DNA of 52,946 bases from Hyphomicrobiales bacterium (GTDB lineage: Bacteria > Pseudomonadota > Alphaproteobacteria > Rhizobiales > Rhizobiaceae), in the NCBI GenBank assembly GCA_011087605.1, contig JAALLE010000017.1, forward strand, positions 1 through 52,946, in the 5' to 3' direction. Position 1 is the first letter of the stretch. The number at the start of each line of letters is the position of its first letter. The notes beneath the pieces are model-generated. The model saw only the letters and a program-made list of their open reading frames with translations. It was not told the DNA's origin and searched no databases. This document shows, piece after piece, positions 1-52,946 of the stretch. Position numbers and translations under genes: made by a program.

Positions 1-222
1 GAATCAAATTGTCGCACCTAATGGCAGCAGAAATAGGGTAGCTGAGTAGTTACTATTCGTGACGGATTATTGCTGAATATTTTGATGCTGCTTTGGCCGC
101 TTGAAGCCGTGAGAAACTGGCAATCGGGCGGGTAACCTTTGGTTTCGAGCGACGATGCCACGATCTTTGCACCTTCTGGCCCCTTGACCCCAATTGATGT
201 TTATGAAGAAATGGAAATTCGT
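1..222. other. Upstream region without a convincing gene
   Basis: No gene with a plausible start and length is visible. One plus-strand frame is open from about 139 to the TAA at 238-240 and reads as a protein-like tail, but the same frame carries stops at 19, 34, 43 and 136. It is at best the remnant of a decayed gene, or chance. The right end of the stretch runs into the operator-like box at 223-241. Confidence 0.4.
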
Positions 223-241
223 TTAGCGATCGATAAATAAG
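223..241 (+). promoter_or_regulatory. Operator box A, proposed TetR site
   Basis: TTAGCGATCGATAAATAAG matches three further boxes at 6221, 9930 and 10014, and shares the exact 12-mer TCGATAAATAAG with the box at 10021-10032. It is also part of a near-perfect palindrome at 222-237 (7 of 8 pairs). It lies about 65 bp upstream of the TRAP receptor gene. Assignment to the TetR protein at 6973-7620 is inference from proximity and from the distribution of the boxes. Confidence 0.55.
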
Positions 242-271
242 CCGAAGAGTTTCGTCGCAACGCGCAGATTT

Positions 272-286
272 ACGCCATCTTGGCGT
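272..286 (+). promoter_or_regulatory. 5'-UTR hairpin before the TRAP receptor gene
   Basis: ACGCCA and TGGCGT form a 6-bp stem with a 3-nt loop, ending about nine bases before the GGGAGGA ribosome-binding site (295-301). It could affect mRNA stability or access to the ribosome-binding site. No functional evidence is available. Confidence 0.35.
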
Positions 287-304
287 TTACAACGGGAGGA
301 ATTC

Positions 305-1387
305 ATGAGTTCAAAAACAATGGGTAAACTTGCGGTATTGGCGCTGTTCGCGTCGACTACCCTTGGTGCCGTATCGACGGCCAGTGCTGATTCATTCACA
401 TTGCGCGCAGGCGCTGGACACCCCAGCGGTCCTGCAGTCTATGTCACTGATCTAGAAAAATATTTTGTACCTGAAGTGAAACGGCGCGTGGCCGCGGAAA
501 CCGACCACACAATCGAGTTTGTCGAAGGTTATGGTGGATCAATCGCCGGTGTCGCAGAGACTTTGGAAGCGGTGCAGAACGGAATTTTGGATATCGGCGC
601 TTATTGCTTCTGCTTTGAGCCGGCGAAGTTGTTTTTGCACAACTTCCCTTATTACGCGCCATTTGGCCCACAGGATTCTGCCCAGCAAATGCAGGCCACA
701 CGCGCCGTATATGACAAAACAGCGTGGCTGACCGACACATTTGAGAAGGAATACAAACAAAAGCTGCTGGGTTTGCACGGATGGGACAATTATCATCTGG
801 GTACAACCGATCCCTGGGACACGGTTGATGATCTCAAGGGCGTCAAGGTTGGTGGTGCCGGACCAAACCTGCCGTGGCTGGAATTCGCCGGTGCCGTACC
901 GGTTCAGTCGACATTGCCGGACGGATATTTGTCGCTCCAGACCGGGGTTTACCATGGATGGTTGATGTTCCCATCAGCCTATCTCGGCTTTAAATTTTAT
1001 GAGCCGGCACCCCATTATACCCAGATCGGGTTCGGTGCCATGGGTGTGAACGGGTTGACCATGAACTTGCGGTCGTTCAACCGATTGCCGCCAGAAATTC
1101 AGAAAATTCTGGTTGAGGTCGGTCGCGGCTATGAGGAACAAGCCGGTAAATCGCTGAATGCGCGCCAGAAGGCCGGCCTGGAAGGGCTGGCAAAAGTCGG
1201 CGCTAAAATGAAGGTATTGCCTGAAGAAGCCCGGGCCGGTTGGGCCAAATCACTCGCAGGCTTTCCAAGCCGTCAGGCAAAAGATGCTGACGGACGTGGC
1301 ATGCCCGGAACGGAGGTCATGAAAAACTATCTCGAGGCGGTGAATGCCACGGGCTACAAGTGGCCGCATCCCTATAGCTTGAACTAA
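305..1387 (+). CDS. TRAP transporter solute-binding protein (DctP family)
   Basis: 360 residues. A Sec signal peptide (about 1-28, cleavage near ASA/DS) precedes a DctP-type periplasmic receptor that would hand a small organic solute to a DctQM permease. A strong GGGAGGA lies 4 bp before the ATG. The second lobe has the usual D-L-K-G-V-K segment (175-181), but the position normally occupied by the carboxylate-binding arginine appears to be Gly183 (K-V-G-G), so the ligand may not be a simple carboxylate. No dctQ or dctM gene follows; a terminator closes the gene at once, so it is an orphan receptor within this window. Operator box A lies upstream and suggests co-regulation with the catabolic genes to 11 kb. 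The family call is firm; the ligand is unknown. Confidence 0.9.
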   Translation: MSSKTMGKLAVLALFASTTLGAVSTASADSFTLRAGAGHPSGPAVYVTDLEKYFVPEVKRRVAAETDHTIEFVEGYGGSIAGVAETLEAVQNGILDIGAYCFCFEPAKLFLHNFPYYAPFGPQDSAQQMQATRAVYDKTAWLTDTFEKEYKQKLLGLHGWDNYHLGTTDPWDTVDDLKGVKVGGAGPNLPWLEFAGAVPVQSTLPDGYLSLQTGVYHGWLMFPSAYLGFKFYEPAPHYTQIGFGAMGVNGLTMNLRSFNRLPPEIQKILVEVGRGYEEQAGKSLNARQKAGLEGLAKVGAKMKVLPEEARAGWAKSLAGFPSRQAKDADGRGMPGTEVMKNYLEAVNATGYKWPHPYSLN

Positions 1388-1419
1388 ACCCTGAGCAACC
1401 TTTCTAATCAGGGCCATTT

Positions 1420-1449
1420 GGGGCGGCCATCGGTCGCCCCTTTTTATTT
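1420..1449 (+). terminator. Rho-independent terminator after the TRAP receptor gene
   Basis: A 9-bp GC-rich stem (1420-1428 with 1432-1440, one G-T pair) with a 3-nt ATC loop is followed by TTTTTATTT. It lies 33 bp after the stop codon and separates the receptor gene from the deacetylase gene. Confidence 0.85.
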
Positions 1450-1556
1450 CGTCAATTATGTCGTGCAATCAGATGGCGGGAGCACATGGGCAAGATTTCT
1501 AGGCTTATAAGTTCGCATTTTGGCCATTGGACCAGATCGCCGTTGGATACCCAGCG

Positions 1557-2438
1557 ATGCGCCTGACTGATCGAATCCCCTTTCAGGCGATTGTTGACCG
1601 CCCAAAACTTCAGTTTCCTGATGGCAAACGAATGGCCGTCTGGGTGATTTTGAATGTTGAGGAATGGCAGATCGAAAAGCCGATGCCGCGCACAGTTCTG
1701 CCGCCGCCAATGGGTCAGCCGCTGCTGCCGGACATTCCCAACTGGTCCTGGCATGAATATGGCATGCGTTCCGGATTCTGGCGGCAACATAAGGCGCTGA
1801 CGGATCGGGATATTCCAACGACGCTGGCGATCAACGGCAATGTTTGCAATTCCTATCCGCGCGTCGCGGCGGCGGGCAAGGAGGCAGGTTGGGAATTCAT
1901 GGGCCACGGCTTCCTGCAAGGGCCGACGCACAAGCTGCAGGATCAATCCGCCGCGATCGCTAAAACGGTGGAATCCCTTTCCAGTTTTAGCGGTGCTGCA
2001 CCGCGTTCCTGGGAATGTCCGGGTCTCACGGAAACCGATGAAACACTGGATCTGTTGCGCCAGCACGGCATTGAATATGTTGCTGACTGGGTAATCGATG
2101 ACCTGCCACAGGATATCGAAACACCTTTCGGCACGATTACCACGACCCCCTATACAGTGGAGACAAACGATATCGCCGTCTATGCGCTCCAACAGCACCG
2201 TTCAGATGAATTGTTACGCCGGGGCATTGATCAGTTTGACCGGCTCTATCAGGAGAGTGAGGATAATGCCCGCATCATGGCGATTTCCATGCATCCCTAC
2301 ATCACGGGCGTACCTCACCGCATCAGGTATCTGGAAGAACTGTTCGACTATGTCGGTGGCCATGAGGGTGTTTGCTGGATGACCGCGAGCCAAATCGGCG
2401 ATTGGTATCGCGCGCAGATGGATGCCTTGAGCGGCTGA
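1557..2438 (+). CDS. Polysaccharide deacetylase family protein, PuuE-like
   Basis: About 293 residues of NodB-fold hydrolase, most like the allantoinase/PuuE branch, which hydrolyses cyclic amides rather than chitin oligomers. Visible blocks are the N-terminal strand W-V-I-L-N-V-E-E-W, the E-F-M-G-H-G motif, W-E-C-P-G-L-T-E-T-D, and a C-terminal I-S-M-H-P-Y segment carrying the late conserved histidine. There is no signal peptide, so it is cytoplasmic, which also speaks against a cell-wall role. I chose the ATG at 1557; a TTG at 1527 would add ten residues, and neither has a clear ribosome-binding site. It converges on the Cox-type operon with only 6 bp between the stops. In this context hydrolysis of a ring amide formed by the molybdenum hydroxylase is plausible but unproven. 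Confidence 0.8.
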   Translation: MRLTDRIPFQAIVDRPKLQFPDGKRMAVWVILNVEEWQIEKPMPRTVLPPPMGQPLLPDIPNWSWHEYGMRSGFWRQHKALTDRDIPTTLAINGNVCNSYPRVAAAGKEAGWEFMGHGFLQGPTHKLQDQSAAIAKTVESLSSFSGAAPRSWECPGLTETDETLDLLRQHGIEYVADWVIDDLPQDIETPFGTITTTPYTVETNDIAVYALQQHRSDELLRRGIDQFDRLYQESEDNARIMAISMHPYITGVPHRIRYLEELFDYVGGHEGVCWMTASQIGDWYRAQMDALSG

Positions 2439-2444
2439 CTGATT

Positions 2445-4823
2445 TTACACTTTGCCCAGCGCTTTGAGTATCCGTTGGGGTGTCATCGGCATTTGATGGA
2501 TGGAAGCATTCAGTGGTCGAAGCGCATCATTGACGGCGTTCATGACTGCGGCGGGCGCGCCACCTGTGCCGGCTTCGCCTGCGCCCTTGGCACCCAGCAC
2601 TGACGTTTTGGTGGGGGTTTCAATATGTGCAATGTGGATATCCGGCATTTCTGCGGCCATCGGTACGAGATAATCGGCCATTGAGGCATTTTGCAACTGG
2701 CCATCCGGCGAATAGATGCATTCTTCGTAAAGTGCACCGCCTATTCCCTGCACAACGCCACCCCTTATTTGCTCATCCACCAATTTGGGATTGATAACCC
2801 GTCCGCAATCTTCAACGGCCCAGAAGTTCAAGACCGTTACGAAGCCGGTCTCGACATCAATTTCAACATGGGCAGCCATCGCGCCATTGGTGAATACGAA
2901 AGGGAAGTCCGTCACTCGATAATGGCGGGTGGCAATCAATTCCGGTGTCACATCAGCGGGAAGTTCATTGCCCCGATAATAGACAATTTTCCCCAAATCA
3001 GCGAGTGAGATCCGCTGCGTGCCAATTTCGATGTCGACTACCTGTCCGTCCACAATGTCCAACTGATCTGAACGGGCCTGCAATATCACGCCCGCAACAT
3101 CCAGCACCTGCTGCTTTAGAGCATGGGAGGCCTGCAACACCGCTTCACCGCCAATGCCTGCACCGCGCGAAGCCCAGGTGCCGCCGCCATAGGGGGTAGT
3201 GGCCGTATCACCCGTTGTCACTTTCACCCGATCAATATCCACTCCGAACACGCCGGCTGCGATCTGGGCAATGATGGTATTGGTGCCCTGTCCCTGTTCG
3301 GTAATTGACGCTGAAACATGCGGCGCCCCCGCCGCATCCAGTCTGACGCTGGCGCCGTCCTGCGCGGAGATCGGTGCCCCGCCAATGCCATAAAACATCG
3401 GACTTGGATTGGTCACCTCGACCATCGATACAAGGCCAATTCCGCGATAGATGTTTTGCTTTTGGGCTGCAGCCTGATCCTCGCGCAGAGCCTCATAATC
3501 CATGAAGCGGACCAATTTCTCTAACGCTTTTTGATGCGATAAATCGTCGAATTTCATCCCGGCGGCAGAGTTTATCGGATAGGCATTATCTGCAAAAAGG
3601 TTGCGCCGACGAATATCAACGACGTCCATGCCAATTTCATGGGCCGCCTCTTCCAGCAACCCGTCAGCAACTGCCATCGCCACTGGATGACCTACGGCTC
3701 GGTATTGGCACATCATGTTTTTGTTCTGGAACACCACCGTTCCCCGAGCGCGGTAGTTTTCAATTGCATAGGGTGCGCCGGTCAGGTTGAGAATTTGATT
3801 GCACTCAATGGCTGATGTGCGCGGATACATGCTGTAGGGACCAATGCCGGTCAGATTATCGATTTCCAGCGCCGCAATTTTTCCCTCTGCATCAACCGCC
3901 AGACGTCCCCGCACGGTGTGATCGCGGGCATGAATGTCTGAAACGAAGCTTTCAGTGCGGTCGGCAATGAACTTAACCGGGCGGGCAAGGATTTTTGCCG
4001 CTGCTGCTGTGGCAACGTCGTCACCATAGGTATGAATTTTTATGCCAAATGATCCGCCTACATCGCGGGCAACGATGTGCACGTTTTCTTCCAGCAACCC
4101 AAGATGTTTGGCCAGTATGGCTTGCATCATATGGGGAGCCTGGCCGGAATAATGGTACGTCAGCACCGCTTCTGAAGGATCATATTCAACCACAGATGCC
4201 CGTGGCTCCAGGGTGACACCCGTATGTCGGCCAAAGATGAATTCCCGCTCGATCACGGTAACATCGTTTCGGGCAAACGCATCGTCGACGTGACCCGCAT
4301 CTACCGTGCGCTGCCATGCCAGATTGCTGTCAAATTCTCCATGGATCACCGGAGCATCGTCTTGAAGGGCAGTCCCGGCATCGCAGACTGTCTCTAACGG
4401 TTCAAAGTCGATATCCACCAGTTCGCAGGCATCTTCGGCAATGGCACGGCTTTGCGCGACAATCATTACCACCGGTTCTCCCTGCCAGCGCGCCCGATCT
4501 GCAGCCAACGGGCTTTGTGGTGGTGAGCGCAAACCCTGCAGATGGGTCAGAACACCGACATAGGGGCTGACGTGATCGGCAAGGTCGTCAGCGGTGAACA
4601 CGGCAATCACGCCGGGCAGGGTGGTTGCTTCCGCCGTGTCGATATTGCCAATCTCGGCGTGGGCATGGGGTGATCGGACAAAAGCTGCATGAAGCATGCG
4701 CGGCAATTGCAGATCGTCAACATATTTGCCGCGTCCCTCTACAAGGCGCCGCGCATCGGGTCGTGGCACAGACTTCCCGATATATGAATTGGGCTTGTCA
4801 AACAGGGTAAGCGGGCCGCTCAT
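2445..4823 (-). CDS. Molybdenum hydroxylase large subunit (CoxL/xanthine dehydrogenase family)
   Basis: 792 residues, binding the molybdopterin cytosine dinucleotide cofactor and carrying the hydroxylation site. Motifs: G-G-S-F-G-I-K near 256-262, an M-M-C-Q-Y-R-A-V-G-H-P loop near 370-380, a G-G-T-W-A-S-R-G-A-G-I-G-G region, and K-G-A-G-E-A-G-T-G-G near the C-terminus with the expected catalytic glutamate. The CO-dehydrogenase loop A-Y-R-C-S-F-R is absent, so it is not form I CO dehydrogenase; hydroxylation of an N-heterocycle, aldehyde or related compound is more likely. The ATG at 4823 is preceded by GGGAGGAAAG and overlaps the TGA of the small-subunit gene by 4 bp (ATGA). An upstream in-frame extension is rejected because it overlaps that gene. 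Third gene of an M-S-L operon. Confidence 0.93.
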   Translation of the reverse strand: MSGPLTLFDKPNSYIGKSVPRPDARRLVEGRGKYVDDLQLPRMLHAAFVRSPHAHAEIGNIDTAEATTLPGVIAVFTADDLADHVSPYVGVLTHLQGLRSPPQSPLAADRARWQGEPVVMIVAQSRAIAEDACELVDIDFEPLETVCDAGTALQDDAPVIHGEFDSNLAWQRTVDAGHVDDAFARNDVTVIEREFIFGRHTGVTLEPRASVVEYDPSEAVLTYHYSGQAPHMMQAILAKHLGLLEENVHIVARDVGGSFGIKIHTYGDDVATAAAAKILARPVKFIADRTESFVSDIHARDHTVRGRLAVDAEGKIAALEIDNLTGIGPYSMYPRTSAIECNQILNLTGAPYAIENYRARGTVVFQNKNMMCQYRAVGHPVAMAVADGLLEEAAHEIGMDVVDIRRRNLFADNAYPINSAAGMKFDDLSHQKALEKLVRFMDYEALREDQAAAQKQNIYRGIGLVSMVEVTNPSPMFYGIGGAPISAQDGASVRLDAAGAPHVSASITEQGQGTNTIIAQIAAGVFGVDIDRVKVTTGDTATTPYGGGTWASRGAGIGGEAVLQASHALKQQVLDVAGVILQARSDQLDIVDGQVVDIEIGTQRISLADLGKIVYYRGNELPADVTPELIATRHYRVTDFPFVFTNGAMAAHVEIDVETGFVTVLNFWAVEDCGRVINPKLVDEQIRGGVVQGIGGALYEECIYSPDGQLQNASMADYLVPMAAEMPDIHIAHIETPTKTSVLGAKGAGEAGTGGAPAAVMNAVNDALRPLNASIHQMPMTPQRILKALGKV

Positions 4824-5299
4824 TGCTTTCCTCCCTGCTCGATGACCGCAACCACTGCATCCACGATCGACTGATAGCCGGTGCAGCGGCAATAATTTCC
4901 AGAGAGATGCTGGCGAATGGCGGCGCGATCAGCTTTGCCCCCGGCCTCGATATATTCCAGCGCACTGGCCAGCATGCCGGGGGTGCAATAGCCGCACTGC
5001 AGGGCGTTGTATTTCTGAAATGAGAGCTGCAATTGAGCTGCTTTTTCCCGATCCGCAAAGCCTTCAATTGTAGTTATCTCCGCACCGTCTGCCTGAACCG
5101 CAAGCATCAAACATCCGCGGATCATTGAGCCGTCAACCTCCAGCGTACAGGCACCGCAAACACCGTGCTCGCAGCCAACATGTGAACCGGTCAATCCCAC
5201 TTGATTGCGCAAAAAATCCACCAAATTGGTGCGCAGGGGGACGGAGGCCGAAATTGGTTCGCCGTTGATTATCACCGATATGTTTTGGCTCTTGGTCAA
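4820..5299 (-). CDS. Molybdenum hydroxylase small subunit, 2x[2Fe-2S] (CoxS-like)
   Basis: 159 residues, the usual length. The N-terminal plant-type ferredoxin domain has C-E-H-G-V-C-G-A-C with a further cysteine at R-G-C-L-M. The C-terminal helical domain has L-Q-C-G-Y-C-T-P-G-M and Y-C-R-C-T-G-Y. All eight ligands for two [2Fe-2S] clusters are therefore present. It carries electrons from the molybdenum centre of the large subunit to the FAD subunit. It overlaps both neighbours by 4-bp ATGA junctions (5296-5299 and 4820-4823), a sign of strict translational coupling and fixed stoichiometry. Confidence 0.95.
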   Translation of the reverse strand: MTKSQNISVIINGEPISASVPLRTNLVDFLRNQVGLTGSHVGCEHGVCGACTLEVDGSMIRGCLMLAVQADGAEITTIEGFADREKAAQLQLSFQKYNALQCGYCTPGMLASALEYIEAGGKADRAAIRQHLSGNYCRCTGYQSIVDAVVAVIEQGGKQ

Positions 5300-6147
5300 C
5301 GCATCATCTCCTCGATCGCCCGCTTGAACACCACTTTGGCTAGATGCCGTTTGGTCGAGACTTCGGCATTCAAATCGCCATGAAAGTCCAGCTTGTCGAT
5401 CTCCTTTCGTGCATTTTCCAGCCCCTCTTCGGTCAATTCAGACAGGCCGTTCAAGTGATTTTCCACCGTTTCTGCACGGATGGCCCGATCACTTATCGCA
5501 AAAAATACCACACGGGCATCGTTTATGGGGTCAGTTCTCTGCGCTGTGACGGCAACGCCGGCCATGGCATAGTCGCCATGGCGGCGTGCCAACTCGTAAA
5601 ATCCGCAGGCTGAACCGGTCGTGGATTTTGGAATGGATATCGATTCAATCAACTCGCCTGAATCCAGCGCGGTTTCATAAAGCCCGAGAAAGAACTTTGA
5701 AGCCTCAGTCGAGCGCTGACCCTCTCGAGAGCGGGTCACTATGGTTGCGTTCAGAGCAATTAAAAGTGCCGGCATTTCGGCAGCTGGATCAGCGAGCGCC
5801 GTACTGCCGCCAATTGTCCCACGGTTTCGAATTGCCGAATGGGCGATATGGGGCAGGGCGATAGATAAGAGCGGCACATGCTGTTGGATCAGCGACGAAG
5901 TTTCTAACTCGCAATAGCGGGTCATTGATCCGATTTGAATATGGCTATCGGTCTGGCGAATAAATTGCAGTTCTTCCAGGCCATTCAAATCGACCAGCAG
6001 TTCCGGTTGCGCCAGTCGGAAATTCATCATCGGCATCAGGCTTTGTCCACCAGCAAGAATCTGCACGTCTGCTGACTCGTTGGCCAGAAGGTCCAATGCG
6101 GCTCCCAAATTCGAGGGTCGCAGATAGTCAAATTCGGCAGCTTTCAT
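5296..6147 (-). CDS. Molybdenum hydroxylase FAD subunit (CoxM-like)
   Basis: 283 residues of a two-domain FAD-binding subunit. The first FAD motif is A-G-G-Q-S-L-M-P-M-M-N-F-R (about 32-44) and the second is T-I-G-G-S-T-A-L-A-D-P-A-A-E-M-P; a CO dehydrogenase C-terminal domain follows. It accepts electrons from the iron-sulphur subunit and passes them to a quinone or another acceptor. GGGAGG stands about 5 bp before the ATG at 6147, and this is the first gene of the operon. The upstream gap carries operator box B, shared with the divergent peroxiredoxin gene. No CoxD/CoxE/CoxF or XdhC-type maturation genes are in the window, so maturation must rely on genes elsewhere. Confidence 0.93.
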   Translation of the reverse strand: MKAAEFDYLRPSNLGAALDLLANESADVQILAGGQSLMPMMNFRLAQPELLVDLNGLEELQFIRQTDSHIQIGSMTRYCELETSSLIQQHVPLLSIALPHIAHSAIRNRGTIGGSTALADPAAEMPALLIALNATIVTRSREGQRSTEASKFFLGLYETALDSGELIESISIPKSTTGSACGFYELARRHGDYAMAGVAVTAQRTDPINDARVVFFAISDRAIRAETVENHLNGLSELTEEGLENARKEIDKLDFHGDLNAEVSTKRHLAKVVFKRAIEEMMR

Positions 6148-6216
6148 GCACGCCTCCCGGTGCTCGACAATGTCATCACTTCCTGGTGAGTATGTTGCCT
6201 GTTTCTCCTATATCCT

Positions 6217-6239
6217 TTATTTATCGGATTATAAATAAG
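6217..6239. promoter_or_regulatory. Operator box B, inverted repeat TTATTTAT-N6-ATAAATAA
   Basis: A perfect 8-bp inverted repeat (6217-6224 and 6231-6238, 6-nt spacer) lies between the divergent molybdenum hydroxylase operon (ATG 6147) and the peroxiredoxin gene (ATG 6433). Bases 6221-6239 read TTATCGGATTATAAATAAG and align with boxes A, C and D; the 10-mer CGATAAATAA occurs on the minus strand at 6217-6226. Symmetry and size suit a TetR dimer. Confidence 0.6.
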
Positions 6240-6432
6240 CCGAAGGCCAGAATTGGAATTTTTTGCCGCTTTGCTCAGTATCCAGACCTGAATCAGGGTA
6301 GGAGAAGAGGACCAATCAACATCATCATCAGGTCTTGCCGATTGCCATGATAACTTGTGGTATCGGGGCCACAATAATTGAAATCTCGACCGCGCGACCG
6401 CTTTGACCGGCGCCAAACTAAGGAAACTAACT

Positions 6433-6951
6433 ATGTCAGTCATGCTCACTCCCAACGCACAGGTGCCCGCGCTTAGTGTTCAAACAGTCGCTGGTGATAG
6501 CTGGGACTTGTCCACCCAATCGCCGGAAAATTTTACCATGGTGGTTTTTTACCGGGGCCTGCACTGCCCGGTTTGCAAGTCATATCTGCAGAAGCTTTTG
6601 ACCATGTTGGCAGCTTATGAAGACGCCGGGTTTTCGACCATTGCCATTTCGATGAACAATGAGGACCTCGCCAAACAGACCGCCAGCGAATGGCAACTGG
6701 ACGGTCTGACGGTCGGGTACGGTCTGTCAGAATCAGATGCCCGCGCCTGGGGACTTTATATTTCAAAAGCGATCAAGGATGCTGAAGCAGACACATTTTG
6801 TGAGCCGGGTCTGTTTTGGGTCCGCCCGGACGGTCGTCTTTATCTGGTTGATGTTTCCAATATGCCATGGGCGCGCCCGGACCTTGAATTCCTACTGTCA
6901 AAGGTGCCATTCGCGGTCGAGAATAACTATCCGTCGCGCGGCGGCGCATAG
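6433..6951 (+). CDS. Peroxiredoxin-like protein (AhpC/TSA fold)
   Basis: 172 residues from the ATG at 6433, which has AAGGAA about 8 bp upstream; an in-frame TTG at 6403 is less likely. It has a thioredoxin fold with Y-R-G-L-H-C-P-V-C-K at 40-49, giving a C-x-x-C pair (C45, C48), and an AhpC/TSA-type C-terminal half (F-W-V-R-P-D-G-R-L-Y). Proteins like this are annotated as peroxiredoxin-like thiol reductases. There is no signal peptide. It is divergent from the molybdenum hydroxylase operon across box B and converges on tetR. A role in removing peroxide made by the flavin and molybdenum enzymes is inference. Confidence 0.82.
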   Translation: MSVMLTPNAQVPALSVQTVAGDSWDLSTQSPENFTMVVFYRGLHCPVCKSYLQKLLTMLAAYEDAGFSTIAISMNNEDLAKQTASEWQLDGLTVGYGLSESDARAWGLYISKAIKDAEADTFCEPGLFWVRPDGRLYLVDVSNMPWARPDLEFLLSKVPFAVENNYPSRGGA

Positions 6952-6968
6952 GCTCCAATTTAAGGTCT

Positions 6969-6999
6969 GCGGTCAGTTCTTCGAGGTGGAACTGACCGC
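6969..6999. terminator. Bidirectional stem-loop between the convergent prx and tetR genes
   Basis: An 11-bp perfect stem, GCGGTCAGTTC (6969-6979) with its complement (6989-6999), encloses a 9-nt loop. It overlaps the last codons of the TetR gene (stop at 6973-6975). There is no strong T-run on either side, so it may stabilise 3' ends rather than terminate by itself. Confidence 0.6.
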
Positions 7000-7620
7000 C
7001 CCAATTCCCGCCAGGAAGACGTCAAGTGCGTCCGAAATCATGCGAGATTTATCGTCGAGCACCGGCGACTCATAGATGTGCTTGCGAATGCCATAATAAA
7101 AAATTCCGCCATGCATCACCCAGGCAAGCTCCAGTTCTTCCGGTGTTGCCTGTCGGTCGGAAATGTCGCCATTTTCGAACCGATGCTCGGTCAGAATGCG
7201 GTTGAGGATCCGTTCGTTGACCAAACCGACATACCACCGGTTGATTTCAACACCTTTGAGGCCGGAGAACAAAAATATGCGCATCCATTCTCGGGCGAAA
7301 ATTGCGTCCGTATAGGCTTCATAAAATGTCTGCAATCGTTCTCGTAACGGTCGGTTTCGGTCACACAGCAATTCGTCCCATTCTTCACGCCAACGGTTTA
7401 GATAGACAGTTTGATAGACCTCTTTGATGAGGTCATTCTTGCTTGGAAAATATCGATACAGCAGCGGTTGAGTCACACCCAGATGTCTGGCCAGGTCGCG
7501 GGTACTGCTTTCAAATCCCTCTTCGGCAAAAAATTCGATTGCCTTGGTAATGAATTCCGCCCGCCTTTCAGTTGATGAAAGACGTTTTTTTCGAGGCTTG
7601 ACCTGGACTGTTTCACTCAT
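6973..7620 (-). CDS. TetR/AcrR family transcriptional regulator
   Basis: 215 residues. The N-terminal TetR helix-turn-helix covers about residues 17-63 (R-D-L-A-R-H-L-G-V-T-Q-P-L-L-Y-R-Y-F-P-S-K-N-D-L). A helical ligand domain without recognisable signatures follows. It is the last gene of the minus-strand operon monooxygenase, flavin reductase, OsmC, tetR, 33 bp after the OsmC stop. Box D lies in front of that operon, so negative autoregulation is likely. Three related boxes (A, B, C) precede the other catabolic units between 0 and 11 kb. I infer that this protein binds them all and is released by the pathway substrate or an intermediate. Confidence 0.93.
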   Translation of the reverse strand: MSETVQVKPRKKRLSSTERRAEFITKAIEFFAEEGFESSTRDLARHLGVTQPLLYRYFPSKNDLIKEVYQTVYLNRWREEWDELLCDRNRPLRERLQTFYEAYTDAIFAREWMRIFLFSGLKGVEINRWYVGLVNERILNRILTEHRFENGDISDRQATPEELELAWVMHGGIFYYGIRKHIYESPVLDDKSRMISDALDVFLAGIGAVSSTSKN

Positions 7621-7653
7621 GCGCGATTCCCTATTCGGCAGACTGCAACACTT

Positions 7654-8142
7654 TCAGGCATCTTGCCACTCGCCGCCCAACTTTAGCCTGTGGTCAACAA
7701 TCAGACCCTGAGCCAGAGTTTGCTCAATAAAGCACCCCTTTTTGGCGCATTCCAGCAAATGTTTCAGTTGCTCACCGGAGGCGTCGGAATCAATGTCGAC
7801 GTCCAGTCCAAACCCAACCGGTGACGTCACATAGGGTTCCATTCCCTGTTGTTCACCCTGCCAATGCAGTCGCGCTTTAACCTCAACATGATTGATCTTG
7901 ATTTTCAGGCGTTTGGCGAATGCCCGGATCTGGGTCATCAAACAACCGGTCAAAGCAGCGGTAAACAGAGCAAGTGGCGGCGGTGCCGTGCCGTCTCCGC
8001 CGTGAAACGGACCTTCATCCGTGGCCAGTTCAAATTTCTCCTTCATCATCGGCCATTCAACCGAGATATCGTTGCGCATATTGGGACCGGTCGTGCCAAC
8101 CCCTTCAAATATGACGTCGAAACGTTTCTTTTCATCGCTCAT
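7654..8142 (-). CDS. OsmC family protein
   Basis: 162 residues from the ATG at 8142. The OsmC/Ohr fold has both catalytic cysteines: C67 in A-A-L-T-G-C-L-M-T and C137 in A-K-K-G-C-F-I-E-Q. Such proteins reduce organic hydroperoxides with dithiols. The start is 4 bp after the stop of the flavin reductase gene; an upstream in-frame start at 8178 would overlap that gene more. Its place in an operon with a flavin monooxygenase suggests defence against hydroperoxide by-products or handling of a thiol-reactive intermediate. Confidence 0.88.
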   Translation of the reverse strand: MSDEKKRFDVIFEGVGTTGPNMRNDISVEWPMMKEKFELATDEGPFHGGDGTAPPPLALFTAALTGCLMTQIRAFAKRLKIKINHVEVKARLHWQGEQQGMEPYVTSPVGFGLDVDIDSDASGEQLKHLLECAKKGCFIEQTLAQGLIVDHRLKLGGEWQDA

Positions 8143-8146
8143 GACT

Positions 8147-8686
8147 TCAGGTATTTTCCTCTTGCGGTTTGATATCACCGAACTTTCCCCGGTGAAAAAT
8201 CAATGGTGCCCCTTCACCAAGTTCGAATTTCTCAACCGCTCCCAGGAAAATAATATGATCGCCGCCGGCATGACGATAGGCATTTCGGCACTGAAAATTT
8301 GCCAGGCAGTCGGCCAGGACGGGGGCTCCCCCTACACCCTCTATCACCTGCACTCCTTCAAACTTGTCGTCGCGCGATTGAGAAAAACGGATGGCAAGAT
8401 CTTCCTGATCGCGCCTGAGAACGTGGATTGAGTAATGTGAGCAATTTTGAAAAATTGGCATGCTGGGTGCATGGGAGGCCAGGCTCCAAGACACCAGTGC
8501 CGGATTGAGCGACACAGATGAGAATGAATTGGCGGTCAAACCAATGCGCAGGCCGTTGTCGCCCGCAGCCGTTATGATTGTCACACCGGTTGCAAAACTA
8601 CCCAGCGCGTCGCGCAGCAATCGCGGGTCAATTTCCGGGGGCGACTTTTCAGCAGGATCATTTTTGGTGGAGGCCAGGTCGCTCAT
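8147..8686 (-). CDS. Flavin reductase (DIM6/NTAB, HpaC-like)
   Basis: 179 residues. The core reads L-R-D-A-L-G-S-F-A-T-G-V-T-I-I-T-A, then G-L-T-A-N-S-F-S-S-V-S-L-N-P, the FMN/FAD-binding signature of short-chain flavin reductases. These use NAD(P)H to supply reduced flavin to a partner oxygenase. The partner is almost certainly the acyl-CoA-dehydrogenase-fold protein encoded 13 bp upstream (8700-9914). The N-terminal extension of about 20 polar residues is probably disordered. Length and motif order are normal for the family. Confidence 0.92.
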   Translation of the reverse strand: MSDLASTKNDPAEKSPPEIDPRLLRDALGSFATGVTIITAAGDNGLRIGLTANSFSSVSLNPALVSWSLASHAPSMPIFQNCSHYSIHVLRRDQEDLAIRFSQSRDDKFEGVQVIEGVGGAPVLADCLANFQCRNAYRHAGGDHIIFLGAVEKFELGEGAPLIFHRGKFGDIKPQEENT

Positions 8687-8699
8687 TTATTATTGTGCC

Positions 8700-9914
8700 C
8701 TAAAGTGTCGGATTCTCGGATGGCAGGCCGAGTTCGACCCGTCCGTTGTTGGAGCCCGCCGCGTCAAAATTAAAGGCGATATGAGCATTTATGGCGTGTG
8801 CTTCCCGGAATTGACGCTGTAAATGCCCTGACGAGAATAATCCACCTGCACCACTTGCGGCGAACAGAAGGTCGACTGCCTCAGTGCACAGTCTGACCGA
8901 AAATGCACCATCACGACGATATCTGGTTTTGCTCAGCAGGTCGGGAATCTGCGAGGCACGAGCATGTTCCATTGCTTCAATGCAGATGGAACGCATGATT
9001 TGCCGGGCAGCATCAATTTTTGCACCGGCCTCGGCAATCTTAATCTGAGTGGATTGGAAATCTGACAACCGGGCCCGATTATAGTTCGATGTGCGCTGTC
9101 GGGTGTTTGCTATGAAATCGTCGAGGCATGCTTGAGCATTGCCGACGGCACAACCCGACAACACAAATGGAAACAGTGCAAATACCGGCACGCGATAAAG
9201 CGCACCGGGATTGAGGTCAGATCCCGGAGTCTCCCCCCCGGAAACGTCGCTGACGGCCAGAGTCATGTCCTGTGGCACAAAAACGTCGTCCACTTCGACA
9301 TCTTTAGATCCTGTTCCTTTCAGCCCCGTGGTGAACCAGGTGTCGATGATGGAATAGTCGCTTTTCGGCAGCAAAAATATCCGTTGTTCTGCGGCCTGCG
9401 TGTCATCGTCCGGCTGAACCATGCCAGCCAACATATTCCAAGTGGAAGAATCCACTCCCGACGAAAATGGCCAGCGACCATTTAGTTTGTATCCTCCATC
9501 GACCCGTTGGGCGCGGCCGGTGGGAAAGATGAAAGATGAGGCAATCAATGCATCGGCGTCGGTGCTCCAGACGGCATCTTGTGCTGCCGGAGGAAACATC
9601 GCCAGCATCCAGTGATGGCTACTCAGATTGGTGACATTCCAGGCGACTGACGCATCGGCCTTGGCGAGTTCTTCTGCCACATCAATCAGCGCCACATAAT
9701 CCAGTTCAGCACCACCGACTCGCTGCGGTTGCATCATCCGGAAGAGACCTGAATCATGCAGTTCGGTCTCTGTTTCGTCTGGCAGGCTCCGCAATTCCTC
9801 GGTTTCATTGGCCCGCTGTTTTAGTTTCGGGGCCAGTTCGCGAGCCCTGTTCACATAGTCATCCAGCGAACCTTCATCAAAGGCATCACGCAATTGAATG
9901 ACGGAGTCGGTCAT
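8700..9914 (-). CDS. Acyl-CoA-dehydrogenase-fold flavin monooxygenase, oxygenase component
   Basis: 404 residues with the N-terminal helical, central beta and C-terminal helical layout of the acyl-CoA dehydrogenase superfamily. Segments such as R-V-G-G-A-E-L-D-Y-V-A-L, W-P-F-S-S-G-V-D-S-S-T-W and T-G-L-K-G-T-G-S-K-D-V match group D monooxygenases (HsaA, 4-hydroxyphenylacetate hydroxylase C2, DszC) better than true acyl-CoA dehydrogenases. The adjacent flavin reductase supports a two-component hydroxylase using reduced flavin and O2. It heads a four-gene operon ending in tetR. The sequence at 9930-9948 just before it is operator box D. The substrate is not known; an aromatic or heteroaromatic product of the molybdenum hydroxylase is a reasonable guess. 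Confidence 0.88.
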   Translation of the reverse strand: MTDSVIQLRDAFDEGSLDDYVNRARELAPKLKQRANETEELRSLPDETETELHDSGLFRMMQPQRVGGAELDYVALIDVAEELAKADASVAWNVTNLSSHHWMLAMFPPAAQDAVWSTDADALIASSFIFPTGRAQRVDGGYKLNGRWPFSSGVDSSTWNMLAGMVQPDDDTQAAEQRIFLLPKSDYSIIDTWFTTGLKGTGSKDVEVDDVFVPQDMTLAVSDVSGGETPGSDLNPGALYRVPVFALFPFVLSGCAVGNAQACLDDFIANTRQRTSNYNRARLSDFQSTQIKIAEAGAKIDAARQIMRSICIEAMEHARASQIPDLLSKTRYRRDGAFSVRLCTEAVDLLFAASGAGGLFSSGHLQRQFREAHAINAHIAFNFDAAGSNNGRVELGLPSENPTL

Positions 9915-9929
9915 GGCCAGCCTTTCTAG

Positions 9930-9948
9930 TTATCGTTTGATAAATATC
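9930..9948. promoter_or_regulatory. Operator box D before the monooxygenase operon
   Basis: TTATCGTTTGATAAATATC contains the inverted repeat TTATC-N4-GATAA and aligns with boxes A, B and C. It starts 16 bp upstream of the monooxygenase ATG (9914), where a repressor would block transcription or early elongation of the operon that includes tetR. Confidence 0.55.
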
Positions 9949-10001
9949 GCAGCGTGCCCATGACCGCAAGTCAATCCCATTTTCGATAACAATTGACACC
10001 A

Positions 10002-10039
10002 GCAGTTTCTTATTTTTCAATCGATAAATAAGAAACTGC
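10002..10039. promoter_or_regulatory. Operator box C, 14-bp perfect inverted repeat
   Basis: GCAGTTTCTTATTT (10002-10015) and its exact complement (10026-10039) flank a 10-nt spacer. Bases 10014-10032 read TTTTCAATCGATAAATAAG, matching boxes A, B and D. It lies 40 bp upstream of the cyclase gene at 10079 and about 90 bp from the divergent monooxygenase operon. Such extended symmetry without a T-run suits a dimeric repressor site rather than a terminator. Confidence 0.65.
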
Positions 10040-10078
10040 GATCGAAGAACTCATTTCAAAACATACGGATGGCTGACC

Positions 10079-11032
10079 ATGACTTTGACACGGGAAAAAA
10101 TATATCAAACCGCAAAGAAGCTTTCCAATTGGGGGCGTTGGGGCAAAGACGACCAGATTGGCACCCTCAACAATATTGAGCCGGCAGATATCGTCGCTGC
10201 GGCCGGGTTGATCAAAAAAGGCAAGGTATTCGCACTTGGCCTGTCTTTGAAAGAGCCAATCCAGTCGGGCTTGTTTGGCGGGCGCTGGAACCCGGTTCAT
10301 CAAATGCTGGCAACCGGGACCGATGCTGCGATCGGCAAGCAGGACGGTGATGGCAAGGCTTATCTGCGCTATGCCGATGACGGTATTAACATGCCATGCC
10401 AGGCCTCCACCCAGTGGGACGCTTTGGCGCATATTTTTCTCGATGACAAAATGTACAATGGTTATGAAGCGACAGAAGTAACTGTTCAGGGGGCTGCGAA
10501 ACTCGGCATTGAAAATGTCCGCGACAAGATGGTCGGGCGAGGCGTCCTGTTGGATATTGCTCGCCACAGGGGCGTCGCATCACTCGATGATGGCTATGCG
10601 ATTACCAATGACGATCTCAACGCCTGCGCCCGCGATCAGGGGGTGGAGATCAAGAAAGGCGATTTTGTCATTGTGCGCACTGGTCACCAGGAGCGGTGTC
10701 TGGAAAAGGGTGACTGGTCCGGATATGCCGGCGGAGATGCACCGGGACTGGCGTTTGAGACGGCTCACTGGTTGAAGGAAGCCGACATTGCAGCCATCTG
10801 CGCTGATACCTGGGGGTGCGAAGTCCGTCCCAATGAGACCGAGGAGGCCAACCAACCCTGGCACTGGGTTGTCATTCCCGCCATCGGAATTTCCATGGGC
10901 GAAATCTTCTACGTCAAGGAACTGGCTGAAGATTGCGCCGAAGACGGGGTTTACGAGTTTTTCTTTGTCGCACCACCACTGCACCTGCCGGGCGGTGCTG
11001 GTTCACCGATCAATCCGCAGGCGATTAAGTGA
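10079..11032 (+). CDS. Cyclase family protein (kynurenine-formamidase-like hydrolase), long subfamily
   Basis: 317 residues. The cyclase/KynB fold is recognisable from D-D-Q-I-G-T-L-N-N-I (24-33), D-M-V-type metal-region segments and G-D-F-V-I-V-R-T-G. The canonical H-x-G-T-H-x-D-x-P-x-H metal motif is altered to Q-A-S-T-Q-W-D-A-L-A-H (108-118): the first two histidines are glutamines, while the Asp and last His remain. I recall T-Q-W-D variants within the long subfamily, so this may be a normal subfamily trait with a different metal site. Members hydrolyse amides, formamides or cyclic compounds. It is monocistronic behind box C and converges on the MBL gene with a 1-bp gap. A ring-opening or deformylation step is inferred. 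Confidence 0.85.
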   Translation: MTLTREKIYQTAKKLSNWGRWGKDDQIGTLNNIEPADIVAAAGLIKKGKVFALGLSLKEPIQSGLFGGRWNPVHQMLATGTDAAIGKQDGDGKAYLRYADDGINMPCQASTQWDALAHIFLDDKMYNGYEATEVTVQGAAKLGIENVRDKMVGRGVLLDIARHRGVASLDDGYAITNDDLNACARDQGVEIKKGDFVIVRTGHQERCLEKGDWSGYAGGDAPGLAFETAHWLKEADIAAICADTWGCEVRPNETEEANQPWHWVVIPAIGISMGEIFYVKELAEDCAEDGVYEFFFVAPPLHLPGGAGSPINPQAIK

Positions 11033-11033
11033 T

Positions 11034-11921
11034 TTACGCCAGCTGAAACTGATAGGACGCCGGGATAAAATCAAAGCCCTGTTGCCTGGAATTCACAAAG
11101 CCAATTGACGGGAACGGAATGTGATATCCGACCACCGGCAGAGATTCCTCTGCCGCCATGTCGAGAATGCGTTGGCGTGTCGCCGCCGCCGCCTGCGGGT
11201 CATCATCCATGGAAAAATGCCATTCCGGATTGGCGAAAGATGCCACGAAGTGTGGTGTTGTGTCATTTAGCAACAACAATTCTTTGCCGCCCGACGACAG
11301 TTTAAACACCAAATGGCCTGCCGAGTGGCCAAAGGCATTGATCGCGACCAGGCCGGATGCAATCTCATCGCCCGGTTCGATCAGCCGCAATTGATCCTCC
11401 AGCGGCAGCAAAGTTTTTTGAAACAGCGCCAGTGTTGGCTGGCGCATTTCGGAGATATTTTCACCCCGTTTCCAGAATTCAAATTCGGTGCGGCCAATGA
11501 CAATTTCAGCATTGGGGAATGTCGCCACACCGTCAGCCGCAACATTTCCAATATGGTCGGGGTGGCAATGGCTGATCAACACCATATCGACGTCGTCTTT
11601 GGAATAACCGGCCTTTTCCAGTCCGTTCATAAACCAACCAGTTGACGGGGCAGGGGCCGCCGCGCCAAAGCCCGGATCCACAACGATAAGTTTTTCGGGT
11701 GTCTTGATAACCGTGGCAACAAAATTGTGTTCCATGGCAGGGAACGGCAGATGATGAGCGCGCGCAAGTTCTTCAACCTCCGCCGCAGTCGCATTTGTGG
11801 CAATGAAAGGGTGCATGTCGTTGCGATGGAAATAGCCTTCCAAAATGTTTGTTATGACCGCTTCGCCTAAGGCAAATTGATAGACCGTTGGGCGGACCAG
11901 ACCTTTATCTTTGCTACTCAT
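11034..11921 (-). CDS. MBL-fold metallo-hydrolase
   Basis: 295 residues from the ATG at 11921, which has AAGGAG 9 bp upstream; a longer frame reaching 12152 would overlap the preceding gene and is rejected. The metallo-beta-lactamase signature S-H-C-H-P-D-H-I-G-N is at 117-126, with V-D-P-G-F-G before it and later G-H-S-A-G-H-L. Two zinc sites are therefore likely. There is no signal peptide. It is the last gene of the long minus-strand array headed by the cyclase at 20604 and lies 46 bp after the BKACE gene. A lactonase or thioester/ester hydrolase role in the pathway is possible, but the substrate cannot be read from sequence. Confidence 0.88.
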   Translation of the reverse strand: MSSKDKGLVRPTVYQFALGEAVITNILEGYFHRNDMHPFIATNATAAEVEELARAHHLPFPAMEHNFVATVIKTPEKLIVVDPGFGAAAPAPSTGWFMNGLEKAGYSKDDVDMVLISHCHPDHIGNVAADGVATFPNAEIVIGRTEFEFWKRGENISEMRQPTLALFQKTLLPLEDQLRLIEPGDEIASGLVAINAFGHSAGHLVFKLSSGGKELLLLNDTTPHFVASFANPEWHFSMDDDPQAAAATRQRILDMAAEESLPVVGYHIPFPSIGFVNSRQQGFDFIPASYQFQLA

Positions 11922-11967
11922 TTTCCCATTCTCCTTGTCCGACTGTGCACCATGTGGATTTGTTTGA

Positions 11968-12903
11968 TCAGAAATTAACCCGGTCGCCACCCTTGAGACC
12001 AAGAATGTCCCGCGCCTCATCCGGTGTGGCAACCTGGCTGCCCAGATCTTCCACGATGCGCTTGATCTTTGCCACTTGTTGGGCATTGCTCTCTGCCAGT
12101 TTGCCGCGTGAAATGAACAGACTGTCTTCCAGGCCGACACGGACGTGACCACCCATCTGACTGGCAGTTGTGGCCAGCGGCATTTGCGCGGCTCCGGCGC
12201 CGAGGACAGACCAGCGATAATCGTCCCCGAACAAACGGTCAGCCGTTCGTTTCATGAAAACAAGATTGTCGACTTCCGGCCCGATACCACCGAGGATTCC
12301 CATCACGAATTGCAAAAAGATCGGAGCCTTGAACAGGCCGATATCCATGCAGAAACGCAGATTGTAAAGATGGCCTACATCATAGCATTCATGCTCGAAC
12401 TTGATGTCGTGGGGGGCGAGGTTCTCAGCAACAACACCGATATCGCGAAAGGTATTCCGGAATATATAGGAGTCTGAATTCTCTATATATTCCTTCTCCC
12501 AGTCGAATTTCCATGTGTCATAGCGCTTAGCCAGCGGATGGAATGAAAAGTTCATCGAGCCCATATTGAGTGAGCACATTTCTGGCGAATATTTAAGCGC
12601 CGGTGCGATGCGATCCTCGATCGAGGTTTTCATCGAGCCACCCGTCGATATGTTCACCACGGACGTGGTGGCCTGCTTGATACGTGGCAAAAACGCACCG
12701 AAGTCGTTGGGATCGATTGAGATGCTGCCGTCTTGGGGGTTTCGTGCATGCAGATGCAGGATTGAAGCCCCAGCCTCTGCAGCCGCTATCGCCTGACCGG
12801 CAATATCATCCCCCGTATAGGGCAGGGCGTCCGACATGGTCGGAGTGTGAATTGCCCCGGTGACTGCACAGGTGACGATGGTCTTCTTTTGCGGTTTAGC
12901 CAT
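11968..12903 (-). CDS. Beta-keto acid cleavage enzyme (BKACE, DUF849/Kce family)
   Basis: 311 residues from the ATG at 12903, preceded by AAGGAA; the longer frame to 12933 has no better signal. It is a TIM barrel with the zinc motif H-L-H-A-R (50-54), the conserved glutamate region K-F-E-H-E-C-Y-D and G-G-H-V-R-V-G-L-E-D near the end. BKACE enzymes condense a beta-keto acid with acetyl-CoA, giving acetoacetyl-CoA plus a shorter product (3-keto-5-aminohexanoate in lysine fermentation, dehydrocarnitine in carnitine catabolism). Here a 3-hydroxyacid-type dehydrogenase gene lies upstream in the same array, so dehydrogenation of a 3-hydroxy acid followed by BKACE cleavage is a coherent inference. 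It overlaps the permease gene by 8 bp. Confidence 0.92.
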   Translation of the reverse strand: MAKPQKKTIVTCAVTGAIHTPTMSDALPYTGDDIAGQAIAAAEAGASILHLHARNPQDGSISIDPNDFGAFLPRIKQATTSVVNISTGGSMKTSIEDRIAPALKYSPEMCSLNMGSMNFSFHPLAKRYDTWKFDWEKEYIENSDSYIFRNTFRDIGVVAENLAPHDIKFEHECYDVGHLYNLRFCMDIGLFKAPIFLQFVMGILGGIGPEVDNLVFMKRTADRLFGDDYRWSVLGAGAAQMPLATTASQMGGHVRVGLEDSLFISRGKLAESNAQQVAKIKRIVEDLGSQVATPDEARDILGLKGGDRVNF

Positions 12904-13933
12904 TTTGATCTTTCCTTGGGGTGTTGGTTTCAACGCGGTGGCTCAGTGGAAATAGCTCCAGTCCCCAGCGTTCACGGATTAGTCCCCAAAGTCCTTTGGG
13001 GGCTTTGAGCATGATGAGGATTGCGACAATCCCCAGCACAATCAGATAGATCGTGCCGAGATCTGCCAGGAATTCACGCAGGGCAAAATAGACAAGCGTT
13101 CCGATTATCGGGCCTTCAATTGTCCCAATACCGCCGATCACCACTATGAAAATGACAAAAGCTGTCCAGTCGTTGACCGAGAAAGCGGCGTCGGGAGAAA
13201 TGCGCAGTTTTTGCAAAAATATCAGTCCACCGGTCATTGTCGTCAGTCCCGCGGTCACAACATAGACAAGAAACTGGGTGCGCCAGATGTCGATGCCCAG
13301 CGACCCTGCCGCCAGTTCGTTGTCGCGAATTGCGGTCAGTGCCAACCCTTTGCGCGACCGTAAAAACAGGTAGACAACGACCAACACCAACACCACCAGT
13401 CCCAGTGCCAGCCAGTAGCTGGTCCATTCCCGCATGGTGCGGCTGGACGCGACGGATTTGACGATTTTGACGGGAAGAGATGAACCTGAACCGCCACCGA
13501 GAGCCGATATTTGGGCGAAAGTCAGTCGAAATACTTCCGCAACCACCCATGTGCCAATCGCAAAATATGCCCCCCGCAAGCGAAAAATTAGAGCAGCAAC
13601 CGGTACCGACATCGCAGCCCCGAAGAGACTGGCAACTCCGATTGCCAGCAAAGGATGCAGGCCACCGAAAATCGTCAGCGCAAACAGCAGATACCCACCA
13701 AAGCCCACAAAGGCCTGCTGGCCTACCGAGACCAACCCGGCATAGCCCGCCAACAGGTTCCACAGACTGGCAAGCGCCAGATAAAGAAATATTTCACTCA
13801 TCAGTCGCATATCGGCACGGCCCGCCCAAAGTGGCGCGGCGGCGAGAACGATCAGTATTACGATACCGACTAGTGCAGCTCTGCGACTGGCTTGCGAAGA
13901 TCTTAATACGGTGTGGGTTTGGGATGATTTCAT
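12896..13933 (-). CDS. Branched-chain amino-acid-type ABC permease (LivM)
   Basis: 345 residues, mostly hydrophobic, with about nine or ten membrane spans in a LivM pattern: an N-terminal hydrophobic segment at about 24-38, L-W-N-L-L-A-G-Y-A-G-L-V-S-V-G-Q-Q, and a C-terminal G-G-I-G-T-I-E-G-P-I-I-G-T that forms the coupling-helix region facing the ATPases. It pairs with the LivH gene just upstream (stop 13938, start 13933). A GTG one codon earlier is an alternative start. Part of the complete SBP-LivG-LivF-LivH-LivM set at 12.9-17.6 kb. The transported compound need not be an amino acid; this family also carries aromatic acids and amides. Confidence 0.92.
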   Translation of the reverse strand: MKSSQTHTVLRSSQASRRAALVGIVILIVLAAAPLWAGRADMRLMSEIFLYLALASLWNLLAGYAGLVSVGQQAFVGFGGYLLFALTIFGGLHPLLAIGVASLFGAAMSVPVAALIFRLRGAYFAIGTWVVAEVFRLTFAQISALGGGSGSSLPVKIVKSVASSRTMREWTSYWLALGLVVLVLVVVYLFLRSRKGLALTAIRDNELAAGSLGIDIWRTQFLVYVVTAGLTTMTGGLIFLQKLRISPDAAFSVNDWTAFVIFIVVIGGIGTIEGPIIGTLVYFALREFLADLGTIYLIVLGIVAILIMLKAPKGLWGLIRERWGLELFPLSHRVETNTPRKDQNG

Positions 13934-13937
13934 CACA

Positions 13938-14801
13938 TCACCCGGTCATTCGCGGAAACAGGCCACGCGGTCGAAATGCGAGGATTACCAAAAACACCAC
14001 GTGACCAGCCAGAACCTGCCACCCGGGATTGATCTGAGCACCGATATTCTGGGCAACGCCGAGGATCACTCCACCAATCAGAGTACCCCACAGATTTCCC
14101 AGCCCACCTATGATGACCGCTTCAAAACCGAATATCAGACGCCCGCCGCCAATCGATGGATCAAAACTGGTGCGCATGCCCAAGAAAATTCCGGCAATAG
14201 CAACCACAGCCAGCGACAACGCCATTGCCAGGCCATAGACATGTCGTTTGTTGAGGCCCATCAATTGGGCCACGTCCTGATTGTCAGAAACGGCTCGAAA
14301 TGCCCGACCTAAAGCAGTGCGATAAAAGACAAACTGCAATCCGGCAATGACGACGACCGCTGTTGCAAACATCAATAATGGCAACAGGCCGACAGATATT
14401 CCACCAATATTGGCACTGGCGGTTCCCAGTGCCCCGGCATCCATCTTTTGTGGGTCGGCTGAATAGATTTCCAGCAAGGCATTTTGGATGATCACAGACA
14501 GGCCGAATGTCACCAGAAGTGGTGGCAGGATATCATCGCTCAACGTGTTGTTGAGCACCACACGCTGCAAGACATAGCCGATTGCCGCCATCACCGGGAC
14601 AATGATCAGCAGGGCGACCAGCGGATACAGCCCGAGCGCGGTTGCAACCGTCAATCCAAGATAGGCGGCGAGAATGATCAGGTCCCCGTGCGCGATGTTC
14701 ACCAGCCGCATGACCCCGAAAATCAACGACAGGCCAGCGGCAATCATGGCGTATAGGCCGCCAAGCAGAACCCCCTGAACAATTGAGTTGATCCAATCCA
14801 T
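13938..14801 (-). CDS. Branched-chain amino-acid-type ABC permease (LivH)
   Basis: 287 residues from the ATG at 14801, 5 bp after the LivF stop; a longer frame to 14894 overlaps LivF and is rejected. It starts M-D-W-I-N-S-I-V-Q-G-V-L-L-G-G-L-Y, the usual LivH opening, and has the coupling-helix motif G-G-L-G-N-L-W-G-T-L-I-G-G. About eight membrane spans are visible. It forms the translocation pore with LivM. Confidence 0.93.
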   Translation of the reverse strand: MDWINSIVQGVLLGGLYAMIAAGLSLIFGVMRLVNIAHGDLIILAAYLGLTVATALGLYPLVALLIIVPVMAAIGYVLQRVVLNNTLSDDILPPLLVTFGLSVIIQNALLEIYSADPQKMDAGALGTASANIGGISVGLLPLLMFATAVVVIAGLQFVFYRTALGRAFRAVSDNQDVAQLMGLNKRHVYGLAMALSLAVVAIAGIFLGMRTSFDPSIGGGRLIFGFEAVIIGGLGNLWGTLIGGVILGVAQNIGAQINPGWQVLAGHVVFLVILAFRPRGLFPRMTG

Positions 14802-14806
14802 CTGCG

Positions 14807-15511
14807 TCAAACTCCGAAATAGGCGCGGGAAATTTCTTCGCGCGTCTGGCTGCCGGACTTGCCCTCCAGCGATACCCGGCCTTCCTGCAGGCAATAGAAT
14901 CGGGTCGAAACAGACAGGGCCTTTGAAATGTCCTGTTCAACGATGACTGCACTCATGCCGCCCTCAACAATCCGGGGCAGGGCCTCATAGATTGACTTGA
15001 TCACCACCGGCGCGAGACCGAGGCTGACTTCGTCCAACAGCAGCAGTTCGGGATTGGCCATCAGGGCGCGCCCAATGGCAACCATCTGTTGCTGGCCGCC
15101 GGAGAGCGACGTCGAAGGTTGGTGACGTCGTTCCTGCAAAATCGGGAATAGTTCATAGACCCGCTGCAATGACCAGTAGCCAGTTCTGCCAATCTGGCCA
15201 CCGATAATAAGATTTTCTTCAACCGACAGGGACGGAAATAATTGTCGCCCTTCGGGAACCAGCGCGATACCCCGTGCGGCAACTTCATCGGCCCGCAGGT
15301 CACCAATGGGTTCGCCCTGAAAAACAACCTGAGAAGCGCCATTGGTCATCAATCCGCTTATCGAGCGCATCAAGGTGGATTTGCCTGCGCCATTTGAGCC
15401 GATTATCGCAATGACTTCGCCCTTAGAAACGTTGAAATCGATACCGAATAAAGCCTGAAAGTCGCCGTAATGGGCTTCCAACCGGGCGACTGAAAGCTCA
15501 AAATCACCCAT
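14807..15511 (-). CDS. ABC transporter ATP-binding protein (LivF)
   Basis: 234 residues from the ATG at 15511. Walker A is G-S-N-G-A-G-K-S-T, the signature is L-S-G-G-Q-Q-Q and Walker B is L-L-L-L-D-E-V-S-L-G-L-A-P, the typical LivF ending of that block; the H-loop position reads V-E-Q-D-I rather than the usual E-Q-N. Its start overlaps the LivG 3' end by 8 bp, and its stop is 5 bp before livH. It energises uptake together with LivG. Confidence 0.94.
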   Translation of the reverse strand: MGDFELSVARLEAHYGDFQALFGIDFNVSKGEVIAIIGSNGAGKSTLMRSISGLMTNGASQVVFQGEPIGDLRADEVAARGIALVPEGRQLFPSLSVEENLIIGGQIGRTGYWSLQRVYELFPILQERRHQPSTSLSGGQQQMVAIGRALMANPELLLLDEVSLGLAPVVIKSIYEALPRIVEGGMSAVIVEQDISKALSVSTRFYCLQEGRVSLEGKSGSQTREEISRAYFGV

Positions 15512-16250
15512 GGGCTTCCATCTCCCCGTCGACTTCAATGCCCAGATAGATTTCCTGAACCTGTTTGCTGGCCATGATCTGATTGGGATCACCTTCAGCG
15601 ATCAATCGTCCAAAGTCGATCACCGCCAGACGATCAACAACAGCGAGCAAGGCATGTACGACGTGTTCAATCCAGATAATCGAAATTCCGCTTTTGTGGA
15701 TTGCCTTGATCGTGTCGACCAATGAGACACATTCAGCTTCGGTCAAACCACCGGCTATTTCATCCAGCAACAGCAATTTCGGTTTGGCACAAAGCGCTCT
15801 GGTGAGTTCGAGCCGTTTGCGATCCAGCAGGGTCAGTGACCCCGCCAGCGTATTTGCCTTGTCCAGCAGCCCCGTATCGTCCAGCACATCAAGACACAAT
15901 TCTTCCGCCGCACGGCCCTTCAAACCCGCCCCCTGCGTTGCGGCGACAAGGGCATTTTCAAACACGGAAAGGCCGCCAAATGGCTGTGGCACCTGAAAGC
16001 TACGTGACATTCCCGCGCGGCAACGCCAAGCGGCGCTTTGCTTGGTTATGTCCTGCCCCAAGAATTCGATGCGGCCGGAATCCGGCGTCAGAGTACCAGT
16101 GACCAGATTGAACATTGAAGTCTTACCCGCCCCGTTGGGGCCAATAATCCCCAATGCTTCTCCCTCTTTCACAACAAAAGAAGTGTCGTCGGACACAATC
16201 ACCGCTCCAAAGGCCTTTGACAGTTTGTCCAGCTTGAGAATGGCGGTCAT
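15504..16250 (-). CDS. ABC transporter ATP-binding protein (LivG)
   Basis: 248 residues. Walker A is G-P-N-G-A-G-K-T-S. The LivG-specific stretch G-M-S-R-S-F-Q-V-P-Q-P-F-G-G-L-S-V-F-E-N is present, and Walker B is L-L-L-D-E-I-A-G-G-L-T. The canonical ABC signature is degenerate (S-L-T-L-L-D-R-K-R rather than L-S-G-G-Q), as is common for LivG. The ATG at 16250 lies 99 bp after the receptor gene, and the gap contains a stem-loop (16314-16339) that may set the ratio of receptor to membrane components. Confidence 0.93.
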   Translation of the reverse strand: MTAILKLDKLSKAFGAVIVSDDTSFVVKEGEALGIIGPNGAGKTSMFNLVTGTLTPDSGRIEFLGQDITKQSAAWRCRAGMSRSFQVPQPFGGLSVFENALVAATQGAGLKGRAAEELCLDVLDDTGLLDKANTLAGSLTLLDRKRLELTRALCAKPKLLLLDEIAGGLTEAECVSLVDTIKAIHKSGISIIWIEHVVHALLAVVDRLAVIDFGRLIAEGDPNQIMASKQVQEIYLGIEVDGEMEAHG

Positions 16251-16313
16251 GAGGTCAGCAATACCGATTATTTTAGGTCAGCGGCGGGCCGCACGAAACA
16301 GAAAGAGGGGAGA

Positions 16314-16339
16314 CTGGCGAGGCACAACCACCTCGCCAG
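16314..16339 (-). promoter_or_regulatory. Intra-operon stem-loop after the Liv-type receptor gene
   Basis: A 9-bp perfect stem (CTGGCGAGG with CCTCGCCAG) and an 8-nt loop start 11 bp after the receptor stop. No T-run follows on the minus strand, so it is more likely an RNA-stabilising or partially attenuating element that raises receptor mRNA relative to the downstream transporter genes. Confidence 0.6.
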
Positions 16340-16349
16340 ACAGATTTGA

Positions 16350-17627
16350 TTACAGAAGTTTCAACTCGCCTGTGGTTGGAATGTTTGGAGCGGCTGCATT
16401 GGCGACGATCTTGAGATCGTACTTGTCGCCTTCCTTCTGCCACTGACCAGATACCAAAGGCGTTTTCGATACATTTTTAACGGGCCCATTGGACCAGTCG
16501 ACCGGGCCAACCATGGTATTCAGCTTGGTTGCAGCGATAGCGGCGGTGACCGCTTCAGGGCTCTCAAGGTCTTCTGCACGTGAGACAACGTCGGCCACCA
16601 CTTCAAACAGGGCATGGCGGAACCCGATCGGCTGGGTCCACTGCTTGCCAGTTGCCTTGGTATAGCCATCCGCCAGATCACGGGCAGACACACCGGTGAG
16701 GGAAGACGAGAATGGATGGTTTGGTGACCACCAGACTTCTGAAGAAAGACCGTTACCCCGATCTCCAAGTGAATCGATGACTGAAGGGAACAACAATGCC
16801 TTACCAATGGTGACAATCTTTGGATTGAAACCCTGCTGGGCCGCCTGCGACCAGAATGTCGCAAAGTCTGGTGGGATCATCACGCCGGTGACGATTTCAC
16901 AGCCGGCATTTTTGAATGCCTGGATTTGGCTTGAAAAATCATCGCTCAGCGGCTGATAGCGACCCGGATCGGTCAATTCGTAACCAGCTCCGGCAAAGGG
17001 CTTTGGCAGCCCCAGATTTGGGTCACCCCAGGCATTGCCGTCAGCATCATTGGGGAACAGGCCTCCGACTTTCTTGGCGACACCGGAATTGCCCCACATG
17101 TCGAGGAATGCACCAATCACATCTTCCAGGCCCCAGAAGAAGTGAAAGGTATTTTCAAACCCTTCTGCGGGATTACCGTTGCGGCCAAAGAAATACGGCT
17201 GCCAGGGGCAATCGGTTGTGATGCAGGGGGTGCCGTTGACTTCAGCCTGATCGGCGACCGGGTTGGTCGTGTCGGGTGTTGCGGCGGCGGTGATGATGTC
17301 TACTTCTTCGCCGAGCAGCAATTCTGAAGCAACTTCTGAAGCGCGGTTTGGATTTGACTGGCTGTCGCGTACATGAATTTCGATGTTCCAGTTCTTGCCA
17401 TTGTTGGCGATGCCGGATGCGAATTTTTCAGTCAGTCCCTTGATGATGAAATCATCGGCTTCCGCAAAGCCTGCCAGCGGTCCTGTTTTAGGGCTCACAT
17501 AGCCAATTTTGATGGTTGGATTGGCGGCATAGGCGCGGGTTGAGCGCAGGATTGCAGGAGCGGCTAGTGTGCCACCTGCAACGGTCAAAAACCGCCGACG
17601 GTTCAGTCCTTGAGGATTCCAATTCAT
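16350..17627 (-). CDS. Branched-chain amino-acid-type ABC substrate-binding protein
   Basis: 425 residues. The N-terminus has N-R-R-R-F-L-T-V-A-G-G (9-19) and a hydrophobic stretch ending in A-Y-A-A-N, a twin-arginine type export signal. The mature protein begins P-T-I-K-I-G-Y-V-S-P-K-T-G-P, the standard type I periplasmic fold (Peripla_BP_6) opening. It delivers a ligand to LivHMGF, encoded directly downstream. It lies 42 bp after the 3-hydroxyacyl-CoA-dehydrogenase-like gene, so catabolic and transport genes probably share one transcript. Export by Tat suggests folding before translocation; the ligand is unknown. Confidence 0.92.
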   Translation of the reverse strand: MNWNPQGLNRRRFLTVAGGTLAAPAILRSTRAYAANPTIKIGYVSPKTGPLAGFAEADDFIIKGLTEKFASGIANNGKNWNIEIHVRDSQSNPNRASEVASELLLGEEVDIITAAATPDTTNPVADQAEVNGTPCITTDCPWQPYFFGRNGNPAEGFENTFHFFWGLEDVIGAFLDMWGNSGVAKKVGGLFPNDADGNAWGDPNLGLPKPFAGAGYELTDPGRYQPLSDDFSSQIQAFKNAGCEIVTGVMIPPDFATFWSQAAQQGFNPKIVTIGKALLFPSVIDSLGDRGNGLSSEVWWSPNHPFSSSLTGVSARDLADGYTKATGKQWTQPIGFRHALFEVVADVVSRAEDLESPEAVTAAIAATKLNTMVGPVDWSNGPVKNVSKTPLVSGQWQKEGDKYDLKIVANAAAPNIPTTGELKLL

Positions 17628-17669
17628 TGTGTTTCTCCCATAATCTGCCGGACTTTCCCGGCTGTTGAT

Positions 17670-18602
17670 TTACTTGTTCAGCAGTTTCGATACCTCCGAC
17701 AGATATGCCGGTATCTTTCCGCGTAATTGATTTGCCTCCTCGTCGGTCCAGGTGCGAAACCCTTCTCCCGATTTCATCCCAAGCCTGCCGTCTGCCACCA
17801 ATTGCTCCAGATAGGGAGACGGTCCTTTTCGGCTCTCCAAATCGAACAATACATTTTCATGGATGTCCAGCGTCAGATCTGTGCCCACCAGGTCGGCATT
17901 TTCCAGGGGGCCAAGCACCGCCAGACGACGACCAAAACTGGCTTTTATGACTGTATCCACCGCCTGCGCATCACAGATACCGTTCTCCACCAGACTGATC
18001 GCCTCCCTCCACAATGCGTGCTGCAGGCGGTTTCCGATAAAACCTGGCACATCCTTTTCGACAGTGACGGGCGTTTTTCCAGCGCCATCGAGCAAAGCTG
18101 TCATGGCCTGCATCGCCGCATCGTCAGTCCATTTTGTTCTGATCACCTCGACCAGCGGAATCATGTGTGGCGGGTTCCACCAATGGGTTCCCAGCGCACG
18201 GTGTTTGGTTTCCAAATTTTCCATAATCAGACTGATCTGGATCACCGAAGTATTTGAAGCAAGAATGCAATCGGCTGGTGCGTGTTGTTCAATCTCAGCA
18301 AATAATTGCTGTTTCAAGGGAAGTTTTTCTGGTGCAGCTTCAAACACAAATTCGGCGTTACCAACCGCCGCTTTGATGTTCGAATGCACCGAAATGCGCG
18401 ATATGATTTGCGGGATTTCAGAACGATCCACCCCGATGGCCGTCAGACTGTCAGTGACACGCTGATGCAAAGTGTCTCGGGACTCTGTAACCGGATCGCA
18501 GATCTCGACCTGATGTCCGGCCCGCGCCATCACGAGAGCAATGCCGTGACCCATCAGGCCAGCGCCGATTACCGCGACAATGGAGCTCGTTGGTGCGGTC
18601 AT
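17670..18602 (-). CDS. 3-hydroxyacyl-CoA dehydrogenase family protein
   Basis: 310 residues. The Rossmann motif G-A-G-L-M-G-H-G-I-A (13-22) with a downstream acidic residue (E-I-C-D) indicates NAD preference. Catalytic-region blocks are L-A-S-N-T-S-V-I-Q-I and G-T-H-W-W-N-P-P-H-M-I-P-L-V-E-V, and the C-terminal domain begins K-D-V-P-G-F-I-G-N-R-L. Length fits single-domain members such as 3-hydroxybutyryl-CoA dehydrogenase, carnitine 3-dehydrogenase and L-gulonate dehydrogenase. The H-W-W-N-P-P-H loop differs from the H-F-F-N-P of fatty-acid enzymes and hints at a free 3-hydroxy acid. The gene overlaps the SDR gene by 4 bp (ATGA). Acting before BKACE, it would make a 3-keto acid; this is inference. 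Confidence 0.85.
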   Translation of the reverse strand: MTAPTSSIVAVIGAGLMGHGIALVMARAGHQVEICDPVTESRDTLHQRVTDSLTAIGVDRSEIPQIISRISVHSNIKAAVGNAEFVFEAAPEKLPLKQQLFAEIEQHAPADCILASNTSVIQISLIMENLETKHRALGTHWWNPPHMIPLVEVIRTKWTDDAAMQAMTALLDGAGKTPVTVEKDVPGFIGNRLQHALWREAISLVENGICDAQAVDTVIKASFGRRLAVLGPLENADLVGTDLTLDIHENVLFDLESRKGPSPYLEQLVADGRLGMKSGEGFRTWTDEEANQLRGKIPAYLSEVSKLLNK

Positions 18603-19402
18603 CCAGCGGTATATCCGCCATCAGCATATAATATGTGGCCGGTGTAGAAATCAGAGGCATTTGACGCCAGGAACAGTAACGGTCCCGCAAGATCTTCGGG
18701 CTCTCCAAGGCGACCCTTTGGAACTCGGGACAGGAATCCGGCACGCACTTTCTTCGCCTCGTCATTGTCTTCAAACATCCAGGCGGTCAACGGTGAGCGG
18801 AACACTGTCGGCGCTATGGCGTTCACGGTGATGCCGGTCGGCCCCAATTCGCAGCCAAGCGCTTTGGTCATGCCATCAACTGCGGACTTCGACGCGCAAT
18901 AAGCGGTATAGCCGGCCGGGTGACCCAACAGACCGCGCGCTGAAGACACCAGAACGATTTTTCCACCGTCGCCCTGCACTTTCATCTGCCCCGCCGCCGC
19001 TCGGGCCATCAGCCAGCTCTGGGTGACATTGGCGTCCATCACATCGGTAAACGTTGATGGCTCCATGTCATTGATCAGGGCCACCTTGTTCATGCCGGAA
19101 GCCACAACCAGAATATCGAGCCGGCCAAAGGTCGAGACCGCTTCGTCCACCAATTTCTGACAGGAAACTTCGTCGTCCGGGCGCGCGTTGATCGCTGAAA
19201 CACTGGCCCCACCATCGCGGCATTCTCTGCTGATGTCCTGCAACGCCTGCTGATTGCCAGCAGCCAGCACAAGATTACATCCGGCACCGGCAAGCACACG
19301 GGCTGCAACCATGCCAAATGCTCCCGAAGCGCCAGTGATCAAAGCTACCTTGCCTTTGACATCGAACATGGAAAGTGGATTGGTGATGGAAGCGCCGCTC
19401 AT
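18599..19402 (-). CDS. Short-chain dehydrogenase/reductase
   Basis: 267 residues from the ATG at 19402, which has AAGGA 7 bp upstream; an extension to 19459 overlaps the cupin gene and is rejected. It is a classical SDR with T-G-A-S-G-A-F-G (23-30) for the cofactor, a catalytic V-S-S-A-R-G-L-L-G and Y-C-A-S-K, and the tail N-A-S-D-F-Y-T-G-H-I-L-Y-A-D-G-G-Y. It is cytoplasmic and NAD(P)-dependent. It overlaps the next gene by 4 bp and follows the cupin stop by 11 bp. The substrate is probably an alcohol or ketone intermediate of the same pathway. Confidence 0.92.
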   Translation of the reverse strand: MSGASITNPLSMFDVKGKVALITGASGAFGMVAARVLAGAGCNLVLAAGNQQALQDISRECRDGGASVSAINARPDDEVSCQKLVDEAVSTFGRLDILVVASGMNKVALINDMEPSTFTDVMDANVTQSWLMARAAAGQMKVQGDGGKIVLVSSARGLLGHPAGYTAYCASKSAVDGMTKALGCELGPTGITVNAIAPTVFRSPLTAWMFEDNDEAKKVRAGFLSRVPKGRLGEPEDLAGPLLFLASNASDFYTGHILYADGGYTAG

Positions 19403-19413
19403 GTGACGTCCTT

Positions 19414-19761
19414 TCAGTTGGCTTTTGGCGGGTAAGGCATGACGACCAGCATCACACAAATATCGTTGCGTCGGTTTTCGATTTTGCGCACTTCATTGGG
19501 CGCAATGGTGCAGGAATCGTATTTCCTCAAAACCGTGTCCTGACCGTCGATCGTGATGGTCATCTCGCCATCCAGTACAACATAGACCTTTTCAAAGGGA
19601 GTTGAGTCCGGACCCGCGCCGCCACCGGGCAAAAACTGGCTCAGCCCAACCCACTGGTTTTCTGGTCCACCTTCGGTAAATCCCTGCAGCCGCAGGCCTG
19701 TCACATCCCAATGGTTGGGCGCTTCATATTTTTGCGCGTCGACAAACCGGTTGATCAACAT
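19414..19761 (-). CDS. Cupin-domain protein
   Basis: 115 residues forming one cupin barrel: G-G-G-A-G-P-D-S-T-P-F-E-K-V-Y-V-V-L-D-G-E-M covers motif 1, and the second strand block is A-P-N-E-V-R-K-I-E-N-R. The usual motif-1 histidine pair (H-x-H) is replaced by P-D-S, so metal binding is doubtful; it may be an isomerase, a non-metal enzyme or a ligand-binding accessory. It lies 3 bp after the cyclase stop and 11 bp before the SDR start, inside the array. Confidence 0.82.
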   Translation of the reverse strand: MLINRFVDAQKYEAPNHWDVTGLRLQGFTEGGPENQWVGLSQFLPGGGAGPDSTPFEKVYVVLDGEMTITIDGQDTVLRKYDSCTIAPNEVRKIENRRNDICVMLVVMPYPPKAN

Positions 19762-19764
19762 GGC

Positions 19765-20604
19765 TCAAAAGTCCTCGCCTGGTTCGATGCGGTATTTCTG
19801 TCCCTTGTCGAGCATAGCCACGAGGCGAATGATGCAGCCATCACCGCGGTCCCAGTTCCACGGGAAGAAAGCAAATGTGCAGCGTTTGCCGGTGACGGAA
19901 TCGAGGTCACCTCCGACATTTTCAATGCCCAATATGCCGTTGGAAAACAGTTTGTTGTGCACCGGTTCCCATTCCGGGAAGGCGTCCTTCCAGTCGATGC
20001 CACCCGACCATTCGAAATATTCCTGTTCAAGATGTGGCAGGATAGGACCATTGCGCTGAGGGCCGATGGCAGTGGCCAGGGGATGGTCGTTGGCCTGCGT
20101 GTCATGACCGACAACCTTAACCCCCTTTTCGATCATCCAGTCAGCCGCAGACGGGACGAGACCCGGACAATAAGCGAAGTAGTCACCGTCTTCATATTGT
20201 TTGTGCCAACCAGTATTGATGATCAGGACGTCGCCCTTGCGGATTGCGTGGCCGCAGGCTTTTTCCAGGTCGTCACCGGTAATCTGTTCCCATTTGTTTT
20301 TGGGAATCGAAACAACCAGACCAGTGCCAAAGAAATGGGGAAGGGGAACCTCGTCGATGAACGGCGTGCCCTGCACCACATGCGCTGGTGCATCGATATG
20401 AGTGGTGACATGCATTGTCGTGGTGATCGTCTGGCTCAATACGCCGGACTTCGCCATGTAGTGTTTGCGTTCAATCGCAACGTCTTTGAAATAGGGCCAG
20501 TTTGGACATTGATAGCCAAAGCGGTGGCTCAGGTTGATGAACTCAAGCCCCATGTCATTGTTGGTATTTTCCTGAAATTCGATGCCACGAACTGTAATCG
20601 TCAT
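19765..20604 (-). CDS. Cyclase family protein with intact metal motif
   Basis: 279 residues from the ATG at 20604, which is preceded by AGGAGGAGCGG; the longer frame to 21051 runs into iclR and is rejected. It has the canonical metal motif H-V-T-T-H-I-D-A-P-A-H (65-75) of kynurenine formamidase/cyclase hydrolases, plus G-D-V-L-I-I-N-T-G-W-H and G-I-E-N-V-G-G-D. It should be a Mn- or Zn-dependent amidohydrolase or lactonase. It is the first gene of the minus-strand array that runs to 11034, so its product probably acts early in the pathway. Compare the paralogue at 10079, where this motif is altered. Confidence 0.9.
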   Translation of the reverse strand: MTITVRGIEFQENTNNDMGLEFINLSHRFGYQCPNWPYFKDVAIERKHYMAKSGVLSQTITTTMHVTTHIDAPAHVVQGTPFIDEVPLPHFFGTGLVVSIPKNKWEQITGDDLEKACGHAIRKGDVLIINTGWHKQYEDGDYFAYCPGLVPSAADWMIEKGVKVVGHDTQANDHPLATAIGPQRNGPILPHLEQEYFEWSGGIDWKDAFPEWEPVHNKLFSNGILGIENVGGDLDSVTGKRCTFAFFPWNWDRGDGCIIRLVAMLDKGQKYRIEPGEDF

Positions 20605-20681
20605 CTGCCGCTCCTCCTGTTGCTGGAGCCCGCAGGCCCCAAACGCAGCGTTGTTTCTTGGGTCTAAGCCCGGAATAATCA

Positions 20682-20748
20682 CAATACGGTATAGGTGTAT
20701 TGCATTGCAGTCAAGATTGTGGAATGTCTGTATCGCATTGCGGGTCAA
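20682..20748. promoter_or_regulatory. Operator-like region between the cyclase array and iclR
   Basis: Two elements are visible in the 195-bp divergent gap. The first is an inverted repeat, CAATAC (20682-20687) with GTATTG (20697-20702). The second is a pair of imperfect direct repeats, TATTGCATTGCAGTCAA (20698-20714) and TATCGCATTGCGGGTCAA (20731-20748), 33 bp apart, close to three helical turns. IclR regulators often bind such repeated sites as tetramers. Placement fits control of both directions. Confidence 0.5.
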
Positions 20749-20799
20749 CCTGTGGACGACCTGCATCCGATGGAGATTGCGAAAGGCTAAGAGCTGGAT

Positions 20800-21561
20800 A
20801 TGAGCAAGGTGGACGCCAAGCCGGGCAGGTCTTCCGGCATTCAGGTCATTGCACGCGCTGCGGCGATCCTGCGTATCCTGCGTGATAGTGAATCCGGCTT
20901 GAGTCTTGGTCAGATCGCTCGGCAGGTTGGTCTCCCAAGATCTACCGTGCAGCGCATCGTCGGGGCTCTGCAAGGCGAGCGGTTGGTCATCGCTTCCAGT
21001 GCTGAAGGTGGGTTGCGTCTGGGGCCGGAATTCCATTCGATGGCCGACCATGCCCGCTACGATATCGTTGAAAGCTGCAGACTGATGCTGTCAGAACTGG
21101 CGCAAGCAACAGGTGAAACCGTTGATCTGGCGGTTCAGCGGGGAGCCGGAATGATCTTTCTCGATCAGGTGCCCGGCCTGCACCGTTTACGCACCGTCTC
21201 TTCCGTTGGTGAAGCGTTTCCGCTGACCACAACCGCTAACGGTCGCGCGGCACTGGCCCAAATGGATGATACAAGCCTGCTAAAACTGGCGGAAGCGGAA
21301 TGGCTTCGCACAGGGCAACAGGCAAACCGGCAGGAATTTGTCGATCTTATCAACCGAATTCGCGACGAGGGCCTGGCCTATGATCTGGATGAACACACCC
21401 AGGGCATCAGCGCCATCGGTTTTGCCTTCAGGGACTGGAGCGGTGAAATTCACTCTATCTCCGTTCCTATTCCTTCCAGCCGCTATTCTGCCAGTTGTGA
21501 GACCGTAAAAGCGGCGTTGAACGAGGCTCGCAAGCAGGCTGCGGCATTCAGCCGACCTTAG
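20800..21561 (+). CDS. IclR family transcriptional regulator
   Basis: 253 residues. The winged helix-turn-helix spans about 15-75 (L-S-L-G-Q-I-A-R-Q-V-G-L-P-R-S-T-V-Q-R-I-V-G-A-L). The IclR effector domain follows (D-L-A-V-Q-R-G-A-G-M-I-F-L-D-Q-V and G-I-S-A-I-G-F-A-F-R). It is divergent from the cyclase-cupin-SDR-dehydrogenase-Liv-BKACE array, and repeated sites lie in the gap. It is the likely specific regulator of that array, responding to a pathway acid or amide. Confidence 0.94.
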   Translation: MSKVDAKPGRSSGIQVIARAAAILRILRDSESGLSLGQIARQVGLPRSTVQRIVGALQGERLVIASSAEGGLRLGPEFHSMADHARYDIVESCRLMLSELAQATGETVDLAVQRGAGMIFLDQVPGLHRLRTVSSVGEAFPLTTTANGRAALAQMDDTSLLKLAEAEWLRTGQQANRQEFVDLINRIRDEGLAYDLDEHTQGISAIGFAFRDWSGEIHSISVPIPSSRYSASCETVKAALNEARKQAAAFSRP

Positions 21562-21578
21562 ATATTTTTTCAAACGTC

Positions 21579-21595
21579 ACCGGGTGACCGGTTTT
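21579..21595 (+). terminator. Weak terminator after iclR
   Basis: A 5-bp stem ACCGG/CCGGT with a GTGA tetraloop (21579-21592) runs into TTTTC, 17 bp after the iclR stop. Short but well placed. An alternative palindrome (GTCACC-G-GGTGAC, 21576-21588) uses the same bases. Confidence 0.5.
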
Positions 21596-21897
21596 CTGTT
21601 CAACCAGCCCGGCCCACGCTTGCCAAAACCATTGGAAAATCATCCACCGGCATGATTTTGGTGTTATCCGAATTCTGTACACTTATTTTTTGGGGCCAGC
21701 CCTAGCCTGCCCAATTTTGGATTTAACCGATTATATTCAAGGGAATAACAGAGATTGTTTTGCGTATTCCAGGGGCCGTCGAGCCAATTGAGCCGCCGCG
21801 ACAGGCACCAGCTATCGATTGACTCCGATTGCTCACTCGATAAACTCGACCGACCCCTCCACTTTGGTAGGCTTGTTGTTCTTGGGAGAAATAAATC
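21596..21897. other. Intergenic region upstream of phnD
   Basis: About 300 bp with no gene I can support. It contains one clear stem-loop, AAAATCAT (21636-21643) with ATGATTTT (21652-21659), an 8-nt spacer and trailing TTTTGG, which may be a terminator or an operator. I looked for a Pho box (CTGTCAT repeats) and saw none, so phosphate-starvation control through PhoB is not supported by eye. Confidence 0.45.
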
Positions 21898-22869
21898 ATG
21901 AAAATCAAACAAATACTGTTTAGCGCATTTGCAGCGCTGCTATTCGCATGGGTCATTCCTGTACAGGCGCAGGAAGAATGTAGTCGCGGCACGCTGGACG
22001 TGGCTTATTGTGACCGCAATCTGGATCAGGTGGCAGATTTGCCGCTGGACGAAAGCAAGTGGGTCGATCCCAGCACCCTCATCTTTACCTATACGCCTGT
22101 GGAAGATCCCGCCGTTTATGCCAATATCTGGGATGGCTTCGTCAATCACATGAAAGCCACCACTGGAAAGGACGTGGTATTCTTCCCGGTGCAATCGAAT
22201 GCAGCCCAACTTGAGGCCATGCGTTCTGGTCGTCTGCATGTGGCCGGTTTCAATACCGGTTCCAATCCAATCGCGGTGAGCTGCGCTGGTTTCGTGCCGT
22301 TTGGCATGATGGCCTATAACGACGGTTCCTTTGGATATGAAATGGAAATTATCGTGCCCGCCGATTCTGCTATGCAGACACCGGCCGAAATCAAAGGCAA
22401 GACAATGGCCTTTACATCGCCAACATCCAACTCAGGTTTCAAAGCACCTTCTGCTATCCTGAAAGGTGAGTTTGGTCTGGTTGCTGAAACAGATTTTACA
22501 CCGACATTTTCTGGCAAACACGACAACTCTATCCTTGGTGTGGCCAACGGCGATTATGAAGTTGCCGCGATTGCCAACTCGGTGCTGGAGCGTATGATCC
22601 GCCGCGGTGTGGTCAAAGAAGGTCAGGTGCGTTCAATTTATAAATCGCAAACCTTTCCGACAACCGGATATGGCCATGCCCACAATCTGCATCCGAACCT
22701 GGTCGCCAAAGTGAAACAGGCTTTCTGGACTTTCCCATGGTCTGAAGATGAGAATTTCGTAAAGGAATTCAAAAAGGCTGATCGTTTTGTCGGTATTACC
22801 CACAAATTTGACTGGGATGTCATTCGTAAGATCGACGCTGCCAACGGCGTCAGCTACGATTGTAAATAA
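21898..22869 (+). CDS. phnD: Phosphate/phosphonate-type ABC substrate-binding protein (PhnD)
   Basis: 323 residues. Signal peptide of about 24 residues (A-F-A-A-L-L-F-A-W-V-I-P-V-Q-A/Q). The mature part has the PhnD-type segments F-F-P-V-Q-S-N-A-A-Q-L-E-A-M-R-S-G-R-L-H and the anion-binding stretch F-T-S-P-T-S-N-S-G-F-K-A-P, with serines and threonine placed to hold a phosphonate or phosphate group. It is the first gene of a five-gene unit. A GC-rich stem-loop separates it from phnC and may boost receptor expression. Family members bind phosphonates, phosphite or phosphate esters; the exact ligand is open. Confidence 0.92.
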   Translation: MKIKQILFSAFAALLFAWVIPVQAQEECSRGTLDVAYCDRNLDQVADLPLDESKWVDPSTLIFTYTPVEDPAVYANIWDGFVNHMKATTGKDVVFFPVQSNAAQLEAMRSGRLHVAGFNTGSNPIAVSCAGFVPFGMMAYNDGSFGYEMEIIVPADSAMQTPAEIKGKTMAFTSPTSNSGFKAPSAILKGEFGLVAETDFTPTFSGKHDNSILGVANGDYEVAAIANSVLERMIRRGVVKEGQVRSIYKSQTFPTTGYGHAHNLHPNLVAKVKQAFWTFPWSEDENFVKEFKKADRFVGITHKFDWDVIRKIDAANGVSYDCK

Positions 22870-22892
22870 TAAAAACCACTTAAAAAATGAGC

Positions 22893-22925
22893 AGCGCCGG
22901 GCGGCCTTCTGGACCGTCCGGCGCT
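22893..22925 (+). promoter_or_regulatory. Intra-operon stem-loop between phnD and phnC
   Basis: A long GC-rich stem, AGCGCCGGGCGG paired with CCGTCCGGCGCT including one G-T pair, encloses a short loop and is followed by TTC, not a T-run. It sits 23 bp after the receptor stop, the same position as the stem-loop after the Liv-type receptor at 16314. It is probably a stabiliser or partial attenuator giving more receptor than ATPase/permease. Confidence 0.6.
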
Positions 22926-22954
22926 TTCAATGAACGGGGAAATGGGGATGCTGC

Positions 22955-23809
22955 ATGCTTCGACTTGAAGGGTTGAAAAAGCGCTACAAAACTGGCGATG
23001 AGACCCTCAAGGGCGTGGATCTGGAAATCCCCGATGGGCAGGTGATCGCCCTGATCGGACCATCAGGAGCCGGCAAATCGACACTGATTCGATGTGTCAA
23101 TCGTTTGGTAGAACCAACTGGCGGTAAAGCCTTTCTTGGCGATCTGGAACTGACCAGCCTGTCGTCGTCGAAGCTCCGCAAAGCGCGCAGCCGCATGGGA
23201 ATGATTTTTCAGGAATACGCTCTGGTTGAGCGGTTGACGGTGATGGAAAACGTCCTGTCCGGGCGTCTTGGATATGTCGGTTTCTGGAAAAGTTATTTCC
23301 GCCGTTTCCCGGCAGCGGATGTCCACGAGGCCTATCGGTTGCTTGACCGGGTTGGTCTGATGCATATGGCCGACAAACGGGCCGACGAATTGTCCGGCGG
23401 GCAGCGTCAGCGGGTTGGCATATGTCGGGCGCTAATTCAAAATCCCGACCTGTTGCTGATCGATGAACCGACGGCCAGTCTTGATCCCAAAACATCCCGC
23501 CAAATCATGCGGTTGATCAACGAACTGTGTGAAGAACGGGGTCTTGCCGTCATCATCAACATCCATGACGTGCTGCTGGCGCAAATGTTTTCCCAGCGGG
23601 TTGTCGGCCTTAAACTGGGTGAAATCGTCTATGACGGGAAGCCGGATGGTCTGACCCCCGAAGTGCTGACTGATATCTATGGCGAAGAAGATTGGGAAGC
23701 GACCATTGAAAAGGTGGAAGACGAAGACGGCGAGGACGACGAGAGCGGCGAGGGCGGCGAGGACGGCGAGAACCTCGAGGAAAACGCGGCGCTGGGGAAC
23801 CTGACATGA
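22955..23809 (+). CDS. phnC: Phosphonate ABC transporter ATP-binding protein (PhnC) with acidic tail
   Basis: 284 residues. Walker A is G-P-S-G-A-G-K-S-T, the signature is L-S-G-G-Q-R-Q-R and Walker B is [26 protein letters not shown] is the PhnC Q-loop region. PhnC proteins usually end near residue 250-260; this one continues with about 30 residues made largely of Asp, Glu and Gly (from about 250), encoded by repeated GGCGAG/GACGAG units at 23716-23780. The tail is probably disordered. The stop overlaps the permease start by 4 bp (ATGA). Confidence 0.93.
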
Positions 23810-24627
23810 GCGTCTCTTCGCCAGGGTCTGGTCAGCCATTCCCAAACAATTGGCGTAAACCACCATTCATTAAAAACCCGCTGTTGCGTTGGAGCATTAT
23901 TATCGGTGCTGCGATTTATCTGGCGTTGGCCTTCGGCACAATGGATGTAAATTGGCAGCGCGCGGCTGAAGGACTGCCCCGTGGGCAGCGATTCCTGGCA
24001 GCGTTTTTCCCACCCAACTTTTCCGACAATCTCGGTGTCATGTGGGACGGTATTTTTGAAAGCATCTGGATGGCGATCATTTCGACGATCGCCGGCATTG
24101 CGCTCTCCATACCGATTGGTTTGGGGGCGGCGAAAAATCTGGCGCCCAAATGGGTTTATCTGCTGAACCGCGGAATCATCGGCGGATCACGAACTTTTCC
24201 CGAAGTAATTCTGGCGATTTTTGCGGTGAAACTGTTTGGCTTTGGGCCATTTGCCGGATTCGTGGCCCTGTCCATCGGAACGATTGGGTTTTATGCCAAA
24301 CTTCTGGCCGAAGACATCGAGAATATGAGCGCCACCCAGGCGGAAGCCATCAAGGCAACTGGCGCCAGCTGGTTTCAATGGATCAACTACGCCATTCAAC
24401 CGCAGGTCATGCCGCGTATGATCGGTCTTTCGGTCTACCGCCTTGATATCAATTTTCGAGAATCGGCCGTTGTCGGCATCGTTGGTGGCGGCGGTATCGG
24501 TGCAACATTGAACACGGCATTTGAACGCTACGAATTCGACACGGCAGCCGCCATATTGCTGATCATTATCGCAATCGTAATGGCGCTGGAATATACGTCC
24601 GGATTTTTGAGAAAGTACGTGCAATAG
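23806..24627 (+). CDS. phnE: Phosphonate ABC transporter permease (PhnE), first copy
   Basis: 273 residues with about six hydrophobic spans and an inner-membrane permease fold. The PhnE motif [12 protein letters not shown] (EAA loop contacting the ATPase) is present, with [18 protein letters not shown] near the end. It starts inside the phnC stop and ends one base before the start of the second permease gene. Two non-identical PhnE proteins probably form a heterodimer. Confidence 0.92.
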
Positions 24628-25440
24628 ATGCCCAGGTTAGAGACAGATAGCGGCCCGGTCTGGAAACGCCGCACAACGTCCAAACAATGGGCAATTTGGT
24701 TCGGCTGGCTGGTTGGCTTGGCGATTGCTGCCTATGCCTGGCAGGGCATATCAGAAAAAACCATCTGGTTTTTTGTTCAGGACGCCCCACGTCAGGCGGC
24801 CGATATCGGTGGCCGGATGATCCCGCCAAAACTATCCTATATGAGCCGACTTTGGGCTCCCATCTGGGATACGCTGAATATCGCAACTTTGGGAACGGTG
24901 ATTGCCCTCATCATCGCCGTGCCGGTGGCGTTTGCAGCTGCCCGCAACACGACGCCTCACCCGATTGTTCGCACAATTGCAATTTTCATTATTGTCTCAT
25001 CGCGCTCTGTGAACTCGCTGATCTGGGCATTGATGTTGGTGTTTATTTTCGGACCAGGCGTTCTGGCCGGAACCATAGCTATTGGCCTGCGATCCGTCGG
25101 CTTTTGTGCCAAGCTTTTGTATGAAGGCATCGAGGAAATTGACCACAATCAGGTCGAGGCGATTGAAGCTACAGGTGCTTCTGGAGCCCAGAAAATGGCG
25201 TATGGGATTGTCCCGCAGGTTTTGCCTACGTTTGCCGGCATTGGCGTTTTTCGCTGGGACATCAATATCCGCGAATCGACAATTCTGGGACTCGTGGGAG
25301 CCGGTGGAATCGGACTTGAACTAAATGGCTCAATCAACACGCTGGCCTGGACCCAGGTATCGATGATCCTGTTGGTTATTCTGGTAACCGTCATCGTCAG
25401 TGAATGGGTCTCCGCAAAGGTGCGCGGTGCCATTATCTGA
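24628..25440 (+). CDS. phnE: Phosphonate ABC transporter permease (PhnE), second copy
   Basis: 270 residues. The EAA loop is V-E-A-I-E-A-T-G-A-S-G-A-Q, and the C-terminal motif I-N-I-R-E-S-T-I-L-G-L-V-G-A-G-G-I-G matches that of the first copy. The ATG follows the TAG of the first permease gene without a gap, so translation is coupled. The end overlaps the HAD gene by 14 bp. Confidence 0.92.
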   Translation: MPRLETDSGPVWKRRTTSKQWAIWFGWLVGLAIAAYAWQGISEKTIWFFVQDAPRQAADIGGRMIPPKLSYMSRLWAPIWDTLNIATLGTVIALIIAVPVAFAAARNTTPHPIVRTIAIFIIVSSRSVNSLIWALMLVFIFGPGVLAGTIAIGLRSVGFCAKLLYEGIEEIDHNQVEAIEATGASGAQKMAYGIVPQVLPTFAGIGVFRWDINIRESTILGLVGAGGIGLELNGSINTLAWTQVSMILLVILVTVIVSEWVSAKVRGAII

Positions 25441-26359
25441 TCAATACGGGGTCTATTTCGAAGGCTTCAATGCGGATTCCGCATTCGAATTCTATCAAGC
25501 GATACGCAACAGCCTGCCCGAGGCGGACTTTCCACCGACCAGCCAACGGGCGGGTGGCCTGTTGGAGATCGCAGACGACATCGATGTATTTGTGTTTGAT
25601 GCCTACGGTGTTTTGAATGTTGGAAGTACGCCGATTGCGGGGGCGACAGATACGGTTGCCGCTCTGCGCGAAATGGGCAAAAAACTCTACGTACTGACTA
25701 ATTCAGCAACTTTTCCGGCGCAGAAAAATTTCGAAAAATTCCAAAAATTCGGCTTTGATTTTGCACCGCATGAAATTATTTCCAGCCGCTTGGGCGCTCA
25801 GCAATATGTCGAAACTCTTCCACCGCTTCGCTGGGGCGTTATGGGAAAGCTGGATTCAGCACCACAGGATTTCAACGTCGAAACACGGCTTCTGAAGGAC
25901 GATCCCGAAGATTACGACTGGGCGGAAGCGTTTTTGTTATTGTCTACCTGGGAGTGGAATTCGAAACGACAGCTGTTGCTCGACCAGGCCTATGAAAAGC
26001 AACTGAAATTGATGGTGGTGGCCAATCCCGACGTTATTGCGCCGTTGGAAGCAGCGTTTTCAACGGAACCCGGATTTATCGGCCATCGCATAGCTAAAAG
26101 ATTTGGTGCTGAAGTCGTATTTCACGGCAAGCCATTTCCATCGGTATTTGAGATAGTCATGCGGCGCTTGGGACCACAACAGCCACGCCGACGCATCGCG
26201 ATGGTTGGCGACACGCTGCACACCGATGTTTTAGGTGGCGCAGCCCAAGGTTGGTCAACGGTACTGGTCAGCGATCACGGACTGTTTCGGGGCAGCGACA
26301 CAGCGCACCCGATTGCTGAAAGCAAGATTGTGCCAACCTACATTGTACCGCAGATTTAG
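25427..26359 (+). CDS. HAD superfamily class IIA hydrolase
   Basis: 310 residues from a GTG at 25427 with AAAGG 6 bp before it; a GTG at 25400 is the alternative. Motif I is F-V-F-D-A-Y-G-V-L-N with nucleophile D58; the D+2 position is Tyr rather than Asp, as in the D-x-W/Y-G-V-L group of class IIA proteins. Motif II is V-L-T-N-S-A, the lysine motif H-G-K-P-F-P, and motif IV M-V-G-D-T-L-H-T-D-V-L-G. It is cytoplasmic. The overlap with the permease gene ties it to phosphonate/phosphate-ester uptake, so it may release phosphate from the imported compound. It is not PhnX, which belongs to a different HAD class. Confidence 0.85.
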   Translation: MPLSDQYGVYFEGFNADSAFEFYQAIRNSLPEADFPPTSQRAGGLLEIADDIDVFVFDAYGVLNVGSTPIAGATDTVAALREMGKKLYVLTNSATFPAQKNFEKFQKFGFDFAPHEIISSRLGAQQYVETLPPLRWGVMGKLDSAPQDFNVETRLLKDDPEDYDWAEAFLLLSTWEWNSKRQLLLDQAYEKQLKLMVVANPDVIAPLEAAFSTEPGFIGHRIAKRFGAEVVFHGKPFPSVFEIVMRRLGPQQPRRRIAMVGDTLHTDVLGGAAQGWSTVLVSDHGLFRGSDTAHPIAESKIVPTYIVPQI

Positions 26360-26370
26360 GTTCGAACCGT

Positions 26371-28008
26371 TTAGGACTTAACCGCCAAAGCCTTCGCAAG
26401 AATCTTGTCGCGTCCATAAATATCGCGGCGATAATGCACTGAACCATCCTTGTTGACCCAGGCAGTCAGATAGGTAACGTGCACCGGGATTTTTTGTTCG
26501 AGTTTGACAACCGTACGCTTCTTTGAAGCAACAATGCGGTCAATCCGCCCGCGGGAAATATCCTGAAACCCAAGAAGCTTTTCAGCAAAATCCATTGGTG
26601 ACTTCAGGCGTATGCACCCGTGGCTGAAATAGCGGGAATCCCTGGTGAATTTGGATTTCGATGGGGTGTCGTGAATATAGACATTGAACTTGTTGGGAAA
26701 CATGAACTTGACCCGACCCAGAGCGTTTTTCGGATTAGGGTCCTGGCGCAGGCGAACTGGAAAATTGGCCCGAGAATAGGATCCCCAGGGAACACCGCCC
26801 GGATCCACCGACTTGCCATTGCGCAATACTCTGATTTGTTGCCGCTGCAGCACGTAGGGATTGTTCTTCAGCTTGGGCAAATATTCCTTGGTGGCGATGG
26901 AGTAGGGTACGTTCCAATAAGGATTAAATTCCAGATATTCCATGACATCTGCAAATACCGGTGTTCGGTGATAGGGCTGTCCTACCTGGGTCAATTCTGC
27001 GTGGATGGTTTTTCCATCCTTGACCAGTTTCAAGACCTGATCCGCCAGATTGACAAATACATAAGGGTCGCCGAAATCCGCCTGCATCCAGCGGCGGCGC
27101 TCAAGATTAAGCGTCACCAGAGCGAGGCGTTGCTGGACCGTTATGTTCAACTGTCCCAAGGTGGTCGGGCCGACCACCCCGTCAATGGCCAGTCCAGTTC
27201 GTGCCTGAAATCGTTTGAGCGCTTCTACCAGCGCACCGTCATAGACCGTGCCTTGATGGGCGCCCTTGGCAAGATCACCACTTTGAATGAGGCGTTTGCG
27301 CAGCACGTCGAGGCGCTCATCCTCCATGTCCGGTTTGAGCACTTCACCAGCCGGAATGCTCACCCAGCCGCCATTGGCTTCCTGAAGTTTTAGAGAAATG
27401 AGGTGGTTTCGCAGTCGAAAATAGCGGTCTGTCTGCGGAGGAAGTGAAGCGAGAATATCAGACGGGGTCGCAGAACCTGCGAGTTGAGACAACAATTGCT
27501 CGGCCGACAACTTTTTGGGATAGATCACCAGTTCGCGGTTGATTGTATTCGGTCGCACCCGCCCAGAGCGCAAATGCTGGCCATATTTGACGGCAGCTCT
27601 CGACAGACCGACATCCAGCTTGGCGAGGTCCTGCGGCTCGCTGGCATCAACCATGGTGAACAGCTCGCCAGCGCTATAGTCTGCCGCAGTCAATCCATCC
27701 TTATAGGCAGTCAGAAGTTGGTAGATCGTTCGTTCAGCAACCTCTGTCACCTTGTTGTTTTCAATCCAAAGTGGTTGGTAATCCCGTTCCGCATACCAAC
27801 TGGATATGTTTTTCGCTCTCGCCTTCTGAGTGGCTCCCGATCTGGGCAGTTGCGCAAGCTGCAGTTTGACCTGTTGCTGCAGATCGGAAAGAACCGGAGC
27901 CGGAGTATCCTGGTCCGTCGTGTTTTGGCTCCAGGCTGGTGGCGCACTGGTTGCTGCCAAGGCGACGGTTGCCAATGCCACTGTCAGGTTTTTCCGATTG
28001 ATCAACAT
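26371..28008 (-). CDS. L,D-transpeptidase (YcbB/LdtD-like, YkuD domain)
   Basis: 545 residues from the ATG at 28008, preceded by GAGGGAGGGTAT; a frame reaching 28218 collides with the Rrf2 gene. Layout: signal peptide 1-27, an N-terminal scaffold domain, a peptidoglycan-binding module around 270-310 (A-L-V-E-A-L-K-R-F-Q-A-R-T-G-L, D-G-V-V-G-P-T-T-L) and a YkuD catalytic domain with the nucleophile C465 in S-H-G-C-I-R-L. It makes 3-3 crosslinks in peptidoglycan or anchors proteins in the periplasm. It ends 11 bp from the convergent HAD gene. Length and domain order are standard for the large Ldt class. Confidence 0.92.
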   Translation of the reverse strand: MLINRKNLTVALATVALAATSAPPAWSQNTTDQDTPAPVLSDLQQQVKLQLAQLPRSGATQKARAKNISSWYAERDYQPLWIENNKVTEVAERTIYQLLTAYKDGLTAADYSAGELFTMVDASEPQDLAKLDVGLSRAAVKYGQHLRSGRVRPNTINRELVIYPKKLSAEQLLSQLAGSATPSDILASLPPQTDRYFRLRNHLISLKLQEANGGWVSIPAGEVLKPDMEDERLDVLRKRLIQSGDLAKGAHQGTVYDGALVEALKRFQARTGLAIDGVVGPTTLGQLNITVQQRLALVTLNLERRRWMQADFGDPYVFVNLADQVLKLVKDGKTIHAELTQVGQPYHRTPVFADVMEYLEFNPYWNVPYSIATKEYLPKLKNNPYVLQRQQIRVLRNGKSVDPGGVPWGSYSRANFPVRLRQDPNPKNALGRVKFMFPNKFNVYIHDTPSKSKFTRDSRYFSHGCIRLKSPMDFAEKLLGFQDISRGRIDRIVASKKRTVVKLEQKIPVHVTYLTAWVNKDGSVHYRRDIYGRDKILAKALAVKS

Positions 28009-28141
28009 ATACCCTCCCTCGGGCATGGTACCGGAAGCCGTGAACTCCAGAATCCTGCCCAGAATCTCCTCTACACCGGTATGTTCGCCTGATTTAGATG
28101 GAATGCCAAGCCTGTTATCGGGCGATTCTCCGTATGCGTCT

Positions 28142-28552
28142 CTATTCGAGGGGCAGGGATACGGATATCGATTGCAGGCTTTGCTGATCCAGCACCTGCA
28201 TGAAGGCACGTGTCGCATTGTTCATAACCCCACGCAATTTGCAATGAGAGGAAAATACACAATTGGACTGTCCCTCGCGCAGGCATTCCACAACCGCAAA
28301 ATCAGCCTCGATTAGGCGCACAACTTCGCCAATCGAAATCTCATCCATCGGTCGCGCCAGGCTGATCCCACCAGAACGCCCGCGGGTAGAATTTACGATG
28401 CCTGCCCGCGCAAGTTTGGCGACAATCTTCATCACATGCGATTTGACCAGATGGAGATCATTTGTGAGGGCTTCAACGGTCATCGGGGACCCATTGTCGG
28501 CCAAACGCATCAATATTCGCAGCGCAAAATCACTCGCCTGATTGAGTCGCAT
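28142..28552 (-). CDS. nsrR: Rrf2 family regulator, NsrR-like
   Basis: 136 residues. The Rrf2 winged helix starts M-R-L-N-Q-A-S-D-F-A-L-R-I-L-M-R-L and has T-V-E-A-L-T-N-D-L-H-L-V-K-S-H-V-M-K-I-V; the wing is R-G-R-S-G-G-I-S-L-A-R-P. Three cysteines (C90, C98, C104) match the iron-sulphur ligands of NsrR in number and position, so nitric-oxide sensing by cluster nitrosylation is the best call. The divergent gene is a truncated haemoglobin and the gap contains an NsrR-type palindrome, which supports the assignment. IscR is less likely because no isc/suf genes are near. Confidence 0.85.
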   Translation of the reverse strand: MRLNQASDFALRILMRLADNGSPMTVEALTNDLHLVKSHVMKIVAKLARAGIVNSTRGRSGGISLARPMDEISIGEVVRLIEADFAVVECLREGQSNCVFSSHCKLRGVMNNATRAFMQVLDQQSLQSISVSLPLE

Positions 28553-28566
28553 CGAAGATCTCCAAA

Positions 28567-28636
28567 AACATTCATTTTATATGTTGCATTTAGCAGAAAA
28601 CCAGCCTAGTTAAAAGATTCATTTAAAATGAATGAT
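28567..28636. promoter_or_regulatory. NsrR-type operator region
   Basis: ATTCATTT-A-AAATGAAT (28617-28633) is a perfect 8-1-8 palindrome, and the longer 11-1-11 element AAGATTCATTT-A-AAATGAATGAT resembles the known NsrR consensus (AAGATGCATTT half-sites). Another ATTCATTT half-site lies at 28571-28578, close to the regulator's own start. The palindrome covers the ATG at 28628, which argues that haemoglobin translation starts later. Confidence 0.65.
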
Positions 28637-28648
28637 AAAGATTTGACC

Positions 28649-29116
28649 ATGACACTTATCGAGGCCCGGCCTGCCGTCAAACGCGAAAGCATGCATCCTT
28701 CGATTACCGCGGAGCAGATTTCTCAACTGGTTGAACAGTTTTATGCGCAGGTCCAGACCAACCCGCGTCTGGCGCCGTTGTTTTCTCAAAATATGAGCAG
28801 TGACTGGGGCCCCCATCTAGAAAAAATGAAAGGTTTCTGGAGATCGGTACTGCTCAAGAGTGGCGAATATAAAGGTCGCCCGGTGCCGGTTCATCTGCAA
28901 ATCACCGACATTCGTTCAGAAGATTTCGAGGAATGGCTGCAGCTGTTTTCAAGCGTATCTGAAAGGATATTCACCTGTGAAGCCGCCGACGTGGTCAATC
29001 AGGCGGCGCGCCGGATTGCCACCAGTTTGTGGTTGTCACGAACTTCGGACCCATTTGCTTCGCCTCCGGCCTGGTCGCAACCAGTTTCGGCACAAAATCA
29101 TCCATCTGCACCCTAA
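28649..29116 (+). CDS. Group III truncated haemoglobin
   Basis: 155 residues from the ATG at 28649; ATGs at 28628 (inside the operator palindrome) and 28691 are alternatives, and none has a clear ribosome-binding site. The globin part begins I-T-A-E-Q-I-S-Q-L-V-E-Q-F-Y-A-Q-V, then L-E-K-M-K-G-F-W-R-S-V-L-L and the haem-binding region R-P-V-P-V-H-L-Q-I-T with the proximal histidine; F-E-E-W-L-Q-L-F follows, all typical of trHb group III. A proline- and serine-rich tail of about 20 residues is extra. It lies opposite the NsrR-like gene, so NO or peroxynitrite detoxification under NsrR control is likely. Confidence 0.88.
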   Translation: MTLIEARPAVKRESMHPSITAEQISQLVEQFYAQVQTNPRLAPLFSQNMSSDWGPHLEKMKGFWRSVLLKSGEYKGRPVPVHLQITDIRSEDFEEWLQLFSSVSERIFTCEAADVVNQAARRIATSLWLSRTSDPFASPPAWSQPVSAQNHPSAP

Positions 29117-29126
29117 GGAAATCGTC

Positions 29127-29294
29127 ATGCCCCTTGCGAAATTTCTGCTCAATCTGTTCTTCTTGCCCGGCAATCTTGTGCTCAGCGGGCTTGGAATAAC
29201 TGTCGAAGAAGACAGTGGCATCATTCGCTCATTCGTCAATTCCTGTGTCTGGGGAGCGATCGCATTGGTGATTGCATTGGGAATGATTGCCTGA
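29127..29294 (+). CDS. 55-residue membrane protein of unknown function
   Basis: 55 residues. AAGGAA stands 6 bp before the ATG, 10 bp after the haemoglobin stop, so translation is likely. One hydrophobic segment lies near the N-terminus (about 5-22, L-L-N-L-F-F-L-P-G-N-L-V-L-S-G-L-G), then a short polar E-E-D-S-G linker, then a second span (about 36-54). It is probably a small inner-membrane hairpin protein. I do not recognise the family. Co-transcription with the haemoglobin suggests a role in NO response, perhaps as a membrane anchor or partner. Confidence 0.7.
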   Translation: MPLAKFLLNLFFLPGNLVLSGLGITVEEDSGIIRSFVNSCVWGAIALVIALGMIA

Positions 29295-29307
29295 ATCAGC
29301 GCCTGAT

Positions 29308-29335
29308 GGCAGTTTCGGAAAAGACCGAAACTGCC
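29308..29335. terminator. Stem-loop after the haemoglobin operon
   Basis: An 11-bp perfect stem, GGCAGTTTCGG with its complement, encloses a 6-nt AAAAGA loop 13 bp after the stop of the 55-residue protein. There is no T-run on either strand. It closes the operon and also faces the 3' end of the convergent cytochrome c' gene. Confidence 0.6.
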
Positions 29336-29399
29336 AAGCGTGCCCGACGCACTGAACTGCAGAACGCGTTAAGCCCGTTTGTTGTCGCAGACAGACTTC

Positions 29400-29843
29400 C
29401 TACTTGGTTCGATAGGCTTTGTGACAGGCGTTGCAATTTGATGCGGCAGCTCCAATAACGGCCTTAAATGCATCAAGATCTGCCGGCTTGGCGGCTATGC
29501 CTGCTGCTGAATCGGCGGCAAACTTGGCCAAAGCTGCGTTAAATCCGGCCCGGTCATCCCAGATTTTTTGCGAAGCAATTGTCTTTCCGCCCGATTCACT
29601 CCCGGCCGGAAAAAGCTCACCGAATCCCAATGCTGCGGTGTTCATTGTGCGCAAAACCAGTTCCGCAGCCGCGGCGTTGAATTCGGCCTTACCCTTGACC
29701 ATGGCAAATCCGGCCCCGGTAGCCGCACCAACATTTTTCATCATAGCCTTTCGTACGGCAATCGGGTCTTCGGCACTTGTGCCCAGACCGGTACTGCTCA
29801 TCAACAGGGCGGCTGCCAACATCATCTTCAACTTCATGTTCAT
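29400..29843 (-). CDS. Cytochrome c' (class II cytochrome c)
   Basis: 147 residues. A signal peptide of about 24 residues (M-M-L-A-A-A-L-L-M-S-S-T-G-L-G-T-S-A) leads into a four-helix bundle. The haem motif is C-terminal, C-N-A-C-H-K-A-Y-R, as in class II cytochromes, with W-D-D-R-A-G-F before it. It is periplasmic and probably five-coordinate. Cytochromes c' bind NO and are implicated in NO tolerance, which fits the NsrR-like/haemoglobin pair 300 bp away. The start at the second ATG two codons later is equally possible. Confidence 0.9.
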   Translation of the reverse strand: MNMKLKMMLAAALLMSSTGLGTSAEDPIAVRKAMMKNVGAATGAGFAMVKGKAEFNAAAAELVLRTMNTAALGFGELFPAGSESGGKTIASQKIWDDRAGFNAALAKFAADSAAGIAAKPADLDAFKAVIGAAASNCNACHKAYRTK

Positions 29844-29912
29844 AATCTCCTCAACTCAGTCGTGATTGCGGCAACACCCAAGCAGGCGGCCAGAGGAGAA
29901 TTATAGGCTCTT

Positions 29913-29964
29913 CAAATATGCTGGACAATATCCGGAATTGCAGGCACCATCTGCAAATATGCAG
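29913..29964. promoter_or_regulatory. Repeats between cytochrome c' and lysR
   Basis: The 9-mer CAAATATGC occurs twice (29913-29921 and 29954-29962), and the second copy is part of CTGCA-N4-TGCAG (29951-29964), just before the proposed LysR start. Possibly a LysR binding site; no consensus T-N11-A match was assigned. Confidence 0.3.
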
Positions 29965-29967
29965 AGT

Positions 29968-30864
29968 ATGGATTGGGACATTTTCAGATTTGTGGTGGCG
30001 GTGGTGGAATCTGGTTCCGCCGTTGCGGCCGCAAAAGTATTGGGTGTGGACGGAACAACCGTCCTGCGTCGAATAACCAAATTTGAAGAAGAACGCGGCA
30101 TTCAGCTGTTTGACCGACTGCCATCTGGCTATTCGCCAACGCTGGAATGCGAGGCGATTGTCAAACTTGCCCGCGACCTTCAGGAGGGCGTCAGCGAAAT
30201 TGATCGACGCATTACCGGCCACGATCTGCGCCTGGAAGGTACAATTGCGGTTACGACCACCGACAGTTTTCTTGATGCCGTCATGGCCGATATAATCAGC
30301 GAGTTCTGCACTCTGCACCCGCAAATTCGCATTGAAACCATGGTGACCACCAACCGCCTGAACCTGTCTCGTCAGGACGCTCATGTGGCGGTTCGCGCAT
30401 CATTGAGCCCACCAGAAAACCTAATTTGTCAAAGGGTTTCTGGCGTGGCTTTCGCCGTATATGGGAACAAAGAGTTTGTTGCTGCCTCGCCTGAAAAGCC
30501 CGAACTACAAGATTTGTTGCACATGCCCTGGATCGGTTTGGGCAGTACTTTATCCCGTTCTCCCGCTGACCAGTGGATCGGCGAACATGTTCCACTCAGT
30601 CAGATCAAGACAACCGCAGATACTTTTGTTGCCATGCGTTCACTGGCGCGTAGCGGAACAGGGCTGGCAACATTGCCGTGTTGCCTGGGTGATCCGGAAC
30701 CAGCCCTTGAACGAGTTCTGCCTGTTGTGAATGAAATGGGAACCAGCCTTTGGGTTCTAACTCACCCAGATGTGCGTAAAGCGGCAAAGGTGAGGGCTTT
30801 TACTGCCCATGTGGGACGCCAGCTGCGAGCGCAGCAGCAGCTTCTGGAAGGAAGCGCAGCGTGA
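29968..30864 (+). CDS. LysR family transcriptional regulator
   Basis: 298 residues from the ATG at 29968 (M-D-W-D-I-F-R-F); an ATG three codons earlier (29959) and a longer frame from 29866 exist, but this is the usual LysR opening. The helix-turn-helix is S-A-V-A-A-A-K-V-L-G-V-D-G-T-T-V-L-R-R-I. The effector-binding domain follows (V-T-T-T-D-S-F-L-D, H-V-A-V-R-A). It is divergent from cytochrome c', so it may regulate that gene or act on a distant target; no other candidate operon adjoins it. Confidence 0.88.
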   Translation: MDWDIFRFVVAVVESGSAVAAAKVLGVDGTTVLRRITKFEEERGIQLFDRLPSGYSPTLECEAIVKLARDLQEGVSEIDRRITGHDLRLEGTIAVTTTDSFLDAVMADIISEFCTLHPQIRIETMVTTNRLNLSRQDAHVAVRASLSPPENLICQRVSGVAFAVYGNKEFVAASPEKPELQDLLHMPWIGLGSTLSRSPADQWIGEHVPLSQIKTTADTFVAMRSLARSGTGLATLPCCLGDPEPALERVLPVVNEMGTSLWVLTHPDVRKAAKVRAFTAHVGRQLRAQQQLLEGSAA

Positions 30865-30908
30865 GGTAAGGCATTTGGTGCAGCTAAATTTACCATCGAA
30901 ATCTGCGA

Positions 30909-31121
30909 CTACAGACCTATTGTACGGCGTCCCCAATGAATTTTTGACCAGACCATTTCGTGAATGAAATAACTCGTAAATCCGGCCACCGACCCGGCGA
31001 TGGCAATGCCGCCGCTGGCGGTTAGCGAGCCGGTGAAAAGAAAGCCGATCAACATCATTGAAAAGAATCCGGCGATTTGCCAGGTGACAGATTTGCAGAT
31101 CATTCTTGTTGGCGTGTCCAT
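30909..31121 (-). CDS. DUF2061 membrane protein
   Basis: 70 residues, complete. It starts R-M-I-C-K-S-V-T-W-Q-I-A-G, and the end carries H-E-M-V-W-S-K-I-H-W-G-R, the signature of the DUF2061 family of small two-span inner-membrane proteins. Spans are about 12-30 and 35-53. No function is established. In some bacteria the domain is found in proteins near sulphate or adenylyl metabolism, but nothing here supports that link. Confidence 0.85.
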   Translation of the reverse strand: MDTPTRMICKSVTWQIAGFFSMMLIGFLFTGSLTASGGIAIAGSVAGFTSYFIHEMVWSKIHWGRRTIGL

Positions 31122-31242
31122 GTGATGGCCTTGGTTTGGTGTTCCTTACATCATTGCTATGCCCAAATTGTCAGGCTGGACATTCGGTAAATTCGCTGCG
31201 TAGTATCCAGTTTGGTGATATAAATCAGCAAAGTGTATTTTA

Positions 31243-32091
31243 ATGGACAAGCGTGATCGGTCTGAAATATTTCGAAAACGCCTGATGTTGGCGATGGATC
31301 GCAGTCAGATGTCACGTTCTGCACTGGCTCGCAAAACTGGGGTGGACCGCTCGACCATTGGTCAGTTGCTCAAGGACGATCTGCCGCGCCTGCCCAATGC
31401 ACAACTGGCTGCCGATGCCGCAGCATCGTTAGGCGTGAGCAGTGACTGGCTGTTGGGTCTGACCAATCGGCCCGAGCGGCCCGGCGACATTGTTGCCGCT
31501 GCTATGGCGATGAGTCCGGCGGAGCGCAGTTCAGCGGATTCTCAATTGCTCGAATGGCATCGAGAGTCTGCCGGCTACAAAATTCGCCATGTGCCAGCCA
31601 CCTTGCCGGACATTCTAAAAACCGAGGGTATGCTGGACTGGGAATACTCATCGCAACGCAGTCAGGGGCTGGATCAGGCCATTGAAGCCATGCGCGACCA
31701 GATGGAATGGTTGGAATCAGGCGCATCAGATTATGAGATCGCCTTGCCGTTGCACGAATTGGAAGCTTGCGCATCCGGGGCCGCCTATTATGCAGGTGTT
31801 GACAAACAGGTGCGACATCAACAATTGCATTTCATCGCTGATATCTGCGAAAGCATGTATCCGAGATTGCGGCTGTTTGCGTTTAATGCGCGAACAATTT
31901 TCAGCGCCCCTGTGACGGTGTTCGGCCCAAATCTGGCAGTCATCTACGTCGGCCAGTTCTATCTGGCATTTCGCGAGGGACAGCGTGTTCGCTCGTTGAT
32001 GGATCACTTTGATGCCTTGGTGCGGGCGGCTGAAGTGGATGCGCGCGGTGTATCTGATCACATCACCAAGCTGATTGAGACGCACCGCTGA
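31243..32091 (+). CDS. XRE-type helix-turn-helix regulator with C-terminal sensor domain
   Basis: 282 residues. The lambda-repressor-like HTH is at about 10-68 (M-S-R-S-A-L-A-R-K-T-G-V-D-R-S-T-I-G-Q-L-L). A roughly 190-residue C-terminal region of mixed helices and strands follows (Y-K-I-R-H-V-P-A-T-L-P-D, V-F-G-P-N-L-A-V-I-Y-V-G-Q-F-Y). I do not recognise a specific family for it; it is too long for a simple phage repressor and lacks an S24 peptidase signature. The neighbouring downstream gene is a membrane protein with a metallopeptidase-like motif; a regulatory link is possible. Confidence 0.75.
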   Translation: MDKRDRSEIFRKRLMLAMDRSQMSRSALARKTGVDRSTIGQLLKDDLPRLPNAQLAADAAASLGVSSDWLLGLTNRPERPGDIVAAAMAMSPAERSSADSQLLEWHRESAGYKIRHVPATLPDILKTEGMLDWEYSSQRSQGLDQAIEAMRDQMEWLESGASDYEIALPLHELEACASGAAYYAGVDKQVRHQQLHFIADICESMYPRLRLFAFNARTIFSAPVTVFGPNLAVIYVGQFYLAFREGQRVRSLMDHFDALVRAAEVDARGVSDHITKLIETHR

Positions 32092-32149
32092 GAGATGCCG
32101 AGATCTGCTTCCACTTGTTGTATCGCTTTAAACCGGCAAGACTCAATTC

Positions 32150-32911
32150 ATGTACGACCCTCAAGCTCGCCAGAAAAGAAACCGATCCGAACTGCGATCA
32201 TTGGTTCTGTTTATCGGAACGCTTTTGTTGGTGTTTGTGATATTCGTGCAGCCCGTAAGGTTTGATCTGTCCGTTTCCAACAGCCAATGCCAGCAGCTAA
32301 ACAAACTCTGGCGGGATAAATACCAAACAGAGTTTGAATATTCGAAGGCTTGGAACCGAGCAGAGTTTGAGTGTCCTTCAATAGTTTCCGGACTGGTTGG
32401 GGCCCTGAATTTTCTCGAAAATCTGGATATTCAACAATCCGCCAAACCGGAGCAGGGGGGTGATTTTTATCGGCGGTTAAAACGGCAATCCCCGTTGCTG
32501 GACCATGACTTACTGTTTTCGCATGCTGGCAATACGGTTTTTGAGACTCGTCAAATCACGCTGAATAATATTGTTTTGGCGGACAACAACCCGGTGCAGA
32601 TTGCAGGTATCCTGATGCATGAAATGCGGCATTTGGAGGAGGGGATAAACACCCATGTGCCGTGCCAACGAGAGCCGGAAAAATCATGCGACGCGGTCCT
32701 GCTTGATGGTCCCGAACAAGGCGGCGCCTACAATTTCAACATCTATTTTCTGCATCTGGTTCGGCACTATTCCAACGCCTCAGAACTACACAGGAAACTG
32801 GCTCGCCGGGAGATGCAGACCATATTTGATGTGCGGTTTAACCAGATGTCAGAAGCGGCGCCTGCCTTCTATCAGCTGGAGGTTCCGCAATGGATGTCAG
32901 CCGCTCAATGA
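32150..32911 (+). CDS. Membrane-anchored protein with HEMRH zinc-peptidase-like motif
   Basis: 253 residues. One N-terminal transmembrane segment (about 18-34) is followed by an extracytoplasmic domain. At 157-161 the motif H-E-M-R-H matches H-E-x-x-H, with E163/E164 just after and C172/C180 downstream, then G-A-Y-N-F-N-I-Y-F-L. This suggests a zinc metallopeptidase or a non-catalytic relative. I could not place the family. It is 58 bp after the XRE gene and overlaps the convergent TPR gene by 15 bp at its 3' end. Confidence 0.65.
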   Translation: MYDPQARQKRNRSELRSLVLFIGTLLLVFVIFVQPVRFDLSVSNSQCQQLNKLWRDKYQTEFEYSKAWNRAEFECPSIVSGLVGALNFLENLDIQQSAKPEQGGDFYRRLKRQSPLLDHDLLFSHAGNTVFETRQITLNNIVLADNNPVQIAGILMHEMRHLEEGINTHVPCQREPEKSCDAVLLDGPEQGGAYNFNIYFLHLVRHYSNASELHRKLARREMQTIFDVRFNQMSEAAPAFYQLEVPQWMSAAQ

Positions 32912-34567
32912 ATTCTGTCGACACATGCATGATGAGGTAATCTGCAGATCGGCCTTGATCAGTGCCGCGTTCAGTTTGGTTTCAAGTGCAGGCAGTTCTC
33001 GCCGTTCACCGCGTTGACGTAAACATTCCACCAGCCCATGCAGCGACCATACATTGTCGGGATGCTGTGCACATCTTTGCAACACATTATCCAGGCCAAG
33101 ATCTGCTCGGTAAACGGCTTCGGCCTCTTCAAACTCGCCTTGCTCCAACAACAGCGCCGCCAGTGCATGGCGCGGCGGATGCATCCAGGCCCAGGGCTCG
33201 GTATATTCAAGATTGTCGTCGCGATAGACGCTCTCGCGCAGATGTTGAAAGGCCAGTTGGTGATTACCCCGGTGATATTCCAGTTCGCCCTCGAGCATCT
33301 TTTCACCAACTGAAAGCGTTGAACGGGCATCATTGTTGAAAAATTTCCGGTCTGCGGGAATTTTCTCCACGGCCTCATAAAACGACGCTTTTTCGCGTTC
33401 CGCCGCTTCAATGTTTTTTAGCGCTGCTTGCGCAACGCCCCTGGCGTAATGATGCATTGCGGTGGAGACGCAATAAAGCTGCGGATCCTCCGGCATCGGT
33501 TCGTCAACGATATCCTGCCAGCGACCAAACCGCACCAGCACATGCATCTTCATGGAGTAATACCCCTCCATGGTGATGGCGAGTTGAGGTCGGTCTTTGA
33601 CGCCCAAAACTTCCCTGGTGAGAGTTGCGCACATTTGATCCGCAGCCGCGATGGCCGGTTGATACTGCCCCAAATACATACAGGCATACATCATCAGATG
33701 CAGATCGTGGGCTCGCGCTGTGGTGTAGAAATTGAATGGTCCGGCATAGTCAACATATTTGTTGTCGGCCCGAATTGCCTTTTCGCTGGCGGCCTTGGCT
33801 TTGCTATAGTCACCACACAGAACATAGGTGTGCCCGGGCATGTGATTCATGTGTCCTGCATCGGGGCACAATGTGCCCAGAATATCGGCAGAACGGATTG
33901 CCTGTTCGGGCTCGTTGGACATTTCGGTCGCGTGAATATGCAGATGCAGAATGGCCGGGTGCTGGGGTTCGCTGGCAGCATCCCGGAGTTGGATTGAGCG
34001 TTCAACAACATCAAGAATCTCCAGCACATCGGATCCCGCTGCAGGCTTGCCGCTTTTTACATTCCACAATTTCCATGGGGTGCGGGTCATCATCGCCTCG
34101 GCAAACAGTGCCATCACATCGTGATCGTCCGGATAGGATCGATGGATTTTGCGCATCGCATCAGCATAGGCGTCATCCCACTGATCGAATTCATCGCCTG
34201 AAACGGCGTGCGGTCTTTGAAAGCGCATAGCAAGTGCTTCGACCAAATGATTTTCCAACGCTGAAGCGTGGACTGACAGAACGCGCGCGCGCTCGATATG
34301 CTCAAAACTGAATCGTGTTGCTGCATCAGCCTCATCGCGGCTAAATTGTCGCCAGACATTGTTGTAAAACGGGCCGCTCCCATAAGCCGCGCCCCAATGC
34401 GCCATTACACAATTGGGGTCATATTCCAGTGCTTTTTCAAAGCACTTCACCCCCTCTTCGTGGTTGAATCCGTAGCACCAGTTGAGCCCCATATCGAACC
34501 AGTACTGCGCCTGTGGTGAGGCCGTTGAAATTGTTTTTTTGTGGTTCCCCAGATCAAACCGATCCAA
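32897..34567 (-). CDS. Tetratricopeptide repeat protein
   Basis: 556 residues without signal peptide. Opening segments A-Q-Y-W-F-D-M-G-L-N-W-C-Y-G-F-N-H-E-E-G-V-K-C-F-E-K-A form a TPR, followed by A-H-W-G-A-A-Y-G-S-G. Later helices (Y-S-K-A-K-A-A-S-E-K-A; E-F-E-E-A-E-A-V-Y-R-A-D-L) add further repeats. The H-I-H-A-T-E and H-M-N-H-M-P-G-H-T-Y segments are rich in histidine and conserved-looking, and may bind metal. It is the last gene of the mttB-desaturase-membrane protein array, 61 bp downstream. The role is unknown; a scaffold or enzyme-assembly function is a guess. Confidence 0.8.
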   Translation of the reverse strand: MDRFDLGNHKKTISTASPQAQYWFDMGLNWCYGFNHEEGVKCFEKALEYDPNCVMAHWGAAYGSGPFYNNVWRQFSRDEADAATRFSFEHIERARVLSVHASALENHLVEALAMRFQRPHAVSGDEFDQWDDAYADAMRKIHRSYPDDHDVMALFAEAMMTRTPWKLWNVKSGKPAAGSDVLEILDVVERSIQLRDAASEPQHPAILHLHIHATEMSNEPEQAIRSADILGTLCPDAGHMNHMPGHTYVLCGDYSKAKAASEKAIRADNKYVDYAGPFNFYTTARAHDLHLMMYACMYLGQYQPAIAAADQMCATLTREVLGVKDRPQLAITMEGYYSMKMHVLVRFGRWQDIVDEPMPEDPQLYCVSTAMHHYARGVAQAALKNIEAAEREKASFYEAVEKIPADRKFFNNDARSTLSVGEKMLEGELEYHRGNHQLAFQHLRESVYRDDNLEYTEPWAWMHPPRHALAALLLEQGEFEEAEAVYRADLGLDNVLQRCAQHPDNVWSLHGLVECLRQRGERRELPALETKLNAALIKADLQITSSCMCRQNSLSG

Positions 34568-34628
34568 TTCAATTCCCCTTTAAACTGCAGCCCTTTGCTT
34601 GAATCTGATCCTGCTATGCCAAGCAAGG

Positions 34629-35012
34629 TCAGAAATATCCAACATAGCTAATTCCCACTCCAAAACTTAGCCAGATGATCGCCATAACACGCACCATTGA
34701 CGAATGTTTCAACATCGCTCCGCCGATCGATTCAACAACATTTGGCAGTGCGATCCTCATCGCACCGCCGATCACCATTGCCCAACCAAACAGGGTGATC
34801 ACCACCGGCCAGGAAGCGATCCATATATTGTGAAAGTTGACAACGGCCAGTCCGCCGAGAAGTGCCAATACGCCGGAGATAAATATCAAAGCTCGACTCT
34901 TGAGAAACTCTCGGCCCATCGACAGCAAATCATCGGGATCTTTCAACATGGCAATTGCGGCGACCAGAACCACTGGTCCCATCAATTTTGCAATCAGTAT
35001 TGAGTTTTCCAT
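34629..35012 (-). CDS. Four-span membrane protein, unknown function
   Basis: 127 residues, mostly hydrophobic, with spans at about 7-22, 41-62, 65-87 and 105-126. AAGGAG lies 7 bp before the ATG. It begins 12 bp after the desaturase stop, so it is part of that operon and may be its membrane partner. I do not recognise a named family. Confidence 0.7.
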   Translation of the reverse strand: MENSILIAKLMGPVVLVAAIAMLKDPDDLLSMGREFLKSRALIFISGVLALLGGLAVVNFHNIWIASWPVVITLFGWAMVIGGAMRIALPNVVESIGGAMLKHSSMVRVMAIIWLSFGVGISYVGYF

Positions 35013-35024
35013 GGAAACGCTCCT

Positions 35025-35960
35025 TCAGTCCCTGGATTGATTCTCCGCGGTTAATTTTCCTGACATACCGTCTTTCAGATAGGTGCGATTGAAACGCACA
35101 TATCCATCCTGCAGATAAGAAATCTCGCCGCGGATAACTTCGTGAAATTCGGGCAGTTTGTAAAACGGGACTGCCGGATAGGCGTGATGCTCCACGTGAT
35201 AGGGCATGTTCCAGGCGAGAAATCGCACCAGTGGTGTGGTGAATGTGGTGCGGGTGTTTTCCAACATCGATGCCACGTGAGGGCAGCGGGCATGTTCGGC
35301 GAGCAAATAACCACGCAAAAACGGTCCGCCCACGAGAAACGGAACGAGCCAGACCCACACCAGAAACGTGGATTCCAGAGCGATGCTGGCGGCGATCAGG
35401 GCTCCATAGAGAGCCAATTGAATCCGCGCCTCCTTCATCACCTTGGTTTTTCCTTTGATCGGGACATATGCATCGCGATTGGCGTAAATCGCGTTGCGAA
35501 ACAACGTGCGGATGCGTTGAAACGTCTCAGGGATTCCAGAAATATATGTCAGGTATTGCAGTGCCGTTTCTGGCTTTGCGCTGGCCAGTTCCGGGTCTCT
35601 GCCTGGTTCATGGGTGTAACGATGATGGGCAAAATGGAAATAGCGAAACCATTCCGGTCCTAGGAATACGAGAAATCCGCAGAACCTGCCCACCCAAAGA
35701 TTGAGGCTTTCGCTGGCAAACGGCGTGCGGTGTACCGTTTCGTGCAAAAGCGTGAAAAGAAAGACGATGAAAAGGCCCTGCATGAGCACGACCAGCGGCT
35801 GAAGCGGTGCCTGTTGAACAATTAGCAAAGTGCACAGCGCCATCGCCGCCAGATAGGCGGCGAAATGTTTCAGGCCAGCAGCATCAGATCGCTGCAGCAG
35901 GGATGTTCGTTGCGCGGCGGTCAGACTCGCAATTATCGTTTTATGATCGACCTGCTGCAT
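35025..35960 (-). CDS. Fatty-acid-desaturase-fold membrane di-iron enzyme
   Basis: 311 residues. The three histidine clusters of the membrane di-iron family are present: H-E-T-V-H (73-77), H-F-A-H-H-R-Y-T-H (109-117) and H-V-E-H-H-A-Y-P (about 256-263), plus an additional H-A-R-C-P-H. Hydrophobic segments flank the clusters. Family members desaturate acyl chains or hydroxylate alkyl groups, with electrons from ferredoxin or cytochrome b5. Located 69 bp after mttB, it could act on a methylated amine substrate rather than on lipids; this is inference. No ferredoxin or reductase gene adjoins. Confidence 0.88.
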   Translation of the reverse strand: MQQVDHKTIIASLTAAQRTSLLQRSDAAGLKHFAAYLAAMALCTLLIVQQAPLQPLVVLMQGLFIVFLFTLLHETVHRTPFASESLNLWVGRFCGFLVFLGPEWFRYFHFAHHRYTHEPGRDPELASAKPETALQYLTYISGIPETFQRIRTLFRNAIYANRDAYVPIKGKTKVMKEARIQLALYGALIAASIALESTFLVWVWLVPFLVGGPFLRGYLLAEHARCPHVASMLENTRTTFTTPLVRFLAWNMPYHVEHHAYPAVPFYKLPEFHEVIRGEISYLQDGYVRFNRTYLKDGMSGKLTAENQSRD

Positions 35961-36029
35961 GTCTCTTTCAAAGCTCGATTTGCGGCCAGATATTGCACCC
36001 GATCACGATCCTAGCACCTATTGCAATGA

Positions 36030-37550
36030 TCAAAGCAGAATATTCATGGACTGCCTGATTTTCTGATCAGCAGTGCTGCTGAGGTAGTCGGGATGATGTT
36101 GCCCAAGGATGTCCAGGGCTTTTTGATTAGCCGTCTGCCAGATGTCTTCCTTACCCTTCTGCTCCCAGGTGCGCGGGTCGTCCCGATTGGCAAGGTCGGG
36201 GTAATAATAGTCCCGCTGCATGGCGCCCATTGTCTGGTTGGAGCCGAGGAAATGACCCTCGCCAGTGACAGTCTCAAGAATGGTTTCAAACCCGAGTGTC
36301 TCGTCATTTACTTCAATGCCACGGATCATGCGATGCACATGGTTGAGCATCTCATTGTCGATGATAAAGGCTTCAAAGGACGCGCCCAGAAGGCTTGCCA
36401 TCATGCCGGAGGATTCATAGACCATGTTGGCGCCAGCAAGACCGGCAGCAACCGCACTCATGGCTTTCTCTGAGCCCATCTGTGCGTCGACCGACTTTGC
36501 ATCCGCCATCGAACTGGCCACGCCTGACGGCAGGCCCAAATGGTTGGAAATCTGTGCAGAAGCTGCGTTGAGGATCGAAATTTCACCGCCGCCGCCGCAA
36601 AAAGCCCCGGTGCGCAGGTCGATCACCAGTGGCCAGTTCGAGAAAATCATCGGATAGCCCGGCTCGAGCAGGTTGACCAGGGCCAGCCCGGCCAAGGTCT
36701 CCGCCGTGGTCATCGCTAACATGCCAGCCAGCGGGGCAGGGGCGGTTGCGCCTGATTGAGCGGCAATGATGGAGTTGATTGGAACACGCCGCCGGATACA
36801 GGCCTGGGTCACCTCTACCGCATCTTCTCCGTATCGCAGCGGCGAGATGACCGGAGAAATATGCGCTTTGCAAAATGGACGTTCGGCAAATTTGCCCTCA
36901 CCGCCCAGCGCTACATCAAACATATCGATGATCGGATCAACTGTTTCGGCGATGGTAAAACTGGTGCCGACGGGCTTGGTCGTGCCACGCAACAGGGCGT
37001 AGGCGGTATTTACGTCGAGGTCGATTATGTCCGGCACATCGGTCGCCACGCAGCAGCGGGTAAACCAGCTGACATTCTCCAGCGTATCAATGAGGCGGGT
37101 GAAATCGGCAAGATCAGCCAGGGTTGATGGTCGGTAAGCACCGGACTGCAGATCAAGTGTCTGCACCGCAGCACCACCCGTGCCGAAATAGACCCGGTCC
37201 CCGCCCAACTCAAAATCATGTTTGGGATCACGCCCATGATAGATGAATGTCTTGGCAGCTCCATCGATAATGTCTTCCATCAGATCGCGGGAGAAGGTGA
37301 GGCGACCAAGCTCGTTTAGTGCTGCACCCTTTTGCAATGCGATGGTCTGAAAACTGTCGGGGACTTCGGACATGCCTATGTCGGAAAGAATTTTAAAAGC
37401 CGTGTCGATCACCCGTTTCAGATCATGGTCGTTGAGCGGGCGATATTGGCCACCAATCTGGCCCGGTGGACAGGGATTAATATCCGAGACCGGTGCGGTG
37501 CGTGCCGCCACGCGAGAGGCACGCCCCCCTGATCTGCCACTTCTGGCCAT
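36030..37550 (-). CDS. Trimethylamine methyltransferase family protein (MttB/MtgB-type, non-pyrrolysine)
   Basis: 506 residues from the ATG at 37550; the frame extends to 37940 but that part overlaps the divergent LysR gene. The TIM-barrel family is recognised from Y-R-P-L-N-D-H-D-L, F-G-T-G-G-A-A-V-Q, G-T-T-K-P-V-G-T-S-F and C-G-G-G-G-E-I-S-I-L-N-A-A-S-A-Q. No in-frame TAG occurs, so there is no pyrrolysine, and the gene belongs with glycine betaine/proline betaine-type methyltransferases. These move a methyl group to a corrinoid protein, but no corrinoid-protein or MtaA-like gene is in the window. The flanking LysR and FAD/GcvT dehydrogenase genes support quaternary amine demethylation. Confidence 0.9.
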   Translation of the reverse strand: MARSGRSGGRASRVAARTAPVSDINPCPPGQIGGQYRPLNDHDLKRVIDTAFKILSDIGMSEVPDSFQTIALQKGAALNELGRLTFSRDLMEDIIDGAAKTFIYHGRDPKHDFELGGDRVYFGTGGAAVQTLDLQSGAYRPSTLADLADFTRLIDTLENVSWFTRCCVATDVPDIIDLDVNTAYALLRGTTKPVGTSFTIAETVDPIIDMFDVALGGEGKFAERPFCKAHISPVISPLRYGEDAVEVTQACIRRRVPINSIIAAQSGATAPAPLAGMLAMTTAETLAGLALVNLLEPGYPMIFSNWPLVIDLRTGAFCGGGGEISILNAASAQISNHLGLPSGVASSMADAKSVDAQMGSEKAMSAVAAGLAGANMVYESSGMMASLLGASFEAFIIDNEMLNHVHRMIRGIEVNDETLGFETILETVTGEGHFLGSNQTMGAMQRDYYYPDLANRDDPRTWEQKGKEDIWQTANQKALDILGQHHPDYLSSTADQKIRQSMNILL

Positions 37551-37628
37551 ATGACACCTGTCCCATTTGTTCGATCTGCTTCCAATGGCGCATTTTCGCC
37601 TTGCCGGAGAGGGAAACAAGCCGTTAGG

Positions 37629-37655
37629 TGTTGTTTTGAAAAACCGAAAACAACA
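37629..37655. promoter_or_regulatory. LysR-type operator in the mttB-lysR gap
   Basis: TGTTGTTTT (37629-37637) and AAAACAACA (37647-37655) form a perfect 9-bp inverted repeat with a 9-nt spacer. It lies 14 bp upstream of the LysR ATG and 79 bp from the divergent mttB ATG, the usual place for a LysR autoregulatory and activation site. Confidence 0.6.
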
Positions 37656-37668
37656 TTTGAGAAAAACT

Positions 37669-38646
37669 ATGGCAGATAAGGGCAGCGGGAAGCTTTCATT
37701 TCGGGCCATCGAAGCTTTTATTGCCGTGGTCGAGGAGGGCTCGGTATCGCAGGGTGCACAACGTCTGGGGGCCAGTGTTTCTGCTATTTCGCTGCAATTG
37801 ACCAACCTGGAAAAAGTCCTCAACACGCGCTTGGTTGAGCGCAGCGCACAACGATTTGCACTAACGGAAGCTGGGCATCTGTTTCGCCAGCGGGCGCTAC
37901 GGATTTTGGACGAGGTGGACGGTGCGATCACCGAACTCACGACCCGTCAGGAGTCACCGCATTTTACACTGCGCATGGCGGTGGTGGAGGATTTTGACAA
38001 TCACATCATGCCACGCTGGCTGACGAAGTTGAGCGAGGCATTTCCCAATTCGCGATTTGTCGTCAAAAGTGGCCCCAGTCACGAGAATTTCTCCATTTTG
38101 AGCAGCCGCGCCACAGATCTGATCGTCGCCGTCGACGCGATGGACCCGGTCGACTGGATTGAAGAACATCCCCTGATGCGCGATCCCTATATTCTGGTGA
38201 CCAGCCCGACGATTACGGCTAATCCCGAATTGTCCGACCTGATCAACCATCCAATGGTTCGCTATGCTCGCGAACAACATATGGGACGGCAGGTAGAGGC
38301 CCAGCTGCGGCGGATAAAGTTTGTGCCGCCAAAAGTGCATGAGTTCTCATCCAATCAGACTTTGTTTTCGATGGTTGCGGCGACGGGTGGCTGGGCAATC
38401 AGCACAGCTTCGGCGGTTCATGGAACGCTTTCTCACCGAGACGATACCCATCAGAAGTTCGCCTTTTACAAACTGCCCATGCCCGCCTTCAGCCGAATTG
38501 TCTCGCTCTATGCCCGCAAGGATATTTTGAGTTCCGTACCCGAAAGGGCGGCGAGCGATTTACGTGCTTGTTTGAGCGATGTATTTCACAACGACGCTGA
38601 TAAGCTCCAGCTTCCGGCACGCGTTCAGGTGTTTGATGTGGACTAA
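37669..38646 (+). CDS. LysR family transcriptional regulator
   Basis: 325 residues from the ATG at 37669; an in-frame extension back to 37567 is unlikely as it covers the operator. The HTH is G-S-V-S-Q-G-A-Q-R-L-G-A-S-V-S-A-I-S-L-Q-L, and the effector domain begins F-T-L-R-M-A-V-V-E-D-F-D. It is divergent from mttB and 129 bp upstream of the FAD/GcvT dehydrogenase in the same direction. It is probably the activator of this amine-demethylation locus, with a substrate-derived amine as the effector. Confidence 0.92.
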   Translation: MADKGSGKLSFRAIEAFIAVVEEGSVSQGAQRLGASVSAISLQLTNLEKVLNTRLVERSAQRFALTEAGHLFRQRALRILDEVDGAITELTTRQESPHFTLRMAVVEDFDNHIMPRWLTKLSEAFPNSRFVVKSGPSHENFSILSSRATDLIVAVDAMDPVDWIEEHPLMRDPYILVTSPTITANPELSDLINHPMVRYAREQHMGRQVEAQLRRIKFVPPKVHEFSSNQTLFSMVAATGGWAISTASAVHGTLSHRDDTHQKFAFYKLPMPAFSRIVSLYARKDILSSVPERAASDLRACLSDVFHNDADKLQLPARVQVFDVD

Positions 38647-38685
38647 TTTTAAATAATCTAAATCTGTACTTCGATTAATTTTAAA
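38644..38685. repeat. Direct repeat TAATTTTAAA x2
   Basis: The 10-mer occurs at 38644-38653 (over the lysR stop) and 38676-38685, 32 bp apart, or about three helical turns, upstream of the dehydrogenase gene at 38776. AT-rich; possibly a regulator site or promoter-upstream element. Confidence 0.35.
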
Positions 38686-38775
38686 CAAGCTTGCTGCGAC
38701 TGGATTTGCCTTGCCAATCAGCTGATCCTGCAGCACGGCACAGGTGCCTCATAAATCGTCCAGGACAGCAAAGTC

Positions 38776-41202
38776 ATGAAAACTCACTCTCAGGTCGTCG
38801 TCATCGGTGGCGGCATCGCCGGTTGCTCCACTTTGTATCACCTCACTCAGGAGGGCATTGCAGACTGTGTGATGGTAGAGCGCGATGAATTGACGTCTGG
38901 CACCACCTGGCACTCGGCTGCCCAAGTGACCAATTTTGGTGGCAACCAGACCATGGTTGGCCTGAAGACCCATTCGATCAATCTGTACAAGGAAATGTCT
39001 GAAGACCCGGATTATCCGATCAACTATCATCACGCGACGGGCGGATTACGGTTTGCGACGACTCAGGATCATCTCGATGGCTATGAGCATTTCCTGTCGA
39101 TGGCCAAGGGCATGGATGTGGATTTTGAGATTCTCGATCCACAGGAATGCAAACGTCGCCATCCATTGATTACCACTGACAATCTGCTGGGGGCCCTGTG
39201 GGATCCGCTCGACGGTGACATCGATCCCGCGCAATTGTGCCAGGCACTGGCCCGCCGCGCCCGTAAAGCCGGGGCAGAGGTTTACCGGTTTACGCCGGTA
39301 ACCCATCTGACCGAAAATCCAGACGGAACTTGGATTGTGCACACGTCCAAGGGTGATATTTCGTGCGAAAAAGTGGTCAATGCTGGTGGATATCGATGCA
39401 ACGAAGTGGGCGCCATGATGGGCGTGGAACACCCCGTCGCGTCTATGGAACATCAATATATGCTGACGGAAGATATTCCCGAGATCGTCGACCTGGGGGA
39501 TGATTTCCGGGTACCGCTGATCCGCTGCCCACGGGATGATTTCTATCAGCGTGCCGAAAAGAAGGGTCTACTGATCGGATTTTACGAACAGGACTGCAAG
39601 ACCTGGGGCCTCGACGGTATCGATCCGAATTTCACCATGGCCCTGTGTCCCGATGACCTTGATCGTGTGGTTGACGTAATGGAAGGGGCCTTTGCTCGCC
39701 TGCCATGTCTGGAAACAACCGGCATCAAGTCGATTATCAATGGCCCGATCACCTATACGCCGGATGGCTTGCCATTGGTTGGCAAAATTCCTGGCAAACG
39801 CAATGCTTATTGCATCACCGGTTTGCGTGCCGGTTTGGGGGAAGGTGGCGGCCACGGTTGGTTGCTGGCGCAGATCATCGCCCATGGCGAAGCCTGCTAC
39901 GACACCTGGTGCCTCGATCCGCGTCGCTTCACCCGTTATGCCAATGAGGAATATACCGCGCTGAAGGCGATCGAGGACTATCAAAACGAATTCCGTTTCC
40001 ACATGCCACATGAGCATCGCCCGGCGGGTCGTCCCATCAAGACCACACAGATTACCCACCGACTGGCAGAGCAGGGGGCGGAGTTTGGTGTTGTGAATGG
40101 ATGGGAACGGGCGCTGTATTTCAAACCAAATGCTGATTTCGAAGAGGTCCATTCATTCCGCTTCAACAACACATTTGACTTGGTTGGTCAGGAAGTTGCC
40201 AATGTTCAAAACAATGTCGGCATTATGGAAGTCTCTGGATTCAATCGCTATCAGATTACCGGCAGCAATGTGCATGACTGGCTGAACGGGATCATGTGCA
40301 GCAAGGTCAGTCGCAAAATCGGCAAAGTCGGTCTGGCCTATTTCCTCAACCATCTGGGCAATGTGAAAGGCGAGGCGACGCTTGCCAATTTGTCCGATGA
40401 ATGTATCTGGTATGGATCAGCCGCCGCGTCTGAATTTCATGACATGGATTGGTTGAATGAACACCTTCCCGCTGACAGCGATATTGAGATTACCAGCCTG
40501 ACCAACAGCCACACGATTCTGGTGGTCGCTGGACCCAAATCCCGCGACGTGTTGCAAAGCGCAGCTCCGCGCACCGATTGGAGTGCTGAAAACTTCAAAT
40601 GGTTGACCTGCCAAACCGTCCATATCGGACACGTGGAAACGGTTGCCATGGCGGTCTCGTTCTCTGGCGAACTGGCCTGGGAACTGCACATTCCAAACGA
40701 ACAATTGGCGCAGGTCTATGTTCTGCTGCAACGGGCCGGCGAACCGCTCGCCATGAAGCCGTTCGGCCTGATGGCCACCGAAAGTATGCGATTGGAAAAA
40801 GGATATCGCCATTGGAAAGCCGACCTGATCACTGAATTCAATCCGCTGGAATCCGAACTCGCGCGTTTCGTGGATTTCGACAAGGAGTTCATCGGCAAAC
40901 AGGCTTTGCTCGACATGCAGCAGAGCGGACCGCGTCGCCGGTTTGTTTCTCTTACCGTAAACAGCAAGGAAGCCCCCGCCCATCCTGGCGATTCAGTTTA
41001 TAGTGATGGCAAGGTTGTTGGCACGGTCACCTCCGCAGCATGGGGATATCGAACCGGGCAGAACATCGCCATGGCATTCGTCGATCCCACGGCGTTGGAC
41101 CAGTCTGGCGATCTGGCAATTTCACATGTGGGAATGACGTCGCCCTGCAAAGTTGGTGAATTCGGGCGCTATGATCCGCAGAACCAACTTGTGCGCAATT
41201 GA
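38776..41202 (+). CDS. FAD-dependent dehydrogenase with GcvT domain (dimethylglycine/sarcosine dehydrogenase-like)
   Basis: 808 residues. The N-terminal DAO domain has G-G-G-I-A-G (12-17) and T-S-G-T-T-W-H-S-A-A, where the histidine is the usual covalent FAD site in this family. Then comes a linker domain (FAO_M-type) and a C-terminal GcvT aminomethyltransferase domain (about 430-808) with F-S-G-E-L-A-W-E-L-H and the tail G-T-V-T-S-A-A-W-G-Y. It oxidises an N-methyl group and passes the C1 unit to tetrahydrofolate. With mttB it could form the later steps of betaine-to-sarcosine catabolism. The exact methylamine substrate is not fixed by sequence. Confidence 0.92.
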   Translation: MKTHSQVVVIGGGIAGCSTLYHLTQEGIADCVMVERDELTSGTTWHSAAQVTNFGGNQTMVGLKTHSINLYKEMSEDPDYPINYHHATGGLRFATTQDHLDGYEHFLSMAKGMDVDFEILDPQECKRRHPLITTDNLLGALWDPLDGDIDPAQLCQALARRARKAGAEVYRFTPVTHLTENPDGTWIVHTSKGDISCEKVVNAGGYRCNEVGAMMGVEHPVASMEHQYMLTEDIPEIVDLGDDFRVPLIRCPRDDFYQRAEKKGLLIGFYEQDCKTWGLDGIDPNFTMALCPDDLDRVVDVMEGAFARLPCLETTGIKSIINGPITYTPDGLPLVGKIPGKRNAYCITGLRAGLGEGGGHGWLLAQIIAHGEACYDTWCLDPRRFTRYANEEYTALKAIEDYQNEFRFHMPHEHRPAGRPIKTTQITHRLAEQGAEFGVVNGWERALYFKPNADFEEVHSFRFNNTFDLVGQEVANVQNNVGIMEVSGFNRYQITGSNVHDWLNGIMCSKVSRKIGKVGLAYFLNHLGNVKGEATLANLSDECIWYGSAAASEFHDMDWLNEHLPADSDIEITSLTNSHTILVVAGPKSRDVLQSAAPRTDWSAENFKWLTCQTVHIGHVETVAMAVSFSGELAWELHIPNEQLAQVYVLLQRAGEPLAMKPFGLMATESMRLEKGYRHWKADLITEFNPLESELARFVDFDKEFIGKQALLDMQQSGPRRRFVSLTVNSKEAPAHPGDSVYSDGKVVGTVTSAAWGYRTGQNIAMAFVDPTALDQSGDLAISHVGMTSPCKVGEFGRYDPQNQLVRN

Positions 41203-41549
41203 TGGGTTGCTGCCCATTTGGATTGAAATTTGTACGTTGATTATCGCTATGATTAACCGCGTTGAAACCCTCAATTGAGCAGCAACCATCTCCAAAACCC
41301 GGTTAATTCAGGCACTTGGCGGATTGAATCAGATTAGTTGAAATAGTGAATAAAGCCCTGAAAATTAGGGTTAATTCGCTATTCACATTGATTCTTTCCC
41401 TGTTAATCCAGCAGTTTAGGTCTGGGCTAAAGGGCTGGGTTAACTGCAATGGTGATGCGCAACAGATTTGATCATGCGGGTTGTCGGACTGCACTCGTGC
41501 AGACCGGTTTTCTGGTTGCGTCAACGGCCCCCATGAGTGGTGATCGGAT
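41203..41549. other. 347-bp intergenic region with nested hairpins and GTTAA repeats
   Basis: No gene seen. GGTTGCTGC (41205-41213) pairs with GCAGCAACC (41279-41287) across 65 bp. GTGAATA (41346-41352) pairs with TATTCAC (41380-41386) around an inner CCCT/AGGG stem. GGTTAATTC occurs at 41301-41309 and 41369-41377, with further GTTAAT/GTTAAC copies at 41402 and 41439 and the reverse form ATTAACC at 41252. CTGCA-CTCG-TGCAG (41489-41502) is a small hairpin. The TTAA motifs could be CtrA-like, but no TTAA-N7-TTAA pair was found. Confidence 0.5.
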
Positions 41550-43031
41550 ATGAGTTTCGTCACTTCTCAATCGCCAGTTGAAGGCGGCCATTCGTTGCTC
41601 CAGTGGCGGCGTGCCTGGCTGACCATGGATCAGAACCCTGCAGCGCAAATTTTCGCCACCTCGTTGCCAGGAATCCTTTGCCTGCATGCCGTCGTGATAT
41701 TGGCGCTGGCCGTCAGTTTTGAGTTTTCCAGGGCCAGTCTGGCCCTTATTGCCCTGACCTTGTTTGCTATTGCACTGATGCCTTCTCGACGTTTGCCGCT
41801 GATGGTGGGTGCTTCCCTGTTCTACCTGTTTTTGCGACCATTCCGCGTGGAAGGCTGGACGGAGTTGGTGAGAGCCAAGTCGGCGATTCTTCCAGCCGGC
41901 GTCCCTCAAATTGCGCTTCAGTTCAGTGCAGTTGCCTTGGTGGTTTTGCTGGGAGCCGCTTTTTTGTATTGGCAACGAGCCAACAAGAATAATCAAATCG
42001 CCAAGCGTCCGGTTCTGGCGTTAATGTCGGTGTGGAGCGCGCTCCTTTTAATCGCCTTTGCCGTTCCCCAAAGTTCATATTTGTCGGCTGTTCTGTGGGC
42101 AATTGTCGGCGTATTCATTTCAAGTTTCTGGTATCTGGCCTATGCGGCAGTGGACCAGAAATCTAAGGATGCAACTCCGACATTGGCCCGCGCCGGATTC
42201 CTGCGCGGATTTTGGGGCGGCAGTGCAACGCCAATTGGCAAGAGCTTTGGCTATCTCAACAAATTTGACGCCGCCAATGAAATGGAACTGGCGATCACCC
42301 GATTGAAAGGCTTGAAGCTGGCCGTATGGGCGTTGATCCTGACTGGTGTAGTTAAACTGCTGGACTTGGTGGTTTCCGGAAATATGGCGGTCCCATCGCT
42401 GCACGACGCCATTCTTGCCCAAGCAGCGGGGCAAGGGTTCAGCAACGGCGTGAACTGGGCCAGCCTTATCGCCAACTACTTCAGCGATTTGTTGATCATC
42501 GCGATTTGGGGCCATTTCATTGTCGCCGTAATACGCATGATGGGCTATCGCATTCCGCGCAATACCCGCAACCCGCTGGCGTCGCGTAGCCTGGCTGAAT
42601 TCTGGAACCGCTATTTTTTCTATTTCAAGGAATTGCTGGTCGACTTTTTCTTTTATCCGGCCTTCATGCGCTATTTCAAAAAGAATACCAAAGTGCGGGT
42701 CGCCTTTGCCACTTTCTGTGCTGCTGGTCTGGGCAATTTTCTGTACCACTTTTCTCGCGAAACCTATGTCTTTGCCGATCTGGCGATCACCGAGGCGCTG
42801 CCGATCTTTTACCCGGCCCTGTTTTACTCGATGGCGCTGGCAACCGGGCTGATGATTTCGCAGTGGCGCAGTGCGGCTCCCAAGCCGGAGGATGGGTTTT
42901 TGCGCTATGAAGTTTTGCCGCGGCTCAATGTCTGCGCGTTCTTCTGCTTTTTGAAGATTTTCGATGACATATCCGGCGAGGGATCGCTGACCGAAAGGGG
43001 CAGTTTTGCGCTGTCGCTGTTCGGAATTTAA
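41550..43031 (+). CDS. Polytopic membrane protein, MBOAT-like O-acyltransferase
   Basis: 493 residues with about ten hydrophobic spans. The block S-L-A-E-F-W-N-R-Y-F-F-Y-F-K-E-L-L-V-D-F-F-F-Y-P resembles the cytoplasmic signature of MBOAT proteins, and G-L-G-N-F-L-Y-H-F carries a histidine where the family has its catalytic His. The match is by pattern only and the usual W-H-G is not present. An acyl carrier protein gene follows after 32 bp, so an ACP-dependent acyl transfer to an exported or envelope substrate is plausible, as in DltB/DltC. No DltA-, DltD- or AlgJ-like gene is here. Confidence 0.6.
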   Translation: MSFVTSQSPVEGGHSLLQWRRAWLTMDQNPAAQIFATSLPGILCLHAVVILALAVSFEFSRASLALIALTLFAIALMPSRRLPLMVGASLFYLFLRPFRVEGWTELVRAKSAILPAGVPQIALQFSAVALVVLLGAAFLYWQRANKNNQIAKRPVLALMSVWSALLLIAFAVPQSSYLSAVLWAIVGVFISSFWYLAYAAVDQKSKDATPTLARAGFLRGFWGGSATPIGKSFGYLNKFDAANEMELAITRLKGLKLAVWALILTGVVKLLDLVVSGNMAVPSLHDAILAQAAGQGFSNGVNWASLIANYFSDLLIIAIWGHFIVAVIRMMGYRIPRNTRNPLASRSLAEFWNRYFFYFKELLVDFFFYPAFMRYFKKNTKVRVAFATFCAAGLGNFLYHFSRETYVFADLAITEALPIFYPALFYSMALATGLMISQWRSAAPKPEDGFLRYEVLPRLNVCAFFCFLKIFDDISGEGSLTERGSFALSLFGI

Positions 43032-43063
43032 ACCACATTTTTGCCCAGTGAGAGGAGAACAAG

Positions 43064-43300
43064 ATGAGCAGAGCTATTAAAACGGTCGTGACAGACATGC
43101 TTCAGGAGCGCGGTAAAGCTGTAGATGTGGCCACCACAGATCCGATTTTTACCAGCGGCCTGCTGGATTCGCTGGCCGCCACAGAACTGATGATCATGCT
43201 GGAAAGCGAATTTGGTGTTGATCTGGCGGATACGGATTTCGATATTTCAATGCTGGACACGATTGGTGATCTGGAATCGCTGGTGGCTGCCCCAGCCTGA
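43064..43300 (+). CDS. Acyl carrier protein
   Basis: 78 residues. The phosphopantetheine motif is G-L-L-D-S-L-A-A-T-E-L (S36). Four-helix ACP layout with an acidic surface (E-S-E-F-G-V-D-L-A-D-T-D-F-D). GAGAGGAG lies 8 bp before the ATG. Short ACPs of this sort occur beside dedicated acyl-transfer or AMP-ligase systems, not only in fatty-acid synthesis, and no fab genes are near. Its partner is probably the MBOAT-like protein encoded just upstream. The loading enzyme is not in this window. Confidence 0.88.
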   Translation: MSRAIKTVVTDMLQERGKAVDVATTDPIFTSGLLDSLAATELMIMLESEFGVDLADTDFDISMLDTIGDLESLVAAPA

Positions 43301-43342
43301 CTCCGGCCCTGTGCGCTGAATGGAAATTAATTTCAGAAAATC

Positions 43343-43369
43343 TGTCACACATTGCCCCTCGGGCTCGTC
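43343..43369 (+). promoter_or_regulatory. ECF-type autoregulated promoter (TGTCACA-N16-CGTC)
   Basis: TGTCACA (43343-43349) and CGTC (43366-43369) are separated by exactly 16 bp, the pattern described for ECF41 sigma-factor target promoters. It is 32 bp before the GTG of the sigma gene, so self-activation is likely. Recognition by the sigma factor encoded here is inference. Confidence 0.6.
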
Positions 43370-43401
43370 TAATAGTTTAAACAATCTATTGGAGGTTTGG
43401 T

Positions 43402-44214
43402 GTGGCAGACGAAGAATTCAAACTGGTAAAAGCCGCCCAGGCAGGCAGTCATTCTGCCCTGGAAGGATTGGTCCGCATCATACAGGACCGCATCCACCGA
43501 CTCGCCATGCGGATGTTGGCGAATCCCGATGACGCTCTTGAAGCAACTCAGGAAATTCTCATTCTGGTGGTTACAAAATTGTCTACGTTTAAGGGCGAAA
43601 GTGCTTTTAATACCTGGCTTTACCGGGTGGCGACCAATTACCTGCTGACCGCGCGGAAAATTCAGCAGCGTGATCTGGGGCTGACCTTCGAGATGTTTGG
43701 CGAGGACCTGGAAAGTGGTCTGGTCGATCCAGCTCCTGCTGCCGACGATGTAGTTATGCTCAATGAATTGCGCATATCCTGCACAATGGCGATGCTGCTC
43801 TGCCTCGACCATAAACACCGCATAGCCTATGTGCTGGGCGATATCTTGGAGTTTGACCATTCTGAAGCTGCCGAGATTCTTGAAATCTCTCACGCCAATT
43901 ATCGTAAGCGTCTCTCGCGGGCGCGCGGCGAGGTTGTCGCGTTTACAGCCACCAGATGCGGTTTGGCCAATGCTAAGGCCAAGTGCTCTTGTCCGCGGCG
44001 GTTGCCGGCGGCTCTCAAGGCCAGGCGCGTAGATCCCGAACAAATCCGCTTTGCCGCAGGAGATGCGCCCGGATATCAGGAAGTCGTCGCTATGGCCCAG
44101 AAGATAGAACGCGAACTGACCGTGTTGAAATTGCAAACAGCAACTTCATCGCTTTCAAGCCCGCGGGATTTCGGTACTTCCATTGCCCGCATTGTTGAAG
44201 GCGAAGTCCACTAA
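43402..44214 (+). CDS. ECF-type sigma-70 factor with cysteine-bearing C-terminal extension
   Basis: 270 residues from a GTG with GGAGG 6 bp upstream. Region 2 is about 20-85 (D-A-L-E-A-T-Q-E-I-L-I-L-V-V-T-K-L, T-W-L-Y-R-V-A-T-N), and region 4 about 120-178 (H-R-I-A-Y-V-L-G-D-I-L-E-F-D-H-S-E-A-A-E-I-L). Roughly 90 residues follow, beginning R-C-G-L-A-N-A-K-A-K-C-S-C with C186, C195 and C197, which could hold a metal or act as a redox switch. No anti-sigma gene is adjacent, so the extension may control activity. A secreted SnoaL-like protein gene follows 92 bp downstream, and an ECF41-like promoter precedes it. It is not a classical ECF41 protein since I see no fused SnoaL domain. Confidence 0.85.
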   Translation: MADEEFKLVKAAQAGSHSALEGLVRIIQDRIHRLAMRMLANPDDALEATQEILILVVTKLSTFKGESAFNTWLYRVATNYLLTARKIQQRDLGLTFEMFGEDLESGLVDPAPAADDVVMLNELRISCTMAMLLCLDHKHRIAYVLGDILEFDHSEAAEILEISHANYRKRLSRARGEVVAFTATRCGLANAKAKCSCPRRLPAALKARRVDPEQIRFAAGDAPGYQEVVAMAQKIERELTVLKLQTATSSLSSPRDFGTSIARIVEGEVH

Positions 44215-44306
44215 CACAAGGCCCACCAATCAATTTCTCCAACCGCAGGCAGGTGCCAGCGGCAACGGCCCCGTGCGGGCAAAATCCAGCAACAAGGACA
44301 CTACCC

Positions 44307-44786
44307 ATGCATAAATCCTCTCCGTTTCTGACCCTTTGTCTGACCGGTCTGCTCACCCTAAATCCAGCAAATGCAAAACAGGATAAACCTATGACTGAAG
44401 ATCAAAAAAACGTTCTCGCAAGCGTTAGTTCCATGACTGAAGCCTTTCACAACGGCAATTTGTCGAAGGTGATGAACGCGTATGAAAAGTCACCGGCAAT
44501 TGCCTTTGAGCCCGGACAATTCATCTCCGACCGCAAGACAATTGAGCAAATGTTTCAAGGAGCCTTTACTCTTAAGCCGGAATTTTCCTATGCCGGCCAT
44601 GAAGTGATGGTCTCGGGAAATCTGGCTGTTCACATTGCCCCGTGGACGATGCAGGCGACATCTGCGGACGGTCAGTCAATCACCCAATCAGGATTGTCAG
44701 TGGCAGTGCTGCGCAGGCAGGTGGATGGCACGTGGCTCTTGGTCATCGACAATCCACACGGCCAGCACCTGATGCAGGCTGACTAA
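44307..44786 (+). CDS. Secreted SnoaL/NTF2-like protein
   Basis: 159 residues from the ATG at 44307, which has AAGGA about 9 bp upstream; a longer frame from 44253 is less likely. Signal peptide 1-23 ends N-P-A-N-A/K. The rest is a cone-shaped SnoaL/DUF4440-type domain: M-T-E-A-F-H-N-G-N-L-S-K-V-M-N-A-Y, then F-I-S-D-R-K-T-I and W-L-L-V-I-D-N-P-H. It is probably periplasmic. ECF41 sigma factors carry such a domain fused; here it is a separate exported protein downstream of the sigma gene, possibly co-transcribed. Enzyme activity cannot be deduced. Confidence 0.8.
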   Translation: MHKSSPFLTLCLTGLLTLNPANAKQDKPMTEDQKNVLASVSSMTEAFHNGNLSKVMNAYEKSPAIAFEPGQFISDRKTIEQMFQGAFTLKPEFSYAGHEVMVSGNLAVHIAPWTMQATSADGQSITQSGLSVAVLRRQVDGTWLLVIDNPHGQHLMQAD

Positions 44787-44798
44787 AACGAACATCGC

Positions 44799-44824
44799 CG
44801 CCGCTGGCTTTCGGGTCAGCGGCG
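44799..44824. terminator. Bidirectional terminator between snoaL-like and proline racemase genes
   Basis: A 10-bp GC-rich stem (44799-44808 with 44815-44824, one G-T pair) with a 6-nt loop lies between two convergent genes. On the minus strand it is followed by a T-rich GTTCGTTTTAG. Confidence 0.7.
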
Positions 44825-44825
44825 C

Positions 44826-45857
44826 TTACTCAATTTTGGGCCAGGTGTCGCTCAAGCGATAGCCTTGGGGCCATGGGTCTGTGGGGTCGAGTGTCACCTG
44901 ATGGGTGCCAGTGATCCAGGCGGTGCCGGAGATTCTTGGAACGATTGCTGTCTGTCCCCCCAACTGAACAGTATCCAAAATTTCTCCCTCAAATTCGGAC
45001 CCGATGATGGATTTCGCCAGCATTCGGTCGCCGACTTTCATTTGACCCTTGGCGTGCAACACCGCCATGCGTGCACATGTCCCTGTGCCACAGGGAGAAC
45101 GATCAAGTTTAGCTGGCTTGATCGACACAGTGTTGAGTCCGGTCGACAGGCCATTCTCCTGACGAATGGGGTCGGTAAACTCGCAGAAAGAAATGTGGTT
45201 CCAGTCGGCTATCTCAGGATGAGAAAACCCGATCTGCTGATTGGCGGCGTCGGTGATTCTGGCACCCAATGTCGCCAGTTCCCGGGCATTGTCTGGCACA
45301 ATCTCCAATCCAACCTGGGCGGCGTCTACAAGGACAAAACTGTCGCCTCCAAAAGCTGTATCGACTGTCAGCGTGCCCAGTCCCTCAACTTCCAGAGCTT
45401 TGTCGAGTTGGCCGGCAAAAGAGGGCACGTTAGTAACCGAGACCTTTGTCACCTTGCCGTTTGAACATTGAGCTTCAACCCGCACAGGTCCACCGGGTGC
45501 TTCCAGAACCAGCGACGTTACAGGTTCCTGCATCGGCAGGATGCCGGTTTCCAGCAACACGGTTGTGACACACATGGAGTTGGAGCCGGACATCGGTGGT
45601 GTATCTTCTGGTTCCATGATGATCCAGGCTGCATCAGCCTCCGGGTGGACCGGTGGCACCAGAAGATTGACGTGCCGAAATACCCCACCGCGCGGCTCGT
45701 TGAGCACGAAATTGCGCAAAACTTCGTCTGACGCTATCCAGCTTCGCTGATCCCACAGCGTATCTCCCGGTGGCGGTGCGACCCCGCCGACAATGACATC
45801 ACCGACTTCGCCGGCCGCGTGGCAGCTGACGACATGAACCATTTTTGAGGCGCGCAA
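44826..45857 (-). CDS. Proline racemase family protein
   Basis: 343 residues. I keep the TTG at 45857 as start: GGAAGGG lies about 6 bp upstream, and the sequence opens [17 protein letters not shown], the family's normal beginning; the ATG at 45842 lacks a site. The first catalytic position is Ser90 (P-P-M-S-G-S-N-S) instead of Cys, and the second is Cys in [10 protein letters not shown]. Ser/Cys pairs are known in part of this superfamily, including some hydroxyproline epimerases. It is cytoplasmic. No other hydroxyproline genes adjoin, so the substrate remains open. The class I amidotransferase gene is 90 bp upstream on the same strand. Confidence 0.88.
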
Positions 45858-45947
45858 TTTGAACCCTTCCGGCCAGCAGAACTTTTGACCGTCAAGCCTA
45901 TCAACAAATGAGCAGCCGGTTCAATGATCCCCCGGAACAATCAGTCG

Positions 45948-46589
45948 TTAAACCGATCTTTTGAGTTCAAAGAATCGGGCAATAGACTCGGCAAATTCCA
46001 TATAGTGTGATCTTGAAGCAAGAGATTGCGTTGATGCAGCAATCACGTCGCCGGGTAGCTCGCCCGATAATTCTTCAGTAAGAGCCGTGATGAATTGATG
46101 CTCCATTTCGGGATGGTATTGGGTTGTATAAATCTGATTGCCGATGCGAAAGCCAGCAATGTTGCAGGTCGGTGCCTGATGTATCAGCTCTGCGCCATCC
46201 GGCAGGTTGAGGACTTGCTCATGGTGGGCGGCGTAAAAATTGATTTTGTCGGGCAGATCCGCTTCCCATTCAGGTTTGGATACGCTGCTGGTTTGAACTG
46301 TGCCCAGAACCCAACCTGTCGGGTTGTCACCAATTTCAGCACCGAGCGCCTGTGCAATCATTTGATGGCCGAAACAGGCGCCGAATATGGGTTGCCCGGC
46401 CTGATGCGCTTCAATGACCAGCAATTTGAGCCGGTCGATCCATTGATGGTCATCCTTCACCTGAAAAACGCTGATTTCCCAATCCGGGCGCACCGCATGA
46501 ATGAGGTTGCTGAACTTTTCACCATCCTTGGGATGGCGGTCAGCAAAACCGCTTTCATCTGTATTGGTCACCAGAATTGCCAGATGCAT
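45948..46589 (-). CDS. Class I glutamine amidotransferase-like protein with internal deletion
   Basis: 213 residues, about 25 fewer than usual. The nucleophile motif G-A-C-F-G-H-Q (C72) and the Q-Y-H-P-E-M-E dyad (H159, E161) are intact. Yet V-F-Q-V at 41-44 runs straight into K-D-D-H-Q-W-I-D-R-L, where family members have an intervening strand and T-G-S or G-G-G-P oxyanion segment (compare Y-A-G-V-I-V-G-G-G-P-G at 53-63 of the paralogue at 50493-51227). The loss of roughly 22 residues at about 46455-46460 is in frame. Glutaminase activity is doubtful; a binding or altered role is possible. Upstream of the proline racemase gene, likely same transcript. Confidence 0.82.
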   Translation of the reverse strand: MHLAILVTNTDESGFADRHPKDGEKFSNLIHAVRPDWEISVFQVKDDHQWIDRLKLLVIEAHQAGQPIFGACFGHQMIAQALGAEIGDNPTGWVLGTVQTSSVSKPEWEADLPDKINFYAAHHEQVLNLPDGAELIHQAPTCNIAGFRIGNQIYTTQYHPEMEHQFITALTEELSGELPGDVIAASTQSLASRSHYMEFAESIARFFELKRSV

Positions 46590-46651
46590 GCCGATCAGCC
46601 CTAGATTTTATTCAGCCAATATGTAGCATGTTAAGTAGTTTTGGAGAATAC

Positions 46652-46672
46652 ATGGCTGGACTATTGATGTGA
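46652..46672 (+). promoter_or_regulatory. Six-codon leader frame overlapping the P450 start
   Basis: GGAG at 46642-46645 precedes an ATG at 46652 that opens a frame M-A-G-L-L-M ending in TGA (46670-46672). The TGA overlaps the GTG start of the P450 at 46669. This could be a coupled leader peptide, or the frame could be the true start with a small indel. Confidence 0.3.
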
Positions 46673-47936
46673 CAATCTGGAAACTGACTGATGATGGGCA
46701 TGCCGACCTGACCAGCCACGACACATTTGTCCATGGTGCGCCCCACAACACGTTTTCACGTTTGCGCAAAGATGACCCGCTGCATTGGACGCATTATGAT
46801 GGTGGTGAGGACTTCTGGTCGGTTACCCGTCACGCAGATATTCTGGAAATGAATCGCAATTTTGAGGTGTTTTCTTCGGCCCGTGGCATTCGGATGGAGG
46901 ATCAGACCTATGAGGAATATCTCGCCCGCCGGACTTTTCAGGAAACCGACGGAGCAGAACACCGCGCCATGCGCATGAAAGTGCAAAAAGCCTTCTCGGC
47001 GCCGGTGATTGCTGAATTTGAGCAGGACATTCGCGAGCTTTGCATTGATATTTTGGATGATGCGCTGAGCACCGACACCTTCGACGCCACAAAAAAATAT
47101 CGCGCGAACTTCCCATGCGCATGTTGGGCAGGATTCTTGGTGTGCCGGAAAAGGATCTGCCCTGGCTGGTGGAAAAGGGAGATGCTTTGATCTCCAACAC
47201 CGACCCGGATTTCACCGATCATGTTCTCGATAAGCTGACCACCGATGACTACCGAATGATGCCCTTCAACTCGCCTGCTGGCGCCGAACTCTACAATTAT
47301 GCGACCGAGTTGATGGACGCCAAAGATGCCGCCGGTGATACGGATGGCATTCTTCATCTGATCCGCCAACCGGCTGAGGACGGTTCAGTGATATCGGAAA
47401 ACGAATTTCGCAACTTCTTCTGCCTGCTGGTCGCCGCAGGCAATGATACCACCCGCTACTCAATCTCTGCCGGCATTCATGCAATGTGCGTGCAGCCTGA
47501 GCTTCTGAGCCAGTTGCAGGAAGCTGGCCTGCAAGGCGATATCTGGAAAACGGCCCCAGATGAAATTATTCGATGGGCATCTCCGGCAGTTTACTTCCGG
47601 CGCACAGCGACCCGCGATCACCAAATGCACGGCAAAACAATCCGCGAAGGCGACAAGGTTTTATACTGGTTTGTGTCTGGTAATCGTGACGATACGGCGT
47701 TTGAGAAACCGTTCCATGTAGACCTGCAGCGGTCTCCAAACCGCCATCTGGCATTCGGTCAGGGCGGCCCGCATCTTTGTCTCGGCATGTGGTTGGCACG
47801 GCTGGAGGTGCGGGTGCTGTTTCAGGAACTGGCAAATCGCATCAGCCAAATTAAGGCGGCAGGTGACCACAAATTCGTTCGATCCAATTTTGTAGGTGGC
47901 TTGAAAGAACTACCTATCTCCATTCGCTTAAACTAG
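46669..47936 (+). pseudogene. Cytochrome P450, split by a -1 frameshift at an A7 run
   Basis: The first part (GTG at 46669) reads as a P450 N-terminus up to F-D-A-T-K-K at about 47097; the rest continues in another frame from S-R-E-L-P-M-R-M-L-G (ATG visible at 47115). Adding one A to the seven As at 47091-47097 gives F-D-A-T-K-K-I-S-R-E-L-P-M and a 422-residue protein. The I-helix motif A-G-N-D-T-T-R, the E-x-x-R pair E-I-I-R and the haem loop F-G-Q-G-G-P-H-L-C-L-G, close to CYP124/CYP125-type proteins, are all intact. The same run is an A-AAA-AAA heptamer, so programmed -1 frameshifting or transcript slippage is an alternative to mutation or sequencing error. A GS-like gene follows 10 bp after the stop. 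Confidence 0.85.
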
Positions 47937-47946
47937 AGGAATTTCC

Positions 47947-49236
47947 ATGAGCAATCGCCTTCGCGCAGTTTTTTGCGATCATCTGAGCATCATGCGTGGC
48001 AAATATTTGCCTGCATCAAAAGCCAAGGCCGGTCATACACGATTCTGCCAAAGCGTATTTGGCACCCACTATGACCGGGACTTGTTGCCATCGCCCAGTT
48101 CCAAGATGATGGAAGGCCTGCCGGATATGGAAATGCAGTGGCAGTCGGAAGATGTCCGCGAAAGCTGGCACGACAGCACAGATATAGTCATTGGAGATCT
48201 TTTTGACGCGGCTGGAAATCCCCTTGGCATTTGTCCCAGAGGAGCATTGAAAAGAGCAATTTCTGCATGGGAAGCAAAAGGGCTGACACCGAAAGTCGGC
48301 ATTGAGCTGGAAGGGTTTGTGCTGCAACAAAATGAAGCAGGAAAGCTGGAGCCCTATGGCAGTCCCGGCGCCGTGGTTTATGGGACTGGTCCGTTTACCG
48401 ACCCGCATCGTTTCAACGATGAAATTTGGGAGGCTTCTGAAGAGCTGGGCTTTCCTATTGAAATGTTTACCGCCGAATATGACGCATCGCAGTTCGAATA
48501 CACATTGACATTTGATGACGCGCTCAAGGCAGTTGATGACATCGTATTGTTTCGACTTATGGCCCGCGAACTGGCATTCGAGCAGGGGCTGCATCTGACT
48601 TTTATGCCCAAGCCGATCGAGGAAGCCGGCGGAAGTGGCCTGCACATCAACTTTTCGTTTCTCGACAGAGACGGCAACAACGCATTCGACGCCGGTTCGA
48701 AAGGCGGCCCGGATCATATGAACGATCTGGCCCGTGGCTGCGTGTCCGGGCTGGTCCATCATCATAAGGGCTTGGCTGGTCTTATCGCACCGACGGCCAA
48801 TTCCTATGCTCGCCTTCAACCGGCTTCGCTTTCCGGATATTGGCAAAACTGGGGTGGTGATCATCGCAATGTCACGACCCGCGTATCTGAGGAAGGCGGT
48901 AGCAAAGCCCGGCTTGAACACCGTATGGCTGATGCTTCGGCCAACCCCTACACCGCTGTTGCCAGTGTATTGCAGGCGGCACTGCTGGGGATGGAGAACG
49001 ACTATCAATTGCCGCCAGCTGAAACCGGTAATGGGTTTGATGAAAACGACGCAACGACTGGCGCTGCCGCTTCGCTGGAGGAGGCCATTGGCGATCTGAC
49101 AAAAGACAAAGCCCTGTGTGCAGCCGTCGGTCAGGATCTGGTGGACAACCATGCCTTCATGAAGCTGGAAGAGGTGCCCAAGACAAAAGACCTGTCGTTT
49201 GAGGCCCAGCGCGACTTTTATATCAACTTCATCTGA
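47947..49236 (+). CDS. Glutamine synthetase family protein (gamma-glutamyl-amine ligase type)
   Basis: 429 residues. The GS beta-grasp has M-R-G-K near the N-terminus. The catalytic barrel carries V-G-I-E-L-E-G-F, the metal segment G-S-G-L-H-I-N-F-S, N-S-Y-A-R-L and L-E-H-R-M-A-D-A-S-A-N-P-Y. In ammonia-fixing GS the barrel segment reads H-x-H; here the second His is Asn, so the amine acceptor probably differs from ammonia. Such homologues (PuuA, GlnA3, IpuC-type) ligate glutamate to an amine. AGAGGA lies 6 bp before the ATG, and the P450 gene ends 10 bp upstream. With the aldehyde dehydrogenase and amidotransferase at 50.5-52.8 kb it suggests a gamma-glutamylated amine route. Confidence 0.88.
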   Translation: MSNRLRAVFCDHLSIMRGKYLPASKAKAGHTRFCQSVFGTHYDRDLLPSPSSKMMEGLPDMEMQWQSEDVRESWHDSTDIVIGDLFDAAGNPLGICPRGALKRAISAWEAKGLTPKVGIELEGFVLQQNEAGKLEPYGSPGAVVYGTGPFTDPHRFNDEIWEASEELGFPIEMFTAEYDASQFEYTLTFDDALKAVDDIVLFRLMARELAFEQGLHLTFMPKPIEEAGGSGLHINFSFLDRDGNNAFDAGSKGGPDHMNDLARGCVSGLVHHHKGLAGLIAPTANSYARLQPASLSGYWQNWGGDHRNVTTRVSEEGGSKARLEHRMADASANPYTAVASVLQAALLGMENDYQLPPAETGNGFDENDATTGAAASLEEAIGDLTKDKALCAAVGQDLVDNHAFMKLEEVPKTKDLSFEAQRDFYINFI

Positions 49237-49290
49237 GGCGATCTCCCGGAGCAATCATGACCAGATATTGACAAACGGGTTTGTGGTCAT

Positions 49291-49308
49291 TATCTGTATA
49301 TGCAGGTA
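49291..49308. promoter_or_regulatory. MarR operator 1
   Basis: TATCTGTATATGCAGGTA is an 18-bp imperfect palindrome (7 of 9 pairs) 27 bp before marR. It shares the 11-mer TATCTGTATAT with the reverse complement of operator 2 at 49789-49804, which points to binding by the same protein. Confidence 0.65.
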
Positions 49309-49335
49309 AATGAAATTACCCGTGACCTGTAGTCA

Positions 49336-49770
49336 ATGACCACTCCGTTTGATCCAATGTCTCCAACTTCCTGCGTTAGTTTTCGATTGCGCCGGGCGGC
49401 AAGGATTGTTGCGAAAACCTATGATGCTGCCCTGAAACCCGTTGGGCTGCGCAACACGCAATTCACATTGCTGGCGGCGTTGATAATGGAGGGGCCGCAA
49501 AATATTGGCCAACTGTCGGAAGCTTTGGCGACAGACGGGACAACGCTGACTCGAAATCTTCAGGTCATGTCCAAACGCGGTCTCGTGGAAGATGCCAGTT
49601 TCCACGAAGACGAGCGGGTCCGAATTGTCAAAGCGTCGCAACAGGGGGAGGCGGTGTTCCGTCAGGCGTTGCCACATTGGCAGATGACCCAACAAAAAAT
49701 GCTTGATGTTTTTGGCCAGGAGCGGTGGAGCGAATTAGCCGATCTGCTGCAATTGGTTGAGTCGAAGTAG
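49336..49770 (+). CDS. MarR family transcriptional regulator
   Basis: 144 residues. The MarR winged helix is I-G-Q-L-S-E-A-L-A-T-D-G-T-T-L-T-R-N-L-Q-V-M, with the wing D-E-R-V-R-I-V-K. Dimerisation helices flank it. Operator 1 upstream suggests autorepression, and operator 2 lies in the next promoter. Possible targets are the membrane protein at 49953 and perhaps neighbouring amine-pathway genes. Confidence 0.92.
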   Translation: MTTPFDPMSPTSCVSFRLRRAARIVAKTYDAALKPVGLRNTQFTLLAALIMEGPQNIGQLSEALATDGTTLTRNLQVMSKRGLVEDASFHEDERVRIVKASQQGEAVFRQALPHWQMTQQKMLDVFGQERWSELADLLQLVESK

Positions 49771-49788
49771 GATTTTTTTTGGAAAAAA

Positions 49789-49804
49789 TATGTATATACA
49801 GATA
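49789..49804. promoter_or_regulatory. MarR operator 2
   Basis: TATGTATATACAGATA contains the perfect 10-bp palindrome TGTATATACA (49791-49800). It lies 19 bp after the marR stop and about 150 bp before the membrane-protein ATG at 49953. Its reverse complement matches operator 1 over 11 bp. Confidence 0.6.
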
Positions 49805-49952
49805 AACATCATTCGAAAATTGAAAGCTGATCCGGCAGGCCCGCCCAAAGATGTTTCCCGCGGGCGCAACTACTTCTGCCGTACCTTTCAGCAAAATCTT
49901 TGAACTGATGCATCCATTTAAATTCACCCCAACCCAAACTCGGAGATAAACT

Positions 49953-50459
49953 ATGGGAACCACAGAGATTTTCCTTTTGCAATTTGTTCTGACCCTGATC
50001 GTCATTGGCCTGCTGTCTCGATGGTATTTGGCACCCTGGCTGGTGGAAAAACCGCTACAGGTGGCGTTGGGAATATTGATTATCCCGCACGCGTTTCGAC
50101 ATATCGGCATGACGTTTTTGACCCCGGCAGTTGTTGCCGACACCATGCCGTCAGGATTTGCTGTTGCTGCCGGGTACGGCGATCTGGCGAGCGGCATTCT
50201 GGCAATTTTCGCCCTCATTGCGCTGCGTCGAAACATGGCCGTCGCCATAGGCCTTGTCTGGACATTCAATATTGTCGGCTCAATTGATCTGATCAACGCG
50301 CTGCGTCAGGCAGAAGCCGTGCCACATTTTGCAGCTGCATGGTACATTCCAACTTTCCTGGTACCGTTGCTGATCGTCACCCATGTTATGATATTTGCCC
50401 GTCTTTTTAGGCACAGCCGCTGGCCGCAATCAAACTTTCGGGCCAATCCTGCCGCTTAA
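49953..50459 (+). CDS. Small integral membrane protein, unknown function
   Basis: 168 residues with about four or five spans: 5-24, 34-52, 67-90, 96-114 and 127-149. Segments such as P-H-A-F-R-H-I-G-M-T-F and G-Y-G-D-L-A-S-G-I-L-A look conserved, but I cannot name the family. The ATG is 15 bp after GGAGAT. It sits behind MarR operator 2, so expression is probably induced when MarR is released. It could be a transport or membrane-stress protein. Confidence 0.7.
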   Translation: MGTTEIFLLQFVLTLIVIGLLSRWYLAPWLVEKPLQVALGILIIPHAFRHIGMTFLTPAVVADTMPSGFAVAAGYGDLASGILAIFALIALRRNMAVAIGLVWTFNIVGSIDLINALRQAEAVPHFAAAWYIPTFLVPLLIVTHVMIFARLFRHSRWPQSNFRANPAA

Positions 50460-50470
50460 GAACACGGATC

Positions 50471-50497
50471 GCGGCCCGGAAACGGGCCGCATTTATT
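50471..50497. terminator. Terminator between the membrane protein and the convergent amidotransferase gene
   Basis: GCGGCCCG (50471-50478), a GAAA loop and CGGGCCGC (50483-50490) form an 8-bp stem followed by ATTTATTT on the plus strand. The minus-strand gene stops at 50493, so the stem lies within 2 bp of that stop and may serve both genes. Confidence 0.8.
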
Positions 50498-51227
50498 TGT
50501 AGGTATCGATGAACTTCTTCAGAATTTGGCCAGGAAATCCAACGTCCTGTTGATGGCAAAACTGAATGAGTTCATCGGCCTTAGACGGAGGGAAATAGCC
50601 TTTGTTCTTGTAAATCCTGATGCGGGTTTCAAACACTTCACTGTCTGCTTCTGGATGAAACTGCGTCGCATAGACATTTGATTTATAGCGGATCATCTGG
50701 AAAGGGCAGGGGTCGGAGGCCAGCAGATGGGTGCACCCATCCGGCAAATGCTGCACGGCTTCCTTGTGGCCGACAAACGCCATGAACCTGTCGGGTAGTC
50801 CTTGCAACAGGGGGTCATTGATCCCGTCAGCGGTAACTTCGCATTCGACCGCGCCAACTTCTTCACCAAACTTCTCTTTGTTAACGTTGCCGCCCAGATG
50901 ATGCGCCAGAATGCCGATGCCATAGCAGCAGCCCATATAGGGAAAGTCTGACTGGGTGATTGCCGGCATCAGACCAAGGATCGCATCTTCAATGCGCTTT
51001 TCCAGTTCCGGTTTTTCGGATTCAGGATCACTTACACAGCCCGGACCGCCTCCGACGATAACGCCGGCATAATCTTCAAGCTTGAGGTTTTCTGGAATTG
51101 TCTGCTGATCCAGCCTTATCCGAACCGTCTGCGATGGTTCCAGCCCTCCCTTGTCGAGAATTGCCTGATACTCGTCGTCGGACGCTTCGGTTTCAGGGCG
51201 CAGTTGCAAAATCAGAAAAGGTTTCAT
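50493..51227 (-). CDS. Class I glutamine amidotransferase
   Basis: 244 residues. Y-A-G-V-I-V-G-G-G-P-G (53-63) forms the oxyanion strand, M-G-C-C-Y-G (98-103) the nucleophile elbow with C101, and Q-F-H-P-E-A-D carries the His-Glu dyad. The last motif position usually Gln is Gly here (C-Y-G-I-G). Homologues hydrolyse gamma-glutamyl amides, and the neighbouring GS-like ligase and aldehyde dehydrogenase make removal of a gamma-glutamyl group a sensible role. It lies 80 bp after the aldehyde dehydrogenase gene on the same strand and is probably its operon partner. Confidence 0.88.
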   Translation of the reverse strand: MKPFLILQLRPETEASDDEYQAILDKGGLEPSQTVRIRLDQQTIPENLKLEDYAGVIVGGGPGCVSDPESEKPELEKRIEDAILGLMPAITQSDFPYMGCCYGIGILAHHLGGNVNKEKFGEEVGAVECEVTADGINDPLLQGLPDRFMAFVGHKEAVQHLPDGCTHLLASDPCPFQMIRYKSNVYATQFHPEADSEVFETRIRIYKNKGYFPPSKADELIQFCHQQDVGFPGQILKKFIDTYK

Positions 51228-51307
51228 GCGGGATCAGTGAAATTAACTATTGCTGATGGATACATGGGGAAAAATATCGGGTGAGACAAGCCATTGGGAG
51301 CATGAAC

Positions 51308-52792
51308 CTAAAGCTGAATCCAGGCTGTCTTCAAATTCATGTATTTTCCGATAGCGTGCAGCGACTTGTCGGAGCCGTTTCCGGACTGTTCAACACCGCC
51401 AAGTGGCACGGTTACATCTGCACCACCATAGGTGTTGACATGCACCACCCCGGCATTGATCGCCCGCACCATCCGGTGAGCGCGGGACAAGTCTGATGTC
51501 CAAACACCCGATGCCAGCCCATAATCGGTACCGTTAGCAAGCTTGATGGCATGTTTTTCATCCTCAAACGGGGTGATCGTCAGCACCGGCCCGAATACCT
51601 CTTTCTGGAACACGGTATGGTCGAATTCAACTTCGTCGATAATTGTTGGCTCCATATAAAAGCCACCTGATTCTTGGTGGCATTGATTGCCACCCAGAAC
51701 CACATTGCCACCTTCTTTGACGGCTGTTTCTACGGCATGTAGGTTTTGCTGCAATTGTACAGCAGAATTGATTGCTCCGCTTTTGGTGTCGAGTTGCAAT
51801 GGGTCTCCCGGTTGCAACTTTTGACTGGCCTCGACAACGGCTGCAGCAAAATCCCGTTGAATGTCCCGTTGAACCAGGAGCCGCGACCCGGCGACACATA
51901 CCTGACCTGAATTGCGGAAAATACCACCAGCAACGACCGCCGCCGCTGTATCCAAGTCTTTGGTATCGCTGAAGATAATGTGGGGCGACTTGCCACCAAG
52001 TTCGAGATAAACGCGTTTCAGATTGGACTGAGCGGAATATTCCATCAAACGGCGACCTGTTGTCCCCGATCCGGTAAACGCCAGTGCCCCGACATCGTTG
52101 GAAAGCGCCAGCGCTTCTCCGACAATCGCACCTTCGCCGGTGACTACGTTCAGCACGCCTTCGGGCAGCCCTGCTTCCAACGCCAGTTCTGCCATGCGAA
52201 TAAGAGTCAATGAAGCGGTTTCGGGCGGCTTCACCACAACGCTGTTGCCAACGCCAAGGGCCGGCCCAAGTTTCCAGGCACCGATCATCATTGGAAAATT
52301 CCAAGGGATAATGGCGCCCACGACACCAATTGGTTGGTGATGAATCAGACCCAGAACATTGTCTGCCGTGGGTGCGATTTCACCGTAGATCTTGTCGATC
52401 GACTCGGCGTAATAGCGTATCGTGCCGGCAGCCGACAGCGGTTCGGCCTTATAGGCCATGGCGATTTCGGTACCGTTGTCGCGCACGCCCAGCACCGCCA
52501 GTTCAAGAGCGTGCTGCTCAATCAGGTCGGCCCATTTGTGCAATACTTTCTTGCGGGCAGCAGGTGGCTGACCACACCAGCGGCCATCTTCAAACGCGGA
52601 TTTTGCCGAGGCAATGGCTGCTTGCATATCGGCGGCGCTGCTGTTGGCAATGGTTGTCAGCGGCGACCCGACGATCGGACTGATGACATCCATCACGGCA
52701 CCGGAAACTGAGCCAACCGATTGCCCGTCAATCAGATTGAGGAACGGTTGAACCTTTTTGACACGTAAAAGATCTATTTCTGATTGTTCCAT
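51308..52792 (-). CDS. Aldehyde dehydrogenase
   Basis: 494 residues from the ATG at 52792, with AGGA 9 bp upstream; the frame to 52846 lacks a ribosome-binding site. The NAD fold has the conserved W-N-F-P-M (about 150), L-E-L-G-G-K with the general-base Glu, and N-S-G-Q-V-C with the catalytic Cys. The tail K-Y-M-N-L-K-T-A-W-I matches broad-range and gamma-aminobutyraldehyde-type enzymes (PuuC-like). It is cytoplasmic. Upstream of the amidotransferase gene at 50493, it fits oxidation of an aldehyde formed from an amine, but other aldehydes are possible. Confidence 0.92.
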   Translation of the reverse strand: MEQSEIDLLRVKKVQPFLNLIDGQSVGSVSGAVMDVISPIVGSPLTTIANSSAADMQAAIASAKSAFEDGRWCGQPPAARKKVLHKWADLIEQHALELAVLGVRDNGTEIAMAYKAEPLSAAGTIRYYAESIDKIYGEIAPTADNVLGLIHHQPIGVVGAIIPWNFPMMIGAWKLGPALGVGNSVVVKPPETASLTLIRMAELALEAGLPEGVLNVVTGEGAIVGEALALSNDVGALAFTGSGTTGRRLMEYSAQSNLKRVYLELGGKSPHIIFSDTKDLDTAAAVVAGGIFRNSGQVCVAGSRLLVQRDIQRDFAAAVVEASQKLQPGDPLQLDTKSGAINSAVQLQQNLHAVETAVKEGGNVVLGGNQCHQESGGFYMEPTIIDEVEFDHTVFQKEVFGPVLTITPFEDEKHAIKLANGTDYGLASGVWTSDLSRAHRMVRAINAGVVHVNTYGGADVTVPLGGVEQSGNGSDKSLHAIGKYMNLKTAWIQL

Positions 52793-52946
52793 AACATGCA
52801 GTCCTGTGTGAATTCGCCGATATCTGTAGCATCGCCAGAGCCGCAATGTCGTGGCTTCAACCCGATAAATCAGCCCGTCTTAGTAAAAGTAAAACGTAAC
52901 TACCCAGCTACCCCAACCTGATGCTTTTATAGACGGCCCATCAGAC
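52793..52946 (-). promoter_or_regulatory. Region upstream of the aldehyde dehydrogenase gene
   Basis: About 150 bp before the window edge without a gene. It should hold the promoter for the aldehyde dehydrogenase-amidotransferase pair. TATCTGTA at 52821-52828 equals a half-site of the MarR operators at 49291 and 49797, but an 8-mer is expected by chance about once or twice in a window of this size. Confidence 0.3.

What the first reader, a model, noticed from the sequence alone, without database searches (positions are those of the whole stretch)
223..10039. Four matching 19-bp boxes tie the first 11 kb into one proposed TetR regulon
TTAGCGATCGATAAATAAG (223-241), TTATCGGATTATAAATAAG (6221-6239), TTATCGTTTGATAAATATC (9930-9948) and TTTTCAATCGATAAATAAG (10014-10032) align without gaps. 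Each lies in a promoter gap of a separate catabolic unit: TRAP receptor, molybdenum hydroxylase/peroxiredoxin, monooxygenase-reductase-OsmC-tetR, and cyclase. The 10-mer CGATAAATAA occurs at three of the four, against roughly 0.1 expected by chance in a window this long. A tetR gene lies inside the set. The pathway would be switched on as a unit.
Basis: partly seen in the sequence, partly recalled or inferred. Interest (0 to 1): 0.75.

Follow-up and report, generated by a model that had tools for sequence, protein, structure and literature searches.

The report
Four-operator TetR regulon for ring catabolism
Four short mirror-image DNA sites in front of neighbouring breakdown genes look like docking sites for one local repressor protein, so that an uptake-and-ring-breaking pathway can be switched on together; the kind of switch is ordinary, but this particular one, kept in many marine and plant-associated bacteria, appears not to have been described.

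Summary
The four boxes are real and far beyond chance. Each is part of a 22-24 bp inverted repeat (consensus CTTATTTATCGATCGATAAATAAG), the expected operator shape for a TetR dimer. A matrix from these four sites finds 55 sites in 19 of 20 loci with the TetR orthologue, against 0.08 for permuted matrices, upstream of the same genes: cyclase, monooxygenase/OsmC, molybdenum hydroxylase, TRAP transporter. Sites are conserved, flanks are not. In 13 of 24 cyclase promoters a TTGAC element puts the -10 inside the dyad, suggesting repression. Half-site base 6 (T or G) covaries with the TetR recognition helix, tying box to protein. Best reading: a local, autoregulated TetR repressor regulon covering 305-11032; inducer and substrate unknown. 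Against: three of nine order genomes with a similar TetR lack a close dyad. The phloroglucinol-type operon next door has no box. New member of a known kind. No binding or expression was tested.

The parts
218..241 (+). Dyad 1 (operator), upstream of the TRAP receptor and PuuE-like hydrolase; TTCGTTTAGCGATCGATAAATAAG
   Evidence: conserved in dctP upstream regions of 8 of 14 start-anchored loci
305..1387 (+). TRAP transporter receptor (DctP family)
   Evidence: NF037995 62.1 bits (cut-off 50), PF03480 61.8 (cut-off 23.4)
1527..2438 (+). PuuE/polysaccharide-deacetylase-like hydrolase (start codon uncertain)
   Evidence: PF01522 32 bits (cut-off 23.1); TIGR03212 116 bits, below its cut-off 424.6
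2445..4892 (-). Molybdenum hydroxylase large subunit (true start probably near 4823)
   Evidence: PF20256, PF02738, PF01315; no equivalog cut-off met
4820..5299 (-). Molybdenum hydroxylase 2Fe-2S subunit
   Evidence: ORF; 48% identical to an annotated (2Fe-2S)-binding protein in L088; not scanned against HMM libraries
5296..6147 (-). Molybdenum hydroxylase FAD subunit
   Evidence: PF00941 173 bits, PF03450 45.6
6216..6239 (+). Dyad 2 (operator), between the Mo-hydroxylase operon and the peroxiredoxin; TTTATTTATCGGATTATAAATAAG
   Evidence: conserved upstream of moxM in 26 of 36 start-anchored loci
6433..6951 (+). Peroxiredoxin-like protein (AhpC-TSA)
   Evidence: PF00578 46.6 bits
6973..7620 (-). 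TetR-family regulator, proposed binder of the four dyads
   Evidence: PF00440 51.1 bits (cut-off 24); all-helical model, pLDDT 86
7654..8178 (-). OsmC-related protein
   Evidence: NF041052 118.9 bits (cut-off 95)
8147..8686 (-). Flavin reductase
   Evidence: PF01613 126.8 bits
8700..9914 (-). Acyl-CoA-dehydrogenase-fold flavin monooxygenase (HsaA/HpaH-like)
   Evidence: NF045629 331.4 bits, below cut-off 450; best solved relative 2rfq, 1e-67
9925..9948 (+). Dyad 3 (operator), 11 nt from the start of the monooxygenase-reductase-OsmC-tetR operon; TCTAGTTATCGTTTGATAAATATC
9993..9998 (+). TTGACA, proposed -35 of the cyclase promoter; a 17-nt spacer puts the -10 at about 10016-10021, inside dyad 4
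   Evidence: TTGAC at the same place (16-18 nt before the dyad) in 13 of 24 distinct promoters
10009..10032 (+). Dyad 4 (operator) over the cyclase promoter; CTTATTTTTCAATCGATAAATAAG
   Evidence: conserved in 24 of 30 start-anchored cyclase upstream regions
10079..11032 (+). Cyclase-family (PF04199) hydrolase
   Evidence: PF04199 86.8 bits (cut-off 23.1); 83-97% identical in most named relatives where mapped

Best explanation
The boxes are operators of the TetR protein encoded at 6973-7620. A TetR dimer binds the 22-24 bp dyad cTTATTTATCgatcGATAAATAAg at four promoters and blocks RNA polymerase (at the cyclase promoter the dyad covers the likely -10). This silences TRAP uptake, the molybdenum hydroxylase and peroxiredoxin, the two-component monooxygenase-OsmC-tetR operon (so tetR controls itself) and the cyclase-family hydrolase. 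A small molecule, probably the imported compound or an early intermediate, is expected to release TetR and switch on about eleven genes together. The likely route is uptake, ring hydroxylation by the Mo enzyme and the flavin monooxygenase, then ring opening by the cyclase. Shown by computation: the dyads, their exclusiveness in the genome, their conservation at the same promoters, their covariation with the TetR helix. Inferred: binding, repression, the inducer and the chemistry.
For: Exactly 4 dyads in 4.19 Mb, all here, 0.71 expected, reversed control 0. Dyad symmetry 33 of 48 pairs, 0 of 200,000 draws. 55 sites in 19 of 20 orthologous loci against 0.08 for permuted matrices. 0 of 72 sites inside a mapped gene, same target genes. 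Site 1.41-1.67 bits per column against 0.19-0.68 in the flanks. TTGAC 16-18 nt before the dyad in 13 of 24 cyclase promoters. Half-site base 6 is T on at least one side in 35 of 35 dyads beside QP..YRYF TetRs and G on both sides in 11 of 11 beside other helices. No other TetR of the genome resembles this one at E <= 1e-20.
Against: No binding or expression data. Genomes G376, G387 and G211 keep a TetR of 52-65% identity but have no dyad within 2 mismatches; the best scores near those tetR genes are 13.5, 14.8 and 18.3. G167's only close dyad is about 100 kb from tetR, with weaker ones (19.2, 15.2) near the gene. In pRL8 the coxMSL and ABC genes, which share the induction, have no box. Promoter hexamers are not enriched by the generic scan, and 7 of 24 cyclase promoters show no TTGAC at either spacing.
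Confidence: 0.82

Rival explanations
1. The dyads are sites of this TetR, but it acts as an activator or as a dual regulator, as the vibrio LuxR/HapR proteins do, rather than as a plain inducer-released repressor.
For: Best solved sequence relatives are OpaR/HapR-type proteins, and LuxR both activates and represses (passages of PMC2628434). At dctP and dctQ many relatives have two sites.
Against: At the cyclase promoter the dyad covers the likely -10 in 13 of 24 sequences, and dyad 3 lies 11 nt from the start codon: both are repressor positions. The arrangement (autoregulated, local targets) is typical of inducer-released TetR proteins (general knowledge; stated in PMC2628434 passages).
Confidence: 0.1
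2. The dyads are bound by another regulator, for example the IclR at 20800-21561 or one of the other TetR proteins of the genome, and tetR is only a passenger.
For: The genome has 12 TetR_N matches and an IclR lies 10 kb away. A few genomes have good dyads without a similar TetR in the 2-3 kb fetched (G342, G174, G301).
Against: No dyad at the IclR unit (next best window score 11.8). The dyad follows this TetR across families and its base 6 changes with the TetR helix. In several relatives the best dyad lies within about 200 nt of tetR.
Confidence: 0.06
3. The boxes are AT-rich promoter elements or chance similarities, not operators.
For: They are AT-rich and lie at promoters; dyad 3 is weak.
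Against: Dyad symmetry, permuted-matrix control, whole-genome exclusiveness and footprint. A separate TTGAC element is conserved outside the dyad in cyclase promoters.
Confidence: 0.02

Closest known systems
TetR/AcrR-family local catabolic repressors (general kind)
   Same: TetR_N domain above cut-off, all-helical TetR fold, dyad operators at its own operon and neighbouring catabolic promoters.
   Different: Ligand unknown; four separate promoters over 10 kb rather than one divergent gap; no NCBIfam equivalog cut-off met.
Vibrio LuxR/HapR/SmcR/OpaR master regulators and their operator
   Same: Best solved sequence relatives (1.6e-10, 1.4e-8). Operator of the same length and outer half-sites: TATTGATAAA-TTTATCAATA (PMC3323551 passage) against TATTTATCGA-TCGATAAATA here.
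   Different: 23.5 bits against a cut-off of 350 for that family. Recognition helix YRYF instead of FNYF, T instead of G in the half-site. Catabolic, local setting instead of global quorum sensing.
pRL8 pea-rhizosphere gene block of Rhizobium johnstonii (leguminosarum) 3841
   Same: TetR orthologue (59%) divergent from the same cyclase (80%), with dyads before the cyclase and before the XdhC/CoxI gene. The cyclase gene pRL80036 is induced six- to ten-fold in pea rhizosphere (PMC3333776 section 10; matching of pRL80036 to RL_RS25345 is by order and annotation).
   Different: Different Mo hydroxylase and an ABC importer, which have no box there; no TRAP receptor, OsmC or monooxygenase of this type mapped in the loci.

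Membership tests
TetR/AcrR transcriptional regulators | TetR_N helix-turn-helix domain | tested here: met
   PF00440 51.1 bits, cut-off 24
TetR/AcrR transcriptional regulators | All-helical fold with N-terminal HTH and C-terminal ligand/dimer domain | tested here: met
TetR/AcrR transcriptional regulators | Dyad operators at its own and neighbouring promoters | tested here: met
   Four dyads, one in front of the operon that holds tetR
TetR/AcrR transcriptional regulators | DNA binding released by a ligand | not testable with these tools
   Needs purified protein and ligand
LuxR/HapR/OpaR quorum-sensing regulators | Family model score (NF040929, cut-off 350 bits) | tested here: not met
   23.5 bits
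LuxR/HapR/OpaR quorum-sensing regulators | 20-22 bp dyad operator with TATTGAT half-sites | tested here: not met
   Same length and outer bases, but T instead of G at half-site base 6 in the window
AcuR acrylate regulator | Family model score (NF051457, cut-off 247 bits) | tested here: not met
   36.8 bits
HsaA / HpaH two-component monooxygenases (the hydroxylase in the regulon) | Curated equivalog scores (NF045629 cut-off 450; NF045920 cut-off 650) | tested here: not met
   331.4 and 252.4 bits: same class, substrate unknown

The most novel reading that the evidence does not exclude
A widespread proteobacterial TetR subfamily uses a HapR/LuxR-shaped 22-bp operator in which one base of each half-site (T or G) is set by the recognition helix: QP..YRYF reads TTATTTAT, while QS/QA..FNYF, FRYF or YQYF reads TTATTGAT or a close variant, as the vibrio FNYF proteins do. 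Around this portable TetR-operator module, unrelated hydroxylases (two-component HpaH type, single-component FAD type) have been exchanged within one regulon for an unknown plant- or algae-derived ring compound.
Probability: 0.5. Interest if true: 0.6.

Novelty: new member of a known kind. Interest (0 to 1): 0.45.

Why it matters
It turns four look-alike boxes into a testable, conserved regulon. It says which genes belong to one apparently undescribed catabolic pathway and gives a reporter (any of the four promoters with TetR) for finding the substrate. It offers a regulator for part of a gene block known to be induced in the pea rhizosphere. The one-base operator change that follows the recognition helix offers a simple rule for predicting targets of many TetR proteins.

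Tried and rejected
Chance: rejected by genome, shuffle, permuted-matrix and cross-species tests. Extension of the regulon to the rest of the window: the next best window position scores 11.8 against 25.9 for the weakest box, so the 11.0-21.6 kb unit is not included. Generic promoter prediction gave nothing above chance (6 found, 8.2 expected); only the aligned cyclase promoters were informative, and the moxM promoters gave no consistent -35 (the commonest offset, -7, in 8 of 24). Explaining the whole pRL8 pea-induced block by the box failed: coxMSL and the ABC genes have none. Pathway identity: homarine, isatin and kynurenine readings were considered; searches on homarine operons and on isatin hydrolase with TetR and molybdopterin terms listed no matching cluster by title and abstract, and the one solved relative of the cyclase at E <= 0.001 is an uncharacterized protein (5ibz). 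Ligand by fold: the best VIA match is PhlH with diacetylphloroglucinol, tied with others (15.7, 15.5, 15.4), so no ligand is inferred. The statement that the regulon is not in print rests, in an open-access library only; I saw capped listings and opened four papers from them (passages of PMC2628434, PMC3323551, PMC12977469; passages and section 10 of PMC3333776) besides passages of PMC10470551. One search found 51 papers with one of the strings; the 15 listed looked unrelated by title and abstract, the other 36 were not seen.

Rows left out of counts: L057 (29% partial TetR match) from the 20 named loci; L001-L006 (the window itself). Named loci are mostly metagenome bins. The 25 of 397 genomes with the reversed control pattern were counted by eye from the table (only counted my typed list).
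Full report
WHAT WAS CLAIMED.

THE OBSERVATION. All four boxes are at the stated coordinates. CGATAAATAA occurs three times exactly in the window, at 231-240 (+), 6217-6226 (-) and 10022-10031 (+); shuffles give a mean of 0.02 and 0 of 100 reach three. With one mismatch allowed there are 5 matches against 1.99 expected, 9 of 100 shuffles reaching 5, so the short word alone would be weak evidence if loosened. The 24-mers are TTCGTTTAGCGA-TCGATAAATAAG (218-241), TTTATTTATCGG-ATTATAAATAAG (6216-6239), TCTAGTTATCGT-TTGATAAATATC (9925-9948) and CTTATTTTTCAA-TCGATAAATAAG (10009-10032); consensus CTTATTTATCGATCGATAAATAAG. The arms pair at 8, 8, 7 and 10 of 12 positions, 33 of 48 in all; 0 of 200,000 draws of AT-matched window positions reach this.

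GENOME-WIDE TEST. The window is contig 74 of a 4.19 Mb, 177-contig genome. TTATTTATCNNNNGATAAATAA with up to 3 mismatches occurs at exactly 4 places, the four boxes, with 0 for the reversed pattern. The window's base composition predicts 0.71. CGATAAATAAG occurs twice, both here. Leave-one-out, each box ranks 1 of 52,782 window positions; the best other position scores 11.8 against 25.9 for the weakest box.

THE GENES. Box 1 precedes a TRAP receptor (305) and a PuuE-like hydrolase. Box 2 lies between a three-subunit molybdenum hydroxylase (minus strand) and a peroxiredoxin (plus). Box 3 precedes monooxygenase-flavin reductase-OsmC-tetR (minus). Box 4 precedes a PF04199 cyclase-family hydrolase. 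The dyads lie 64, 69, 11 and 47 nt from the nearest start codons. No equivalog cut-off is met by the monooxygenase, the two Mo-hydroxylase subunits scanned, or TetR, so the substrates are unknown.

PHYLOGENETIC FOOTPRINT. TetR orthologues were found in 20 usable named loci (L037-L056; L057, a 29% partial match, was left out). A matrix from the window's four sites alone finds 55 sites in 19 of 20 loci at score 21.85 or more (29 sites in 15 loci at the window's own minimum), against a permuted-matrix mean of 0.08 and maximum 2 in 60 permutations. L056 (TetR 44%) has none. In order genomes, ten loci with TetR about 48% identical or more (L095-L104) have 13 sites in 6 loci; ten loci with TetR 42-48% identical (L105-L114) have 0. 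Over the 44 loci, 72 sites score 21.9 or more and 0 lie inside a gene mapped by the 28 query proteins (other genes were not mapped). They stand upstream of cyc1 (10-68 nt in most), moxM (51-83 nt in most), dctP and dctQ, and the hpaH or osmC operon. The hpaH-type monooxygenase itself is mapped in 6 of the 20 named loci only (L037-L042). In five loci (L047, L053, L054, L055, L100) a dyad stands 2-35 nt before an unrelated single-component FAD monooxygenase; in the first four no hpaH was mapped. So a different hydroxylase appears to have been recruited into the same regulon. Aligned on the dyad, information is 1.41 bits per column in the site against 0.34 and 0.26 in the flanks for moxM (26 of 36 start-anchored loci with a usable site of up to 5 mismatches), 1.47 against 0.19 and 0.20 for cyc1 (24 of 30), and 1.67 against 0.68 and 0.66 for dctP (8 of 14).

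LINK TO THE TETR. Among 397 genomes of the order, the dyad (up to 2 mismatches) occurs in 6 of 9 with a TetR at least 50% identical and in 30 of 388 others (Fisher p 2.5e-5). The reversed control occurs in 25 of 397 (my count of the table), so most of the 30 look like background. One of the six (G167) has its site about 100 kb from tetR. None of the 20 other genomes of the window's family has the TetR at E <= 1e-20; 3 of these 20 have a dyad, two of them genomes of only 1.5-1.6 Mb. The stronger evidence is covariation. Near each TetR the best site was chosen with half-site base 6 masked. Of 41 distinct TetRs with helix QP..YRYF, 35 have a dyad of up to 3 mismatches; 35 of 35 carry T on at least one side and 28 on both. 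Of 21 with other helices, 11 have such a dyad and 11 of 11 carry G on both sides (FNYF 8 of 8; YQYF 7 of 7 carry G but only 1 passes 3 mismatches; FRYF 3 of 4 carry G, 2 within 3 mismatches; YRHF 0 of 2 have a dyad). FRYF keeps Arg56 and YQYF keeps Tyr55 yet both carry G, so Pro52 (against Ser/Ala) is the best single correlate. These are few clades, not independent events, so the Fisher value (7e-11) must not be taken at face value, and a match of 3 mismatches can arise by chance in some loci.

LUXR/HAPR CONNECTION. The best solved sequence relatives are OpaR- and HapR-type proteins (1.6e-10 and 1.4e-8); they also rank second and fifth in Foldseek, among many TetR proteins. The box of the vibrio regulators is the 20-bp dyad TATTGATAAA-TTTATCAATA (passage of PMC3323551); LuxR binds a 21-bp dyad and G5T is among its most harmful changes (passages of PMC2628434). 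SmcR Asn55, called important for recognizing DNA (passage of PMC12977469), aligns with Arg56 here. The vibrio proteins have FNYF and G in the operator, agreeing with the rule. This TetR is not a member of that subfamily (23.5 bits, cut-off 350).

MECHANISM. In 13 of 24 distinct cyclase promoters, the window included, TTGAC(A/T/G) lies 16-18 nt before the dyad; in four rhizobial or Ancylobacter plasmid promoters it lies 23 nt before; 7 show neither. With a 17-nt spacer the -10 falls inside or at the edge of the dyad, so a bound dimer should block the promoter. The generic scan found no excess of promoters, so the other three promoters are unproven. Box 3 precedes the operon that ends in tetR, implying autorepression. 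Dyads 3 and 4 start 84 bp apart, about eight helical turns; whether this matters is unknown. The genome has 12 TetR_N matches, but none other resembles this TetR at E <= 1e-20, so cross-talk is unlikely.

RELATION TO A KNOWN EXPRESSION STUDY. On plasmid pRL8 of R. johnstonii 3841 the TetR orthologue (59%) is divergent from the same cyclase (80%), with dyads before the cyclase (2 mismatches), before the XdhC gene (3) and between tetR and moaA (4). Another 99.9 kb of the plasmid has none at score 21.85; bases 8,000-145,900 of 147,463 were scanned. The cyclase gene (pRL80036, matched to RL_RS25345 by order and annotation) is induced six- to ten-fold in pea rhizosphere, and coxMSL and an ABC importer are induced too (PMC3333776, section 10 read). 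The last two have no box of up to 5 mismatches, so the TetR explains at most part of that block.

AGAINST. G376 and G387 keep the TetR (61-66%) beside hpaH, flavin reductase and mox genes, but the best scores there are 13.5 and 14.8; L097 and L098 have 19.2 and 18.3. No assay of any kind was done.

VERDICT. It is a new member of a known kind, with a conserved, apparently undescribed regulon (searches; open-access library only) and a possible operator-specificity rule.

Noticed in passing
window 11034-21561: A minus-strand unit with the gene set of the reductive phloroglucinol pathway: a 3,5-dioxohexanoate (triacetate) cleavage enzyme (NF053538, 526.6 bits, cut-off 430), ABC importer genes, a 3-hydroxyacyl-CoA-dehydrogenase-like protein, an SDR and a second cyclase (PF04199), with a divergent IclR. 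The set matches the Clostridium scatologenes cluster (PMC10470551 passages). The SDR's best solved relative is 5g4k, which I recall to be phloroglucinol reductase. No TetR box.
   Followed up: partly
L047 6877, L053 14558, L054 5242, L055 6549, L100 12945: A single-component FAD monooxygenase (PRK07236/PF22607 type) has its own dyad 2-35 nt upstream, as if it replaced the HpaH-type enzyme in the same regulon.
   Followed up: partly
L105, L106, L108, L109, L113, L115, L118: TetR homologues of 42-48% identity stand divergent from a Mo-hydroxylase operon with TRAP genes, with a TTATTGATC..GATCAATAA-like dyad in or near the gap: an apparent sister regulon.
   Followed up: partly
L039, L040, L041, L044, L046, L052, L054, L055 upstream of dctP/dctQ: Two dyads in the dctP-dctQ gap, 73-79 bp apart in L044, L046, L052, L054 and L055 and 91-141 bp apart in the others (the weaker member has up to 4 mismatches).
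   Followed up: no
window 139-240: By eye: a short reading frame (TTG start) whose stop codon lies inside dyad 1; no test of whether it is a gene remnant.
   Followed up: no
G342:C39:27169-27190, G174:C13:53492-53513, G301:C35:158850-158871: Dyads with 0, 1 and 2 mismatches in three genomes of one family with no helix of this TetR type in the 2-3 kb fetched around them.
   Followed up: partly
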